Both the position numbers and the translations under genes were made by a program. Below are positions 1 through 53,043 of a stretch of DNA of 53,043 bases, one piece after another (the first letter of the stretch is position 1; each line of letters opens with the position of its first letter). Under the pieces are notes generated by a model. The model searched no databases, had not been told where the DNA came from, and worked only from the letters and a program-made list of their open reading frames with translations. The stretch is from an uncultured bacterium (GTDB lineage Bacteria > Verrucomicrobiota > Kiritimatiellia > PWTM01), in NCBI GenBank assembly GCA_900661335.1, contig CAACVY010000009.1, positions 1 through 53,043 of the forward strand, in the 5' to 3' direction.

Positions 1-286
1 AATGGAAAGAGGTGACGCAATGGCCAACTCGAAGCGGCTCGATGCCCGGCGTTTTGCGAACCTTGCTTGGTTACCGCACACGTCGGGCACTTCAGCGCAG
101 AGCGAGATTGGCCTTCTTCCCTCCTGTCACGCACGCGCATCGGAATGTGTGACACCAACGACCCGACCATGGGCCAGCGGGCGGCGAATGATCGTGGGAT
201 CTTCCACCGCAGAGCACGCCAGCGTTGTGCGCGCGGCTGGTCAATACGCCTCGACTGCGCTAAAGTCCCAACAGGAGATGCCCTGT
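1..286. other. left-edge region without a convincing gene
   Basis: The reading frame of the following secreted protein stays open to the window edge, but the upstream translation is low in hydrophobic structure and resembles no family I know, and the signal peptide begins only at 287. I read this stretch as intergenic or the tail of a neighbour lying outside the window. No promoter or terminator was convincing. Confidence 0.4.
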
Positions 287-1129
287 ATGCGACACGCTCG
301 GATGTGGACAGCAGTCGGTGTGGCGTTGCTGGCTCGGGCAACTTTGGCGGCCCCGGTGATTGAACACACGCCGGTGGATGTGGGTGTCCGCGGCCAGCCA
401 CTGATGATCCGTGCCCGCGTGGATGGGCGGGGGCGGCCGGTCAAAAGCGTGACGCTCTTTTACAGCACGGCCAAAGACGCGGCGCCGTTTTCGGTCCCGA
501 TGCAATCCGGAGGAGCTCAAACTTGGGTCGGCACGATCCCCGGCGGAGTCTCTGCGGCGCTGTCGCAGTTGAGCTACTACATCGCGGCGGAAGACGATCG
601 AGGCGCCACCGCGGAGACGCCATGGTATGTGGTGAAGTTGCAAGAACCTACGGCGACGGGAGCCCCTGCCTCGCAGCCGGCCTGGGTGAAACCGGCGCTG
701 ATCGGCGGGGGAGTTTTAGCGGCCGGAAGCATCGCCGCGGCGGTGATCGCTGCCAATAGCGGCGGGGATGGTGGCAGCGGCGGCCCGAGTCCCGGCGATC
801 TGGCCGGGCAGTACATCGGAACGGTCACGCGATGCCAAGCCTTGTCGGGCGCACCGCCCTCCTGCGAAAGCCATGGCTGCACCATTCGCATCGCCACAGA
901 TGGCACGGTCAGCAGCAGTGACCTTCATCCGGGGCAGTCCATGCAGACCCGCCTGTCTGGCCAAAACTTTGTCCTGACCGCGATCGTACGCGCACCCGGC
1001 CGCGACGGCGAGGTGCGGTATATCGGAACGGTCGTCGGCACACGAATCGTCGGGACGGTAGAAGGGTCCGCAGGCACCGGCACCAACACCGTCGTGTACA
1101 GTGGCACTTTCTCCGCGGTGAAGCAGTAA
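287..1129 (+). CDS. secreted or membrane-anchored hypothetical protein
   Basis: A 280-aa protein of unknown function. The start at 287 was chosen because AGGAG lies 9 nt upstream and the first ~22 residues form a signal peptide (charged MRHAR, hydrophobic core, ALA-type end). Residues ~25-115 look like an Ig-like beta domain about substance geometry such as 'VKSVTLFY', a type often found in secreted PVC and deltaproteobacterial proteins. A Pro/Ala linker leads to a hydrophobic Gly/Ala-rich segment at ~133-155 that is likely membrane-spanning, then a Gly/Ser linker and a C-terminal ~105-aa beta-rich domain with three cysteines. The gene stops 4 nt before the uracil-DNA glycosylase start, so the two may be cotranscribed, although no functional link is evident. 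An in-frame ATG at 278 is a weaker start. Confidence 0.6.
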   Translation: MRHARMWTAVGVALLARATLAAPVIEHTPVDVGVRGQPLMIRARVDGRGRPVKSVTLFYSTAKDAAPFSVPMQSGGAQTWVGTIPGGVSAALSQLSYYIAAEDDRGATAETPWYVVKLQEPTATGAPASQPAWVKPALIGGGVLAAGSIAAAVIAANSGGDGGSGGPSPGDLAGQYIGTVTRCQALSGAPPSCESHGCTIRIATDGTVSSSDLHPGQSMQTRLSGQNFVLTAIVRAPGRDGEVRYIGTVVGTRIVGTVEGSAGTGTNTVVYSGTFSAVKQ

Positions 1130-1133
1130 CGCG

Positions 1134-1958
1134 ATGGTGGAGCCCACCACGATGGCGCTTTCCCACTCCCAGGCGATGGGCAACTCAGCTCCCGGCCACA
1201 CGGCCGTCGCGCAGGCCCGTACGCACCTGCGCGAAGCGCTCGAAAGCTTGATCCAGTGGGCAGAGGACCTGCAGGAGTGCGGGGTGGGCCATGTAGAGTG
1301 CGATCCTGCCGCGCTGAGTCAGCTCGTGGTGCCGCCAACCGCTCAAAAGCGGCCGGAAGAGCGGTTGGCCGAAATCGCGCGTAGGATCGCGCAGTGCCGG
1401 CGCTGCCCGTTGCACCGTACGCGCACACGCACGGTGCCTGGACAAGGCAATCCGAGCCCGGAGTTAGTGTTCGTGGGCGAGGGGCCCGGGACCGAAGAAG
1501 ATCGGCAAGGGCTGGCGTTCGTCGGGCCTGCGGGGCAATTGCTGACCCGACTCATTCGAGCGCTCGGAATGACGCGGGAAGAAGTGTTCATCGCGAACAT
1601 CGTCAAATGCCGCCCGACCGAGCGGAACGAGGGCGTTCGGGACCGTCCGCCGACAGATGAAGAGATGAGCGCCTGCCTCCCCTACCTGCACGAACAACTG
1701 GACGTCCTACGCCCGAAAGTCATCGTGTGCCTGGGAGCGACCGCGCTGCGAGGCTTGCTCGGGCTCCAGGGGATCAGCCGTTTACGGGGTAAATGGCAGA
1801 ACTATCGGGGGATTCCGGTGATGCCAACATATCACCCGTCGTATTTGCTCCGCGCGGGCGGCGAAGGCAAAGAGCTGTACTGGCAGGTGTGGGAGGACAT
1901 GTGCGAAGTCCTTCGCCAGTTAGGGCGTCCGGTGCCCGAGCGGCGACGGCGCTCCTAA
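1134..1958 (+). CDS. uracil-DNA glycosylase, family 4 (UdgA type)
   Basis: Excises uracil from DNA as the first step of base-excision repair in the cytoplasm. The catalytic core covers residues ~80-260 of 274. Motif GEGPGTEED is at 115-123 and the HPSYLLR motif at 234-240. Cysteines 88, 91, 159 (KCRP) and 181 (before LPYL) match the 4Fe-4S ligands of family-4 enzymes. The first ~80 residues are a low-complexity N-terminal extension, common in this family when annotated as 'SPO1 DNA polymerase-related'. Start 1134 follows the previous stop by 4 nt; ATG 1152, preceded by GGTGGAG, is an equally possible start and would shorten the protein by six residues. Assignment to family 4 is firm; the exact start is not. 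Confidence 0.92.
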   Translation: MVEPTTMALSHSQAMGNSAPGHTAVAQARTHLREALESLIQWAEDLQECGVGHVECDPAALSQLVVPPTAQKRPEERLAEIARRIAQCRRCPLHRTRTRTVPGQGNPSPELVFVGEGPGTEEDRQGLAFVGPAGQLLTRLIRALGMTREEVFIANIVKCRPTERNEGVRDRPPTDEEMSACLPYLHEQLDVLRPKVIVCLGATALRGLLGLQGISRLRGKWQNYRGIPVMPTYHPSYLLRAGGEGKELYWQVWEDMCEVLRQLGRPVPERRRRS

Positions 1959-2352
1959 ATCTGCGTCGTCGGACACCTTGGGACTGGAGCGGATCCCCCC
2001 TCACGTTACATGTGCGACTGGGACGTGACTTGGGTGTCCTTGAGTCCCGTGGAGCCGCGTTTTGTGACGGCATTCCACGGCGCTGTGGCCAGGGCAAGAT
2101 CTCCTAGCGAACCGGCGCCGTACTCCTGGCAGGCTGACCATGGACGAACCGGACGTTCGACTGAAGGGCCTTCCATGCTTCGCGGGGGGCGGTTCTTCAA
2201 TCAAGCTGACGGGAGGCAATTCTCAGCCCGCGAGCCGATCCGTCCAAGCGTCCGATGACCCACCCACGTTGGCTTCTGCGGCAGCGTGCGAGCAGGAGTC
2301 TCACGCAGCGTGCGGCTCCGAGAGATTCGGATTCCTCCGCACCGTCGCGGCG
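1959..2352. other. intergenic, convergent genes, nothing recognised
   Basis: About 390 nt between the uracil-DNA glycosylase (plus) and the HAD phosphatase (minus). Open frames here lack initiation signals and family resemblance. No terminator with a T-run, tRNA or repeat was found. Confidence 0.5.
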
Positions 2353-2994
2353 TCACTTGCCTCCACTGGACAGTCCCTTCGGCAACCACGACCGAACCCA
2401 CGCGATGGTCGCTGCGTTGTCGGTATGAACCCACGCGCGGATCCCGAGCCGGCGAGCGGTCTGGCAGTTGACGGGATCGTCATCCACGAACACGCACTCC
2501 GCCGGGTCCAACCCCAACCGCTCCAACGCGCGGCGAAAAAATGCTTCGTCCGGCTTTCGGACACCCAGGACGTACGACAGCGCATCGCCCGAGTGAACGG
2601 CAATTTCGGGAAACGCCTGGTAGACCCAGGGCACATGCATTTCGCTCGTGTTCGAGAGGTACCAAATGTGAACCACTTGGGAGAACTCGTGCCAGGCCTG
2701 CACAATTTCGCGATTGGGGCGAAACATCTGGCGCCAGATCGCCACAAATTCTTCGTCCGAGCCGCGAAACCCGATTCCTTGACGAACCCGATGAAGGAAC
2801 TCCTTCCGAGTCAACTGGCCGGTCTCGTACAGCGCGAGGATCGGATCGGACTCGAACCATGTTCGAAACTCAGCGGCCGTCGCGGGGAGTTTCCCCTCGC
2901 ACCGCACCAGCGTCCGAGCCGCCGGCAGATCGAAGTCCAGATGCAGCACCACGCCGCCCAAATCGGACAGCAGGTGACGCACAAGTCGGGTCAT
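2353..2994 (-). CDS. HAD-superfamily phosphatase (YihX/HAD-IA type)
   Basis: A 213-aa haloacid-dehalogenase-fold hydrolase, probably a cytosolic phosphatase for a small phosphorylated metabolite. All four HAD motifs are visible: motif I SDLGGV with nucleophile Asp11, motif II SNTS at 114-117, motif III KPD at 147-149 (Lys147), and motif IV VDDDPVN around Asp171-173. The second aspartate of motif I is replaced by Gly (D-L-G), as is usual in the YihX-like branch (DLGNV), whose E. coli member acts on glucose-1-phosphate; substrate here is not inferable. Its ATG overlaps the argC stop in an ATGA, so the two are translationally coupled and cotranscribed. A role in arginine synthesis is possible only by association. 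Confidence 0.85.
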   Translation of the reverse strand: MTRLVRHLLSDLGGVVLHLDFDLPAARTLVRCEGKLPATAAEFRTWFESDPILALYETGQLTRKEFLHRVRQGIGFRGSDEEFVAIWRQMFRPNREIVQAWHEFSQVVHIWYLSNTSEMHVPWVYQAFPEIAVHSGDALSYVLGVRKPDEAFFRRALERLGLDPAECVFVDDDPVNCQTARRLGIRAWVHTDNAATIAWVRSWLPKGLSSGGK

Positions 2995-4049
2995 GGATTC
3001 GAGCCGAATTTCATTAGCCCCATCGTCTGGGGTAGGCCGAAGAGGACGTTCATATTCTGCACTGCGTTGCCCGCCTGCCCTTTGACGAGGTTGTCGATGT
3101 GGGAGATGACCCTCAACGTGTTCGTGCGTTCATCCACGTCCACGATCAAATTGCAGAAGTTCGAACCACGGACGTGGACGGTTCCAATCGCCGCCGAGCG
3201 GTCGTAAATGCGGACGAAGGGGTGCGAAGCGTGATAAGTCCGGTAGGCTTCAAGAACTTGCGCGCGGCCGACTCCGGGTCGGAGCTCGCCGTACAGGCAT
3301 GAAAGGATCCCACGGCACATGGGGACGACCTGAGCAGTGAACACGATTCGGTACGGCCGCCCCGACAGGCGCTCGAGCTCCTGCTCGATTTCGCACACGT
3401 GCTGGTGCCCTGAAAGCCGGTACGCGTTCATGTTCTCGTAGCGCACAGGGTAGTGATGCGCTGCCTGCGGCTTCTTGCCGGCCCCGGAGACGGCAGTCTT
3501 GCAGTCGCAAATCACTCGGTCAGGATCGATCAGGTCGTATCGGGCGGCGGGCGCTAGACCCAGCAACACGCTGACGGCGAAACATCCGGCGTTGCCCACC
3601 AGCCGGGCATCTGAGTTGAGACGAGGGGATTCGAGTTCGGGCAAGCCGTACACCGCCTGGGGCAGCAGATGCGGCGAGGCATGGGCGATCGGCTTGCCCG
3701 CCCGCCGGGCGTACTCGTTGTACACCTCGAGCTGTTGAAAACGGAAGTCGCCGCTGAAATCAATGATCTTGGCGCCCCGCTGGAGTTCGTCTTCGGCGTA
3801 CTTCATGCCCACCCCATCCGGAGTCGCGAAAAATACGACGTCAGCAGGCTCCTTCGCGCGTGGGTCGTCGTAGGAAAGGATTGGCTCGTCGCAGAAACCC
3901 TTCAGATGCGGCCACAGGTCACTCATGGCGATGCCCACGTCGGCCGCAGCCACCAACCGAGTGATCTTCACCTCGGGATGGCCCAAAAGCAGTTCCACCA
4001 ACCCCACGCCGCCATAGCCGCCCGCGCCGATCACTTTCGCACGAATCAT
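2991..4049 (-). CDS. argC: N-acetyl-gamma-glutamyl-phosphate reductase
   Basis: NADPH-dependent reduction of N-acetylglutamyl phosphate to the semialdehyde, the third step of arginine biosynthesis, in the cytosol. 352 aa with the start at 4049, where the NAD(P)-binding GAGGYGG follows at residues 8-14 and an AGG-containing ribosome site precedes; an upstream in-frame ATG at 4085 falls inside a leader hairpin and is less likely. The catalytic Cys156 sits in GNAGCFAVS, where most ArgC have GNPGCYPT; the Pro-to-Ala change is unusual but the nucleophile is kept. The active-site His is H217 in GHQHVCEIEQ. Length and domain order match the 'type 1' ArgC group. No other arg gene is adjacent. It is followed by the HAD phosphatase with a 4-nt overlap. 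Confidence 0.93.
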   Translation of the reverse strand: MIRAKVIGAGGYGGVGLVELLLGHPEVKITRLVAAADVGIAMSDLWPHLKGFCDEPILSYDDPRAKEPADVVFFATPDGVGMKYAEDELQRGAKIIDFSGDFRFQQLEVYNEYARRAGKPIAHASPHLLPQAVYGLPELESPRLNSDARLVGNAGCFAVSVLLGLAPAARYDLIDPDRVICDCKTAVSGAGKKPQAAHHYPVRYENMNAYRLSGHQHVCEIEQELERLSGRPYRIVFTAQVVPMCRGILSCLYGELRPGVGRAQVLEAYRTYHASHPFVRIYDRSAAIGTVHVRGSNFCNLIVDVDERTNTLRVISHIDNLVKGQAGNAVQNMNVLFGLPQTMGLMKFGSNP

Positions 4050-4156
4050 GTCCTGTCTCGCTCCGTTGGATCGAAGGTGCCACACTGCACCTCCGGTGCA
4101 GAGTAGCGAATTCGGGCTAGCTCGACAAACCTTACTCGCTCCGTGGGATCACGCGG
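4050..4156 (-). promoter_or_regulatory. argC leader: hairpin and duplicated 16-mer
   Basis: Upstream of argC a perfect 7-bp hairpin (arms 4085-4091 and 4095-4101, 3-nt loop) lies between two near-identical 16-mers at 4057-4072 and 4135-4150 (15 of 16 bases the same, spaced 78 bp). A possible sigma-70 promoter reads on the minus strand as TTGTCG (4123-4128), 17-nt spacer, TACTCT (4100-4105). The nearer repeat overlaps the ribosome-binding region. This is what an operator or attenuator could look like, but I cannot assign a regulator; it does not resemble an ARG box that I recognise. Confidence 0.35.
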
Positions 4157-4469
4157 TCCAACGGAACGCACCACTTCAGAGCCCGCCACTCTCCCACCCT
4201 GAGCCGCTCACCGGACATCCCTCATGGTCCAGAGTCCAGGGTAGCCACTTGGTCGGGGCGCACCGCGACATCGCTACCTTCGAGGGAGGCGGTTGGGACG
4301 GTCGCCTGCCGCCCGGCGCGCACAGTGGTTTAGCTGAGGGCCGCCGGCACTCCGACACACGTCGTTCTCCGTAAGCCTATGCACGATCCGTGCTGCGCTG
4401 CGGACTGGAACCTCTTCGCATCCGGCGTATAGTTCAGGTGGTACACGCTACTTAGAAAGGGTCACCGAG
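4157..4469. other. intergenic between divergent argC and tpx
   Basis: No gene seen. The 3' part carries a TATAGT hexamer at 4428-4433 that could be the -10 element for tpx; the matching -35 (CTGGAA at 4405-4410) is weak. A ribosome site GAAAGGG lies just before the tpx ATG. Confidence 0.4.
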
Positions 4470-4991
4470 ATGGCCACGGTCACGTTCAAAGGAACACCGT
4501 ATCGGATTGCGGAAGGGTTTCCGTCGGTGGGTCAGTTGGCGCCAGCGTGTTGGCTGACCAAGGGGGACTTGTCCGATGTTGGGCTGGATGCATGGACCGG
4601 CAAGGTCAAGATTATGAGCATCGTTCCCAGCTTGGACACTTCGGTGTGCGCGTTATCGGCCCGCAAATTCGATGAAGCCGTCGCGCGTCTTCCAGATGTC
4701 GTACTGCTCAACATCTCCATGGATCTTCCCTTCGCCCAGTCCCGGTTTTGCCACAGCGAACATCTGCAGAACATCGTCACGCTCTCGGCGTTCCGTTCAC
4801 CACGCTTCGGCGAGGACTACGGGGTCCGAATTCTCGAAGGGCCTTTGGCCGGCCTTCTGGCGCGGGGGGTGCTTGTGCTTTCACGTGACAACATCGTGAC
4901 CTACGCTCAGCTGGTCCCCGCAATCGAGCAAGAGCCTGACTACGCCGCTGCCCTGGACGCCGCCCGGGCAACGTTGGCTGGCATTGGCTGA
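4470..4991 (+). CDS. tpx: thiol peroxidase (atypical 2-Cys peroxiredoxin)
   Basis: Reduces hydrogen and alkyl peroxides using thioredoxin, protecting the cytosol or periplasm from oxidative damage. The 173-aa protein is colinear with E. coli Tpx: MATVTFKG start, peroxidatic Cys60 in PSLDTSVC with Thr57 and Pro53, resolving Cys94 in SRFCHSEHLQN, conserved Arg109 in TLSAFR, and a C-terminal EPDYAAAL. Both redox cysteines are present, so it should be active. A ribosome site GAAAGGG precedes the ATG. It stands alone between argC (divergent) and the BON lipoprotein, with 267 nt of non-coding sequence after it. Identification is secure from sequence; localisation is not determined because no signal peptide is seen. 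Confidence 0.94.
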   Translation: MATVTFKGTPYRIAEGFPSVGQLAPACWLTKGDLSDVGLDAWTGKVKIMSIVPSLDTSVCALSARKFDEAVARLPDVVLLNISMDLPFAQSRFCHSEHLQNIVTLSAFRSPRFGEDYGVRILEGPLAGLLARGVLVLSRDNIVTYAQLVPAIEQEPDYAAALDAARATLAGIG

Positions 4992-5258
4992 ACCTCCGCA
5001 TCAACCTACGGACTTCGCTTTACGGGTCACGGTCACTGCCTCGTGTGGGAGGGCCACGAGTATGGAGTTGCGCGGGGGCAAAAGAAGTGAGGCATTGCGG
5101 GTTGAGATGCGCTTTCTATCGGCACGCATCAGGTCCAGACCTGGCAGCCTGCGAATTTCAACGCTAGCAGTTCGGAGGGCATCGGTGCTCGGTGAACGGT
5201 TGCGCGAGTCGCGCAGCGCGGCACAGGCGAGTATAGTGGAAGCAGAGGAGAGCGAGCC

Positions 5259-5600
5259 ATGAGAAGGATGATCGGATTGAGCGTTGGGTGCGTCATCGGG
5301 ATGGCGGTGGTGTTGGCCGCATGCGTGAGCGAGCCTCCGAAACCTGTCGTCGGTCAGTTTGTCGATGACCAAGCCATCGTGGCGGCGGTTCGGGAGCGTT
5401 TGAGCGCCGATCCGGTCACGCGCGACCACGTGATCGGCGTGCGCAGCTTCCGAGGGTGCGTCACGCTGAGCGGTTCGGTGCCTACCGAAGTGCGCGCGCG
5501 AGCGCTGAGCATCGCCCGGCAAACCCAGGGCGTGCGCATGGTCGACGACCGGATGAACACGCTCACGGGATTTGAGTACCGCTCGGTGGCTCGTCCATGA
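5259..5600 (+). CDS. BON-domain lipoprotein
   Basis: A 113-aa exported lipoprotein. A signal peptide ends in the lipobox VLAAC with the lipidated Cys22; residues ~36-105 form one BON domain (alternating helix-strand pattern, hydrophobic VTLSGSV strand), a small phospholipid- or envelope-binding module known from OsmY. Ribosome site AGAGGAGAG precedes the ATG. Its stop overlaps the ATG of the TPR protein in ATGA (5597-5600), so both are made together and may act together at the envelope. Most BON proteins in envelopes are linked to osmotic or membrane stress; no such evidence exists here beyond the domain. Confidence 0.83.
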   Translation: MRRMIGLSVGCVIGMAVVLAACVSEPPKPVVGQFVDDQAIVAAVRERLSADPVTRDHVIGVRSFRGCVTLSGSVPTEVRARALSIARQTQGVRMVDDRMNTLTGFEYRSVARP

Positions 5601-6763
5601 CCGATTCGCCCTCGACGACTCCGCGCGACATCTACGTTCAACGACCGCGGTCCTCGGGTCAAGTCCTTCGACGTCACCGGGGCACCCGCGAACGGCGCGA
5701 GCGGCCCGATTGGTCCCGCCGACTGGGACGACGGCTGTTGGTCGTGGCGATTCCCGCGGCACTGGGGGCCACGGCTTGGATCGTTGTCCGGCAACGCGAG
5801 CTCCGCGCGGCCCGGGACGTGACGCCCAGCACTGGCGGTCCGTTGGCCTCCGCGATCACGACCCCCGAACCAGAGCGGCCGCCCCCTCTCCCGCTGAAAC
5901 CCGACGAATCGATCTCCAGCCAGTTCCGGTTGGTTCGCGATTGGGAACGCACGGAGCAATCCGCGCTGCAAGAAATCGAGCGGAACCTCGATCGCGGTAT
6001 GGCCGAAGAAGCGCGCCGCTTGGCTACGCGGATGCTTGAGACCAACCCCGACAGCTTGACGATGCGGGAAATGCTCGGGTGGACACAGTTGCAAGATGGG
6101 GATCTGGCATCGGCCACGACGAACTTCCTAGCAGTGTTGCGGGCCGACCCCCAGCGCGCGAAGTCGAGGGCAGGTCTGGCCGAGGTGGTCCTGAAGCAAG
6201 AACGCTTCGACGTCGCACTCGACGCCGCGCGTTGGATCTTGGAACAAACTCCTCAGGACACCCGGGCTTTGAGAATTGCTTCGCGGGCCGCACTGGAAGT
6301 GGGAGAGTACGCCGCCGCGCAGCGCTACCTTCGGAGCTGGCTCGCCCAACAGCCCCAAAACCGCGAGGCCAAAGATCTTCTGGGTCTTTGCTGCCTTCGC
6401 TTAGGTGAATACGGCAAGGCCATCTTTTACCTGAGTGAGTTATGCCGGGATGGCAACGCTACCGAAGCCACCTACTTGAACCTCGCACTGGCCCACGCGC
6501 AAGCCGGACAAACCGGCGAGGTCGTGCGGGTACTGAGCGAGGCGGTCGAGCGCTTCTCCGTTCGTACGGTCGCATCATGGTTCGGCCGCACGGACATGGC
6601 GAGCCTCCGCGACCAACCCCAAGTGGCGTTGTTTCTGGATCGTCTGTTAAAAGACGCCGCGCCCACTCTAACCGTCCGGTTACCGGAACGTCCCGTGGTC
6701 TTCCCCGAGACCACCCCAGGCCTCCTCCCGCCCCCGGACATACTGTCCCCGCGCTATCGCTAA
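5597..6763 (+). CDS. membrane-anchored TPR protein
   Basis: A 388-aa protein with a cytosolic basic N-terminus, one membrane segment at ~46-64 and a C-terminal soluble part exposed outside the membrane. Residues ~120-330 hold about five tetratricopeptide repeats (recognisable by the A/G-x(2)-L-A...P-x-x-x-x-A pattern, for example around 195-290), then a Pro-rich tail. TPRs bind partner proteins; the coupled BON lipoprotein is the obvious candidate. The tail runs into a convergent tatA operon, the stops being only 17 nt apart. Specific function is unknown. Confidence 0.75.
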   Translation: MTDSPSTTPRDIYVQRPRSSGQVLRRHRGTRERRERPDWSRRLGRRLLVVAIPAALGATAWIVVRQRELRAARDVTPSTGGPLASAITTPEPERPPPLPLKPDESISSQFRLVRDWERTEQSALQEIERNLDRGMAEEARRLATRMLETNPDSLTMREMLGWTQLQDGDLASATTNFLAVLRADPQRAKSRAGLAEVVLKQERFDVALDAARWILEQTPQDTRALRIASRAALEVGEYAAAQRYLRSWLAQQPQNREAKDLLGLCCLRLGEYGKAIFYLSELCRDGNATEATYLNLALAHAQAGQTGEVVRVLSEAVERFSVRTVASWFGRTDMASLRDQPQVALFLDRLLKDAAPTLTVRLPERPVVFPETTPGLLPPPDILSPRYR

Positions 6764-6774
6764 ATTTCCGAGTT

Positions 6775-6789
6775 TCCGGCTCAGCCGGA
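6775..6789. other. hairpin between convergent TPR gene and tatA
   Basis: A 6-bp inverted repeat, TCCGGC / GCCGGA, with a 3-nt loop sits exactly between the two stop codons and overlaps the tatA stop. There is no T-run on either side, so it is not a canonical intrinsic terminator, but its position suits a bidirectional RNA 3'-end stabiliser. Confidence 0.4.
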
Positions 6790-7002
6790 CTTGGACTCCG
6801 ATTCGTCTTTCGGCTTGTTCTTCGTGGCCTCGGCCAGCTCCCGTTCCGCCTCCTCGCGCCCTTTCCGAAACTCCGCCATGCTGCGGCCTAACGCGCGGGA
6901 GATTTCCGGGATTTTTTTCCCGCCGAAGAGGAACACGATCAGGATGATGATCAGAATGATCTGCCCGGGACCCACATTGCTGGGACTGATGAATGCTGTC
7001 AT
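6781..7002 (-). CDS. tatA: Sec-independent translocase subunit TatA
   Basis: A subunit of the twin-arginine export pore that moves folded proteins over the inner membrane. 73 aa: a single N-terminal membrane helix (GQIILIIILIVFLF), the typical hinge FGGKKIPEISRALG, an amphipathic helix, and a charged Lys/Glu tail. The start at 7002 was chosen because GAGGAG sits 6 nt upstream of it; the ATG at 7008 abuts the ribosome site. It lies 18 nt after the lipoprotein gene, in an operon with the DNA glycosylase and the lipoprotein. TatB or TatE function cannot be separated by sequence alone. No tatC is in the window. Confidence 0.92.
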   Translation of the reverse strand: MTAFISPSNVGPGQIILIIILIVFLFGGKKIPEISRALGRSMAEFRKGREEAERELAEATKNKPKDESESKSG

Positions 7003-7020
7003 GGCCATCTCCTCGATCTG

Positions 7021-7377
7021 TTAAGGCGGACCGATCCAATCCCCGGCCCGCGCTTCACCATCTAAAATCTCCGCAATCACGAACTCCCCGGTGCGCCGGC
7101 CCGTGATTTGAATGTGCCCGACCGGCCGCGTCCCGCGCATGAGCGGAACCACTACGCCCATCGGCGGCACCACTACGCATTCGAGAACGACCCATCCATC
7201 TGCGGGCCGGGCGCGGATCACTCGACCGCAGGGGCGTGCCGCTGCGCCACCCGCCTCTAGACGGTTCGGCTGGGGCGAAGCACATCCCCATAGTAGTCCG
7301 AGACTCAAGGCTATGGGCCACCCCGCGGCCGACTTGGACTTGCGTTCTCGCCACGGTCCTAACCTCGATTCGTTCAC
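7021..7377 (-). CDS. small lipoprotein
   Basis: 118 aa from a GTG at 7375-7377 that overlaps the glycosylase stop in GTGA. An N-terminal signal peptide ends in LLWGC with lipidated Cys32. The mature part (~86 aa) has a small beta-barrel-like pattern ending GEARAGDWI; a similar short C-terminal motif is common in envelope lipoproteins of PVC bacteria, but I know no function. It is followed after 18 nt by tatA. The start is fixed mainly by the overlap and the signal peptide, because the ribosome site is weak. Confidence 0.65.
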   Translation of the reverse strand: MNESRLGPWRERKSKSAAGWPIALSLGLLWGCASPQPNRLEAGGAAARPCGRVIRARPADGWVVLECVVVPPMGVVVPLMRGTRPVGHIQITGRRTGEFVIAEILDGEARAGDWIGPP

Positions 7378-8030
7378 CGTCGTATCGTTGGCCAGCCTGC
7401 GAGAGGACACCCCTCGCACTTCGGTCGCGCGCGGCAATGCCGCTTCGCCAGCGCAACCAGAAGGGCATGATACTCGTTCCACATCCGGGTGTCACGCGGA
7501 AGTCGGCGGACGAACAATTGGGCCATCGCGTCGTAGGACATGTCGGGATCCGCCCACCCATGGCGTTCCAAGATCCGGCGAGTATAGGCGTCCACCACGA
7601 ACACCGGCCGCCCCGCCGCATAAAGCAAGATACTGTCGGCTGTTTCCGGCCCGATCCCATACGTGGCGAGCAAAATCCGCCGCAGTCGCCGGGTCGGCTC
7701 CCGGAACAAACGGTCCAACCGTCCCCCGTAACGGTCCACGATCAGGGAGGTCAGCGCACGCAACCGCCGTGCTTTCACATTCGGGTAGCCGGCCGGACGA
7801 ATCAGCGCGGCGAGTTGGTCCAACGGTAACTCGTGTAAACGTCGCACGGACAGCCGGCCGGCTGCGCGCAGTGCCCGGATGGCGCGCTCCACGTTCGCCC
7901 AGGCTGTGTTTTGCGTCAGGACCGCGCCCACCATGACCTCGAATGGGGTGCGGGCCGGCCACCAGTGCTGAGGTCCAAACGCCCGTTCCAAGGCACGAAA
8001 CACCTCGCGCGCTGGAAACCGTCGCCGCAT
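7374..8030 (-). CDS. endonuclease III-related DNA glycosylase (COG2231 type)
   Basis: HhH-GPD superfamily enzyme for removing damaged bases from DNA. Residues ~27-50 show the conserved PFEVMVGAVLTQNTAW, and the helix-hairpin-helix TYGIGPETADS is at 123-133, with the catalytic Asp147 in VVDAYT. The lysine that gives endonuclease III its lyase activity is Glu129 here (GIGPE), as in the COG2231/MagIII-like group, so a monofunctional glycosylase, perhaps on alkylated purines, is expected. Cys199, 205 and 208 suggest a metal or Fe-S site, but the fourth ligand of the usual C-x6-C-x2-C-x5-C set is missing. The start at 8030 is a choice; ATG 8063 is possible. Shares a 4-nt overlap with the lipoprotein. 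Confidence 0.84.
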   Translation of the reverse strand: MRRRFPAREVFRALERAFGPQHWWPARTPFEVMVGAVLTQNTAWANVERAIRALRAAGRLSVRRLHELPLDQLAALIRPAGYPNVKARRLRALTSLIVDRYGGRLDRLFREPTRRLRRILLATYGIGPETADSILLYAAGRPVFVVDAYTRRILERHGWADPDMSYDAMAQLFVRRLPRDTRMWNEYHALLVALAKRHCRARPKCEGCPLAGWPTIRR

Positions 8031-8119
8031 GGCTCGATTTTGACTTTTCCTCGAATTGTTCATTCAATGCCAGCGCAGTCAGGTCCATGGTAGCCAGACC
8101 TGAGTACGGAGACAGATCC

Positions 8120-9505
8120 ATGCGAATCGTGTTCGAAGGCGGCAGCGATACCGTCACCGGCTCGCGCCACCGAATCGAGGTCAACGGAACCGCTGTCTGG
8201 CGCGATTGTGGTCTATTCCAAGGCCGACGACAAGAGGCCGCGGAACGCAATCGCACATTTACGTTTCCGCCGCAACACATCGCGGCGATTCTCTTGTCCC
8301 ACGCCCATATCGACCACTGCGGCAACCTGCCGTCGTTGGCTCGCAACGGATTCGATCGTCCAGTCCACGCCACCCATGCGACCTGCGACTTGTGCCAGAT
8401 CATGTTGCGAGACGCCGCTCACATCCAAGAGCAAGATGCGGCATACTTGAACCAGAAAACGAACCGCCGGAGTCTGCCGCCTGTCGAGCCGCTGTACACG
8501 CTCGCCGACGCAGAAACTGCGCTCGGCTGGTTGAAGGGCCACGCATATCACGAGCCATTCGAGGTCGCACCCGGACTGCGCGCCGCCGCCCTGGATGCGG
8601 GCCATGTGCTGGGAGCCGAGCTCACGCTGGTCGAAGCGGAAGAACATGGGCGGACCGTCCGCGTCGGATTTGCGTTGGATCTGGGGCGACGCAACCTCCC
8701 GTTGCTGAGGGACCCGGAACCGTTACCCCCGGACCTCGACCTCTTGGTCTTGGAAAGTACGTATGGCGACCGATTCCATGAGGACGTTCACACCGCGCGC
8801 GACCGATTGTTCCACATCATCCGAACCACGATCGACCGAGGAGGGAAGGTGTTGATTCCTTCCTTTGCACTGGAGCGGACGCAGGAGATTCTTTACCACC
8901 TGCACGTGCTCCAAACGGAAGGTCGCCTGGAACCCGTCTGCACCTATGTGGACAGCCCGATGGCCTCCGCGATCACCCGGGTCTTCGAACGCCACGTGGA
9001 GCTGTTGGACGACGAGACGCGCGCGCTGTTACGGTCGCAAGGAAGCATCTTCCCGCCCTGGGTACGGTTCACCTCCACCGTGGACGAGTCCAAGCAGATT
9101 ACGGCGTCTAACTCCCCCTGCATCGTGATCGCCGCCTCGGGCATGTGCGAGCATGGCCGCATCTTGCACCATCTCAAGCACGGCATCGAGCGCCCGGAAA
9201 ATTCGATCTTGATTGTTGGATTCCAGGCCGTCCACACTCTCGGCCGCCGACTCGTCGATGGCGAGCGGCGGGTCCGGGTGTTCGGAGACTGGTTTCAGGT
9301 CCGAGCGGAGGTGCACGTCCTGCAGGCCTTCAGCGCACACGCAGACCAAAAGGATTTGGTGGAGTACGCCCAGGCCGTTCGCCCCCGGCGGATCGCGCTG
9401 GTCCACGGGGAGTCACCGGCCCGCGCACGATTGGCGGCCCGGCTCGAAGAAGTGTCCGACGCAAAAGTATGGTTGCCGTCCCCGGGGGACACCATCGCGT
9501 TATAG
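8120..9505 (+). CDS. beta-CASP metallo-beta-lactamase-fold ribonuclease
   Basis: A 461-aa RNA-processing enzyme of the CPSF73/YsnA-like group. Motif II is SHAHIDHCG with His61, His63, Asp65 and His66; motif III is DAGHVLG, motif IV is ALDLGR, the beta-CASP insert covers ~200-385, and motifs FSAHADQ and VHGE close the active site. The family cleaves RNA as an endonuclease or 5' exonuclease with two zinc ions. The start at 8120 has GGAG 8 nt upstream; the open frame runs on upstream but without ribosome site. It is divergent from the DNA glycosylase (89 nt between starts). Bacterial members lack the KH domains of archaeal orthologues, and none is seen here. Confidence 0.9.
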   Translation: MRIVFEGGSDTVTGSRHRIEVNGTAVWRDCGLFQGRRQEAAERNRTFTFPPQHIAAILLSHAHIDHCGNLPSLARNGFDRPVHATHATCDLCQIMLRDAAHIQEQDAAYLNQKTNRRSLPPVEPLYTLADAETALGWLKGHAYHEPFEVAPGLRAAALDAGHVLGAELTLVEAEEHGRTVRVGFALDLGRRNLPLLRDPEPLPPDLDLLVLESTYGDRFHEDVHTARDRLFHIIRTTIDRGGKVLIPSFALERTQEILYHLHVLQTEGRLEPVCTYVDSPMASAITRVFERHVELLDDETRALLRSQGSIFPPWVRFTSTVDESKQITASNSPCIVIAASGMCEHGRILHHLKHGIERPENSILIVGFQAVHTLGRRLVDGERRVRVFGDWFQVRAEVHVLQAFSAHADQKDLVEYAQAVRPRRIALVHGESPARARLAARLEEVSDAKVWLPSPGDTIAL

Positions 9506-9632
9506 CCAACACCGTGGGCGCAGGCGTTACGAACGAGTGGTCACTGGCCTGAAGGATGAACCACCCACCAATGGGATCGAACTGCCCAGTAGGCACATTT
9601 GCGTCGGTTACCAGAAACGGTAAGCTGAACCT

Positions 9633-10223
9633 ATGAGCCAGCGCCGAGCACGGATCGAGCGAAAAACTCGTGAGACCCATATCACGGTCGAGCTGGATCT
9701 CGACGGTCAGGGGGTGACGGAGATCCAGTTGGACTTACCCTTCATGCGCCACATGTTGGAGCTGCTGGGGCGGCACGCGCTATTCACCTTGACTTTGCGC
9801 GCGACCGGCGACCTCGATGTGGACTATCACCACACCGTCGAGGACATCGGCTTGGTGCTTGGCGAGGCGTTGGACCGAGCGTTGGGGGATCGCGCGGGAA
9901 TCGTGCGGTACGGGCACGCCATCATCCCGATGGACGAGTCCCTCAGCCTGGTCGCAGTGGATTTGGGCGGCCGGCCCTACTTGGTCTATGACATCGCGAA
10001 CCGGCGGAAGAAAATTCTCGACTTCGATCTGGGCTTGATCGAGGAATTCTTCCGTGCCTTCGTCACACAAGGCCGAATGAATCTGCACATTGCACATCTA
10101 TACGGCACAGAGCCTCACCACGCCTACGAGTCCGTCTTTAAGGGCGTGGCGCGGGCACTCCGCATGGCGTGTGCGCGCGATCCGCGAGAAACCGGCATAC
10201 CCTCCAGCAAGGGTGTGATCTGA
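9633..10223 (+). CDS. hisB: imidazoleglycerol-phosphate dehydratase
   Basis: Dehydrates imidazole glycerol phosphate in histidine synthesis. 196 aa, the monofunctional size. Metal-binding DYHHTVED is at 64-71 and the second EPHHAYESVFKG motif lies near the C-terminus. One oddity: the highly conserved FLDHML motif reads FMRHML at 37-42, with Arg39 in place of Asp while the metal-site His40 is kept. The codons are unambiguous. Upstream a TTGCGT/TAAGCT pair is only a weak promoter candidate. It begins the hisB-hisH-hisA run; hisF, hisG, hisD and others are not in the window, so the pathway is split over several loci. Confidence 0.9.
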   Translation: MSQRRARIERKTRETHITVELDLDGQGVTEIQLDLPFMRHMLELLGRHALFTLTLRATGDLDVDYHHTVEDIGLVLGEALDRALGDRAGIVRYGHAIIPMDESLSLVAVDLGGRPYLVYDIANRRKKILDFDLGLIEEFFRAFVTQGRMNLHIAHLYGTEPHHAYESVFKGVARALRMACARDPRETGIPSSKGVI

Positions 10224-10241
10224 TTGGGCCGCTCGAACGAC

Positions 10242-10874
10242 ATGATCGGGATCATCGAGTATGGCATGGGAAATCTTGGCAGCGTGCAACAAGCCGCGCG
10301 CGCCTGGGGCTTGGAGTTCTGCGTCCTTTCGAGGCCCACTGCATTGGACTCGGTTTCAACGCTGATCTTGCCCGGTGTAGGCGCGTTCGGAGATGGGATG
10401 CGATATTTGCATGAACGTGGCTGGGCGGATGCGCTGCGTGACTGGATCGCCCGCGGCCGCCCGCTGTTCGGAATTTGCTTGGGACTGCAGCTGCTGTTCG
10501 AAACTAGCGAAGAGGCTCCCGGGGTGTCTGGACTCGGTGTGCTTCGCGGACATGTGCGTCGACTCCGTGTGCCCCCTCCATTCAAGGTTCCCCACATGGG
10601 TTGGAATCGAGTCTGGCAAGTCCGAGAGGACCCACTTTGGCAAGGCATTCCCGATGGCACGCACTTTTATTTCGTACACTCCTACCTCGTGGAGCCGACC
10701 GATCCAGACAGCGTGGTCGGCCGCACCACGTATGGGGAATCGTTTTGTAGCGCCGTCCATGCCGGTGCGGTGGTCGCAGTGCAGTTCCATCCAGAAAAAA
10801 GTCAGCGGTTTGGACTGCAGCTGTTCGCCAACGCGCTTCGCATGGTGGGAGAATCCCCCTCATGGACTCGTTGA
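10242..10874 (+). CDS. hisH: imidazole glycerol phosphate synthase, glutaminase subunit
   Basis: Supplies ammonia from glutamine to HisF. 210 aa with the class I glutamine amidotransferase triad: Cys79 in GICLGLQLLF, His183 and Glu185 in QFHPEKSQ. The ATG at 10242 is preferred over a TTG at 10224, which directly follows the hisB stop; the family starts with IGIIEYGMGNLGSV immediately after Met. The downstream hisA start lies 13 nt inside its 3' end, indicating coupling. The HisF partner is not in the window. Confidence 0.93.
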   Translation: MIGIIEYGMGNLGSVQQAARAWGLEFCVLSRPTALDSVSTLILPGVGAFGDGMRYLHERGWADALRDWIARGRPLFGICLGLQLLFETSEEAPGVSGLGVLRGHVRRLRVPPPFKVPHMGWNRVWQVREDPLWQGIPDGTHFYFVHSYLVEPTDPDSVVGRTTYGESFCSAVHAGAVVAVQFHPEKSQRFGLQLFANALRMVGESPSWTR

Positions 10875-11611
10875 CGATCGTTCCCGCGATCGATCTCCGC
10901 GGTGGCCGCTGCGTCCGCTTGTCGCAAGGCCGGCCAGATCTGGAAACACGCTACGCGGACGACCCGGTCGCGGTCGCGCAACACTGGGTCGAGCTCGGAG
11001 CACAGTATCTCCACGTGGTCGACCTCGACGGGGCGCTGGAAGGACGTCCGGTGCACGCCCAGGTCATTCGACGCATCGTCGAGGTCGCGGGCGTGCCCGT
11101 CGAAGTTGGCGGAGGGCTTCGAACGGACGAGGACATCCGGGCCATGCTCGACGCCGGTGTCTCCAGAGTGATTCTAGGCACTCGAGTCCTGGAGCAGCCC
11201 GACGAAACTCTGCGGCTCGTGCAGTGGCTGGGCGAGCGACTCGCCGTGGGCTTGGATGTTCGAAACGGCCGCGTTCGCGTGCGAGGCTGGCAAGCCGAGG
11301 CCAGTTGGAGCCTCGAAGATGCTGCGCGTCGCCTCGACGCGGATGGGGTGCAGGTGTTGATCGTTACGGACGTAACCCGCGATGGCATGCAAGCCGGAGT
11401 CAACACGGAGATAATTCAGGACGTCTGCAGGCGGGTGTCCGCATACGTCGTGGCCTCCGGCGGCGTTCGCAGTGCGCAGGATATCCGGGCGTTGACGGCG
11501 CTAAAACTGAACAATCTTTGGGGAGTCATCGTTGGACGCGCGTTGTACGAGGGGAGTGTCTCGCTGCCCGAACTACTGCACGCGGCCGCCGAGCCATCCC
11601 CTCAGGCGTGA
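10862..11611 (+). CDS. hisA: phosphoribosylformimino-ribotide isomerase
   Basis: Converts ProFAR to PRFAR by an Amadori rearrangement in histidine synthesis, a (beta-alpha)8 barrel of 249 aa. The catalytic Asp11 sits in PAIDL, and Asp132 in GLDVRNG is the second acid-base residue; TDVTRDG around Asp170 and VEVGGGLRT around 80-88 are phosphate-binding segments. It overlaps hisH by 13 nt and its own 3' end overlaps the convergent rnc gene by 10 nt, so transcription from both sides collides without an intergenic terminator. Confidence 0.94.
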   Translation: MDSLTIVPAIDLRGGRCVRLSQGRPDLETRYADDPVAVAQHWVELGAQYLHVVDLDGALEGRPVHAQVIRRIVEVAGVPVEVGGGLRTDEDIRAMLDAGVSRVILGTRVLEQPDETLRLVQWLGERLAVGLDVRNGRVRVRGWQAEASWSLEDAARRLDADGVQVLIVTDVTRDGMQAGVNTEIIQDVCRRVSAYVVASGGVRSAQDIRALTALKLNNLWGVIVGRALYEGSVSLPELLHAAAEPSPQA

Positions 11612-12309
11612 GACGCGGAGCGGATTTTTCGGAGCAATTCCAAGGCCGCGGCTTGTTCCGCAGTCTTCTTACTTCGCCCCGTCCCGATCGCCGTGCCCGT
11701 GGAGTTCACACAGACCTCCACGACGAACTCCCGTTCGTGCATTGGGCCGCGCTCGGCGATCACCCGATAGACCGGCAAGTCCAAGTGGTTCCGCTGGCAC
11801 CATTCGAGCAGCGCTCCCTTGGGATTTTCGTATTCGGCCGTGGTGGCCATCTGCCGAAGAATCGGCAATAGCGTGCGTTCGAAGATTTGCTCGACCGCCT
11901 TCATGCCGCCGTCGAGATAGACCGCCCCAAGGATCGCTTCGACAGCGTCCTCCAAGATTTTTTGCCGCGACTGTCCATCACACTTCAACTCACCGCGACC
12001 GAGCTTGATGTGGCGTCCTAAATCGAGTTGCCGACCTGCCTCTGCTAACGCACTGGGGCGGGTGAGCGCGGCGCGACGTTGGGTCAGCTCGCCTTCGGTC
12101 AGCTCGGGATAGCGACGGTGGAGCCACACCGCAACGGCGAGAGCCAGTGCCGCATCGCCCAGGAATTCCAGCCGCTGGTTGTCTTGGCCGATTTCTGGAT
12201 GCTCGTGCCGGTAGGATGGGTGGATCAGTGCGGTCTCCAACAGCGCGGTGTGACGGAACCGGTAGCCTAACCGCCGCTCGATCTCTCGATAGGGCCGCCA
12301 CCACAACAT
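11602..12309 (-). CDS. rnc: ribonuclease III
   Basis: Cleaves double-stranded RNA, maturing rRNA and regulating mRNAs. 235 aa: the N-terminal endonuclease domain carries the signature NQRLEFLGDAAL at 44-55 with Glu48 and Asp52, and a second acidic pair in EDAVEAILGA near 120-124; a dsRNA-binding domain covers ~160-232 and ends with the typical KKTAEQAAALELL. Single gene here, with no era or acpP neighbour. It converges on hisA with a 10-nt overlap. Confidence 0.95.
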   Translation of the reverse strand: MLWWRPYREIERRLGYRFRHTALLETALIHPSYRHEHPEIGQDNQRLEFLGDAALALAVAVWLHRRYPELTEGELTQRRAALTRPSALAEAGRQLDLGRHIKLGRGELKCDGQSRQKILEDAVEAILGAVYLDGGMKAVEQIFERTLLPILRQMATTAEYENPKGALLEWCQRNHLDLPVYRVIAERGPMHEREFVVEVCVNSTGTAIGTGRSKKTAEQAAALELLRKIRSASHA

Positions 12310-12948
12310 AGTACAAGAATGGGCACAGACCGCAGCGTTCGCAAGTCGTTTGTTACCGCCAGGATCACCAGAAACTCATAGTTTCGGCGAGTTCCAGCCG
12401 CCTGGATATTGCGAAAGCCTGGACGCTGCTTGTGGGGAAAGTCATTCTTCCAAAGTACCAGCACTCCACTAAAGCACGGAGGATGGGACCTACCTCGTTT
12501 TCAAGGTGGCCCGTCACCTCAATGAACCGCGCACTGCACCGAAGGTCCGAGCACGACTTGAAGGCCCCGGCACAACCAGACCAGCCGGCGTGGTTCACGA
12601 CTGTCGCCGATTCATTCGGGCATAGACCCTCCATAAGTTGGCGCCCACCCAAATCGCGCGGTCGTTCCCTCCGGAAGAGCCATTGCGTTTTCATCTGCGG
12701 GTCCTCCCAATGCCGGTCGCCTTGGCATCCATACCGCCAAGACCCGTGATGGCCCCAACACGAGAAACCGCAGGACCAAGCTTCTGACCGCGGGGATGTT
12801 TCTTGACTTTCCCGACGCGCTCCGTGTCCTACTGACCGTCGCATACGTGGGCACGCGCAAGAATGCGGTGGAGAGTGTAATTGTTGCATGAGTTGACATT
12901 CTACCAGACGGCAGCAAAAATCATGTTGGGACCGAAAGGAGACCGACC
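12310..12948. other. long intergenic region before the sugar cassette
   Basis: About 640 nt between the starts of the divergent genes rnc and the ROK kinase. Open frames here have no initiation signal or family match, and codon usage does not look like the flanking genes. No tRNA or repeat was seen. The end nearest the kinase holds a promoter (separate entry) and the Shine-Dalgarno AAAGGAGACC. Confidence 0.5.
12893..12921 (+). promoter_or_regulatory. sigma-70 type promoter of the sugar cassette
   Basis: Consensus -35 TTGACA at 12893-12898, a 17-nt spacer, and -10 AAAAAT (4 of 6) at 12916-12921. The kinase ATG follows 27 nt after the -10, with AAAGGAGACC in between, so the leader would be very short. 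This is the best promoter match in the window for a plus-strand operon. Confidence 0.6.
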
Positions 12949-14367
12949 ATGAAGATATTGGAAAAGCTTTCGAACCAAGCGAAACCACGTTGCGTACCCC
13001 CGCTGGACCCCGAATTTGTTCCGGCAGTTCTTTGGCACCGCGCATTCCAGTCCTGGGCGCATCAACTGGCGGGTCCCTGTGTGGAGTTTGCCCTGGTTCG
13101 TCCGGACAGCACATGTTTTCGGCACTCGATGCGGATTCTGCCTTTGCGAGAAGAGTATCGCGCCGCGAATCTACGAGCATTGGAGCGAACGCTGAAGTTT
13201 CTCCTTTGGATGAAAGGGGCGTCTCGAATTTTCATGGCCGGCGCGGGCGATCTGGTCGCCGAGCTGGCTCGGGTGTACTCGCCCAATGGCGCACGAGCGT
13301 TCGACAACGACCTCATTGGACGCCGGGTCTTCTTGGAGGATCTTTTCTTCGGCTCCTGCACGCCCTCAGAACTTCCGCCACCGAATGAACCCGTGATGAC
13401 GCTCGGGCGGCATTTCGACGGCTGTCGTATTGGGTTTGACTTAGGTGGAAGTGACCGGAAGTGTGCGGCCGTGGTTGACGGAGAAGTCGTGCATTCGGAA
13501 GAAGTGCCATGGGATCCGTACTTCCAAAGCGACCCCACCTACCACATCGAGGGCATCCGCGACTCGCTACGCCGGGCGGCGGCCCATTTGCCACGTGTGG
13601 ACGCCATCGGCGGCAGCGCGGCAGGGATCTATATCGGCAACGAACCCCGTGTCGCCTCCCTATTTCGCGGTGTGTCTCCCGAGGACTTCGCCAAAGAAAT
13701 CCGCCCGATGTTCCATCGCCTTCAAGCCGAATGGGGCGGGGTTCCCTTTGTGGTCGCAAACGACGGCGAAGTGACTGCGTTAGCAGGGTCGATTGCCTTA
13801 CGGGAAAACGCTGTCCTGGGCATTTCCATGGGCACGAGCGTGGCGGCCGGTTGGTGCGACGCCGACGGCCACATCACGACCTGGCTCAATGAGCTGGCCT
13901 TCGTGCCGATCGACTACCGGGAAGGTGCGCCTGCAGACGAATGGTCGGGAGACCTCGGATGCAGCGTCCAATACCTCAGTCAGCAGGGTGTGGCCCGGTT
14001 GGCAGCTCGAGCCGGAATCGATTTCGAGCCGTCCGTTCCCGCGGCGGAACGCCTGGCGAGGGTCCAACAGCTGTTGAAGAGCGATGACCCGAGAGCGAAG
14101 CGAGTGTTCGAGACCGTTGGATGTTGTTTCGGGTATGCGCTGGCACGGTTTGCTGATTTTTATCCGGTTCGGAACGTGCTCGTGCTCGGCCGTGTGACCA
14201 GCGGCGAGGGAGGCACCCTCATCCTGGCGGAAGCGCAACGGGTGCTTCGCACCGAATTTCCGGAACTGGCCGAACGACTCAAACTGGTAGTTCCAGACGA
14301 AACAACTCGACGGCACGGGCAAGCAATCGCGGCCGCCAGCTTGCCCGAACTTCCGCGAAAAACCTGA
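12949..14367 (+). CDS. ROK-family sugar kinase-like protein
   Basis: An ASKHA-fold carbohydrate kinase or regulator, 472 aa. The N-terminal ~155 residues are a family-specific extension; the ATPase core starts at ~164 with phosphate-1 motif IGFDLGGSDRK, followed by DAIGGSAAGIY, the VANDGEVTALAG segment and the phosphate-2 GISMGTSVAAG. The pattern matches a bacterial 'ROK family protein' group with this same N-terminal part; the sugar is unknown. Classic ROK zinc-binding cysteines (CxCGxxGC) are absent. Shine-Dalgarno AAAGGAGACC precedes. First gene of the cassette with nucleotidyltransferase, NahK-like kinase and symporter. Confidence 0.75.
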   Translation: MKILEKLSNQAKPRCVPPLDPEFVPAVLWHRAFQSWAHQLAGPCVEFALVRPDSTCFRHSMRILPLREEYRAANLRALERTLKFLLWMKGASRIFMAGAGDLVAELARVYSPNGARAFDNDLIGRRVFLEDLFFGSCTPSELPPPNEPVMTLGRHFDGCRIGFDLGGSDRKCAAVVDGEVVHSEEVPWDPYFQSDPTYHIEGIRDSLRRAAAHLPRVDAIGGSAAGIYIGNEPRVASLFRGVSPEDFAKEIRPMFHRLQAEWGGVPFVVANDGEVTALAGSIALRENAVLGISMGTSVAAGWCDADGHITTWLNELAFVPIDYREGAPADEWSGDLGCSVQYLSQQGVARLAARAGIDFEPSVPAAERLARVQQLLKSDDPRAKRVFETVGCCFGYALARFADFYPVRNVLVLGRVTSGEGGTLILAEAQRVLRTEFPELAERLKLVVPDETTRRHGQAIAAASLPELPRKT

Positions 14368-14431
14368 CGTGCAAAGCGGCTTTTCTTCAAAAAAACTTTC
14401 GCCTACCCTGTCAGGCCGGAGATTTTAGTCC

Positions 14432-15349
14432 ATGAGTCGGGAACTTGTGTTGACGGTCTTAGCGGCAGGGATCGGCAGCCGGTACGGTGGCCTCAAGCAA
14501 CTGGATCCGGTCGGCCCCTCCGGGGAAGTTATCCTGGACTACTCAGTGTACGATGCCATGCGTGCGGGATTCACGCGCGTGGTCTTTGTTATCCGTCACG
14601 AATTCGAGACCGCGTTTCGTGACGGGATCCTCTCCCGATATCCGGATCGCGTGCCGGTGACCCTCGCATATCAAGCGCTGGACATGCTGCCGGCAGGGTT
14701 CGCGCTGCCCAAAGACCGCCGCAAGCCGTGGGGCACGTCGCATGCAGTCCTGTGCGCTCGAGACGCCATTGGGGATGCCCCGTTCGCGGTGATCAATGCC
14801 GACGATTTTTACGGCGCGGGTGCGTACCAGTTGCTGAAAGAGTTTTTGCTGGATCCTTCCAACGATGGGCGGACCTATGCCCTCGTGGGCTACCGGCTGC
14901 GGAATACGCTGTCTGAACATGGCGCGGTCGCACGGGGCGTATGCCGTGTGGATGCCGCCGGAAATTTGATCGAATCGGAGGAACTCACCGCGATCGAACT
15001 CCTCCCGGACGGCCGAATCCAGAATCGCAACCCGGATGGAACCGTCCGAGTGCTATCCGGCGACGAACCAGTCTCGATGAATTTCTGGGGGTTTTTCCCT
15101 TCGATCTTCGAGCCCCTCGAAGCGGAGTTCACTCGGTTTTTGCACAAGCACGGCCACGACCCCAAGGCTGAGTACTACCTGCCGCCGGCGATCACAGCGA
15201 TCATCCGCTCGGGCCGGGCACGGTGCCGAGTGCTGCCGACTTCAGAGCAATGGTTCGGCGTCACCTACCGCGAGGACAAACCACGGGTCGTCGAAAGTAT
15301 TCGTAAACTCGTCGCCGCCGGCGTGTATCCAGAGCGATTGTGGCCGTGA
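14432..15349 (+). CDS. sugar nucleotidyltransferase-like protein
   Basis: Expected to join a nucleotide to a sugar-1-phosphate (GT-A, NTP_transferase fold). 305 aa; the nucleotide-binding signature LAAGIGSRYGGLKQ is at ~9-22, the substrate motif WGTSHA lies near ~101, and the metal-binding aspartates are in VINADDFYG near 120-128. No acyltransferase domain follows, so it is not GlmU type. Located between two kinases, which implies that a kinase in the same cassette makes its sugar-1-phosphate substrate. It ends in TGA overlapping a GTG start of the next gene. Confidence 0.82.
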   Translation: MSRELVLTVLAAGIGSRYGGLKQLDPVGPSGEVILDYSVYDAMRAGFTRVVFVIRHEFETAFRDGILSRYPDRVPVTLAYQALDMLPAGFALPKDRRKPWGTSHAVLCARDAIGDAPFAVINADDFYGAGAYQLLKEFLLDPSNDGRTYALVGYRLRNTLSEHGAVARGVCRVDAAGNLIESEELTAIELLPDGRIQNRNPDGTVRVLSGDEPVSMNFWGFFPSIFEPLEAEFTRFLHKHGHDPKAEYYLPPAITAIIRSGRARCRVLPTSEQWFGVTYREDKPRVVESIRKLVAAGVYPERLWP

Positions 15350-16488
15350 GTCGGCGTCGGCCAGTCGAAACGGATCGCCTCCGAAAGATCGCCGAACAAT
15401 TCCACCTCTACGGGGACCTAGTTGAAATCGTCCCATACGGCCGCGGCCACATCAACGACACGTACCTCATGACCATCAACCAGGCCGGACGGCCAGTCCG
15501 GTACATCCTGCAACGACTTAACACCGACGTATTCCGATCTCCCGCCGCCGTCATGGACAACATCGCTCGCGTGACGGCCCATATTGCGCGCAAATTAGCG
15601 AACGAAGGATGCCCGGATCCAAGCCGCCGGACACTCACGATGGTTCCCTGCCGCGATGGACGACGATGGTTGGATGACCCCGACGGAGCCTTCCGGTGCT
15701 ATTTATTCATCGAAGGTGCTCGTACGTTCGACCAAGTGGAAACCGTCCAACAAGCCGAAGCGGCCGCGCGTGCTGTCGGACGTTTCCAGCAGCAATTGGT
15801 AGACTTCCCACTGGACCAGTTGGTGGAAACCATTCCAAACTTCCACCACACCCGCCGCCGGTTCGAAGCATTTCGTCGCGCATGGGCTGCGGATCCGATG
15901 GGCCGGGCGGAGCAGTGCCGTCCGGAAATCGAATTTGCATTGGCCCGCGAATCCATTGTGGACGTGTTGCTGCAGGGTGAGGCGTCGGGCGAACTGCCCC
16001 GGAGGGTGACGCACAACGACACCAAACTCAACAATGTGATGCTCGACGACGCGACGGGGGAGGGCGTGTGTGTGATTGATCTGGACACCGTCATGCCAGG
16101 GTTGGTCCTGTACGATTTCGGAGACTTGTGCCGCACTGCTACGCGGCCCACCCTGGAAGACGAAGTTCAACTCGAGCGCGTCCAGATGCGCCGCGAGATG
16201 TTCGAGGCGATCGTGCGCGGCTACTGGTCCACCGCAGGCACGTTTCTTACCCGAGCCGAGATCACATGGCTGGCCTTCTCCGCACGACTTATCACGTTCG
16301 AAATCGGTCTTCGGTTTCTCACGGACTACCTGGAAGGCGACGTGTATTTCAAGACCCATCGGCCGGGGCACAACCTCGATCGGTGCCGCGTACAGTTTCG
16401 TATGGTGGAATCGTTCGAGCGAAACGCGGCGTGGATGGAAGATCTCGTGGCGCGCACCGCCGCCACGTCTCCCGGAGATCCGTCGTGA
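15346..16488 (+). CDS. NahK-like anomeric sugar kinase (phosphotransferase family)
   Basis: Aminoglycoside-phosphotransferase fold kinase, 380 aa from the GTG at 15346 (GTG 15340 is an alternative, six nucleotides upstream). Resembles N-acetylhexosamine 1-kinases: N-terminal YGRGHINDTYL, catalytic HNDTKLNNVMLDD (HxDxxxxN) around residues ~222-234, and the metal-binding VIDLDTVMPG followed by YDFGDLCRT. Such kinases phosphorylate C1 of GlcNAc or GalNAc and feed a nucleotidyltransferase, exactly the gene upstream. The substrate is therefore proposed, not shown. Coupled to both neighbours through GTGA overlaps. Confidence 0.8.
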   Translation: MSRRRPVETDRLRKIAEQFHLYGDLVEIVPYGRGHINDTYLMTINQAGRPVRYILQRLNTDVFRSPAAVMDNIARVTAHIARKLANEGCPDPSRRTLTMVPCRDGRRWLDDPDGAFRCYLFIEGARTFDQVETVQQAEAAARAVGRFQQQLVDFPLDQLVETIPNFHHTRRRFEAFRRAWAADPMGRAEQCRPEIEFALARESIVDVLLQGEASGELPRRVTHNDTKLNNVMLDDATGEGVCVIDLDTVMPGLVLYDFGDLCRTATRPTLEDEVQLERVQMRREMFEAIVRGYWSTAGTFLTRAEITWLAFSARLITFEIGLRFLTDYLEGDVYFKTHRPGHNLDRCRVQFRMVESFERNAAWMEDLVARTAATSPGDPS

Positions 16489-18476
16489 ACCTGAGCCTGT
16501 GGGACATTGCCATTGTCGTTGCCTTCTTGATTTCGGTCGTGGTCGTGGGGTCCCTGGCAGCACGCCGCGCCGGCCGAAGCACGACCGACTTTTTCCTTTC
16601 GGGGCGCTCCATGCCATGGTGGTTGCTGGGCGTCTCCATGGTCGCTTGTACGTTTTCATGCGACACGCCTAATCTCGTGACAGACATCGTGCGAACAGGG
16701 GGCGTTGCGGGCAACTGGGCCTGGTGGGCCTTTCTCCTTACTGGCATGCTGACGGTCTTCGTCTACGCTAAGCTGTGGCGGCGGTCCGCCCTGGATACCG
16801 ATCTAGGGTTCTATGAATTGCGTTACAGCGGTCGCCCTGCGGCACTTCTGCGAGGCTTCCGCGCCCTCTACCTTGGCGTCCTGTTCAACGTGCTGGTCAT
16901 GGCGACTGTTTCCCTCGCGGCCATCAAAATTGGTCAGGTGATGTTTGGGCTGTCCCCGACGGCCACTTTGGCCTGGGCGTCGGCCGGCGTCGCGATCTAC
17001 GCAATCCTCGGAGGACTGACGGGATCGATCTGGGCAGATTTTTATCAGTACTCCGTGGCCATGGCCGGAGCGATCGCCGCCGCGGTCTACGCGGTGAAAT
17101 CTCCGCAGTTTGGTCTCGGCAGCATGGCTGCGTTGCTTCGGCACCCAGAGGTGGCAGGGAAAACCTCGTTTTTCCCTGCCGGACCGCACCACGGCGACGT
17201 CAGCCTGTGGATGGGATTGCTGGTCCTTCCGGTGGCGATTCAGTGGTGGAACGTCTGGTATCCGGGCGCCGAGCCCGGCGGTGGCGGCTATATAGCGCAG
17301 CGGATGCTGTCCGCCCGGAACGAGCGGCACGCCATCGGCGCCACATTGCTCTTCAATTTCCTTCACTACGCCGTCCGTCCTTGGCCATGGATCGTCGTCG
17401 CGCTGGTCTCGCTGGTGACGTTTCCGCCCGACGATCCCTCCGCGCAGGCCGCCGCGCACGCAGCGCTGAACTCGCCCGACCCTCAAATGGTGGCCGCCAT
17501 GGAAGCCTATGAGTCGGGGCGAGCGCACGAACTTCCGCCGGAGCTTCGAGATCGAATTCGCTTGCTCAAAGCCCAAGCAGCCGGTGTGCGCCGCCTGGCG
17601 GAAGCATTTCCAGCGGTCCACGACCAGTTCCTGCGCCACGACATTGCCTATCCGGCGATGATTTCACGGTTGCCGAGGGGCCTCCTCGGCCTGGTGGTCG
17701 CGTCCTTGATCGCCGCCTACATGTCCACCATTGCCACGCATCTGAACTGGGGCGCCTCCTACGTGGTGCAGGATTTCTACCGACGTTTCGTGCGACCGTC
17801 CGCGTCGGAGCGCAAGCTGGTGGCCATGGGACGGTGGATCATGCTCGCGTTGCTCGTCCTTTCCGCCTGGGTGGCCGTGCAAATGACCAACGCGAAGGCT
17901 TCGTTCGATCTCCTGTTGGCGGTCGGAGCTGGCACGGGCTTGATCTACATCCTGCGTTGGTTCTGGTGGCGCGTAAACGCGTGGAGCGAAATCTCCGCGA
18001 TGGTGATCTCTTTCGTAATCGCCTGCTTCTTCGCGTGGGGTGCACCGCGGTTGGGATTGGAAGAGGCCATGCACAACGCCGGGTGCTTCCGAATCATGCG
18101 CTACGGCGACTGGAAACTCGTCCTAGGCATATTGGGCACCACGATCGGCTGGCTGGCTGTCACCTACCTCACACCGCCCGTGGACTCGCACACCTTGCGA
18201 AATTTCTATCGCAAGGTCCAGCCAGGAGGCCCCGGCTGGCGCAAGGTAGTGCGAGAGGCACGCGCCGAGGGAGACGAAATCGTGAGCGATCAAGGCTGGG
18301 ACGTCCCGATCGGGATCCTGTGCATGATGCTAGGTTGTCTCGGGATTTGGAGCGCTTTGTTCGCCTTCGGGAACGTCCTCTATGGCCGCCCCGCCGCCGC
18401 GCTAAGCTTGGCGCTGCTCAGTGCCGCTTCTCTAGGCATGGTGCTCAAGGTTTCGCAACGACTTCATGTCCGGTGA
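16485..18476 (+). CDS. sodium:solute symporter (SSS family)
   Basis: Sodium-driven uptake carrier in the inner membrane, 663 aa with ~13-14 hydrophobic helices. The GTG start at 16485 overlaps the preceding stop and has GGAG 8 nt upstream; a much longer open frame further upstream is only a shadow of the kinase gene. SSS signatures are visible: VGSLAARRAGRSTTDFFLSGR at the N-terminus, GLTGSIWADFYQY in the core, and AAYMSTIATHLNWGASY near 415-435. An unusual ~100-residue soluble loop with many charges (from ~305 to ~390) interrupts the helices; similar loops occur in PVC and Bacteroidota relatives. It is probably the importer of the sugar handled by the two kinases. Confidence 0.87.
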   Translation: MNLSLWDIAIVVAFLISVVVVGSLAARRAGRSTTDFFLSGRSMPWWLLGVSMVACTFSCDTPNLVTDIVRTGGVAGNWAWWAFLLTGMLTVFVYAKLWRRSALDTDLGFYELRYSGRPAALLRGFRALYLGVLFNVLVMATVSLAAIKIGQVMFGLSPTATLAWASAGVAIYAILGGLTGSIWADFYQYSVAMAGAIAAAVYAVKSPQFGLGSMAALLRHPEVAGKTSFFPAGPHHGDVSLWMGLLVLPVAIQWWNVWYPGAEPGGGGYIAQRMLSARNERHAIGATLLFNFLHYAVRPWPWIVVALVSLVTFPPDDPSAQAAAHAALNSPDPQMVAAMEAYESGRAHELPPELRDRIRLLKAQAAGVRRLAEAFPAVHDQFLRHDIAYPAMISRLPRGLLGLVVASLIAAYMSTIATHLNWGASYVVQDFYRRFVRPSASERKLVAMGRWIMLALLVLSAWVAVQMTNAKASFDLLLAVGAGTGLIYILRWFWWRVNAWSEISAMVISFVIACFFAWGAPRLGLEEAMHNAGCFRIMRYGDWKLVLGILGTTIGWLAVTYLTPPVDSHTLRNFYRKVQPGGPGWRKVVREARAEGDEIVSDQGWDVPIGILCMMLGCLGIWSALFAFGNVLYGRPAAALSLALLSAASLGMVLKVSQRLHVR

Positions 18477-18555
18477 TGAGCGCCATGCATCCGTACATGG
18501 TCATGTTCGGTGAAAGCCCGGCGCGTCCGCAGTTCCTTAACAGAACTCGGTGAGG

Positions 18556-18583
18556 TTGCCAGCACCGCGCCGCTGGCTATCCT
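18556..18583 (+). promoter_or_regulatory. candidate promoter of the LapA-like gene
   Basis: TTGCCA at 18556-18561, 16-nt spacer, TATCCT at 18578-18583, then AGGAGA and an ATG at 18607. Each hexamer has four or five matches to consensus. It lies after the symporter stop and would allow the small gene to be transcribed independently. Confidence 0.45.
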
Positions 18584-18606
18584 AGGTAGTCATCAGGAGA
18601 CCAATC

Positions 18607-18786
18607 ATGAGCCGTAAGCTGATTTCGACGCTGATTTTGCTCGCCGTCGCCGTGGTCGTCATGCTCCTCAATGCGGGTGATACAGTAAACCTTCACTTGC
18701 TCTGGACCAGCATAAAGATGCGTGCGGCGTTCGCGTACTTAGGCTTCACGACCGTGGGAGTTCTGATCGGCATTCTTCTGAAGTGA
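18607..18786 (+). CDS. LapA-like (DUF1049) small membrane protein
   Basis: A 59-aa inner-membrane protein. Two hydrophobic helices (about residues 4-20 and 37-56) flank a short loop containing the family hallmark N..DTVNLHLLW, and it ends GVLIGILLK. This is the layout of LapA/DUF1049 proteins, some of which help lipopolysaccharide assembly. Shine-Dalgarno AGGAGA is 6 nt before the ATG. Its final 48 nt overlap the 3' end of the convergent transglycosylase gene. Small size makes the call less certain, but start, ribosome site and pattern agree. Confidence 0.7.
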   Translation: MSRKLISTLILLAVAVVVMLLNAGDTVNLHLLWTSIKMRAAFAYLGFTTVGVLIGILLK

Positions 18787-19884
18787 GGCGCGCCCGGGGC
18801 ATGGTAGTTGATCCGGGTCCATCCCCTCGCGAACGCGAATAGTTTCCAATACTCGCGGTACGTACATGCGCGTCTCCAACGGTAGCGCCGGCGCGATCTC
18901 CTCGAACGACGAGCCGCCGGTGTCTTGCAGCGCCCGTGCCACGCGCGCACTGCCGGCGTTGTACGCGGCCAACGCCAATGGCCAGGATCCAAACCGCTCG
19001 TGCAGTTGCCGGAGGTGCCGTGCCGCCGCCATCGCATTCTTGACCGGATGCGCCCGCTCGTCTTCCCCTTGGGACACCTTCAGTCCTAGGCTTCGGGCGG
19101 TCGCCGGCATGAGTTGATACAAACCCAGAGCTCCCCGGGGGCTGCGAGCCGTAGGATCCCATCCAGATTCCACCTCCGCAATCCAGACCAACGCGTCCGG
19201 AACTCGTTCGCGACGAAATGCTTCGCGCACCGCCAGCATCAGCTCGCGGCTTGAGAACGTGGGCGGCGGACTCGCTCGCACGCGCTCTTGCCATAGCTTT
19301 CTGGACGCCAAGACTTGCACGCGGTTGGCTGTGGCCGATGGCAACTTCGGAGACGGACTCGTCCGCGCTGGTCGCCACGGCGGCTGGCCAGGCGGCGCCA
19401 CAGGTCTCGAGGGGATGGAGGGTTCTGGCGAAGGCCGTGGACGTGTCGGTGGCGGCAAGGCCTGGGGCGGCACCACGGCCTTCGCTGCGGTGAGATAGTC
19501 GAGCCTCGTGCGCAGCCATGAGGCATACGACGTAAGTTCGGGCACCTCGCGCGCATGGTCGAGCGCCCAACGCACCCAAGGCTCCAGCTGCACGAGCTGC
19601 TCCTCGTCTTGGCCCTCCAGTGCGTCCGCGACCGCTTGGACCAGATCCCAGGCGTAAGCGTCGAGCTGTTGACGTGCGGTCTCGGTCCAGACGGGCACTA
19701 GCTGTGCCGCCGTTTCATCCACCCAATCCGCCCACCCCGCCAAGTTTTCTCGGAGGTTTTCCACTACCCGAAACACGCCTTGGCCCGACCCGTGCGGCAC
19801 TGCGAAGCCGAGTCCGAACACGCACGCGGCCCACACACTATGACGTACCCCAAGGTTCGGAACGTGCACCTTCGAAAGACCCAT
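18739..19884 (-). CDS. secreted lytic transglycosylase (SLT, GH23)
   Basis: Cuts the glycan strands of peptidoglycan in the periplasm. 381 aa from the ATG at 19884, chosen because it gives a signal peptide (hydrophobic core ~16-32); longer starts up to 19944 exist and no site has a strong ribosome signal. A helical N-terminal region (~40-140) and Pro-rich linker (~145-185) lead to the SLT domain at ~205-345: catalytic Glu239 in AEVESGWDP, then RGALGLYQLMPATA and LALAAYNAG. The C-terminal ~35 residues end in a polar tail. Convergent overlap of 48 nt with the LapA-like gene. Confidence 0.88.
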   Translation of the reverse strand: MGLSKVHVPNLGVRHSVWAACVFGLGFAVPHGSGQGVFRVVENLRENLAGWADWVDETAAQLVPVWTETARQQLDAYAWDLVQAVADALEGQDEEQLVQLEPWVRWALDHAREVPELTSYASWLRTRLDYLTAAKAVVPPQALPPPTRPRPSPEPSIPSRPVAPPGQPPWRPARTSPSPKLPSATANRVQVLASRKLWQERVRASPPPTFSSRELMLAVREAFRRERVPDALVWIAEVESGWDPTARSPRGALGLYQLMPATARSLGLKVSQGEDERAHPVKNAMAAARHLRQLHERFGSWPLALAAYNAGSARVARALQDTGGSSFEEIAPALPLETRMYVPRVLETIRVREGMDPDQLPCPGRASLQKNADQNSHGREA

Positions 19885-19994
19885 CCAGCCAGACGATGGA
19901 CCGGTTCGGCACATACGGCCACGGACACCACCGGAACGCTCCATGCCACACCATGAGAAGTCCGCGACGATGATCCGCGTGGTTCTCGGCGCCG

Positions 19995-21485
19995 CTACTT
20001 CGTTGCATGCTTCGACTCGCCGAACACCACGGCTTCAAACACATAGAAGCGACATCCCTGCCGCCAGTCATCTGGGCCCAATCCCGCTTTCAGCGCCAAG
20101 TGAGTCAACGTGGTGGGAAGGTCCCAACCCTGTTCCGGCGCGACCTGAGGAAGAAACACGGCAGAACGGGACCCTTTCTGCAACACTATTCCATGCCGGC
20201 CCAACTCGATGTGGTCGGAACTTGGAACCTCTACGGGCTCCGACAGCGCAGAGATCTCGATGTCGCATTCGTTCAGCTCCGACTCGGCGAGCGGTGGAAA
20301 CCGATAATCTTTGAACGCCGCGTTGAGCGCGTGGTCCATGACCGCTTCATAGAGGGCGCGCGTGGGAAAAATCTCGCCGATGCAGCCCCGCAGTTCCCCA
20401 TGCTTGTGGAGCGTCACAAAAGCCCCGGCGATCTGCCGCATGGCCGGCGTGATCTTGATGCCCAGTTCCGCGGCAGTGGGCTTTCGCCGGTGGGCGAAGT
20501 AAAACTCGATGGTCTTCCTTGCCAGCGATAGCAGCGCCGCCCGGTCATCGGCGGGAATCTGGAGAACCTCCGAGGCCGTGTGGACCGCCGGTTCCTTCTC
20601 GACCGGATAGCGTAGGGGTTTGGGAGACCATCGGACCCGGATCGCCGCCGCCACGTAGCTGACAGAATTGTCCCAATCGCCCGTGATTTGGCCGGAGGTA
20701 TCGTATTTCAGTAACCTCACCTCGGCCTCCGGCGGCAGCATGGCGAGCAGAACTGCCACCGGGTCGCGCCCGCAGATCGTGGCCCCCGTTCGCTCGATGT
20801 ACCGCCGAAAACCGTTCGGATCCCGGCGTTGAATGAACTCGAACGCCCCCAGGTCGAGTTTTCGCAGGTTTTCGGCAACGTTCGTGACGAAGGGCACGTA
20901 GTCGAACCTCGGGCCATAGTGAGTAAAGTCCGTACTCGCGACCACCAGCGTGTTGGAGTCCAACTCGGCCAACAGACAGTCCGCAGCCTCTCGGACCGCT
21001 GCATCATCCAACTGCCCCACGACCAACGGGACCAGTTGGAAGGTTCCCAGCGCAACTTGCAGGAGAGGAAATTCGATTTCGATGCTGTGTTCGCCGGGCA
21101 TCGCGCCGGGCACCGTACGGAACAAGGGATAGCGACGCAAGCGTTCGACGAACTGTTCGTCGATCGGCAGCTGGCCTAGGATGGTTTGGTAGGACGATGC
21201 GTCGGGCACCGCGATCATGTTGCGCATCGGAACGCGATGGGTCGGTCCCATGACAATCACCCGGGAGAATGAACGACCCTCCACCACTCGGGCCCCGTGC
21301 GCGGCGACCGCACCGGAAAATTGATAGCCGGCATGTGGCAAAATGAGCGCGCCCACTCGATCGTCGCGTGTTTCACCGGATGCATCCAGGTATTGCCGCA
21401 GCTCTCGTCGGAGTTCAGCCTCGTCGGCGGTGTACCAATAGCCAGCGAGAGTCGACATGTAGGTCATCCCAGGCGAACGTTTCAT
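19995..21485 (-). CDS. MEMO1-AMMECR1 fusion (AmmeMemoRadiSam system B+A)
   Basis: A 496-aa fusion of two domains of the uncharacterised AmmeMemoRadiSam system. Residues ~10-285 are MEMO1-like (system protein B): AGYWYTAD, LPHAGYQFSGA near 49-60, a GPTHR motif, and STDFTHYGP, which includes ligands of the metal-binding pocket of this dioxygenase-like fold. Residues ~320-490 are AMMECR1-like (system protein A) with HGELRGCIGE. The start at 21485 has AGGAGA 7 nt upstream and matches the family start. The frame is open upstream, where a signal peptide with lipobox LSSAC could be added by a GTG start; this is noted separately. No radical SAM partner is in the window. Confidence 0.87.
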   Translation of the reverse strand: MKRSPGMTYMSTLAGYWYTADEAELRRELRQYLDASGETRDDRVGALILPHAGYQFSGAVAAHGARVVEGRSFSRVIVMGPTHRVPMRNMIAVPDASSYQTILGQLPIDEQFVERLRRYPLFRTVPGAMPGEHSIEIEFPLLQVALGTFQLVPLVVGQLDDAAVREAADCLLAELDSNTLVVASTDFTHYGPRFDYVPFVTNVAENLRKLDLGAFEFIQRRDPNGFRRYIERTGATICGRDPVAVLLAMLPPEAEVRLLKYDTSGQITGDWDNSVSYVAAAIRVRWSPKPLRYPVEKEPAVHTASEVLQIPADDRAALLSLARKTIEFYFAHRRKPTAAELGIKITPAMRQIAGAFVTLHKHGELRGCIGEIFPTRALYEAVMDHALNAAFKDYRFPPLAESELNECDIEISALSEPVEVPSSDHIELGRHGIVLQKGSRSAVFLPQVAPEQGWDLPTTLTHLALKAGLGPDDWRQGCRFYVFEAVVFGESKHATK

Positions 21486-21960
21486 GGTAGGCTCTCCTTG
21501 CGATTTTGCAGAGTGATCGGCACACGCGGACGACAGGAAGAGACCGAGCACCACGGCCCCCACACGCCAGTCCCACCTCACTCGGGCAGCCGCCGCGGGG
21601 AGACATCGCCGGGAACCCCGCGATCCAGGGCCGATGGCATTCGTCGGCGGCCGCCCCGCAGCGCACAGAAGTTCACCAAGCCCACGGACCGTTGCGTACA
21701 TACCTAAATCCATCGTACACCCCAGATCCGCGTGGAACAATCAAGGATGCTTCACCTCGCCGCGGTGGATACCCTGGGTCTTGTCCGCCGGGTGTCGGCA
21801 AGTGTGGACCGGAAATTTCTCACCATCCCGCTGCAGAGACCGCCCGGGATCCCGGGGTTTGTGAGATGCTCTTCACTTTTTCGAACCCCTTCCCACACCG
21901 GTTCGCGGACGATGCCCATCGAGTGACATCCCCGACCGACCCTGGGGGAATCTGGGAACT
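21486..21960. other. intergenic between LhgO-type gene and MEMO1-AMMECR1
   Basis: About 475 nt between two minus-strand genes. Its MEMO-proximal half continues the MEMO frame and encodes a possible lipoprotein signal peptide. No terminator, tRNA or repeat was seen in the rest. Confidence 0.4.
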
Positions 21961-23169
21961 CTAGGAAAAATGCTCCACGGCGAATTCCGCGATGCTACGG
22001 CCGATCATGATCGAGGCGGTGGCCGCCGGCGAGGGTGCGTTGAGCACATGCACCATGCGAGGGCCGCGTAATAACTTGAAGTCGTCGATCAACGACCCGT
22101 CGGGCCCGACCGCTTGAGCACGGACACCCGACCCACCTGGAGCGAGGTCGTCATCGCGCAAATCGGGCACGAGTTTACGCAGGGCTTCCGCAAAGCGATG
22201 CAAGCTGAGCGAGCGCCAATACTCCGACACGCCCGTGCGCCAATATTTCATCGCCATCTTCCAGAAGCCGCCATAGGTGGCCATGTCCCAAAGATCCGCC
22301 AGGGAGACATCCCTGCGGGAATATCCCTCGCGCCGAAACGCCAGCACCGCATTAGGACCCGCCTCCACTTCGCCGGTGATCCTTCGAGTGAAGTGCACTC
22401 CTAAGAATGGAAACCGCGGGTCGGGCACTGGATAAATCAAATTCCGGACCAAACTGCGGCGCTCCGAGCGAACCGTGTAGTACTCCCCCCGGAATGGCAC
22501 AATCCGCACCGGTGGGTTCACGCCGCACAACTCTGCTACGCGGTCCGCATGAAGTCCCGCACAATTTACCAATCCGCGAACAAAGTACTTTTCCGATGCA
22601 GTGTGCACGACCAAACCGCCGGACTCCGGATGACATCCAAGAAACGGCGTGGCCACTTTCACCTCGCCCTGGTACTCCTCGCGAATGATCTCCGCCATCA
22701 CCTGGCACACGCGCTGAAAATCCACAATGCCCGTGTGGGGCACCCACAGCCCTTCGATCCCGTTCACCGCGGGCTCGATCCGGCGCATCTGCTCGAGCGA
22801 CACCCGCTCGATTCCAACCAGGCCATTGGCCAGGCCGCGCTGGTACAGCTCGTCCAGACGTTGGCGATCGCGCTCATCCACAGCCACGACGAGCTTGCCG
22901 CACCGCTCCACGGGAATGTTGTGTCGGGCGCAAAATTGGTACATCGCCTCCCGTCCCGCGGTGCACAATCGAGATTTCAGCGAGCCCGGGCGATAATATA
23001 GACCCGAGTGAATCACACCGCTGTTGCGCCCCGTCTGGTGCCGAGCAATCGCCGGCTCTTTTTCGAGTACGAGCACACGACGCCCGCGCGCACCTAAGGC
23101 CATGGCAGTGGCTAATCCGACAATCCCTCCGCCGACCACAACTACATCATAGGTTTCCGCACCCCGCAT
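21961..23169 (-). CDS. lhgO: L-2-hydroxyglutarate oxidase-type flavoprotein
   Basis: FAD-dependent oxidase or dehydrogenase of the DAO/GlpO superfamily, 402 aa. The dinucleotide-binding VVVGGGIVGLATAMAL is at 9-24, ending in acidic EKE at 36-38; the active-site stretch GRNSGVIHSGLYYRPG is at 47-62, diagnostic for LhgO, which oxidises L-2-hydroxyglutarate and passes electrons to the membrane quinone pool. A second conserved segment GSGVRAQ and a C-terminal NAPSPAATASIMIGR complete the fold. The start at 23169 has GGAGG 5 nt upstream. It is the last gene of the moxR operon (27 nt after the terpene-cyclase-like gene), a metabolic enzyme in an envelope gene set, which may be coincidental. Confidence 0.87.
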   Translation of the reverse strand: MRGAETYDVVVVGGGIVGLATAMALGARGRRVLVLEKEPAIARHQTGRNSGVIHSGLYYRPGSLKSRLCTAGREAMYQFCARHNIPVERCGKLVVAVDERDRQRLDELYQRGLANGLVGIERVSLEQMRRIEPAVNGIEGLWVPHTGIVDFQRVCQVMAEIIREEYQGEVKVATPFLGCHPESGGLVVHTASEKYFVRGLVNCAGLHADRVAELCGVNPPVRIVPFRGEYYTVRSERRSLVRNLIYPVPDPRFPFLGVHFTRRITGEVEAGPNAVLAFRREGYSRRDVSLADLWDMATYGGFWKMAMKYWRTGVSEYWRSLSLHRFAEALRKLVPDLRDDDLAPGGSGVRAQAVGPDGSLIDDFKLLRGPRMVHVLNAPSPAATASIMIGRSIAEFAVEHFS

Positions 23170-23196
23170 CAAGACCTCCACGACGCTGGTCGCCCC

Positions 23197-24240
23197 TCAC
23201 CGTTGGTAGATCGGTAGGTAGTGATACTTGACGGCAAGTGCGAGCACAGCCATGGACGTGCCATACACACGGCCGGCATTGCGCTCTTCCCCGTGTGGCG
23301 CCTGCCATGAACCATCCTCGTTCTGCTTGGACAGCAAAACTTCTTCCACATTCCTCCGGGAGATCAACGCATCTTCACCGCCTCGCTGGTACATCCCTTG
23401 TGCATAGTAGTAGGTCCCATACAAGAAAAATCGGTCGTTCCAATCGAGTTTTTCCTGGCGCAAGAACGCCGCGGCCGCCTCGACTTCGGGAGCGGTATAT
23501 AGTCCGCAGACCTGCATGGCCAGTAGCCCGTAGGAAGCTGAGGTGTAGGTTGGGCCTCGCCCAGGCTGATACCCACACCCGCCGGCTTTCTGACCGCGAC
23601 GCTCCACTTCCTTGAAGGTTCTCCGCAGATACGCCACAGCTTTCTCAATGGCTTCCTTTGGCACGTCCATGCCCGCGTTTTTGGCAGCCCGCAGCGCCAT
23701 CAGCTGCCAAATCGTCACCGACAAGTCCGAGTCTCGCGAATCGGGTTCGTAACGCCATCCACCGAAGTTCTGCGAGTCATTGCGGTCCTTACGATCCTGG
23801 GACCATAGGATCAACTCGATCGCTTTCTCAAGTCGCGCTTGGATCCGGCGATCGGTCTCGGCGTCAGGGCCCATCCCCAGCAGTTCGGCCAGCGTCAAGG
23901 TGACGATCCCGTGCCCGTACATGCGGGACCCATCCCCGCCGTAGTACCCGTTGGGTCGCTGCTGACCATCCGCCAACAGGTACTCCAAGCCCTTTCGAGC
24001 CATGACCCCAATTGCGTCGGGGGTCCCCGGAGGATGTCCCGTGGCAGCGGCGGCGAGAATCGCCAGAGCCGTCATTGCATGCGGGTTTCCTGCATCCGTG
24101 ATGGCGCCATTCGGCTTTTGTTGACTCGCCAAAAACGCTAACGCGCGGTCCACCGCTTCATCCGTTCGATCCCGAAGCGGCCCAGCTACGACAGCGGTCG
24201 CCCACACACCCACCCATGCAGCTAACCAGCTCCATTTCAT
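23197..24240 (-). CDS. secreted squalene-cyclase/prenyltransferase-repeat protein
   Basis: A 347-aa exported protein: signal peptide at ~1-19, then a tandem alpha-helical toroid of squalene-cyclase/prenyltransferase repeats, visible as repeated Q-x-x-x-G-G/N-W and AL-x-L segments (for example SQQKPNGAI at ~39, NFGGWRY at ~162, KQNEDGSWQAPHG near 305). The active-site DxDD of true terpene cyclases is not evident, so enzymatic cyclase activity is doubtful; related secreted proteins are known only as domains of unknown function. The ATG overlaps the stop of the 1663-aa gene (ATGA), coupling it to the MoxR/VWA operon. Confidence 0.78.
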   Translation of the reverse strand: MKWSWLAAWVGVWATAVVAGPLRDRTDEAVDRALAFLASQQKPNGAITDAGNPHAMTALAILAAAATGHPPGTPDAIGVMARKGLEYLLADGQQRPNGYYGGDGSRMYGHGIVTLTLAELLGMGPDAETDRRIQARLEKAIELILWSQDRKDRNDSQNFGGWRYEPDSRDSDLSVTIWQLMALRAAKNAGMDVPKEAIEKAVAYLRRTFKEVERRGQKAGGCGYQPGRGPTYTSASYGLLAMQVCGLYTAPEVEAAAAFLRQEKLDWNDRFFLYGTYYYAQGMYQRGGEDALISRRNVEEVLLSKQNEDGSWQAPHGEERNAGRVYGTSMAVLALAVKYHYLPIYQR

Positions 24241-27200
24241 GGCACCGACCGTTGAGCCTCCTGCGCCAAAATCTTGAAGTAGAGGTCTACGAGTGCTCGA
24301 TACTCTTCCGGCACGCTTTCGCGATCAGCCTCCCTCATTTCGCGCGCCATCTCCGGAGGCAGTCGCGCCCAATCCTCTGGAATTCGAACCGTGGCATCAC
24401 CTTGCACCTCCGGACCCTCCTGGCCGGCGACATGCGCCGGAGCCCCCTGCGACGGCACGGTCCCAGGTACTTGCCCTTGGGACCGCGCACGCGCCATCGC
24501 GGACTGATGACTCGTCGTGGCCTGGGCCATCGCCTGCTGTGCAGCAGCTTGAGCGGCCTCGGCCATGGCCGCGGGTGTGCTACTCTGCGATTGAGCCGCC
24601 GCATCGAGCTGATCCAACGCCCGCGCTAACCATTCTGCCATCGCCAGCTCGGCAGGATTGCTCACCGGCTCTGACATCGCCGGGGGCATTGCCTCCAAGA
24701 GCGCCGAGAGTTCTTGAGCGCGACGAGAAGCTTCCAGCGCGGCCGTGTCCATCGGCTGCACTGCCCGTGCCGCCTCGGGGGAGCTTGCCATGGCCTGAGC
24801 CGCCTGGGTCATTTCGCCTGCGGCGGTCTGTTGAACCCGTTGTCCAGCCTCCGCCCACTGTTGCCCCACATTACGTTGCAAACGCTGTTGATGCATTCCG
24901 GCTCGCTCAACATCCCGCCCAGCCTCCGCGGCGGAGTGCACCATGCCAGACTGCTCCTGGCCACCTTGTGCCAACGCCGATTGTTCCTGCGCGGCTGTCT
25001 CTCGGAGTGACCGGGCCGTTTCTTCCGCCTGACGTGCGAGCTCCGCAGCGCCTCGGGCCGCTTCCCCTGCGTGCTGAGCAGCGGACCGCGCAGACTCGGC
25101 CACTTCGCTCCGACCGGCTTGACGGGCCGCACTTTCGGCGTTGCCAGCCCGGCGGGCCGCTTCGGTGGCCGACTCAGCCGCCTTGCGCAACGCGTTGGCG
25201 GTTTGTTCCAAGGCGTTGGCGGCGCTGGCCCGATTGGCTGTCTCAATCGAACGCGGAACGGTCTGCGCGGCTTCTGCCAACTGTTGAGCCGCACTCTGCA
25301 GTGCACTTGAAGCCTCCGGAGCGCCCTTGACCGCCTGCTCGGCCGCCGGTTGGACATGGTCTGCAGCGAGTTGCTGAATGGCCTTGGCCAGCTTCGCGGC
25401 CTGCTGCGTCGCCGACTCGGTCGTCGCAGTAGATCTCTGGGCGAGTTCGCGCACTGACTGCGACAACCCGGACTCTCGCTCCGACACTTGCTGCATCCGG
25501 GCCGCCGCGTTGGCCAAAAGTTCTCGCGACAACCGGTCCAATGCCGCTTGCATCGCAGGGTTCTGCTGCAATTCCGCTTCCAATGCCCCCCGCGATAGTT
25601 CCGGCAAATGGCCAGACAAACCTTCGGCCAACCGAGCGGCTCGTTCATACTCTCGTTGGAGCGCGTCCGCGATCCCGGCTTCCACCTCAGCTTGCCGAAG
25701 GTCGGCACGCCGACCTTGCGCGTCTCCTTGCTCGAGCCGTGCAAAATGCTCTGCCAAGGTCTCCAACGAAGACTCGATCTTTTTTTGTTGTCCTGCGGCT
25801 TGATCCAGCGCACCTCGGCGTTCGGCATCCGACGTTGCTTGGTCTGCTCGCCGCAACCAATCCTCCGCCCGCGGTGGCGGCTCCCGGAGCATCGCCAAAC
25901 CATCGTCGGCGTCGCGCGCCCGCTCCCGGCCTTCCTCGGTACGCAGGTCTTGCGCAGCTGCTTCGGCTCGCAATGCCTGGCGAATTTCCTCGAGCCGCTC
26001 GTTGAACTGTTGCTGCTTCGCCAACAAGGGAGCAAGCTCTGGGCCAGACGGGGTCTTTTCCGTGGTCGACTTGGCCGCCTGTTCGGTTTGTTCACGAATC
26101 CGCCGGGCCTCTTCCGCCGCGTGGGCAAGTTGCTGCGACAACGACGGCGCCTGAGCGAGAATCCACTGACGCGAGGGCGTCACCTCTTCGGCCAACCGCG
26201 CTGCCAGAGCCGCAAGCTTCTCCGCAAGCCACCCCACCTCGGCCGCCACGTTTTGACGGCCCGCCACGTCTCGTTGCCGAGCCTGCATCTCCTCATCGGC
26301 CCGCCGCGCTTCCGGCGCCCCATGCGCCGCGTTCAATTCTTGTTGAACCTCAGGGGAGAAACCACGCGCGCGCAACTCCTCGCCCAACTCGGGCAACCCC
26401 GGGTAAATGGCCGACCACTCATGCGCACGCGACCGAACCTGGCGATCGTCGGGTCGCCCCCATCGTTCATGCGCGCCCAAGGTCGCCGTGTGCCGAGCTG
26501 CATCCGACAACGTATACACCGCTGCACTCTTGCGCACGGCCGCGGTCAACGACCGAACCCACTCCAGTGCGGCCCGGGCCGCGCCCTCTTCCTCCCACCG
26601 GGGAGACCACACCTTCAACGCAGACGCCACTACCGTCCACTCGCGAATGCGTTCGCGGTTGGCATCGCGCCGCAGCTCTTCAAAGCTCGCAGCATCCCGA
26701 AACTCCGCGGCGACCGCATCACGGATCTCTTCCAACTCCACTTGGGCCCACCGACGATGACGAGAGTTCGACTGCGCACCGTGCCGCGCTTGGACGACTC
26801 GTTCCAATGTCTCCAACGGTATGGCATCCACGTTCTGCCGGACCAACTCCCGTCGGTGCTCAGCCACCTGCCGTCGAACATTTTCCGAGATCTGCACCAA
26901 TGTTCTGAGCGTCGACTCTACCGTCTCGCGTACCTGTGGTTCCATGGCCCACGCAGGCTGTTCGGGCAAAGCCTCGGGCGTCGGAGCATTTCGCAGCACC
27001 TCTTCAAGCCGGCGGGACATGTCTTTGAATTCGCCCCGTCCAGAGGAGCGCTTTTGAAGCTCGGAGAGCTCCCCCGTAACCGCGCGAAGCCGCTGCGCCA
27101 ACACAGCCTCGCGGCGTGCCAAGAGATCCATTTGCGCACCCGCTGCGCGACTTTTGGCAGACGCCAACCGCGTCAGTTCCCGCTGGGCGTCGGCCAAGTC

Positions 27201-29228
27201 CAGAATGAGCACCTCCACCTGCTCCGCCGCGACCAATGTCGACGAACTCCTCTCCAACCGAGTCGCCGCTTGTACCGCGCGGTCCATTTGCTCATTCGTC
27301 CAACCCGGCACCGGAGATGCATCCGTATCCTCCTTGAACTCCGATGGTCGCGTCAACCAACGATCGAGCAAGCCGAGCTGTTCATGCCGGATCCGAGACA
27401 ACGAACTGGCCAACAAGCTGAGTTCGTTCGCGCGGGCCCCGGCCGGCGTAGAGTCCAAGGCCCGCGTCAAGGTTTGCCTCGCTGTGTCCGCAACCTGAAT
27501 AGCGCGGCGAATCGCCATGACCAGCTGGGCTCGCGCTTGCGCAGTTTCTGGCGCGTTCGCAGACTTGGCGGCCGATGTTCGGTATTTCTCGAGCGCAGCA
27601 CGCGCTTCTTCCACGGCGACTTTTAGCCGTTCCATTGCGGAATGAATCTGCTGCCAAGCCTCTAGGATTCGACGCCGGTCCGGCTCGAAGCCCTCTCCAG
27701 CGATCCAAACCCGGCGCACCGTGGACTCGCCTCGATTCCCCTTCAAATCCTCGGCGACAAATTTGATCAGCACCTGGTCACCCGGTTTCAACTGGAGCGA
27801 GAGCAGATCCCGTACGGTTTCGACCGAGGCCAGGGTGCCGGTGCATGCGACAGGGTCCCCGTCCAGCGTCCACCCCCGCCGAGCGACCTGCAGCATTCGT
27901 TGGACCCGTGCCAAGCCCACGTCATCGCGCGCCTCGGCTCTGAGTCGGAGAATATCGTCCGCTGCGAGCGTCACGTCTTGGGCTGGCTCCACAAACTCTA
28001 CCTGCGGAATCAGATCCGGCACGACTCGCAGTTCGTACACGGGGCGCGCACGGTTTTCGAATCCCGTCCGTGCTGCGACCAGTCGCACCTCGTACATTCC
28101 GGACCGATTTAATTCCAACTCCGTGGCCCAATGATGTGGATCCTCCGGCTCCAACCCTTGCACCACTTCCTCTCCACCGAGCCGCAACCGTAGCTCTGCA
28201 GTCTTCACGGGCTGGTCCACCTCGATCCGCACTCGCACCCGAGTGCCTTCCAGTCCTTCGATATCGCCGTGAGGTTCCTGGACGGTCCGAGGCTTCGACG
28301 GCAAGTACACCGGAGGCGAGTAGGTTTTTTCGAACGCGACGACCTGCGGAGGTGGAACAGCGTCCACCGTGTACCACCGGGTCATGCCGTCCCCTCCGCG
28401 GACTCGGTATCGGAGGGTCGAGTAACGGGCGTCGAGCGATGCGGCGAACCGCCCGCCTCCCAACGGACGCATTCGCAACCGAGCACCGCGACCGTCGGTC
28501 CGCGTTTCTAAGACCGCCTCGTTCACCGGCCGCCCTTCCAGCTGCGCCACAATGGCCACCGCGTCACCGCGGGGGACCGTCAAATCCGGGGGCGAGGGCT
28601 CCAAAATGCGCCAGCGGGTCCGCGATACTCGTTCGATATTCGCCATAGGAAACGCCGCGCGCAATGTTCGTTTCCAACCTTCCAGTCCCGGCAAGGACAG
28701 CAGCAGCGCCAGCAGCACGGCGGAGATCGCCATCCAGCGGAGCCAACGGCGAACGATCTGCGCCGGCAGTAATTCAGCCATGCTCAACGACTGCACTCGC
28801 TCGGCAGCGATTTCTTGGACGCGACGGCGGAACACGGGCGAGTCGAAAGTCTTTGAAGGGTCTTGCGACGCCGCCAGTTCCACCGCCGATAGAACCGTTT
28901 CGCGCAACTCCGGCCTCACGGCTTCGAGCCACTGGGCCAATCGGACCAGATGGACGCTACGCAGGTGTCGACCACACAAACGCCAGAACTCGAACACCGC
29001 CAGTCCGTAGGCCAGCGCCGAGAGCGTGTATCGCCAGGGATCATCTAACACCCACACCGCATCGGCCACTACCAACAACACCAGCATGCCGAGCAACACG
29101 CCCAACGCACCAAACAAACCGCGCCAAATAAGAAGATTTCGCCGCCGACGCCCGAATTCTTTCAGACGAGCGACGATCGCCGGGTGGAGTCCCGCCACTT
29201 CGACCTCACGATCGCGATGCGTGTTCAT
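24237..29228 (-). CDS. giant DUF4175-like membrane protein with coiled coils
   Basis: A 1663-aa inner-membrane protein of unknown function. Three membrane segments (about 33-56, 66-83 and 165-180) precede a large exported region: two beta-rich modules at ~205-500 with Ig-like strands such as VRVRIEVDQPVKTAELRL, then about 1100 residues of heptad-rich, Ala/Gln/Glu-rich coiled coil with Arg (for example 1150-1500), and a conserved-looking tail PEDWARLPPEMAREMR followed by PEEYRALVDLYFKILA. This tail is typical of DUF4175-like proteins encoded with MoxR/VWA genes in PVC bacteria. The ATG has GGAG 7 nt upstream inside the preceding gene (15-nt gap). It could act as the structural scaffold of the system. 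Confidence 0.72.
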   Translation of the reverse strand: MNTHRDREVEVAGLHPAIVARLKEFGRRRRNLLIWRGLFGALGVLLGMLVLLVVADAVWVLDDPWRYTLSALAYGLAVFEFWRLCGRHLRSVHLVRLAQWLEAVRPELRETVLSAVELAASQDPSKTFDSPVFRRRVQEIAAERVQSLSMAELLPAQIVRRWLRWMAISAVLLALLLSLPGLEGWKRTLRAAFPMANIERVSRTRWRILEPSPPDLTVPRGDAVAIVAQLEGRPVNEAVLETRTDGRGARLRMRPLGGGRFAASLDARYSTLRYRVRGGDGMTRWYTVDAVPPPQVVAFEKTYSPPVYLPSKPRTVQEPHGDIEGLEGTRVRVRIEVDQPVKTAELRLRLGGEEVVQGLEPEDPHHWATELELNRSGMYEVRLVAARTGFENRARPVYELRVVPDLIPQVEFVEPAQDVTLAADDILRLRAEARDDVGLARVQRMLQVARRGWTLDGDPVACTGTLASVETVRDLLSLQLKPGDQVLIKFVAEDLKGNRGESTVRRVWIAGEGFEPDRRRILEAWQQIHSAMERLKVAVEEARAALEKYRTSAAKSANAPETAQARAQLVMAIRRAIQVADTARQTLTRALDSTPAGARANELSLLASSLSRIRHEQLGLLDRWLTRPSEFKEDTDASPVPGWTNEQMDRAVQAATRLERSSSTLVAAEQVEVLILDLADAQRELTRLASAKSRAAGAQMDLLARREAVLAQRLRAVTGELSELQKRSSGRGEFKDMSRRLEEVLRNAPTPEALPEQPAWAMEPQVRETVESTLRTLVQISENVRRQVAEHRRELVRQNVDAIPLETLERVVQARHGAQSNSRHRRWAQVELEEIRDAVAAEFRDAASFEELRRDANRERIREWTVVASALKVWSPRWEEEGAARAALEWVRSLTAAVRKSAAVYTLSDAARHTATLGAHERWGRPDDRQVRSRAHEWSAIYPGLPELGEELRARGFSPEVQQELNAAHGAPEARRADEEMQARQRDVAGRQNVAAEVGWLAEKLAALAARLAEEVTPSRQWILAQAPSLSQQLAHAAEEARRIREQTEQAAKSTTEKTPSGPELAPLLAKQQQFNERLEEIRQALRAEAAAQDLRTEEGRERARDADDGLAMLREPPPRAEDWLRRADQATSDAERRGALDQAAGQQKKIESSLETLAEHFARLEQGDAQGRRADLRQAEVEAGIADALQREYERAARLAEGLSGHLPELSRGALEAELQQNPAMQAALDRLSRELLANAAARMQQVSERESGLSQSVRELAQRSTATTESATQQAAKLAKAIQQLAADHVQPAAEQAVKGAPEASSALQSAAQQLAEAAQTVPRSIETANRASAANALEQTANALRKAAESATEAARRAGNAESAARQAGRSEVAESARSAAQHAGEAARGAAELARQAEETARSLRETAAQEQSALAQGGQEQSGMVHSAAEAGRDVERAGMHQQRLQRNVGQQWAEAGQRVQQTAAGEMTQAAQAMASSPEAARAVQPMDTAALEASRRAQELSALLEAMPPAMSEPVSNPAELAMAEWLARALDQLDAAAQSQSSTPAAMAEAAQAAAQQAMAQATTSHQSAMARARSQGQVPGTVPSQGAPAHVAGQEGPEVQGDATVRIPEDWARLPPEMAREMREADRESVPEEYRALVDLYFKILAQEAQRSVP

Positions 29229-29243
29229 GGACCAACTCCGTCA

Positions 29244-32200
29244 CTACGGTAGTCCTCGCCATTTTCGAATCACCCATTCCACAGTCAGCAAAAGAACGAT
29301 CGAAATCAACCACGGCCAACTCCGGGCCAAATGAACCTCCCGTTCTACCACTTGGCCACGACGATAGGGGCGGAGCACTTCGAGCAGTCTGGACAACGAC
29401 TCTTCGGACCATGTCGCCCCGCCGGAAACTGTGGCAATCTGTCGAAGAAGGTCTTCGTTGGCTCGCGGCTCGGCCAGCTCCCCCGCGTCCGGCGCGCGCA
29501 AGGCGACGCGGACCCGGGCGGGCGTGTCACTTTCCGGAACACCGGAGACGGTAACGCGGACTTCGTACTCGCCCTCCGGCAAGGGCTCGGTCTCGGCTCG
29601 GTAGCCACCGTATTCGTCGGCAGCCATCGGCACAACCACCACCCGCCGCCCATCGCGGTAGACAAGGGCTTGCCCGATCGCATTCTCGACCGCCCGACCC
29701 TGTGCATCACGCACTCGAGCACGCACCGCCAGACGACTGCCCGCCGGCTGGACCGGCGGCCCCGCATCCAAGGCCACCCGAGCATCCCGCGCGGCATATG
29801 GCGCCTCCATCACCGCCATCGCCAGCTGGTTCCAAAAGCGAGTGTGTCGCGCTTCGCCGTCCGGACTGCGCCAACGCCAAATCTCATCCATCGCCAAGAG
29901 CGCCACACGGCCCGCTCCGTAGCGTCCGAGCATCATCAGCGGGACCGCACTGCCATCACTTCGCACGCCTTCCAACCATGTGATCACGTCGGGCCGGGGT
30001 TTCCACATCCAGCACACCCGCGGCGGTTCAAGCTCACTCCAGAACGAATCCTCGGGCGTGTCCTTTGCTGCGAGGTTCAACGCGCCGGACTCACGGCCCG
30101 CAGGAGTGCACCGCAACGACGCGACTCCTTCCACGGTGCCGGCTTCCTGGGTGAGTCGTTCCCCGAGTAACAGTGGCCGCAAGGGCGTCTCCTCCAGCCG
30201 CCGGAGTTCTCCTCGCGAGCCATCCAAAAAAATCCAACCGCCACCGCGTTCGCCAACGAAGTCACGTAACCACTCTAAAGAACCGGACGGCCATCGGTCG
30301 GGCGGCACCTCGCCAAAGATCACGAGGTCATAGCCCATCAACGCGTCTCGAGACGCCGGGAACCGGTCCGCACCTTCGCCCATTGGGATGGGTCCGTCGC
30401 CGTACAGAATCGACGTCACCTCCCATTTTTCATCCCGCTGAAAGATGTTGCGAATATATCTGGCCTCCCACCTGGGACGTCCATCCACGTGCAGGATGCG
30501 GTACTTTCGCGTCACGGCAAACACCGAAAACGTGCGTTGGTCGTTCTCGGGAATCTCGTCCCCGTCGGGCAAGGACACCACGGCGCGAAAGTCCAAACGC
30601 ACGCCCGCCGAACGGACGCCGGCGGGCAGTTGCTGTTGGGCGGCCTCTGTGAGATCTTCGATCGCGAACTCGAAGGGCCACGTGCGGCGTCCTTCGCCGG
30701 ACGACACGATGGACTTCTCCCACACGACGCGGTCTCCAGTGACGATCCGTAGAGTAAAAGGACGGCCCGACGGCATGTGGTCCTGAACCACAATCGTCCC
30801 CCGTACGCGATCGCGGTGGTAAACCGATGGCGCCGTGTCCACGCTCACCACAGCGAGATCTCTCGGCGGTCGAGTCGAGCCCATCACTACGGTGAACACT
30901 GGAACGCCTCGCCCACCCAGAACCCGCGCCAACTCGACCGGCGTGGCCCCGTGGTTGTGCCGACCGTCCGTACACAATACCAACACACATCGCGGAGAGC
31001 CGGATGAACGATCCTCCGGCGCCATGGCCTCCAGTCCTTGCCATGCGCGGGAGAGATCGGTAAAACGGCCCGTGGGCGGCGATTGGACCCAGACCGGAAG
31101 CTCTTCGCCCACCTCGGATCCAGCCGGCGTAGACTCCCAAATGCATTCGAGGCGGTCTTCGTGAAGTCCCAACACGCGAACATCGTACGCGCTCGCGAGT
31201 TCGCGTAGAAGCGGGGTACGTCCTCTCCAGAGGTATCCGAGCAACCGTTCCCATCGGGTGGTTCGGTCAAATCGCTCCAGCGCCGCACGAATGGCCGGTC
31301 GCCCTTCCGCGGCCAAAGCTTCCACCCGCTGCAGAAAAACGCGGCGAAGTTCAGCCTCCCATGCCGCGACACGACCGCTCCAAACCGGTGATTCTTTCCA
31401 GGCATTCGGCTCGCCTGCACCGATCGAAGCCACCCAGCGTTCCAAGCCTTGGAAGAGATCCCGCTGCAACGCCTCCTGCACGTTGACCGCACGGTCCGAT
31501 TCGAACGGAACCAGACGGCTCCCTGGGATCGGCGCCTCGACCGTGCCATCCGGCCACTGCCACCGTGCAGCCACATGGGCTTCGCCATTGCCTTCCTTAT
31601 GCAGTACCTCCACATAGTATCGTCGCCCCGCCTCCAATTTGATCCGTCGAGAACGTTGCGAGGGGGTTTGTTCCCACTGTTCTCGGCCCGTCCAACCTTC
31701 CACGTACGCGATGCGACTCTTCTGTTCAGGATCCTCGTTGGGGCTCAGCCACAGTTCACAGCCATCATCCCCGGCGATCCAAAACACGTACTCACCAGAC
31801 ACCGGAGGCACGAGATAGCCGCGCAAACGTTCCCCGTACTGATCGCCCCCGTCCTCGGGCACGGCCAATGCCGTCCTTATCCCTTTCCGATCCGGCGGCC
31901 CCCGAAACTTCGCCGAGCGAGTCAGCTCTTCGACCCGGTCCCCCCCGATACCGTCCCAGCGTTCCCAGGTGACCCCACCGAGCGCGCGCACCCCACTCAG
32001 CCAATCTTCGGGGACGGACTCCATTGCCCGCCGCGCTTGCTCCAAGCGCGCCCGGAGTCGCTCGACCGAAGAAGTCGCGCCTCGCGTGCCCGCGATGTCC
32101 TCCATGAGCCCGCGCACCAAGGCCAACTCATCCGCCACTGTTAATAACTCCATGCCTGGAAGCCCCAAGTCAGTCCAGCCAAGTTCATACGCGGCGAGCA

Positions 32201-32477
32201 GCTTGCGGCCGGGCTCCATCTGCGAGTCTTTCAACGACATGCTCGCGGAGTGATCCAGAACAATTCGCACTTGGAGAGGATTTCCGATCCACCGCCGAAG
32301 CCGCACCACCGGTCCCGCCACCATCAGGCTCAGCGCGATCGCCACTGCAATCCGCGCCCCCATGGCCGTCCACGGCGCCCCGGGCTGTCGTCGGTACAAC
32401 ACGACCGTCGCGGTGACCACCACGACTGCCGCGATCAAGGCACCCCAAACCGTTCCGATGAACTGCAACGACATCAT
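29244..32477 (-). CDS. VWA protein with inserted PA14 domain and GATase-like domain
   Basis: A 1077-aa membrane protein. Two N-terminal helices (~6-28 and 40-58) precede the VWA fold, which opens with MIDAS motif DHSASMS at 75-81. A PA14 domain (about 215-325, with GYLVPPVSGEYVFWIAG and the RRYYVEVLHKEG strand) is inserted before the rest of the VWA fold, which returns near 480-540 as VLVLCTDGRHNHG. A beta module (~560-660) and a glutamine-amidotransferase-like domain (~665-880, GYDLVIFGEVPP) follow, ending in a TM helix at ~1050. PA14 often binds glycans; VWA binds proteins through a metal. The start at 32477 shares ATGA with the BatA-like gene. Confidence 0.78.
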   Translation of the reverse strand: MMSLQFIGTVWGALIAAVVVVTATVVLYRRQPGAPWTAMGARIAVAIALSLMVAGPVVRLRRWIGNPLQVRIVLDHSASMSLKDSQMEPGRKLLAAYELGWTDLGLPGMELLTVADELALVRGLMEDIAGTRGATSSVERLRARLEQARRAMESVPEDWLSGVRALGGVTWERWDGIGGDRVEELTRSAKFRGPPDRKGIRTALAVPEDGGDQYGERLRGYLVPPVSGEYVFWIAGDDGCELWLSPNEDPEQKSRIAYVEGWTGREQWEQTPSQRSRRIKLEAGRRYYVEVLHKEGNGEAHVAARWQWPDGTVEAPIPGSRLVPFESDRAVNVQEALQRDLFQGLERWVASIGAGEPNAWKESPVWSGRVAAWEAELRRVFLQRVEALAAEGRPAIRAALERFDRTTRWERLLGYLWRGRTPLLRELASAYDVRVLGLHEDRLECIWESTPAGSEVGEELPVWVQSPPTGRFTDLSRAWQGLEAMAPEDRSSGSPRCVLVLCTDGRHNHGATPVELARVLGGRGVPVFTVVMGSTRPPRDLAVVSVDTAPSVYHRDRVRGTIVVQDHMPSGRPFTLRIVTGDRVVWEKSIVSSGEGRRTWPFEFAIEDLTEAAQQQLPAGVRSAGVRLDFRAVVSLPDGDEIPENDQRTFSVFAVTRKYRILHVDGRPRWEARYIRNIFQRDEKWEVTSILYGDGPIPMGEGADRFPASRDALMGYDLVIFGEVPPDRWPSGSLEWLRDFVGERGGGWIFLDGSRGELRRLEETPLRPLLLGERLTQEAGTVEGVASLRCTPAGRESGALNLAAKDTPEDSFWSELEPPRVCWMWKPRPDVITWLEGVRSDGSAVPLMMLGRYGAGRVALLAMDEIWRWRSPDGEARHTRFWNQLAMAVMEAPYAARDARVALDAGPPVQPAGSRLAVRARVRDAQGRAVENAIGQALVYRDGRRVVVVPMAADEYGGYRAETEPLPEGEYEVRVTVSGVPESDTPARVRVALRAPDAGELAEPRANEDLLRQIATVSGGATWSEESLSRLLEVLRPYRRGQVVEREVHLARSWPWLISIVLLLTVEWVIRKWRGLP

Positions 32478-34639
32478 GCTGACGCACGCTCCAACACCGG
32501 GCGGGCAAGCCACGCTTCAAGTCCTAGTTCAAGCAACAAGACCACCATGGCCCACCACCAGACCGCTCGCCAAAGCTCTCGGCCATACCGGCGGTGCCGC
32601 TCCGCCGCGAGCCACTCCGCCGCGGTTCGTGCGATCGTGGCGGATGCCTCTGCCGCGACATGGTTCAACTCGGCTTCGCCTAACGGATCGAGATCCGATT
32701 CTTCCGGGGGACGCTGCACCACAAAGTGCATCACTTCACCTCGCGGAGGCCGCAACCAATACACCCCCGGACGCTCGGTGTGCCCAAATTCGGCCAGCCA
32801 ACGGTGGCCTCGCGCTACCAATGGCACCTCATGCACGCTCCCATCGGGCGCGGTCCACACAGGGCGGTCGCCTTCCGTCCCCTCGACGAATGCCGCCAAC
32901 GCCTCCCGTGGTGCCACGTTACGCGGGGGATGGACCGTCGTGCCAAGGTAGATCATGAGTTCTTGCATCAGCGGCACGTAGGCCGGCTTTAAGGGAAGGT
33001 TGCTCCAATCGGCGTCGCATGGAATAGCCATCAGGAGGATCCGACCTGCCCCCAATCGGTGCTCGACCAACCAGGGATCACCTGTCTCCAGCCTCGCCAC
33101 CACGCGTTCCGACAGATCCGAGGGGACATCCAATTGATACCAAGCCCGAATCCGGATGCCTTGGAGCGTGCCACGCCCGGGATCGTTGAATAGCGACAGC
33201 GCAGGATGATAGAACCGCTGAAGACTAATCCCCACGGCCGTTTCTTCCGCGCTCGGAGCTCCCTGCAACGAGACGGGCACGGCCGGCAATAGCCCGGCGT
33301 TCGCCAACGCCGTACGATACCACTCCAAATTGATTCGGTCCCCGGGGCAAATCAACATCCCGCCCCCGTCTTGTACGAACTCCACCAGCGCGCGAAGTTG
33401 TTCCGAGGAACACTGGCGCACGTTGGCCAGCACTACGGCCCGCACGTCCCGTAGCATCGCTGGAGTCCACGTAGACTCTCCCACCGTCCGCGCCTCAATC
33501 CAGTCTGACCGACGACCTCGTCGCTCGCGAGCATACGGTTGAAGGGCCAGTTCCAAGAACGCCGTCTCGCCGCGCAATGGAAGCGGGTTGGGATCCCCGC
33601 TCACCAGCAACACTGCAATTCGGTCCGCAACCAGAATCGCTGCGGCGGCTTCGTTATCTCCTCGGAGGACGTCCTCGCCATCGAACATCGCCTCCACCAA
33701 GTGCGACCCCGCTCGATCGAAGGTCACCGGGAATAGGACCTGCGCAGATTCCCCTGGGGCAAGACGAACCGAAGACATGGTACGCTCGACCTGGTCCACT
33801 TTGAGGCGAATGCGCGCATCCACTGCTCGCCGCCGTCCCCAATTGTGCACCGGGACGCGAAGTTTGGCGGTCTGGTTCACACCGATCACCCCGCGCGGCA
33901 GTTGAATGGGCCCAACCGACACGTTATCGGAGGAACTCGCCGGAACTGGCATCAATACGATTCGAGGCGGCAAAGGTTGGGAAGTCAGCCGACGCCAGGC
34001 CGCACGTCGTTCTTCCGCGCTTTCTGGCCCCCATGAGGTCCGCTGAAAATCGCTCACGATCACTAACAACCGATCTGCGTTCTGCATCCGCTTTTCGAAA
34101 AGTCCGGCGGCCGACTGCAAACTCTCCGCCACCCGTGCCGCGGCGCCGCTACCTTCGATGTCGTCGATCCCGCTCACCCACAGGGCGCGGTCGACGGTCG
34201 GCTCTTCCAACCGTGGGATGGGGGCCGCCATGCCGATCACCGCCAATTCCGAGCCTCGCGGAAGCTCCGATACCAGAGAGCGAGCGGCTTCCTTGGCAGC
34301 GTCGAGCCACGAGCGGCCCGCTTCACTCGTTTCCATCGAAAGGCTGTTATCGAACAACATCACCACCGATGTCGGCGCACGGCCGGCCAGAGAGGACCCA
34401 CGTGTCCACACCGGCCCGGCCATGGCCAGCACCACCAAGCCGATGAGTAGCGTACGCAGGGCTAACAGGAGCCACTGTTCGATCTGGATGCGCCGTCGGT
34501 GGACCCGTAAGAGCTCGTCGAGAAACATCATCGCGCCCCATGGGACGACGCGGAACCGGTGTCGGTGCCATAAATGGATAATCACCGGGATGGCCATGGC
34601 GACCAATCCCGCAAGCAGCGCTGCGTTGACGAACGTCAT
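32474..34639 (-). CDS. BatA-like VWA membrane protein
   Basis: A 721-aa membrane protein of the aerotolerance (Bat) type. The N-terminal BatA segment with two hydrophobic stretches (~8-22 and 58-76) and the typical PxIIHLWHR(H) is followed by a VWA domain whose MIDAS is DNSLSM at 97-102. Residues ~230-340 are a beta domain (CARDB-like), ~345-610 a region with an LLVSGD and GGGMLICPGD pattern like a glutamine-amidotransferase fold, and a last TM near 695-712. VWA domains in this operon type are thought to be clients or adaptors for the MoxR ATPase. Its stop overlaps the next VWA gene by ATGA. Confidence 0.85.
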   Translation of the reverse strand: MTFVNAALLAGLVAMAIPVIIHLWHRHRFRVVPWGAMMFLDELLRVHRRRIQIEQWLLLALRTLLIGLVVLAMAGPVWTRGSSLAGRAPTSVVMLFDNSLSMETSEAGRSWLDAAKEAARSLVSELPRGSELAVIGMAAPIPRLEEPTVDRALWVSGIDDIEGSGAAARVAESLQSAAGLFEKRMQNADRLLVIVSDFQRTSWGPESAEERRAAWRRLTSQPLPPRIVLMPVPASSSDNVSVGPIQLPRGVIGVNQTAKLRVPVHNWGRRRAVDARIRLKVDQVERTMSSVRLAPGESAQVLFPVTFDRAGSHLVEAMFDGEDVLRGDNEAAAAILVADRIAVLLVSGDPNPLPLRGETAFLELALQPYARERRGRRSDWIEARTVGESTWTPAMLRDVRAVVLANVRQCSSEQLRALVEFVQDGGGMLICPGDRINLEWYRTALANAGLLPAVPVSLQGAPSAEETAVGISLQRFYHPALSLFNDPGRGTLQGIRIRAWYQLDVPSDLSERVVARLETGDPWLVEHRLGAGRILLMAIPCDADWSNLPLKPAYVPLMQELMIYLGTTVHPPRNVAPREALAAFVEGTEGDRPVWTAPDGSVHEVPLVARGHRWLAEFGHTERPGVYWLRPPRGEVMHFVVQRPPEESDLDPLGEAELNHVAAEASATIARTAAEWLAAERHRRYGRELWRAVWWWAMVVLLLELGLEAWLARPVLERASA

Positions 34640-34663
34640 CGTTCAAGGCCCTCTCGGACGCCG

Positions 34664-35563
34664 TCAGGCTCTCCGGCCTCGTCCGCTCAAATAGCTAGCC
34701 AACGCCTCGATGGGCGGTCGGTTCATCACAAAGGTCGCCAGGTCCACACGATGGCGATAACACCCGCGTCGCAGCTCCTCCTGGAACTGCCGGACCCGAG
34801 CCTGGTAAGCTTCCCGCAGCATCGCGGGGTCCACGAACTGCCGGTGTCCCGCCCGTTCGAGCGAGTCAAACCGTACCCATCCGCGAAATGGAAACTCGAG
34901 CTCATCGGGGTGCCAGATCTGCAGGACAAGCACTTCATGGTGCGCATGGCGAAAATGCGCCAGGGCGGAAAGGATATGTGGGACCGAATCGAAACAGTCC
35001 GATAGGATGATCAACAAGCCCCGCCGATGCAGTTGCACGGCCAGGTCATGAAACACTGTGCCCAGCGAGGTTTCCCCGCCGGGTGTGGTGTTCAGAATGG
35101 TCTCCGCCAGTACTTTCAAATGCCCCGGCCGACTACGGGGAGGAATATATTGCCGCAACTGAGTGTCGAACGTTACCAGTCCCACCGCATCGCTCTGCTG
35201 CAACAGAAGCCAACTCAAGCCGGCCGCCATACGTGCCGCGTAGTCGAACTTAGTCAATTCCGAACCATCCCCATAGCCCATCGAGCCACTGGCATCCAGC
35301 AGCAGCATGGCCCGGACGTTCGTTTCTTCTTCGAACTCTCGGATGAAGAACCGGTCGCGACGGCCGAAGAGTTTCCAGTCCAAGCGCCGCAGCTCGTCCC
35401 CCGGCGCATAGGCACGATGCTCCCGGAACTCCACACTGAACCCTTTGTGGGGCGAACGGTGAAGGCCACTGCAGAATCCTTCCACGCGGGTCCGGGTCGG
35501 CACGTGCAAGTTTGAAAGCCGACGAAGGTCGTCCGGACTCAAGAGGCGAGTCACCGCGGTCAC
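34664..35563 (-). CDS. DUF58 domain protein (VWA-like)
   Basis: A cytosolic 299-aa protein of the family always found beside MoxR. Residues ~45-75 carry the DUF58 signature EFREHRAYAPGDELRRLDWK, and the VWA-like fold starts with metal-binding DASGSM at 90-95. It has no TM segments, unlike longer DUF58 proteins. The start is GTG at 35563, with AGGAG nine bases upstream; it begins 12 nt after the moxR stop. Likely the adaptor between MoxR and membrane VWA proteins, but no member of this family has a clear mechanism. Confidence 0.9.
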   Translation of the reverse strand: MTAVTRLLSPDDLRRLSNLHVPTRTRVEGFCSGLHRSPHKGFSVEFREHRAYAPGDELRRLDWKLFGRRDRFFIREFEEETNVRAMLLLDASGSMGYGDGSELTKFDYAARMAAGLSWLLLQQSDAVGLVTFDTQLRQYIPPRSRPGHLKVLAETILNTTPGGETSLGTVFHDLAVQLHRRGLLIILSDCFDSVPHILSALAHFRHAHHEVLVLQIWHPDELEFPFRGWVRFDSLERAGHRQFVDPAMLREAYQARVRQFQEELRRGCYRHRVDLATFVMNRPPIEALASYLSGRGRRA

Positions 35564-35575
35564 GGGCGACGACTC

Positions 35576-36598
35576 CTACAGGACCGGGCCAGCTTCGCGC
35601 TGGGGAATTTCTTGCAAGGCCCGTTCGACAATCGCCACCGTGGTCAGCCCCTCTGCTTCCGCCGCGAAGGTTGGGACGATTCGATGACGCAACACTGGAC
35701 GCGCCAACGCGGCGATATCGTCGATAGTGACGTGGTATCGGCCATGCAACACTGCACGGACCTTGCCTCCGAGGATGAGCATTTGCGAGGCTCGAGGACC
35801 GGGGCCCCATTCGATCCAATCGCGCACAAAGGGTAATGCGTCGGGCTCGCCCGGACGCAACCGGCGAACCAGGTCCAACGCGTAGTCCAACACGTGGTCG
35901 GGCACCGGCACGGCACGCACGAGTTGCTGACACGCAAGGATCTCCTCACCCGTGATGACCGGTTTTAGTTCCACCTCGTGGACGCCGGTCGTCCGCATTA
36001 CGATCTCACGCTCCTGCTCGCGCGTAGGGTACTCCACCCCCACGTGGAACATGAAGCGATCCCGCTGGGCTTCGGGCAACGGATAGGTACCCTCTTGCTC
36101 GATGGGGTTTTGCGTGGCCAGCACAAAGAACGGCTCCTGCAACGCATAGGTTCGGTTGCCGACGGTTACCGAATGTTCCTGCATGGCTTCCAGCAGTGCC
36201 GCCTGGGTTTTGGGCGGCGTGCGGTTGATCTCATCCGCCAGGATCATCTGCGCGAATATCGGGCCGGGTTGAAACACCAACGTGCGATGACCATCCGGGG
36301 TTTCTTGAATGATATCGGTGCCGGTGATGTCGGCCGGCATGAGGTCGGGCGTGAACTGGATCCGCCGAAACGTCAAGTCCATGGTCCGCGCCAGGCCCCG
36401 AACCATCATCGTCTTGGCCAGCCCTGGGACTCCTTCGAGAAGGCAGTGTCCACGGGCCAGGATGGCGATGACCATTTGTTCAATCACCGCCTCTTGGCCG
36501 ACTATAAACCGGGCCAATTCAGTAGTGATTCGCCCATATGCATCGCGAAGCGCCTGCGCACGACGCAGATCTTCCTCTTGAAGTTGCACTTGCTTCAT
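35576..36598 (-). CDS. MoxR-type AAA+ ATPase
   Basis: A chaperone-like hexameric ATPase of 340 aa. Walker A is GVPGLAKT at 56-63, Walker B is ILADEIN at 119-125, sensor 1 in [19 protein letters not shown], and sensor 2 GPGPRASQ near 275, as in family MRP/RavA-like MoxR proteins that insert metals or remodel VWA-domain clients. The start at 36598 has AAGGAG upstream; the reading frame is open 18 codons further but without a ribosome site. First gene of the seven-gene operon, with its own promoter. Confidence 0.95.
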
Positions 36599-36639
36599 TC
36601 GACTCTCCTTGTATGGCTTGAACAGCCGGACAGGTATAG

Positions 36640-36668
36640 AGTATGCCTCCACTATCCGTCCCGGTCAA
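36640..36668 (-). promoter_or_regulatory. promoter of the moxR operon
   Basis: On the minus strand TTGACC (36663-36668), a 17-nt spacer, and CATACT (36640-36645), about 41 nt upstream of the moxR ATG. Hexamer matches are 5 and 4 of 6, and this is the only good match upstream. It would drive the seven co-oriented genes. Confidence 0.55.
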
Positions 36669-36976
36669 GCCTTCGAGATAACCCACTTCGTTGTCACGAA
36701 GATCCAAGACTCAAACCACCACTGTGCGAGCGCGGAACACACTGGGAAAGCTGACCGAAGAAAAGCGCGGAGTTTGTGAATTGGAACACTGTCTGTTTCG
36801 ATCCGGTCGCAACGCAGGCACACCACACCCTTTTTCGCGGCGTGCCACTTCCACAAAAACGACACGTCAACCCTGAAGGGCTGTGAACTGAAGCAAGACC
36901 TATCACTGCGGCAAGAGCACGTCAACGTTGGCTCTGCCGATTGGCCCAGGCCTGCACCGGCGGTATTCTGTTACGC
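36669..36976. other. intergenic between divergent moxR and DUF218 genes
   Basis: No intact gene is supported. On the minus strand two partly overlapping open frames contain a CxxC pair (CRFC) and, in a different frame, another CxxC pair (CLRC) separated by a short A-run; they could be a broken zinc-ribbon gene. See findings. Confidence 0.35.
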
Positions 36977-37699
36977 ATGCGATGGTTCCAAGTGCGAAAG
37001 GTGTGGTGCCCGACATGGCCGACCGTTCTCCTAGTGGTGGCCATTGCGGCCGCTGCGTTCAGGTTCTGTTTGCCTTGGTGGTTTGATCTACTGGTGGTCC
37101 AGGACGATCCCGCTGCGGACTACGTGGTCATCGAAGGATGGTTGCCCGATTTTACGTTGCCCCAAGTCCTAGAGTTGGCCACGAACCCGATGTACCGAAC
37201 CGTGATCACGACTGGCGGTCCTTTGGAGCGCGGAAGTTACCTTCTCGCACACCGGACATATGCCGATCTGATGCGCGCCACGTTGATCGCAGCCGGCGTA
37301 CCATCCAATCGTGTCGTTAGCGTGCCAGCGCCAGCGGTGCGGCGTGATCGGACGTTTCAATCGGCCTTGGCCCTGAGCCGGTTCTTCGAAGGCCACGGGG
37401 TCGCAACGGGCCGGATCGCTTTGGTCACCATGGACATCCACTCTCGGCGGAGCCGCCGTCTGTTTCAACGGGCTTTGGGGCCAAACATTCGCGTCGCGAT
37501 GGTTCCGATCGGTTCTTCCGACTTTGACCGTACGGACTGGTGGCGGTCGAGCGAGGGTTGCCGCGCGGTGGTCGGAGAATGGCTGGCCTGGTGCTCAGTA
37601 TGGCTGCTCCATCCTTCCAAGACTGCGACGATTTCCCCACCGCGCGAATCAAACCACGAACCGGAGCTTGGCGCGGTCCCCCCTCCGACGGCCTTCTAA
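36977..37699 (+). CDS. DUF218 (YdcF/ElyC-type) membrane protein
   Basis: A 240-aa protein with one N-terminal membrane helix (~14-33) and a DUF218 Rossmann-like domain at ~45-205. Recognisable family motifs are ADYVVIEGWLPD, the glycine pair ITTGG at ~78-82 followed by ERGSYLLAH, and a helix with RDRTFQSALALSRF near 125-140. DUF218 members include E. coli SanA and ElyC, involved in envelope integrity and sugar-lipid recycling; catalytic activity is not established. The start at 36977 was selected; a TTG at 36941 is an alternative, and no ribosome site is strong. It lies alone between moxR (divergent) and tRNA-Phe. Confidence 0.74.
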   Translation: MRWFQVRKVWCPTWPTVLLVVAIAAAAFRFCLPWWFDLLVVQDDPAADYVVIEGWLPDFTLPQVLELATNPMYRTVITTGGPLERGSYLLAHRTYADLMRATLIAAGVPSNRVVSVPAPAVRRDRTFQSALALSRFFEGHGVATGRIALVTMDIHSRRSRRLFQRALGPNIRVAMVPIGSSDFDRTDWWRSSEGCRAVVGEWLAWCSVWLLHPSKTATISPPRESNHEPELGAVPPPTAF

Positions 37700-38047
37700 G
37701 CGGATGTCAGTGCTCGCACCACCTTTTTCACTGCATGCTGCATGGATCGCCGCGGAGGTTCGTTCGATCGGCCTCGCGGAAAAGTCTCACAGCCGTGATC
37801 GAGTATTGTCTTAGAATTCCCTTTCCCCTCCGCCCATACCCGGAAATCCTGTCGGATTTTGCGGAACCGGCTCTGGAGGAAGAATGCTTGGCCGCCTTCT
37901 TTCCGCGGTTCGAGCAGTTCGGCGGGCAAATTTCGGCGCCGCGCAGCACGCTCTGCGACGACGCCAGCGTGGGACCGTCTCGAGCGTTCTCTGGCCCGGC
38001 CGCTTCGATCGGAAGTTGACGTAGCGTGTAAAGCAACCACCAAAAAC
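37700..38047. other. region between DUF218 gene and tRNA-Phe
   Basis: Nothing coding is supported; open frames that run on through the tRNA produce the known tRNA-antisense artefact peptides. A short GTGC/GCAC stem with a T5 run near 37709-37731 could be a weak terminator for the DUF218 gene. Immediately 3' of the tRNA, the terminal CCACCA can pair with a downstream TGGTGG across a T-rich loop. Confidence 0.35.
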
Positions 38048-38123
<76 letters not shown>

Positions 38124-38140
38124 ACCAGGGTCTCGCTATA

Positions 38141-38168
38141 AGCATACCTATTCCAAAGGGACGGTCAA
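38141..38168 (-). promoter_or_regulatory. promoter of tRNA-Phe
   Basis: Minus strand TTGACC (38163-38168), 16-nt spacer, TATGCT (38141-38146), ending 17 nt before the tRNA 5' end, so the precursor leader is about 10 nt. Matches are 5 and 4 of 6 to sigma-70 consensus. Confidence 0.55.
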
Positions 38169-38455
38169 GAATCTTCACACACACAGCCCACACGCCACAG
38201 GTGACCGCAAGCCGTGTCCGTCCAAGCGATCCGCATAACCGACCTGTGCGCGGTCTGCCAACTGCCACCAATGACACGGGTCACTTTACACACAGTGGCG
38301 CGATGAGAACCACGCGGACAATCATCGTCAAGCTAGAACAACCACGTGGATTCTGTTGGCGAAGCCTGCGGCGCCCCCATCCGGAAACACGGAAGCGCCG
38401 CCGACTGCGCCCATCTGTACGCCCGTTGGCGCAAGCGGAACAGTCCGGCGAAATC
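38169..38455. other. intergenic between tRNA-Phe promoter and lipoprotein terminator
   Basis: About 290 nt with a CA-rich start (cacacacacag). No gene, repeat family or further RNA was seen. Confidence 0.4.
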
Positions 38456-38456
38456 C

Positions 38457-38493
38457 CAAAACGAGTCGCCCCGCGACGCATCGCAGGGCGACT
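38457..38493 (-). terminator. intrinsic terminator after the lipoprotein gene
   Basis: Eight-bp arms AGTCGCCC (38464-38471) and GGGCGACT (38486-38493) enclose a second 4-bp stem GCGA/TCGC (38473-38476, 38481-38484) with a 4-nt loop. On the minus strand the hairpin is followed by CGTTTTGGG, a short T-run. It lies 22 nt after the lipoprotein stop and ends the minus-strand run. Confidence 0.72.
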
Positions 38494-38515
38494 TCAGTTT
38501 CCCTGGAAGATCGGC

Positions 38516-39337
38516 TTAACTCGCGGTCATGTTGATATCCGCCGTACGACCACTGGCTTCGATCCAAGTGGCCTGCAAGCGGCGGTTCGTCAAATAAATT
38601 TGGGCAGGACTTGTAACGGTCGCCGCGGTTCCGGCCACCGTACCGCTGAGCGTGCCGACAATTTTCACGCTCACGCCGGCTGCGCTGCGCCCCTCCGCCT
38701 CGAACGTCGCGATCACTTGATCGCCGATGTTCGGCTGCGGAGGGGTCGCGCTGGGCTCGTCGCTGGAAACCCCACCGGTCGAACGGATGGTGGCGATCTT
38801 GCCCGAGTACACGGCGCCATTGTTGTCGCGCAGGGTAATCGTGTTGCCAGATTGAGTGATGAGGAAGCTATTCAACGTCGGCCCCGTAGCGCCGCCGGTG
38901 GATCCTTGATAGGTGGCATAGATGGGAGTGCCTGCCGGAGGCCACGCGCCCAGTAGGTCAATGCTCCATGCTCCAGTCTGATACACAATCGTGCCCGTCT
39001 TTCCACTGCCGGCCAATACACCGTTTCCATTGTCAGTCAAGACGAACGCACCCGCCACGATTTGGAGCGTGCCGGGCACTACGGGCGCGTGCGAAAGAAC
39101 TCCAGCATACGTGCTCTGACCCGCTACAGCAGTGGCAATTTTCTCATTTTTCACCGTGCTCACGGCGGTCGTCGAAGCACCTCCGCCGCCCGCGCGGTAC
39201 ATGCCACTGAAATTGACCCAGTTGTAGCGGTTCGACACCGTCTCCGCACCGCTACCGGCTTCCCAGTCGCACCCAACCAACACCAACCCGACGATCCCGC
39301 CCGCCGCAACCATCCAACCCAACCAGGACTGCTTCAT
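38516..39337 (-). CDS. secreted lipoprotein of unknown function
   Basis: 273 aa. Signal peptide with lipobox LVLVGC, lipidated Cys23; AGGAG precedes the ATG at 39337, whereas an upstream in-frame ATG at 39370 is outside the hydrophobic signal. The mature part is beta-rich and low in complexity (Gly, Ser, Thr, Val), with FSGMYR at ~46 and a later segment ITQSGNTITLRDNNGAVYSG resembling a repeated beta-motif found in other PVC lipoproteins. It lies 51 nt after the M6 protease gene, before the terminator, so the two are likely cotranscribed. It may be an envelope partner of the protease. Confidence 0.62.
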   Translation of the reverse strand: MKQSWLGWMVAAGGIVGLVLVGCDWEAGSGAETVSNRYNWVNFSGMYRAGGGGASTTAVSTVKNEKIATAVAGQSTYAGVLSHAPVVPGTLQIVAGAFVLTDNGNGVLAGSGKTGTIVYQTGAWSIDLLGAWPPAGTPIYATYQGSTGGATGPTLNSFLITQSGNTITLRDNNGAVYSGKIATIRSTGGVSSDEPSATPPQPNIGDQVIATFEAEGRSAAGVSVKIVGTLSGTVAGTAATVTSPAQIYLTNRRLQATWIEASGRTADINMTAS

Positions 39338-39388
39338 GCTTCGACTCCTATTCCAATTCTTTTTTTCCAATTCCGTTGGCTCGACCTC

Positions 39389-42300
39389 TCAGTCCTTGAG
39401 CCGCCAACGCAAGCGATAATACCGAACTTGTCCGCTAGTGTCACCTGCGCCGGTCTGCACAGCTTGGACAGCGTTCGTATCCGACGTCGGCGCTACGGCC
39501 ACGGGGGTGGCTTCCACGGGCGTCCACGGGCCTTGGAGGCTGGTGGCCGTCTCGACCCAAACTTCAATGTGCTCGGCCAACCGCTGGATGCCTCGCGCCA
39601 AACGCCACTTGGTTTGCAATAGCGACCCTTCTCGCTTGAGCGACGCGATCTCGAGCAACTGGCCGCATCCAGGCACACTGCTGCGATCCGCGGGATTCGT
39701 CCCTGCAGCCACCTCGAGAATGTCCGGATACCCGTCGCCGTCGGTATCGTGCAAGAGCGGACTGGACCCACGTGCGACTTCAAGACCGTCTGGCACGCCG
39801 TCGCCGTCCGTGTCGCGCAACGAAGGGTTGGTCCCGAGTTGCCGCTCTACACCGTCGGCCAACCCGTCCCCATCCGTGTCGGCCAACCGCGGATTGGTAC
39901 CGAACAACAACACCTCGTCGCCGTCAGAGATACCATCCCCATCGGTATCGGCTACCAACGGATTACTGTCCACAGCGGATTCCAGATACTCTTCAAGGTC
40001 ATTGAGGCCATCCCCATCCATATCGGTCCAACCTCGAACGGGTCCGCGGCCCATACGAGTGAGGGTTCCGGTCAGATAATACTCCCACGCATCCGGCAGC
40101 CAGTCATTGTCCGTATCGCGGTCATGCAGGACAAGTACTTGACCGCTCCGGTTGGCGGGCACCGTCAGAGCCATGGCGTAGTAAGGGGCGCTTCGCGCGG
40201 CGATCATCCCTCTCGACTCCCATGGATCGAGTCGGCCGTTGTTGTTCTGGTCCATGTAGGCTCGCACATAATATGTGCCGGCAGGCAGACCGCGCAGCGT
40301 GAAGGCAACCCGCCCCGCCACTCCTTCGTTGGTGACACTCACCTTCTGGACGACCGCCCGCGCCCAGGCCAGCCCGCCCATATCCCGCTGAGCAAAAGCT
40401 TCGACGGTGATCGTCGGATTGAGAACTTTGCCTTGGTAGAAGACTTCCCCACTGATCTCGTACGGGCCGACCGGACTCGGATCGAGGTTGACCACCAGCG
40501 TACGAGGAGCCGACCAGGCGCCGGCGCCCTGTCCATTCAGGCCACGCGCCTGCCAGGTGTAGATTCCACTGGCATAGATAGGCACGCGCACTCGGTGCAC
40601 TCCATCAGCATCTGCCGCCGGCACCAATTCCAAAGTCCGATATACCACATTGCTGGCCGCATCTCGGACCACCAACTCGTAGCGGACGGAGTTGGTGTGG
40701 AATCGAATCTCCAGCCAATTGACAGTGGACCGCCACACCGTCCCGTCGGCCGTCACCGGCGTGGGCGCGGGCGGCACGCTCAAGTACGGCATCGCAAACG
40801 AACCCTGGGCCAACGCGGGGACTGCGAACGGGGTTTCCCATGCGCGGTACACGAAGTACTGATACGTACTGGCGCCGGACAAACCGTTGGAGTAACCCGC
40901 CGCGATGTAGTCCCCTTCATGGAAAAAGTTCCGATCGAGGACGTAACGATCAATGACCCATCGGCCCGCTCCGTCACGAACAATGACGCGGAACTGATTG
41001 GTCGGTTGCGCTGGCCAAGCGAACCGCCAAAATCCGGGCCGTTGAGTCATCAGGTGGAACGTCAGGTTCACGTCGCTCCAAGTAGACTGAACAACTTCGC
41101 CTTCCGCTAGCGACAGCGGCTCGCCCGGATCCCAGTTCTCGTTGTTGTTCAGATCCTTGAACGCGAGGAACCAGGTTGGTCCGCCGCGGAGCGTCCCAGC
41201 CGAATATCCTTGGGTGTTCAGAGTGAATGGATGTACCGCCGGCACTTGGGCCCCGGGCACAATGATCACGGCATTCGGGGGACCATCCATGCGATTCGTG
41301 CTGTACGCCCAGACCACCATCTGGCCCGCCGGGTTCGTTCCCACGCTCGACTTGAACAGGCTGTGGATGACCGGCACGGGATACGTGGCCGATGAGGCCG
41401 GACTCGGGACGTTCGTGAACGTGCCGTTCGGGAGCGCGGAGGCCAGGAACTCCCACTCGCTGATCCAGCCGTCACCATCCGGATCCAGATGCGAGTCCGC
41501 CACCATCGGATCCAGCACACCCACGAACATGTTCTCGTACGTATCCGGAATCCCGTCCATATCCGTATCCGACCCTAGAATCGGGAAGTGCAAGAACCGG
41601 TTGGTGTACCAGGTGACCCTTCCCACCAACCACGCCGCATGCACCCAACCATTGGTCCACTCGCGTGGCCGCGTGAAGTCTTCGATATATCCTTTATCGA
41701 CGCGAATATCGTCCACGGTGCCCCATAAGCCATCGGGGCCAGGCGAGGCGGATGTGAAATCGTCGAACTTGTAATAAGCCGCCAGACGCGGTTCGGTACC
41801 ACTCAAGCCCATCAAGGACGGCGGCCGGGCTTCGTTCCAAATATGGACCTCGTCGACCAGCCCTCGGAAGCCTTCGCCCACACGCTGGACAAGCGAGGCA
41901 GCATTGGTCAATCCCGACGCGCTGGGGTTGAACACGGTCCCGACGGAGGCCCCGTTGACCCATAGGCGAAGGGTGCGAGTCATATGCTCGTAGGACATGG
42001 CCACATGCGTCCAGTTCGTCACAAACATGCTGGTCGGCCCGAGCGGCTCCAACGGCACCGGCGTGGAGTTCGTCACCGCGATTACGGTGTAGCCGGTGTC
42101 GTACAGAGCGAACGGACGTGCCGCGTCCGTCAACCCGAGGGTCAATGCTTGGTTGACGCCCGTGTTCCAAGTACGCCGATAAATGATCCCACCGTTGCCC
42201 AATGTGTCTGCCGTTGGGCTGATCCACGCCTCAACAGTCAGATCGCCCGTCTGGAACCTGCGTTCAGGATCCTCTGTGGGCACCTGCATATAGGAGCCCG

Positions 42301-45300
42301 GGGTTCCGAAGAACCGCAACGCGCGCGGGATATATGGGCTGAGCGAATCCAGCGGATCGAATACCACCTGGGTGATCTCGTACAAATCGCTCAACCCATC
42401 GTCGTCGGTGTCGGCCCGGCCTGGATCGGTGCCATACACCAACATCTCGTCGCGGCTGGAGATGCCATCGCCATCACTATCCTCGAACTGGTCGAGCATT
42501 CCGTCGCCATCGCTATCCTGCATGGTGGGGTTGGTGCCGGCGAGGAACTCGCCGCGATCGGAGAGGCCGTCGTTGTCGTAATCGGTCGTGGCGTTGGCCG
42601 TGGTCAGATTGCCGAAGTAGCGGAACTCCCAAACGTCTGGGATGCCGTCGTTGTCGGTGTCGGCACCATTCCGACCCACGTACCAATTTGTCGTAAGCGA
42701 GTAGCGCTCGAACGTCACGCGGGCTGGCAATCCACTCCCCTGGGGCGGCAGTTCGATATTGGTGATGCGAATGCCAATGGGGGTCGTGTCCCACCAGCGA
42801 GCTGCGGGCTGAGTATTCTCTGAGAACACCCGCATGTTCCGCGTTCCTGGGAAGGGATCGCCCGTGTCACCGGAGTTGAGTCCGTCCTGAAGGTCGCTGC
42901 GCCCATCCGCTTGAAGGATTTCCCACGTAAAGTGATTGTTGACCTTTTGCTGGATCGGCACACCGGGGTCCATGTCCGTGTAGTCCGAATGACTGACATA
43001 CACACCGCGCCCGCCAACGACCTGGTAATCGGTATCGTTATCAGTGAACCAGAACCAAATCAACTCAGGACGGCCGGGATGCATGACATAGAAGTATGCG
43101 TCTCTGTGACGCTCGACCGGATACAGGTCCAACGTGACTGGGCCCCCGTCCAACGGTAGCAAGGTCGTGAGGTCCTTGATTTCGATCCACGGTCCTCCCA
43201 CAGCCGCCATGCGTTTCAGGTCGGGAATCCCGTGCACCATTGCGCTGGCAGACATCAGGTCGTATGCGCCAATCGGCCGGTTGATGATCGGCCGCCCGCC
43301 GGACCAGACGTCATAGTCATAGAGATCCGGCCAGCCCATATAATCATGCCCCTGCTCGTGGCTCAGCAGCGCCATTCCGAAGTCCTGTACGGGCGGGTCT
43401 TGGTTGGGATCCCAATCCGGATCCCATACGCCGTCAGGCCGAATCTGCGGCATCTCTCCCGCCCCGTTTAATGGGCGCACCTGGAACATGAACGTAATCG
43501 TACCCTCGCGGTCGCGCGAGATGACGGTCACACTTTGCCCCGAGGGTCCCCCCAACGCCGCCCAGCCTTCGTTCCCTGGCGACACGGGATAGATCGGATA
43601 CGCGTAGAGTCCCAACCCTGCGCTGTTCGGACCCAACGTCCGTTCCTCAAGCGCAGCGAAATCCTCCGCTTGGTCCCACAACGCAATCACGTCCTCCATG
43701 TAACGATACCAGGAGAATGGGTAACCAATATTCGCGATGCCTTGATGATCTGCTGAGTAGTTCGCCTCACCTTGAAGTTCCCGTCCGCCATCTAAATACC
43801 CATCGAGGTTGGTATCTCGAAACATCCGCGGGTGGGAGTCCACATCAGGAACGCCGACCCTCCGATGGCTCATAAACTCCGTCGTCATTTGGTTCGCGCC
43901 ATCGTAACCGTTTCCGGCCAAGGTGTTGAACGCGTACGGGCCCGCTCCAGGGATGAACCCATCGCCCGGGCCATACCAGTTGGCCACGCCTTCGATGTCA
44001 TGGCCCCAAATGTCTTCGTTCCACGGCGAGGTCACCTCGCCGAGCCGTCGGTCTCCACCATACATATAGAGTGTATTCGTAGCGTGATAGTCCAGATACG
44101 GATCGAACCCTCCGAGGAATGTCTGACCCGTGGCGTAGTCGCCGCCCAAGTGGTAAATCGACGAGGGCATGTCGCAGTACTCCGCGGGACTGTCGTAACT
44201 CCAAGAAGTCGCAGGGATCCAACCATTGGCCGCGCGACCGCTATCCGGTGTGTACCGGGTGACCCGGGTAATGCCCGCTGGAAACGCCGGCGCAGGGGTC
44301 ACGCCGAGCCCGAACACGGCACGGTACCAGTCCCCCCATGTCGCAAAACCCGACCGCGGGTCCCAACCACCGCCCGGGGCCGCGGAAGACCACAGCAAAC
44401 GACCGTCAGGGTCTACAATGCCCGGAACTGGCTCTCCGGTGCCCGTGACGGGGGCCGCTCGCTCGTCCCAAACCCACTTTCCTGAGACACCTTGGTCCGT
44501 CCAGTCATCCGGACCGTCGTACCGGCCATTGAACGCACGCGCAACTAGCGCCGTCCAGTTGCCTGGATAGTTCCAAGCAATGTAGTTTGTGTAAAAATCG
44601 TACGAGAACGAAATGCTCCGGCCGCGCGTGTTGATGCTCCCATTCTGGAGCCGGTTTCCTCGTTCCACGGAACAGTTGGCCAACAAGGGCGGAGGGCATT
44701 GAACAAACGCCACCGCGCCACGAGCGGGGTCGTAGATGGCCAGGAAGTCTTCGAAGGGTTCCCCGTTCACGGCAGCGGTCCATCGGCCATCTTCCGAATT
44801 GGTAATTCTCCGAGTGGGATACGCCGGTCGCTGAGCCGCCACCGGATTGCGCAAATCCCCGTACACTCGAATTCCATTCGCCGGCGTTGCGGTGGCCGAC
44901 TTGTACGTTCCATATAGTTCACGGCACGCGTAGAGTCTGGCGCGCACTGGCTGAGGGGTGGGATACGCATTCGCCGGTGGTGGTCCTGCAGATCGGACCA
45001 CGTCCGCCCAGGTGAAGTATCCGCGTGCAAGCGCCGTCGCGTTAGAATAGCAGTAGGCGTAGTACTCGATGTACAAACCCGTATCGATGATCTGAAGATT
45101 ACCGTCGGCATCCGTCGTCGCGTCTAAGTATCCGTTGGGCGGAATTGTCGTTCCGTCGGGTAGCGACCCTGGTATCGGGAATGGATTGATCGGATACGGC
45201 ATCGGGATGGCGGTATTGGTGACGATGACGTGCGTGAAGTCGCCCTCGTTGCTGCCTGGTGTTCCAGGATCGGGGCTCAAATCCAGTTCGTTGTGGGCTG

Positions 45301-46081
45301 GTATCGCGACCTGATTACCCCCGACGGCAACAAAGATTGTCACGCTCCTGTTGTAGCTGCCGTTGTCGTTGTAGTCGGCAAACATCTCGCCACCGTATTG
45401 ACTCCAAATGCCATCCTGGTTGCGAGGATTGTAGGCCTGGGGCTCGCCGACAAATGGTACGATATTATCGCTATCCCAAAAGTCCTCTGCCGGCTGGGGT
45501 GGATCCCATACCCCATTGGTGTTCAAGTCCTGGAACGATTCCCCGGGCGTCCAAACTCCATCTTCATCCGCGCCATCATAAGCCCAAAAATAGAACGGCG
45601 AGTTGAATGCGGCAGAAGAATACCGGCGGTTGGGCGAACCGACTTCGCCGGAAGGAAGATTCACCGCAGAGTCAGCGTTCCGCCCTTCGTCAGTCGGAGC
45701 ATTGAACAGATCGCCTTGTCCCGTCCCCCGCGCAAATGTTCCACGCGACGCCCTCGATCGGAGCGGCCATGGCATCTGAATAAATCCATACGTCTTCGTA
45801 TCGCCATACGCACCCCGTACCTTTTGGCCCGTCGCCGGATCGTTGACGTAGTACGACACTTCCTTCCAATAGTTCTCGTACCGCGTGGAATACGCGTACT
45901 CGATGAACGACCGCTGTAGGTTGGTCGGCACGACATTGGTGTGGCCCGCCTTCGGCACCAACGTGGGAAACACGAGCGTGATCCAGTCCGGGATCGGCTC
46001 GACCGCCCACAATGAACCCACCCAACCCACCAGCATGGCTGCGTGGATCCAACCCGTCAGGCACTTCCGACTTGGATTCAT
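39389..46081 (-). CDS. giant secreted M6-type metalloprotease with TSP3 repeats
   Basis: A 2230-aa exported protein, start 46081 with AAGGAG upstream and signal peptide at ~1-28. The peptidase region (about 500-1120) has zinc motif HEQGH at 908-912 within SHEQGHDYMGWPDLYDYD, characteristic of immune-inhibitor-A (M6) proteases. Calcium-binding thrombospondin-3 repeats (D-x-D-x-DG-x-x-D) begin near 1140, a LamG/concanavalin-like domain at ~1250-1420, further TSP3 near 1510, FN3-like ~1765-1870, a SdrD-like B domain ~1870-1965, and a TSP3 array of about 22-23-aa units from ~1987 to 2130. No C-terminal sorting signal such as PEP-CTERM is seen. Role in degrading environmental protein is likely. 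Confidence 0.85.
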   Translation of the reverse strand: MNPSRKCLTGWIHAAMLVGWVGSLWAVEPIPDWITLVFPTLVPKAGHTNVVPTNLQRSFIEYAYSTRYENYWKEVSYYVNDPATGQKVRGAYGDTKTYGFIQMPWPLRSRASRGTFARGTGQGDLFNAPTDEGRNADSAVNLPSGEVGSPNRRYSSAAFNSPFYFWAYDGADEDGVWTPGESFQDLNTNGVWDPPQPAEDFWDSDNIVPFVGEPQAYNPRNQDGIWSQYGGEMFADYNDNGSYNRSVTIFVAVGGNQVAIPAHNELDLSPDPGTPGSNEGDFTHVIVTNTAIPMPYPINPFPIPGSLPDGTTIPPNGYLDATTDADGNLQIIDTGLYIEYYAYCYSNATALARGYFTWADVVRSAGPPPANAYPTPQPVRARLYACRELYGTYKSATATPANGIRVYGDLRNPVAAQRPAYPTRRITNSEDGRWTAAVNGEPFEDFLAIYDPARGAVAFVQCPPPLLANCSVERGNRLQNGSINTRGRSISFSYDFYTNYIAWNYPGNWTALVARAFNGRYDGPDDWTDQGVSGKWVWDERAAPVTGTGEPVPGIVDPDGRLLWSSAAPGGGWDPRSGFATWGDWYRAVFGLGVTPAPAFPAGITRVTRYTPDSGRAANGWIPATSWSYDSPAEYCDMPSSIYHLGGDYATGQTFLGGFDPYLDYHATNTLYMYGGDRRLGEVTSPWNEDIWGHDIEGVANWYGPGDGFIPGAGPYAFNTLAGNGYDGANQMTTEFMSHRRVGVPDVDSHPRMFRDTNLDGYLDGGRELQGEANYSADHQGIANIGYPFSWYRYMEDVIALWDQAEDFAALEERTLGPNSAGLGLYAYPIYPVSPGNEGWAALGGPSGQSVTVISRDREGTITFMFQVRPLNGAGEMPQIRPDGVWDPDWDPNQDPPVQDFGMALLSHEQGHDYMGWPDLYDYDVWSGGRPIINRPIGAYDLMSASAMVHGIPDLKRMAAVGGPWIEIKDLTTLLPLDGGPVTLDLYPVERHRDAYFYVMHPGRPELIWFWFTDNDTDYQVVGGRGVYVSHSDYTDMDPGVPIQQKVNNHFTWEILQADGRSDLQDGLNSGDTGDPFPGTRNMRVFSENTQPAARWWDTTPIGIRITNIELPPQGSGLPARVTFERYSLTTNWYVGRNGADTDNDGIPDVWEFRYFGNLTTANATTDYDNDGLSDRGEFLAGTNPTMQDSDGDGMLDQFEDSDGDGISSRDEMLVYGTDPGRADTDDDGLSDLYEITQVVFDPLDSLSPYIPRALRFFGTPGSYMQVPTEDPERRFQTGDLTVEAWISPTADTLGNGGIIYRRTWNTGVNQALTLGLTDAARPFALYDTGYTVIAVTNSTPVPLEPLGPTSMFVTNWTHVAMSYEHMTRTLRLWVNGASVGTVFNPSASGLTNAASLVQRVGEGFRGLVDEVHIWNEARPPSLMGLSGTEPRLAAYYKFDDFTSASPGPDGLWGTVDDIRVDKGYIEDFTRPREWTNGWVHAAWLVGRVTWYTNRFLHFPILGSDTDMDGIPDTYENMFVGVLDPMVADSHLDPDGDGWISEWEFLASALPNGTFTNVPSPASSATYPVPVIHSLFKSSVGTNPAGQMVVWAYSTNRMDGPPNAVIIVPGAQVPAVHPFTLNTQGYSAGTLRGGPTWFLAFKDLNNNENWDPGEPLSLAEGEVVQSTWSDVNLTFHLMTQRPGFWRFAWPAQPTNQFRVIVRDGAGRWVIDRYVLDRNFFHEGDYIAAGYSNGLSGASTYQYFVYRAWETPFAVPALAQGSFAMPYLSVPPAPTPVTADGTVWRSTVNWLEIRFHTNSVRYELVVRDAASNVVYRTLELVPAADADGVHRVRVPIYASGIYTWQARGLNGQGAGAWSAPRTLVVNLDPSPVGPYEISGEVFYQGKVLNPTITVEAFAQRDMGGLAWARAVVQKVSVTNEGVAGRVAFTLRGLPAGTYYVRAYMDQNNNGRLDPWESRGMIAARSAPYYAMALTVPANRSGQVLVLHDRDTDNDWLPDAWEYYLTGTLTRMGRGPVRGWTDMDGDGLNDLEEYLESAVDSNPLVADTDGDGISDGDEVLLFGTNPRLADTDGDGLADGVERQLGTNPSLRDTDGDGVPDGLEVARGSSPLLHDTDGDGYPDILEVAAGTNPADRSSVPGCGQLLEIASLKREGSLLQTKWRLARGIQRLAEHIEVWVETATSLQGPWTPVEATPVAVAPTSDTNAVQAVQTGAGDTSGQVRYYRLRWRLKD

Positions 46082-46108
46082 GGCGTGCTCCTTCACCGCT
46101 CTAGCATT

Positions 46109-47032
46109 TTACGGAACTTCCGACGTTCGTCCAGATGCATTCCTGGCCCCTGCGACGTGGGCGGGCACCAGGGGCGCCTGGCTCATAATTTCCCGCCACT
46201 CGTTCGCCAACGCTTTCTGACGTTCGTAAGCTTCGCTCGCTTCCTCATCCCACCGCACCACTTCGGGCACCGTCTTCCACGCCTGTTTCAACGCCTCGTG
46301 CGCCGCGCGCAGCCGAGCAAATTTTTCCTCCGCCACCTTGCGATCCTGCTCCGGCAGCTCCAAGTGATTCGCCGCCTTGAACCATGCCGACCGCGTCTCC
46401 TGGATCATACGCCCCAGCTCCCGCTCCTCTCGGAGGTACACAAGCCGAAGCGACGGATCGCCCAATTCGATCTTCGAGGCATCCCGACGACACCACTCGC
46501 AGTCCGACTCTACCTTCCGTCGGGCCAAGTGTTCGTCCATGTGCCGGCACAACGCCTCGTGACGACTCGTCAGCTCGTCCAGACGCTGCTGTAATTGCAC
46601 CGCCTTTTGACGCTGTTCGTTCACGAACGGATGCTTAAGGACGAGCCGCTCGTATTCGTCCTTCGCCGCCTTGTACGCTTCATACGCCGGACGCACCGTC
46701 GGCAAGTTCAACGACTGCGTGCGCGCCAAGGCGGCCTCGCGCTCGGCAATGACTCGCCGAGACTGCAACTCGCCCATTTCGCGGCGGATTTCCTCCACGC
46801 GCCGCTCCTGCTCCGGCGTGAGCCCACGCACTAAGTTGGTCGGGAGCAACACCTGATCGAGCTGAGTGGGATCTTGGTTCGTCACACCGGTGTCCAACGG
46901 GCGCAGCTCACGGTCGGCCACTTGCCGCAGCTCCGGCGCGTGAATGGGAGTGGAACGGATCCACACCCAGACGACCACGCCTAGAAGGACCACGACCGCC
47001 AAACCGACTACCATGACTGCGGATCGGCGCAT
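46109..47032 (-). CDS. membrane-anchored coiled-coil protein
   Basis: 307 aa. One N-terminal membrane helix at ~6-26, then a short linker and a long heptad-rich helical region (about 70-300). Cysteines are few but include a CEWC pair near ~190 and another in EALCRHMDEH, which could form disulfides if exported. The start at 47032 was chosen for the helix; another ATG at 47056 is possible. The M6 protease starts 27 nt downstream, so cotranscription is likely and this may be an anchor or chaperone, but there is no direct evidence. No family was recognised. Confidence 0.55.
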   Translation of the reverse strand: MRRSAVMVVGLAVVVLLGVVVWVWIRSTPIHAPELRQVADRELRPLDTGVTNQDPTQLDQVLLPTNLVRGLTPEQERRVEEIRREMGELQSRRVIAEREAALARTQSLNLPTVRPAYEAYKAAKDEYERLVLKHPFVNEQRQKAVQLQQRLDELTSRHEALCRHMDEHLARRKVESDCEWCRRDASKIELGDPSLRLVYLREERELGRMIQETRSAWFKAANHLELPEQDRKVAEEKFARLRAAHEALKQAWKTVPEVVRWDEEASEAYERQKALANEWREIMSQAPLVPAHVAGARNASGRTSEVP

Positions 47033-47727
47033 AACCTCAGTAACATTCAACCACACTTCGCACGCTAGCGCAACAACGTCTAGGAGAGCCTATTGCGCTG
47101 TTCATGGCAAAGGCTTCAGCAGCGGGCAAGGCCCGAATGCCGGAACAGACTTACCCCAACTCTGGAGATACAACCACCGATTTTGTCACCCCTCGACCCG
47201 TCCGATCCCCCAAACAAGCATTGCTTAGACCACCCGCACCGGAGGCGGGGAGGCATTGCGCCGCACACCGAGACGACACGGTGGGTCGGGTTCCACCCCG
47301 ACCCGATCCGGACGCGGTGGAACGCGGGGAGGCGGTTCCAAGTGGAACCAGTCCGCTCCTCCGTACTTCGTGCACGCCCATCGTTCGGCGTCGGCCTCGG
47401 TCTCGGCATCGCGATCGGTATGGCCCTCGCGTTGGGAAAACAGAACGCAAAGCGCCCTGAAGTCTCCGCTTGCGAAGACCTCCCGCCGAGGACGATAGCC
47501 TGGGCCGAGCGCCTTTCCCGTCACGCGATCCGTTGCATCACGCTCCGACCTGCGAGCCTCTCGCGGCTTTTCGGCACAATCGGCTTCGCCCGGAACGCCG
47601 GATGGACCCGCCGCCAACGCGGAGACTTCAGGCCACCCGACTGGACCGCACGCCTGTGGGAGAGATGCCCAAAGGAATTTGCTCACGCCCCAAGATTCGA
47701 ACCAGTTCCGTGGTGGCCGCCGGTTCC
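47033..47727. other. non-coding region with inverted repeats
   Basis: About 695 nt between the coiled-coil gene and the pgsA stop. Two strong inverted repeats lie here: 8-bp arms GGGTCGGG/CCCGACCC with a 6-nt loop (47283-47304) and 7-bp arms GGTTCCA/TGGAACC with a 2-nt loop (47334-47349). Both contain the core GTTCCA. No T-run follows, so no terminator is called. Open frames spanning this region have no ribosome site or family match. Confidence 0.45.
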
Positions 47728-48330
47728 TTACGCGCGCCACACGTCCCGATGTGCGCGCACGTACACCACCCCCGAGAGAACCGTCAGCAGCGCGACCGCG
47801 AGGCCCATCCAGTAGGCGCCCTGCACGACATACCGAGTCCACACCGGAACCTCCTGGACGCCCCATCGCGGCAGCCAATCCTTCAACAGCGCCAGCGCGA
47901 TGAGTAGGGCCAAAATCATTCCCATCTGCCAAAACGTCTTATGTTTGCCCCAAGCACCGGCGGAAATGTCGCGACCCGCCTTCATCGCCAACACCCGCAG
48001 CCCCGTGATCAAAAACTCACGGGTGAGAATCAACACCACGATCCATGCGGGCAACAGCGGGCCATCCGCGTCCGGCAATCGAATTTCCACAAAGCTGACC
48101 AGCGCCGCGCAGACCAAGACCTTGTCGGCCAACGGATCGAGTAGCTGCCCGAGCGTCGTGACGCCATGGCTCGAACGCGCCAAATACCCATCCAACCAGT
48201 CGCTGATCGCCGCGGCGATGAACACGCCACACGCCGCCGTGGCGGTCCAGGGCCCCCCGTGGGCGAACAACGCCAAGAGAATCCCAGCCGCGAGTAACCG
48301 GAACGCGGTGAGTACGTTGGGGAGGTTCAC
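47728..48330 (-). CDS. pgsA: CDP-diacylglycerol-glycerol-3-phosphate 3-phosphatidyltransferase
   Basis: Makes phosphatidylglycerol phosphate from CDP-diacylglycerol, the committed step to phosphatidylglycerol and cardiolipin, in the inner membrane. 200 aa with four to six helices and the CDP-alcohol phosphotransferase signature: SDWLDGYLAR followed by GQLLDPLADK (D-x2-DG-x2-AR-x8-G-x3-D-x3-D) at ~43-70. Start is a GTG at 48330 overlapping the rodZ-like stop in GTGA. A PgsA gene beside a RodZ-like gene is common in many bacteria. Confidence 0.93.
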   Translation of the reverse strand: MNLPNVLTAFRLLAAGILLALFAHGGPWTATAACGVFIAAAISDWLDGYLARSSHGVTTLGQLLDPLADKVLVCAALVSFVEIRLPDADGPLLPAWIVVLILTREFLITGLRVLAMKAGRDISAGAWGKHKTFWQMGMILALLIALALLKDWLPRWGVQEVPVWTRYVVQGAYWMGLAVALLTVLSGVVYVRAHRDVWRA

Positions 48331-48956
48331 GGGGGTCGCGGCGCCGAAGTGACGGCACGGATCCGCTGCGGATCCAAATACGGATCAGGGGGCTCCTGGA
48401 GGTAGTCGGAGACCGCCGTCGCCGGCCGTCCCAACACGCGCTTGGACCATTGTACCAACGCGTGGGCTGCCCAAGCCAACCCCACGACGATGGCCACCGC
48501 CAATAGCACACCTCCCGCGGCCCGGCGTACTGGCGGCGACAGCGCACGCGCGAGCCAACGCTTCCACACCGGAGTCACCTCCGTGGGAATAGGCTCCTCG
48601 CCCGCGCCGCCACCGAGCTCCGTGGTGGGCGCCAATTCGGGCGATGGTGCAGCCGAGCGGCGAATAATTTTCGGCGCGACTTCATGAGTCAGATGAGGTC
48701 GCCCGGCGCCGTACGTCCGAACGTACTCCGCCACCACCTGCTCGGGATCTAACCCCAGGTACTCGCTATAGATGCGCAGGAAACCCTTGACGTAGATCGG
48801 CGCCGCAAAGCGATCGAACTGGTCCGCTTCGATCATCTCCAATTGCGTCTTCTTGATGCGCGTCGCCTCGGCCGCCTCGGACAGCGACACGTTTTTCTGC
48901 ACTCGTGCCGCTTTCAAACGCGCCCCTAAACTCCGCGGGGATTCCGTCGTACTCAT
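48327..48956 (-). CDS. RodZ-like helix-turn-helix membrane protein
   Basis: Expected to link the MreB cytoskeleton to the inner membrane and so control rod shape. 209 aa: N-terminal Cro-like HTH (~10-78; LKAARVQKNVSLSEAAEATRI and the YVKGFLRIYSEYLGLD segment), a Pro-rich linker, one membrane helix at ~147-167, and a short (~42 aa) exported tail that lacks the beta domain of E. coli RodZ. It overlaps ftsK (ATGA) and pgsA (GTGA), so all three are coupled. Could alternatively be a generic HTH membrane protein. Confidence 0.8.
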   Translation of the reverse strand: MSTTESPRSLGARLKAARVQKNVSLSEAAEATRIKKTQLEMIEADQFDRFAAPIYVKGFLRIYSEYLGLDPEQVVAEYVRTYGAGRPHLTHEVAPKIIRRSAAPSPELAPTTELGGGAGEEPIPTEVTPVWKRWLARALSPPVRRAAGGVLLAVAIVVGLAWAAHALVQWSKRVLGRPATAVSDYLQEPPDPYLDPQRIRAVTSAPRPP

Positions 48957-51532
48957 GGTCGCTCGGCGTCCTCCGAATTGGGCGCGTCCGCCGGTTCCGT
49001 CGCGCCACTCGGTCCATGGCTCGGGATTTCTCCGTCCAAGTCAATCAGGATCTCGCGCGGATCCGATCCCTGCGCAGGGCCGACGATCCCGCGCTCTTCG
49101 AGAAGGTCCATGATCCGCGCTGCACGAGTGTAGCCGATTCGCAGCCGACGCTGAAGCGACGATGTCGAAGCCCGCCGTGTCTGCCGAATGATTTCGATGG
49201 CCTGCTGAATCATCTCCTCGTCTTCTTCCATCTCCGGAATGTCGGCCGACTTCTTTTCGAGGCGCTCCATCACCGACGACTCGTACGCGGGCGCTCCTTG
49301 CTGGCGCCAATACTCCACCACGGCCTGCACATCGCGGTCCGTGACCAAGCACCCTTGGGCGCGGATCAGCCGGCCCACGCCGGGGGGAAGGAACAGCATG
49401 TCGCCGCGGCCGAGCAACTTGTCGGCCCCGTTCGCATCGAGAATCGTCCGGCTGTCGTTCTTCTGCGCCACCTGGAACGCGATCCGGGCAGGAAAATTCG
49501 CCTTGATGGTCCCCGTGATCACGTCCACCGAGGGCCGTTGGGTGGCCAACACCATGTGGATGCCGACGGCACGAGACAGTTGGGCAAGTCGAGCAATTTG
49601 GTTTTCGATTTCCGCCTGAGCCACCAGCATCAGGTCGGCCAATTCATCTACTACGATCACGATGTACGGCAGCCGCTCCGGTACCGGGGTGGCCACACGC
49701 TCCGCGTGGGCGTCGAACAAGTCGGGCTGCCGCACGATCGGGCGTGAGTTGAACGCACGAATGTTGCGCACGCCCACCCGCGCGAAGAGCTTGTAGCGAG
49801 ACTCCATCTCCTGGATGGCCCAGCGCAGCCCGTGCGCCACTTTCTTGGGATCGGTGATCACCGGTACCACAAGGTGAGGAATGTCGCGGTACGCGGCGAA
49901 CTCGACGATCTTGGGATCCACCAAAAGAAAGCGAACTTCGTCCGGCGTGCGGCTCATGAGGAGCCCACACAGCAGCGAGTTCATGCACACGGTCTTGCCT
50001 GAACCGGTCGCACCAGCGATCAACAGGTGCGGCATCTCCGCAAGATCCGCCACCAGCACCCGACCTCCCACGTCTTTACCCAACGCCAATGGCAGCGCGG
50101 CCCGCGTCTGCGCCCAAGTTTCGCTTTCCAGCACTTCCCGCAAGTACACCACGGAAGTCTTCGGATTGGGCACCTCGATGCCGACTACACCTTTGCCCGG
50201 CACCGGGGCTTGGACCCGCACGCTCTCGGCTTTGAGCGAGAGCGCGATGTTGTTGCTCAGGCTGGCGATCTTTTCGACGCGAACGCCCGGCGCCGGCAGC
50301 AACTCGTACCGCGTAACCACCGGGCCCGTCTCGACGTTGGTGATGCGCACCTCGATGCCGAAATCGGCCAGGGTATCCACCAAGGTCTGCTGAGCCCTCT
50401 GCAAGTCGTCGGCAATGACGCGTTGCGATTCTGGGGGAATGGCATCCAGGATCTCGGTCTTCGGCAACACCCAGGTCCGTGGCGTTCCGGCCCCCGCGGC
50501 CGCGGACGCCGACGATGGGGCCGGCGTTGGGGCCACTGGAGCAGCCGCGGACGCGCTCGCGGGCGGACAGGTTGCCGCTGCCGTCGCGGGTGTAATCGAA
50601 GCAGGTGTCGGGACGGCCGCGGCAGGCGCCGGGGGGCGGCGGCGAGGTGGCATCGGCTCGGCCACGGGCGGCGTAGTCCCTGCAGTCGTGGCGGCGGACG
50701 CCGAACTTGCGGGCCCACTGGACGATCCCGCAAGCGCGACAGCTTCTCCACGCGCGTTGGATCGGGAACGGGCAATCGGTTCCGATCCCGGCGTTTCCGG
50801 CGCTGGCGAGAGCACGGGCGACGGAATCGAGCGCTCGGGGATGGCTTGATGTTGCTTGAGCGCCTCTTCGAGTGAACGACGTTTCCGCGCCAGCTCTTTT
50901 TCCTCTTCGACGATCCGAGCCAGCCGATCCATCCGCGCCCGCCGCGCCTCCAGCAGCCGGGTCCAACCGGACCGCACAATCCGCACCACAGCGTTCCCCA
51001 ATCGGTACGGGCTGACCCGGAAGAACATGCCCAACCCCAGCACAGTGGACGCCCCAGTCAACAGCACCGATCCGACCTCTCCGAACCAGCGCACGAACAC
51101 ATTGCGGGCGAGCCACAGGCCAACAATACCGCCGGGCCCAGGCACATTGACCCGGTGCAGCCACTCTTTCGAAACAGGAGGATGGAGGTCGAACAAGACC
51201 GCCAAGCTTACACCTACTACCCCAAGCCACACCCAACGGCGGGCCACCTGCTCCGTGCGAACGAATAGTGCCAGCCCCGCCCACGCAAGGCTCCCGATCG
51301 CAAGCGCCCAAGCGGCCGCGCCCAAGCCCATGAGCAGGACGAAAGACGTCCAAGCGCCTGCGGCGCCAAAAAGATTTCGCGGCGGCTGGTTGGGCGGACG
51401 CGCCAGGAGACTGATGTCGTCCGGGTCGTAGGACAGCAGCCCCAGCAGAAGCACCAGACCTAGGACAAGGCTGACAAAGCCGGCGATTTCGCGACCACCG
51501 GTAATCTCACCCGTTGCTCGTCGAACCGCCAT
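48953..51532 (-). CDS. ftsK: DNA translocase FtsK/SpoIIIE
   Basis: Pumps chromosome ends through the division septum. 859 aa, shorter than E. coli FtsK because the linker is short. N-terminal membrane part (~15-180) has four helices; a Pro/Ala-rich linker (~225-345) follows; the alpha/beta/motor domain covers ~350-790. Walker A is GATGSGKT at 507-514, Walker B-like VDPKIVEF and the IVVVDELADLM box follow, with ATQRPSVDVITG near 655-667. The C-terminal gamma domain (~795-845, with SSLQRRLRIGYTRAARIMDLLEERGIVG) recognises KOPS sites. ATGA overlap with the rodZ-like gene; NYN gene 62 nt upstream. Confidence 0.94.
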   Translation of the reverse strand: MAVRRATGEITGGREIAGFVSLVLGLVLLLGLLSYDPDDISLLARPPNQPPRNLFGAAGAWTSFVLLMGLGAAAWALAIGSLAWAGLALFVRTEQVARRWVWLGVVGVSLAVLFDLHPPVSKEWLHRVNVPGPGGIVGLWLARNVFVRWFGEVGSVLLTGASTVLGLGMFFRVSPYRLGNAVVRIVRSGWTRLLEARRARMDRLARIVEEEKELARKRRSLEEALKQHQAIPERSIPSPVLSPAPETPGSEPIARSRSNARGEAVALAGSSSGPASSASAATTAGTTPPVAEPMPPRRRPPAPAAAVPTPASITPATAAATCPPASASAAAPVAPTPAPSSASAAAGAGTPRTWVLPKTEILDAIPPESQRVIADDLQRAQQTLVDTLADFGIEVRITNVETGPVVTRYELLPAPGVRVEKIASLSNNIALSLKAESVRVQAPVPGKGVVGIEVPNPKTSVVYLREVLESETWAQTRAALPLALGKDVGGRVLVADLAEMPHLLIAGATGSGKTVCMNSLLCGLLMSRTPDEVRFLLVDPKIVEFAAYRDIPHLVVPVITDPKKVAHGLRWAIQEMESRYKLFARVGVRNIRAFNSRPIVRQPDLFDAHAERVATPVPERLPYIVIVVDELADLMLVAQAEIENQIARLAQLSRAVGIHMVLATQRPSVDVITGTIKANFPARIAFQVAQKNDSRTILDANGADKLLGRGDMLFLPPGVGRLIRAQGCLVTDRDVQAVVEYWRQQGAPAYESSVMERLEKKSADIPEMEEDEEMIQQAIEIIRQTRRASTSSLQRRLRIGYTRAARIMDLLEERGIVGPAQGSDPREILIDLDGEIPSHGPSGATEPADAPNSEDAERP

Positions 51533-51594
51533 ACGCTCCCCGGCGGGGACTTCCGGCCAGCGCGACCGCCCGCCGCGCGGTGGTTCCCGTCCTG

Positions 51595-52245
51595 TTATGA
51601 ATCCACGAGGTCCACCATCCGCTGCACCGCAGGGTCAGACGGTGTCGTTGGCGGCGCCTCGGACTGGTTGGGCGCAGACGGGCTTGGCTGGCTACTCTCC
51701 GTTTTCGGGGCCGCTTGGGCTTCGGGCGTCTCGCGGTGGCTACGGCGCCCGCGTCGCCGCTGGTCCCTTCGCTCGCCCCGCCGCGGACCCCCCGACCTTC
51801 GTTTCGGCTCACTCTCCCCGGAAGGCTCCATGGCCTTTCGGAGCGTTGCACACCGAAGCATCCCGATTCCGGCTTCCGCTGCGCGCCGCTCCACCTCCGG
51901 GTCGTCGCTGACCAACGTGGGAGTGCCTTTGCGCGCCGCTGCGCAAGCCAGCTCGATGAGGCGTTCGACTCGCTGTTCGGGCCTCGTGGCGTAATACACC
52001 GTCACGCCATGAAATTGATCGCCGTCGCCCGCCTTATGCAAGGGCTCACCATCGAACACCACGGCCGAGCGGAGCTTTTCCTGTTCGGCAAACCTCCCCA
52101 CGCGGTAGAGTAGATCGATCATTTCCCGGGGCGCTAAGCGTTGCCCGGCCCGCGTACCCAGCATCGCGCGACCGTCCACGATCAACTGCGGACCCGGCTC
52201 GGAATCGGATGAAAACCATCCGGCAATGGCATCCAGCAGACCCAT
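51595..52245 (-). CDS. NYN-domain (PIN-like) protein, YacP-like
   Basis: A 216-aa protein with a predicted RNase fold. The N-terminal ~25 residues are followed by the NYN core (~25-140): LIVDGRAML with the first catalytic Asp, VVFDGEPLHK with a second, and later SDDPEVERRA. This pattern suits YacP/PIN-like nucleases acting on RNA, with all acidic residues kept. The C-terminal ~75 residues are a low-complexity Arg/Ser/Pro tail. Start 52245 has GGAG upstream; the open frame reaches 52329 but without ribosome site. It opens the ftsK-rodZ-pgsA run. Confidence 0.68.
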   Translation of the reverse strand: MGLLDAIAGWFSSDSEPGPQLIVDGRAMLGTRAGQRLAPREMIDLLYRVGRFAEQEKLRSAVVFDGEPLHKAGDGDQFHGVTVYYATRPEQRVERLIELACAAARKGTPTLVSDDPEVERRAAEAGIGMLRCATLRKAMEPSGESEPKRRSGGPRRGERRDQRRRGRRSHRETPEAQAAPKTESSQPSPSAPNQSEAPPTTPSDPAVQRMVDLVDS

Positions 52246-53043
52246 GCGTTCTCCATTCGTTGCTGTTCGGTCCGACGTATCGCGGACCTTCCCACCGGCC
52301 GGCGAGACGTTCCCCGGGCGGCCGTGCAACCGGCCGGCACACCTCGGCCGCCATCTCCAGGCTAACGCAACTGCGAGCGGCCTTCAATTCAAACTCCGTA
52401 CGTTCGGCGAAAAGAGTTGGTAGATCTCCCCTCGCCCGGCACGCCACAAACTCTCTCGGCGAACCCACAAACCATTGTCTCGCCAACTCGACTGAACGCC
52501 ACGACCGGGGCCTTGAGGCTGTTCTCGCGCGCGCCACCGCACTTCCTCCCTTGCCCAGCCCCCGCCACCGAACAGGCCACGATTAGATCCAAAACCGGAA
52601 ACTGGGGAAACTGGAGGTGGAAAAAACTGGAAAAAACTGGAAAAACAAAAAACTGGTGCCAGACACTTTCGAAAAATGCGCCAAACCTGTTGACTTGCAA
52701 TGGGTTTCGAGCGATTTTGAACGCGGGGTTTTCGGGCCTTGCTGCGCTCGCGTTTGCCTTGCCCAGGCCTCCCGAAGACGCCACCCATCGAACCGGCCGC
52801 GGAAATTTTCCCGCACGTGCCCCTCTAATTATTAGGAAAGGAGACCACCGCCATGAAAAGGTGAGGACCTTGCCGCGCCGGGGGGAGCTGTTTCATGGCT
52901 CCGTTCGGGAAGTTCGAATCCGCCCGAGCATACTGATCAGTCCGCTCTGCGCGTGCGTCGCGTGGCACAACCGGTTCGCGCCTGCGGATCTTAGGCGATG
53001 GGGGCCACAAGTTGGTCCAAGCTTTGGAAACTTGCGCGGCCGG
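52246..53043. other. right-edge region without a convincing gene
   Basis: Around 800 nt without a supported gene. Open frames on both strands have no family match. It contains the AACTGG repeat island (52591-52675) and, at 52822-52864, a palindrome CTAATTATTAG, the Shine-Dalgarno AAAGGAGACC and a three-codon ORF (MKR stop). The rest shows nothing recognisable. Confidence 0.45.
52591..52675. repeat. AT-rich AACTGG repeat cluster with TGGTGCCAGACACTTT
   Basis: Five copies of AACTGG in 57 nt, each preceded by A-runs (52600-52656), ending in TGGTGCCAGACACTTT. The sequence stands out from the GC-rich surroundings. Short tandem units joined to a GTGTCTGGCACC-type core (its reverse complement here) are known to me from the flanks of REP-associated IS200-like transposases; no transposase is present within the window, so this is an orphan element at best. 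Confidence 0.5.

Follow-up and report, generated by a model that had tools for sequence, protein, structure and literature searches.

Can a single VWA fold be assembled from chain segments that lie hundreds of residues apart, with a PA14 domain between them? The question is raised by a gene in a 53,043-nucleotide stretch of DNA from an uncultured bacterium of the class Kiritimatiellia (the window is this whole stretch), for which a reading made from the letters alone had proposed that a MIDAS motif and a later VWA strand form one fold around PA14. Our analysis establishes, or at the least strongly supports, that a MoxR-DUF58-BatA operon encodes here a VWA protein anchored in the membrane, with PA14 inserted at VWA alpha1 between the first two of the pieces that make up the fold. 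The features concerned are as follows, with their basis in brackets:

29244-32477, minus strand: whole gene, a TM-TM-VWA(PA14)(GATase1-like)-TM membrane protein of 1077 aa (frame, model)
32319-32450, minus strand: a pair of membrane helices near the N terminus, both lying in residues 10-53 (helices in the model; compare two_anch in the neighbouring BatA)
32184-32285, minus strand: VWA piece 1, residues 65-98, with strand 69-75, MIDAS DHSAS 75-79 and helix 89-98 (alignment, model)
32019-32153, minus strand: inserted helices A, residues 109-153 (model)
31497-31985, minus strand: inserted PA14 module, residues 165-327 (Pfam, alignments, structure match)
31764-31769, minus strand: D237-D238, the D-D motif (alignment; role from the literature cited below)
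31593-31595, minus strand: E295, which aligns with the Flo5 calcium loop (alignment; role of E295 putative)
31266-31481, minus strand: inserted helices B, residues 333-404 (model)
30873-31265, minus strand: VWA piece 2, residues 405-535, with MIDAS T473, the TDGRHN strand (D504), the next helix and strand 527-531 (alignment, model)
29469-30857, minus strand: second insertion, residues 541-1003 (about 460), with beta-rich segments and a GATase1/ThuA-like domain (model)
29799-30509, minus strand: GATase1/ThuA-like domain within the second insertion, residues 657-893 (model, structure match)
29355-29468, minus strand: VWA piece 3, residues about 1004-1041, which completes the VWA fold (structure match, joined-piece scores)
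29259-29318, minus strand: C-terminal membrane helix, residues 1054-1073 (model)
32474-34639, minus strand: BatA-type VWA protein with BatA N-terminal domain, VWA_2 and CARDB (Pfam)
34664-35563, minus strand: DUF58 protein (Pfam)
35576-36652, minus strand: MoxR AAA+ ATPase (Pfam)
24237-29228, minus strand: 1663-aa protein (Pfam on homologues)
23197-24240, minus strand: 347-aa protein with a match to a squalene-hopene-cyclase-type toroid, at the operon end (28.8 bits, cut-off 26.1)

The 1077-aa protein is held in a single open frame (29244-32513, minus strand), and its likely start, the ATG at 32475-32477, shares bases with the BatA stop codon as ATGA. An AlphaFold2 model of the full-length protein (pLDDT 90.2, pTM 0.77) shows the VWA fold completed across the insertion, the outcome for which structure prediction had been suggested as a check. 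DHSAS and TDGRHN, expected near residues 75 and 500, are found at 75-79 and 503-508, and the model, matches to known VWA structures and the scores of joined pieces all place them in a single fold, on either side of PA14. Although this much of the sequence-only reading holds, its picture was incomplete, as the C-terminal piece is also needed. The VWA is interrupted twice, because its pieces are residues 65-98, 405-535 and about 1004-1041; helices and PA14 form the first interruption, and the block of about 460 residues with the GATase1-like domain forms the second. We hold with high confidence that PA14 is nested in the VWA and that the VWA is built from three chain segments.

Eight VWA entries appear among the 50 structure matches listed for the model, with 162-172 residues aligned from residue 65 or 67 to 1032-1041 at Z scores of 13.2-15.3, including 4hqo (Z 15.3, 172 aligned, residues 67-1041), 4hql (Z 15.2, 172 aligned, 65-1041) and 1rrk (Z 14.7, 169 aligned, 67-1036). 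Alignments of this length must therefore include pieces from both sides of PA14. For a relative that lacks PA14 (L034), the model matches 4jdu (Z 21.3, 184 aligned, residues 80-773) and BatB 3ibs (Z 20.6, 188 aligned, 80-776), so that the VWA scores of the PA14-bearing model are lower than those of its PA14-less counterpart, a point against our interpretation.

Pfam finds no VWA match in the native chain, which could be taken to mean that PA14 and VWA are merely arranged in tandem, with the DHSAS and TDGRHN strands in different folds. However, the alignments described above span both flanks of PA14, these flanks are contiguous in ten short relatives, and the VWA score rises when the pieces are joined. 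Addition of piece 3 to pieces 1 and 2 lifted the Pfam VWA score in all four family members tested, from 17.8 to 23.9 bits (cut-off 23.8) in the 1077-aa protein, from 17.2 to 25.4 in L005, from 23.5 to 37.8 in L034 and from 20.4 to 23.7 in L036. When piece 3 was replaced by control segments, the scores were 17.5 and 18.2 bits for the 1077-aa protein, 17.3 for L005 and 27.4 for L034, the three proteins that this comparison covered. One of the four control joins, that of L034, likewise lifted the score, by 3.9 bits. The model, the insert-less relatives and the joined-piece scores rule out a tandem arrangement, which we consider extremely improbable. The Pfam scan misses the VWA because the domain lies in three pieces, and relatives of this protein are probably under-annotated in the same respect.

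The MIDAS set is complete (D75, S77, S79, T473 and D504), and four of its residues (D75, S79, T473 and D504) are unchanged in all nine aligned proteins, with position 77 being S or T. In the model, the insert enters the alpha1 region after helix 89-98 and not the MIDAS loop itself, and a PA14 seated at the metal site is at most a possibility. PA14 had been placed at about residues 215-325, where Pfam does detect it (PF07691, residues 216-316, 44.8 bits versus a cut-off of 24), but the whole module is larger, at about 165-327, and is flanked by the inserted helices at 109-153 and 333-404. In the region of helices A, aligned residues reach position 156 in five PA14-less relatives (L010, L011, L041, L040 and L014). 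The PA14 of RsgI3 (6qe7, Z 16.8, rmsd 2.3, 134 aligned, model residues 166-327) and a related one of Clostridium clariflavum (6qdi, Z 16.5) are the closest PA14s by structure among the 50 matches listed, and the PA14 of the adhesin MpIBP also matches (6xa5, Z 14.9, rmsd 2.5, 142 aligned). The D-D motif, described for PA14 calcium and sugar sites (PMC6650083, PMC8092209), is kept in all six nested copies and in 36 of 38 rows overall.

Searches of the class (E 1e-25 and E 1e-60) place the nested PA14 in at least six of 345 genomes; this is a lower bound, as the search at E 1e-25 gave many further PA14-only matches in other frames. The same arrangement in the five other genomes (G001, G002, G006, G311 and G025) rules out an assembly chimera; the G025 copy is interrupted by an in-frame TAG after PA14. 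A search of 387 genomes sampled across the phylum (E 1e-50) found no additional nested copies, and three of the 23 loci from the E 1e-60 class and E 1e-50 phylum searches have nested-type PA14, all of them known copies. Six of the PA14-only loci (L003, L016, L018, L025, L026 and L029), compared with the whole protein, match it by its PA14 part alone, and a scan of the genome contigs yielded one relative, without PA14. Close relatives that lack PA14 have the same fold and kind of operon, and are natural empty sites. Since 26 of the 32 aligned family rows are without PA14 and six have it nested, the domain is not essential to the family; the inserts at the alpha1 site (positions 91-405) range from 2 to 336 residues over these rows.

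The sequence trees differ on whether the nested PA14 had a single origin. In a tree of 38 PA14 domains, the nested copies of clade A (four) and clade B (two) group together at 85/87. With distant PA14s included (43 rows, of which the "other" rows L063 and L083 duplicate two domains of the 1663-aa type), the clade B copies fall outside, at 95/84 and 95/82. A tree of the proteins themselves with the insert removed, in which L009 is represented by its N-terminal piece and L037 is cut before a frame shift, needs three changes of PA14 presence.

PA14 is not confined to this gene of the operon. The MoxR (PF20030, 47.3 bits versus 27), DUF58 and BatA-type genes adjoin one another beside the 1077-aa gene and are kept upstream in 17 of 18 stretches; the DUF58 protein has a VWA_2 match of its own (36.5 bits), and two homologues of the 1663-aa protein score 32.6 and 23.5 bits against DUF4175 (cut-off 27.3). 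Across such operons PA14 occurs in three different genes, namely the 1077-aa type, the 1663-aa type, whose homologues bear it in seven other operons, and BatA (in G026), and the domains of these three genes fall in separate groups of the PA14 tree. A profile of the nested and giant PA14 type misses those of the 1663-aa type and of the G026 BatA, whereas that of Pfam finds them. With nested copies counted, PA14 is present in the operon in at least 13 of 35 genomes examined, a lower bound in that a genome was scored as lacking PA14 by the contig on which its family member lies, the G074 gene lies at a contig end, and G003 was counted though only a short family member is found there. The D-D motif is lost in four of seven PA14s of the 1663-aa type (DA in G055, SD in G334, KD in G025 and none in G501), and a universal sugar role for that type is therefore disfavoured.

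MoxR is a cytoplasmic ATPase. BB0173, a BatA-type protein that shares the TM-TM-VWA-TM layout, has been shown to expose its VWA to the periplasm (PMC5700661). For these reasons, the earlier suggestion that PA14 at the metal site could couple ligand binding directly to MoxR remodelling is doubtful. Such contact would be restored if the protein were instead a partner of the NorD/ViaA type, with a cytoplasmic VWA touching MoxR and a PA14 that reads a cytoplasmic ligand or merely stabilises the fold. MoxR proteins are described as typically paired with VWA partners (PMC13036017), and the number of K and R residues in loop1 and the tail, relative to the other flanks, is greater in 9 of 29 members, equal in 3 and less in 17 (29 of the 32 rows, omitting L009, L037 and L038), a sequence-based count that does not favour a periplasmic VWA and, if anything, leans the other way. 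Nevertheless, the BB0173 topology stands against a cytoplasmic VWA, and the DUF58 protein with its VWA_2 match would be the better candidate for a cytoplasmic MoxR partner, and we regard this alternative as distinctly improbable.

A passive insertion, in which alpha1 simply tolerates helices and a structural or neutral PA14 that adds no ligand recognition, would fit the wide range of insert lengths, the majority of rows without PA14 and the stop codon in the G025 copy. However, all nested copies retain D-D, the PA14s of clade A are 57-62% identical to that of the 1077-aa protein while the whole proteins are 46-52% identical, and PA14 separately entered other genes in operons of this type, making this explanation rather unlikely. 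It could also be that the nested PA14 binds a protein and assembles subunits of the complex, as the loss of D-D in the 1663-aa type makes a non-sugar role possible; the retention of the motif in every nested copy argues against this, and we judge it clearly unlikely.

We lean slightly towards a PA14 that binds glycan on the outer side of the membrane, and a VWA frame that displays an exchangeable glycan-binding head there is the best explanation as a whole, although its chances seem about even. The VWA would act as a split domain that grips PA14 by both ends on the periplasmic side, where a calcium ion coordinated by D237-D238 may mediate its binding of glycan. More tentatively, glycan binding might tether or position the BatA/VWA complex at a substrate such as the cell wall, a polysaccharide of the cell surface or an exported protein that is glycosylated, while MoxR and the DUF58 protein would act on the cytoplasmic side, with the membrane proteins relaying their work across; a recruitment role of this kind falls somewhat short of an even chance. 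Another protein, for which BatA next door and the 1663-aa protein are candidates, would be bound by the MIDAS. A bolder and unlikely extension is that membrane MoxR-Bat complexes have such an exchangeable outward head, PA14s of separate lineages having been placed in three subunits (the VWA of this protein, the DUF4175-like 1663-aa protein and BatA), so that which subunit carries the head would count for less than the head itself. On this view the doubly split VWA would serve as a mechanical frame in which glycan binding by PA14 shifts alpha1, and hence the MIDAS, and so gates whether a partner subunit can bind.

For the poorly understood membrane MoxR-Bat systems, the recruited PA14 suggests both a class of ligand (glycans) and a site (outside the inner membrane). 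BatA and BatB are likewise membrane-anchored VWA proteins beside MoxR and DUF58 (PDB 3ibs, 4jdu; PMC5700661, PMC3557215), but the VWAs of known structure, at about 200 residues, are too short to contain either PA14 or a GATase1-like insertion. The proposed role of Bat proteins in aerotolerance is disputed; removing every bat gene from Leptospira biflexa left growth, morphology and oxidative tolerance unaltered (PMC3557215). MoxR-vWA ternary systems similarly join a MoxR ATPase and a VWA co-chaperone in one operon, PA14 and DUF58 going unmentioned in the available text of that source (PMC7159879). The bpMoxR ternary system shares the MoxR domain PF20030 with this operon but has a beta-propeller component, and Pfam found none of these among the six genes here.

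Nesting of PA14 in a VWA appears to be new, as the sequence-only reading had supposed, and no report of it was found among the matches listed from the open-licence literature; a VWA that is split, and a PA14 carried by a split domain, have each been published before. The VWFA of AhLap, an RTX adhesin of Aeromonas hydrophila (PDB 9DAS), is also interrupted near its middle by an insert that buds out before the fold completes, and its authors would count it as a split domain should that insert prove to bind a ligand (PMC12077191). However, the insert is a single 9-kDa unit of helix and beta-sheet (PMC12077191) and not a PA14, in contrast to the two insertions here. AhLap is moreover a large secreted adhesin with RTX repeats, whereas our protein, in which a Pfam scan found no RTX family, belongs to a MoxR operon and has three membrane-type helices. 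With its three pieces, the VWA described here is a further one that frames a putative ligand-binding module. MpIBP of Marinomonas also shows off a PA14 with D-D from a split domain, but its host fold is Ig-like and lies within a 1.5-MDa adhesin (PMC10865825, PMC8092209). RsgI3, an anti-sigma factor, is likewise a membrane protein whose PA14 module senses outside the cytoplasm, and pectin binding has been reported for it; it differs in its C-terminal tandem PA14 pair, in a sigma factor as signal target and in that the text cited mentions no VWA (PMC4711584). Against the favoured reading, the 1077-aa protein and the G001 and G002 copies have Ala where other PA14s commonly have the Asp of a GDH motif.

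The VWA gene of the MoxR operon is a single open frame of 1077 residues, with the following neighbors:

35576-36652, minus strand: MoxR, first in operon order
34664-35563, minus strand: DUF58, second
32474-34639, minus strand: BatA-type VWA, third
29244-32477, minus strand: the VWA/PA14 gene
24237-29228, minus strand: gene for a 1663-aa protein, fifth, after the VWA/PA14 gene
23197-24240, minus strand: gene for a 347-aa protein, sixth

Its start overlaps the BatA gene stop as ATGA, and the 1663-aa gene begins 15 bases past its own stop. The MoxR-DUF58-BatA-VWA order is kept in 17 of the 18 stretches compared (in one of the 17 a contig end cuts MoxR), the exception being genome G470, where the VWA gene alone is visible. 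The 347-aa protein gives a squalene-hopene-cyclase-type toroid match (28.8 bits versus a cut-off of 26.1), and a homologue is the last operon gene in 11 of the 18, while some of the other stretches stop at a contig end.

In a Pfam scan of the native 1077-aa chain, PA14 scored 44.8 bits at 216-316 and VWA went unmatched. The MIDAS motif lies at residues 75-79 and TDGRHN at 503-508. The sequence-only reading held that these two belong to one VWA with PA14 between them, and proposed structure prediction as a check that the VWA is completed across the insert. This arrangement is borne out by a full-length AlphaFold2 model (built on 40 rows; mean pLDDT 90.2, pTM 0.77), which matches VWA folds over both flanks and is organized as follows:

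N-terminal part: two membrane helices, strand 69-75, helix 89-98, helices 109-153
169-324: PA14 strands, then helices 333-404
After the insert: helices 408-430, strands 432-448, strand 497-503, helix 513-522, strand 527-531
C-terminal part: a long beta-rich and alpha/beta block, helix 1008-1018, helix 1025-1038, membrane helix 1054-1073

VWA structures (eight entries among the matches listed, including 4hqo, 4hql and 1rrk) align with the model (VIA-align) over 162-172 residues from 65/67 to 1032-1041, with Z 13.2-15.3. The first and third VWA pieces (65-98, 34 residues; about 1004-1041, 38 residues) are too short to supply this number, so the middle piece (405-535) must be included; this is arithmetic, the matches giving the first and last aligned residue only. 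PA14 structures cover about 160-335, with Z values as high as 16.8 among the matches listed, and GATase1/ThuA-like proteins match at 657-893 (2gk3, Z 22.1; 3rht, Z 22.0).

The VWA is split a second time, ending near the C-terminus, which the sequence-only reading overlooked. Joining the third piece to the first two lifts the Pfam VWA score in all four proteins examined: from 17.8 to 23.9 bits in the window's protein (controls 17.5 and 18.2), 17.2 to 25.4 in relative L005 (control 17.3), 23.5 to 37.8 in L034, a family member lacking PA14 (control 27.4), and 20.4 to 23.7 in L036, which was tested without a control. The controls were other segments of the same proteins, and one of the four control joins, that of L034, also raised the score somewhat. 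L034 has a record in Verrucomicrobiota and a frame identical in 856 of 856 residues to that of genome G522; as G522 is listed in the same phylum as the window's genome, the latter probably belongs to Verrucomicrobiota too. When L034 was modelled on its own (pLDDT 87.7, pTM 0.71), it matched BatB 3ibs (Z 20.6, 188 aligned, 80..776) and 4jdu (Z 21.3, 184 aligned, 80..773), both matches reaching into the C-terminal segment. The second insertion is thus found also in a protein that lacks PA14.

Empty sites are present among close relatives. In nine that were aligned, the sequence matches on both sides of the insertion, with PA14 in four and absent from five, and D75, S79, T473 and D504 are invariant. 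Across 32 family rows, positions 91-405 are occupied by 2-3 residues (ten short relatives), by 29-195 (sixteen further rows without PA14) or by 259-336 (the six rows with PA14). Eight PA14-only fragments from other proteins align inside 161-328, save for a few stray residues in three. From these alignments we infer that the alpha1 region probably already carried an insert before PA14 entered.

Of 345 genomes in the class, at least six have the nested PA14, and these copies fall in two families, one comprising the window's genome with G001, G002 and G006, the other G025 and G311. The two may stem from one insertion or from separate ones. In a sample of 387 genomes taken from the phylum, E 1e-50 or better is reached by 17, including five known nested copies. 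The closest kin of the nested PA14, at best 49% identical, are ~160-residue modules in further open frames within the class, many of these frames being 1,000 to 3,400 residues long. The G025 copy (L009, or L052:8640-12230) has one in-frame TAG after PA14, for which decay, assembly error and recoding are candidates.

PA14 is also found in other subunits of the operon. We searched 35 genomes (12 + 23) picked for holding family members, including the six with nested copies, and PA14 lies within the operon in at least 13: in the VWA gene in those six, and in the 1663-aa homologue in seven (G025, G037, G055, G057, G317, G334 and G501), G025 holding both; the remaining genome, G026, has it in the BatA gene. 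The seven homologues are:

L059:10312-16521
L058:86-7291
L057:9828-15323
L060:3582-8615
L133:9247-17001
L052:12234-17507
L135:9248-14230

Pfam on the translated proteins backs six of these PA14s (69.8, 59, 56.4, 44.9, 29.5 and 26.2 bits); the G501 gene was assigned by synteny, its PA14 scoring 71.2 bits in the genome search. The BatA-type protein of G026 (L132:4983-7991), a third kind of subunit with the module, has it toward the C-terminus (81 bits, 670-799 of 1003). The window's own 1663-aa protein and its homologues in G001, G013 and L034 have no PA14 match in Pfam. In a clade of seven relatives including G025 and G311, six carry PA14 in the 1663-aa-type protein; in the seventh, G311, no 1663-aa-type gene was seen downstream of the VWA gene within the stretch, and PA14 sits nested in the VWA gene. 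At a density of 228 PA14 matches per roughly 161 Mb, ~0.7 would be expected in 35 operons of 13.5 kb and 14 were seen, an excess inflated by the kinship of the genomes and their selection. A PA14 tree puts a 100/99 split between the nested copies, with their relatives in large proteins, and the PA14s of the 1663-aa-type proteins and BatA. Support is 99/95 for a group of the six 1663-aa copies from the G025/G311 clade and 95/86 for the placement of the BatA copy with others; G501 sits on a long branch whose placement is unsure. PA14 was thus recruited separately on at least two further occasions.

The nested PA14 may carry a ligand site. E295, in a KE motif, falls in the alignment at the calcium loop of Flo5, and D237-D238, present in every nested copy (six of six) and in 36 of 38 rows overall, align with the consecutive aspartates of PA14 lectins. 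In known lectins of this kind, these aspartates hold calcium and sugar (PMC6650083, PMC8092209). Against a sugar site, the copies of the window, G001 and G002 have Ala in place of the GDH Asp, and four of the seven 1663-aa-type PA14s no longer have the D-D pair.

The sequence-only reading knew of PA14 and VWA in one chain but of no description of this nesting, and we likewise found no report of PA14 inside a VWA in the open-licence literature. The elements have precedents: a VWFA that an insert interrupts has been published, as has an adhesin in which a VWFA and a carbohydrate module are neighbors (PMC12077191), and a split domain is known to bear PA14 (PMC10865825). RTX adhesins use split domains to present ligand-binding domains, which are supported at both of their ends (PMC10865825, PMC12077191), and we read the VWA likewise as a split-domain frame that displays PA14. 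Both would likely lie in the periplasm, because the BatA-type protein BB0173, which neighbors MoxR and DUF58 and has three membrane helices, was shown to expose its VWA there (PMC5700661). A charge count does not favor this side: of 29 members, 9 agree with it, 17 disagree and 3 are even. If the domains are periplasmic, MoxR would be out of direct reach of PA14 and VWA, and the coupling of PA14 to MoxR proposed in the sequence-only reading would have to run via membrane helices or partner subunits.

Elsewhere in the window, Memo-like and AMMECR1 domains are fused in one 581-aa open frame (19995-21740), and a 2235-aa protein carries a LamG-type domain and TSP3 repeats (39389-46096).
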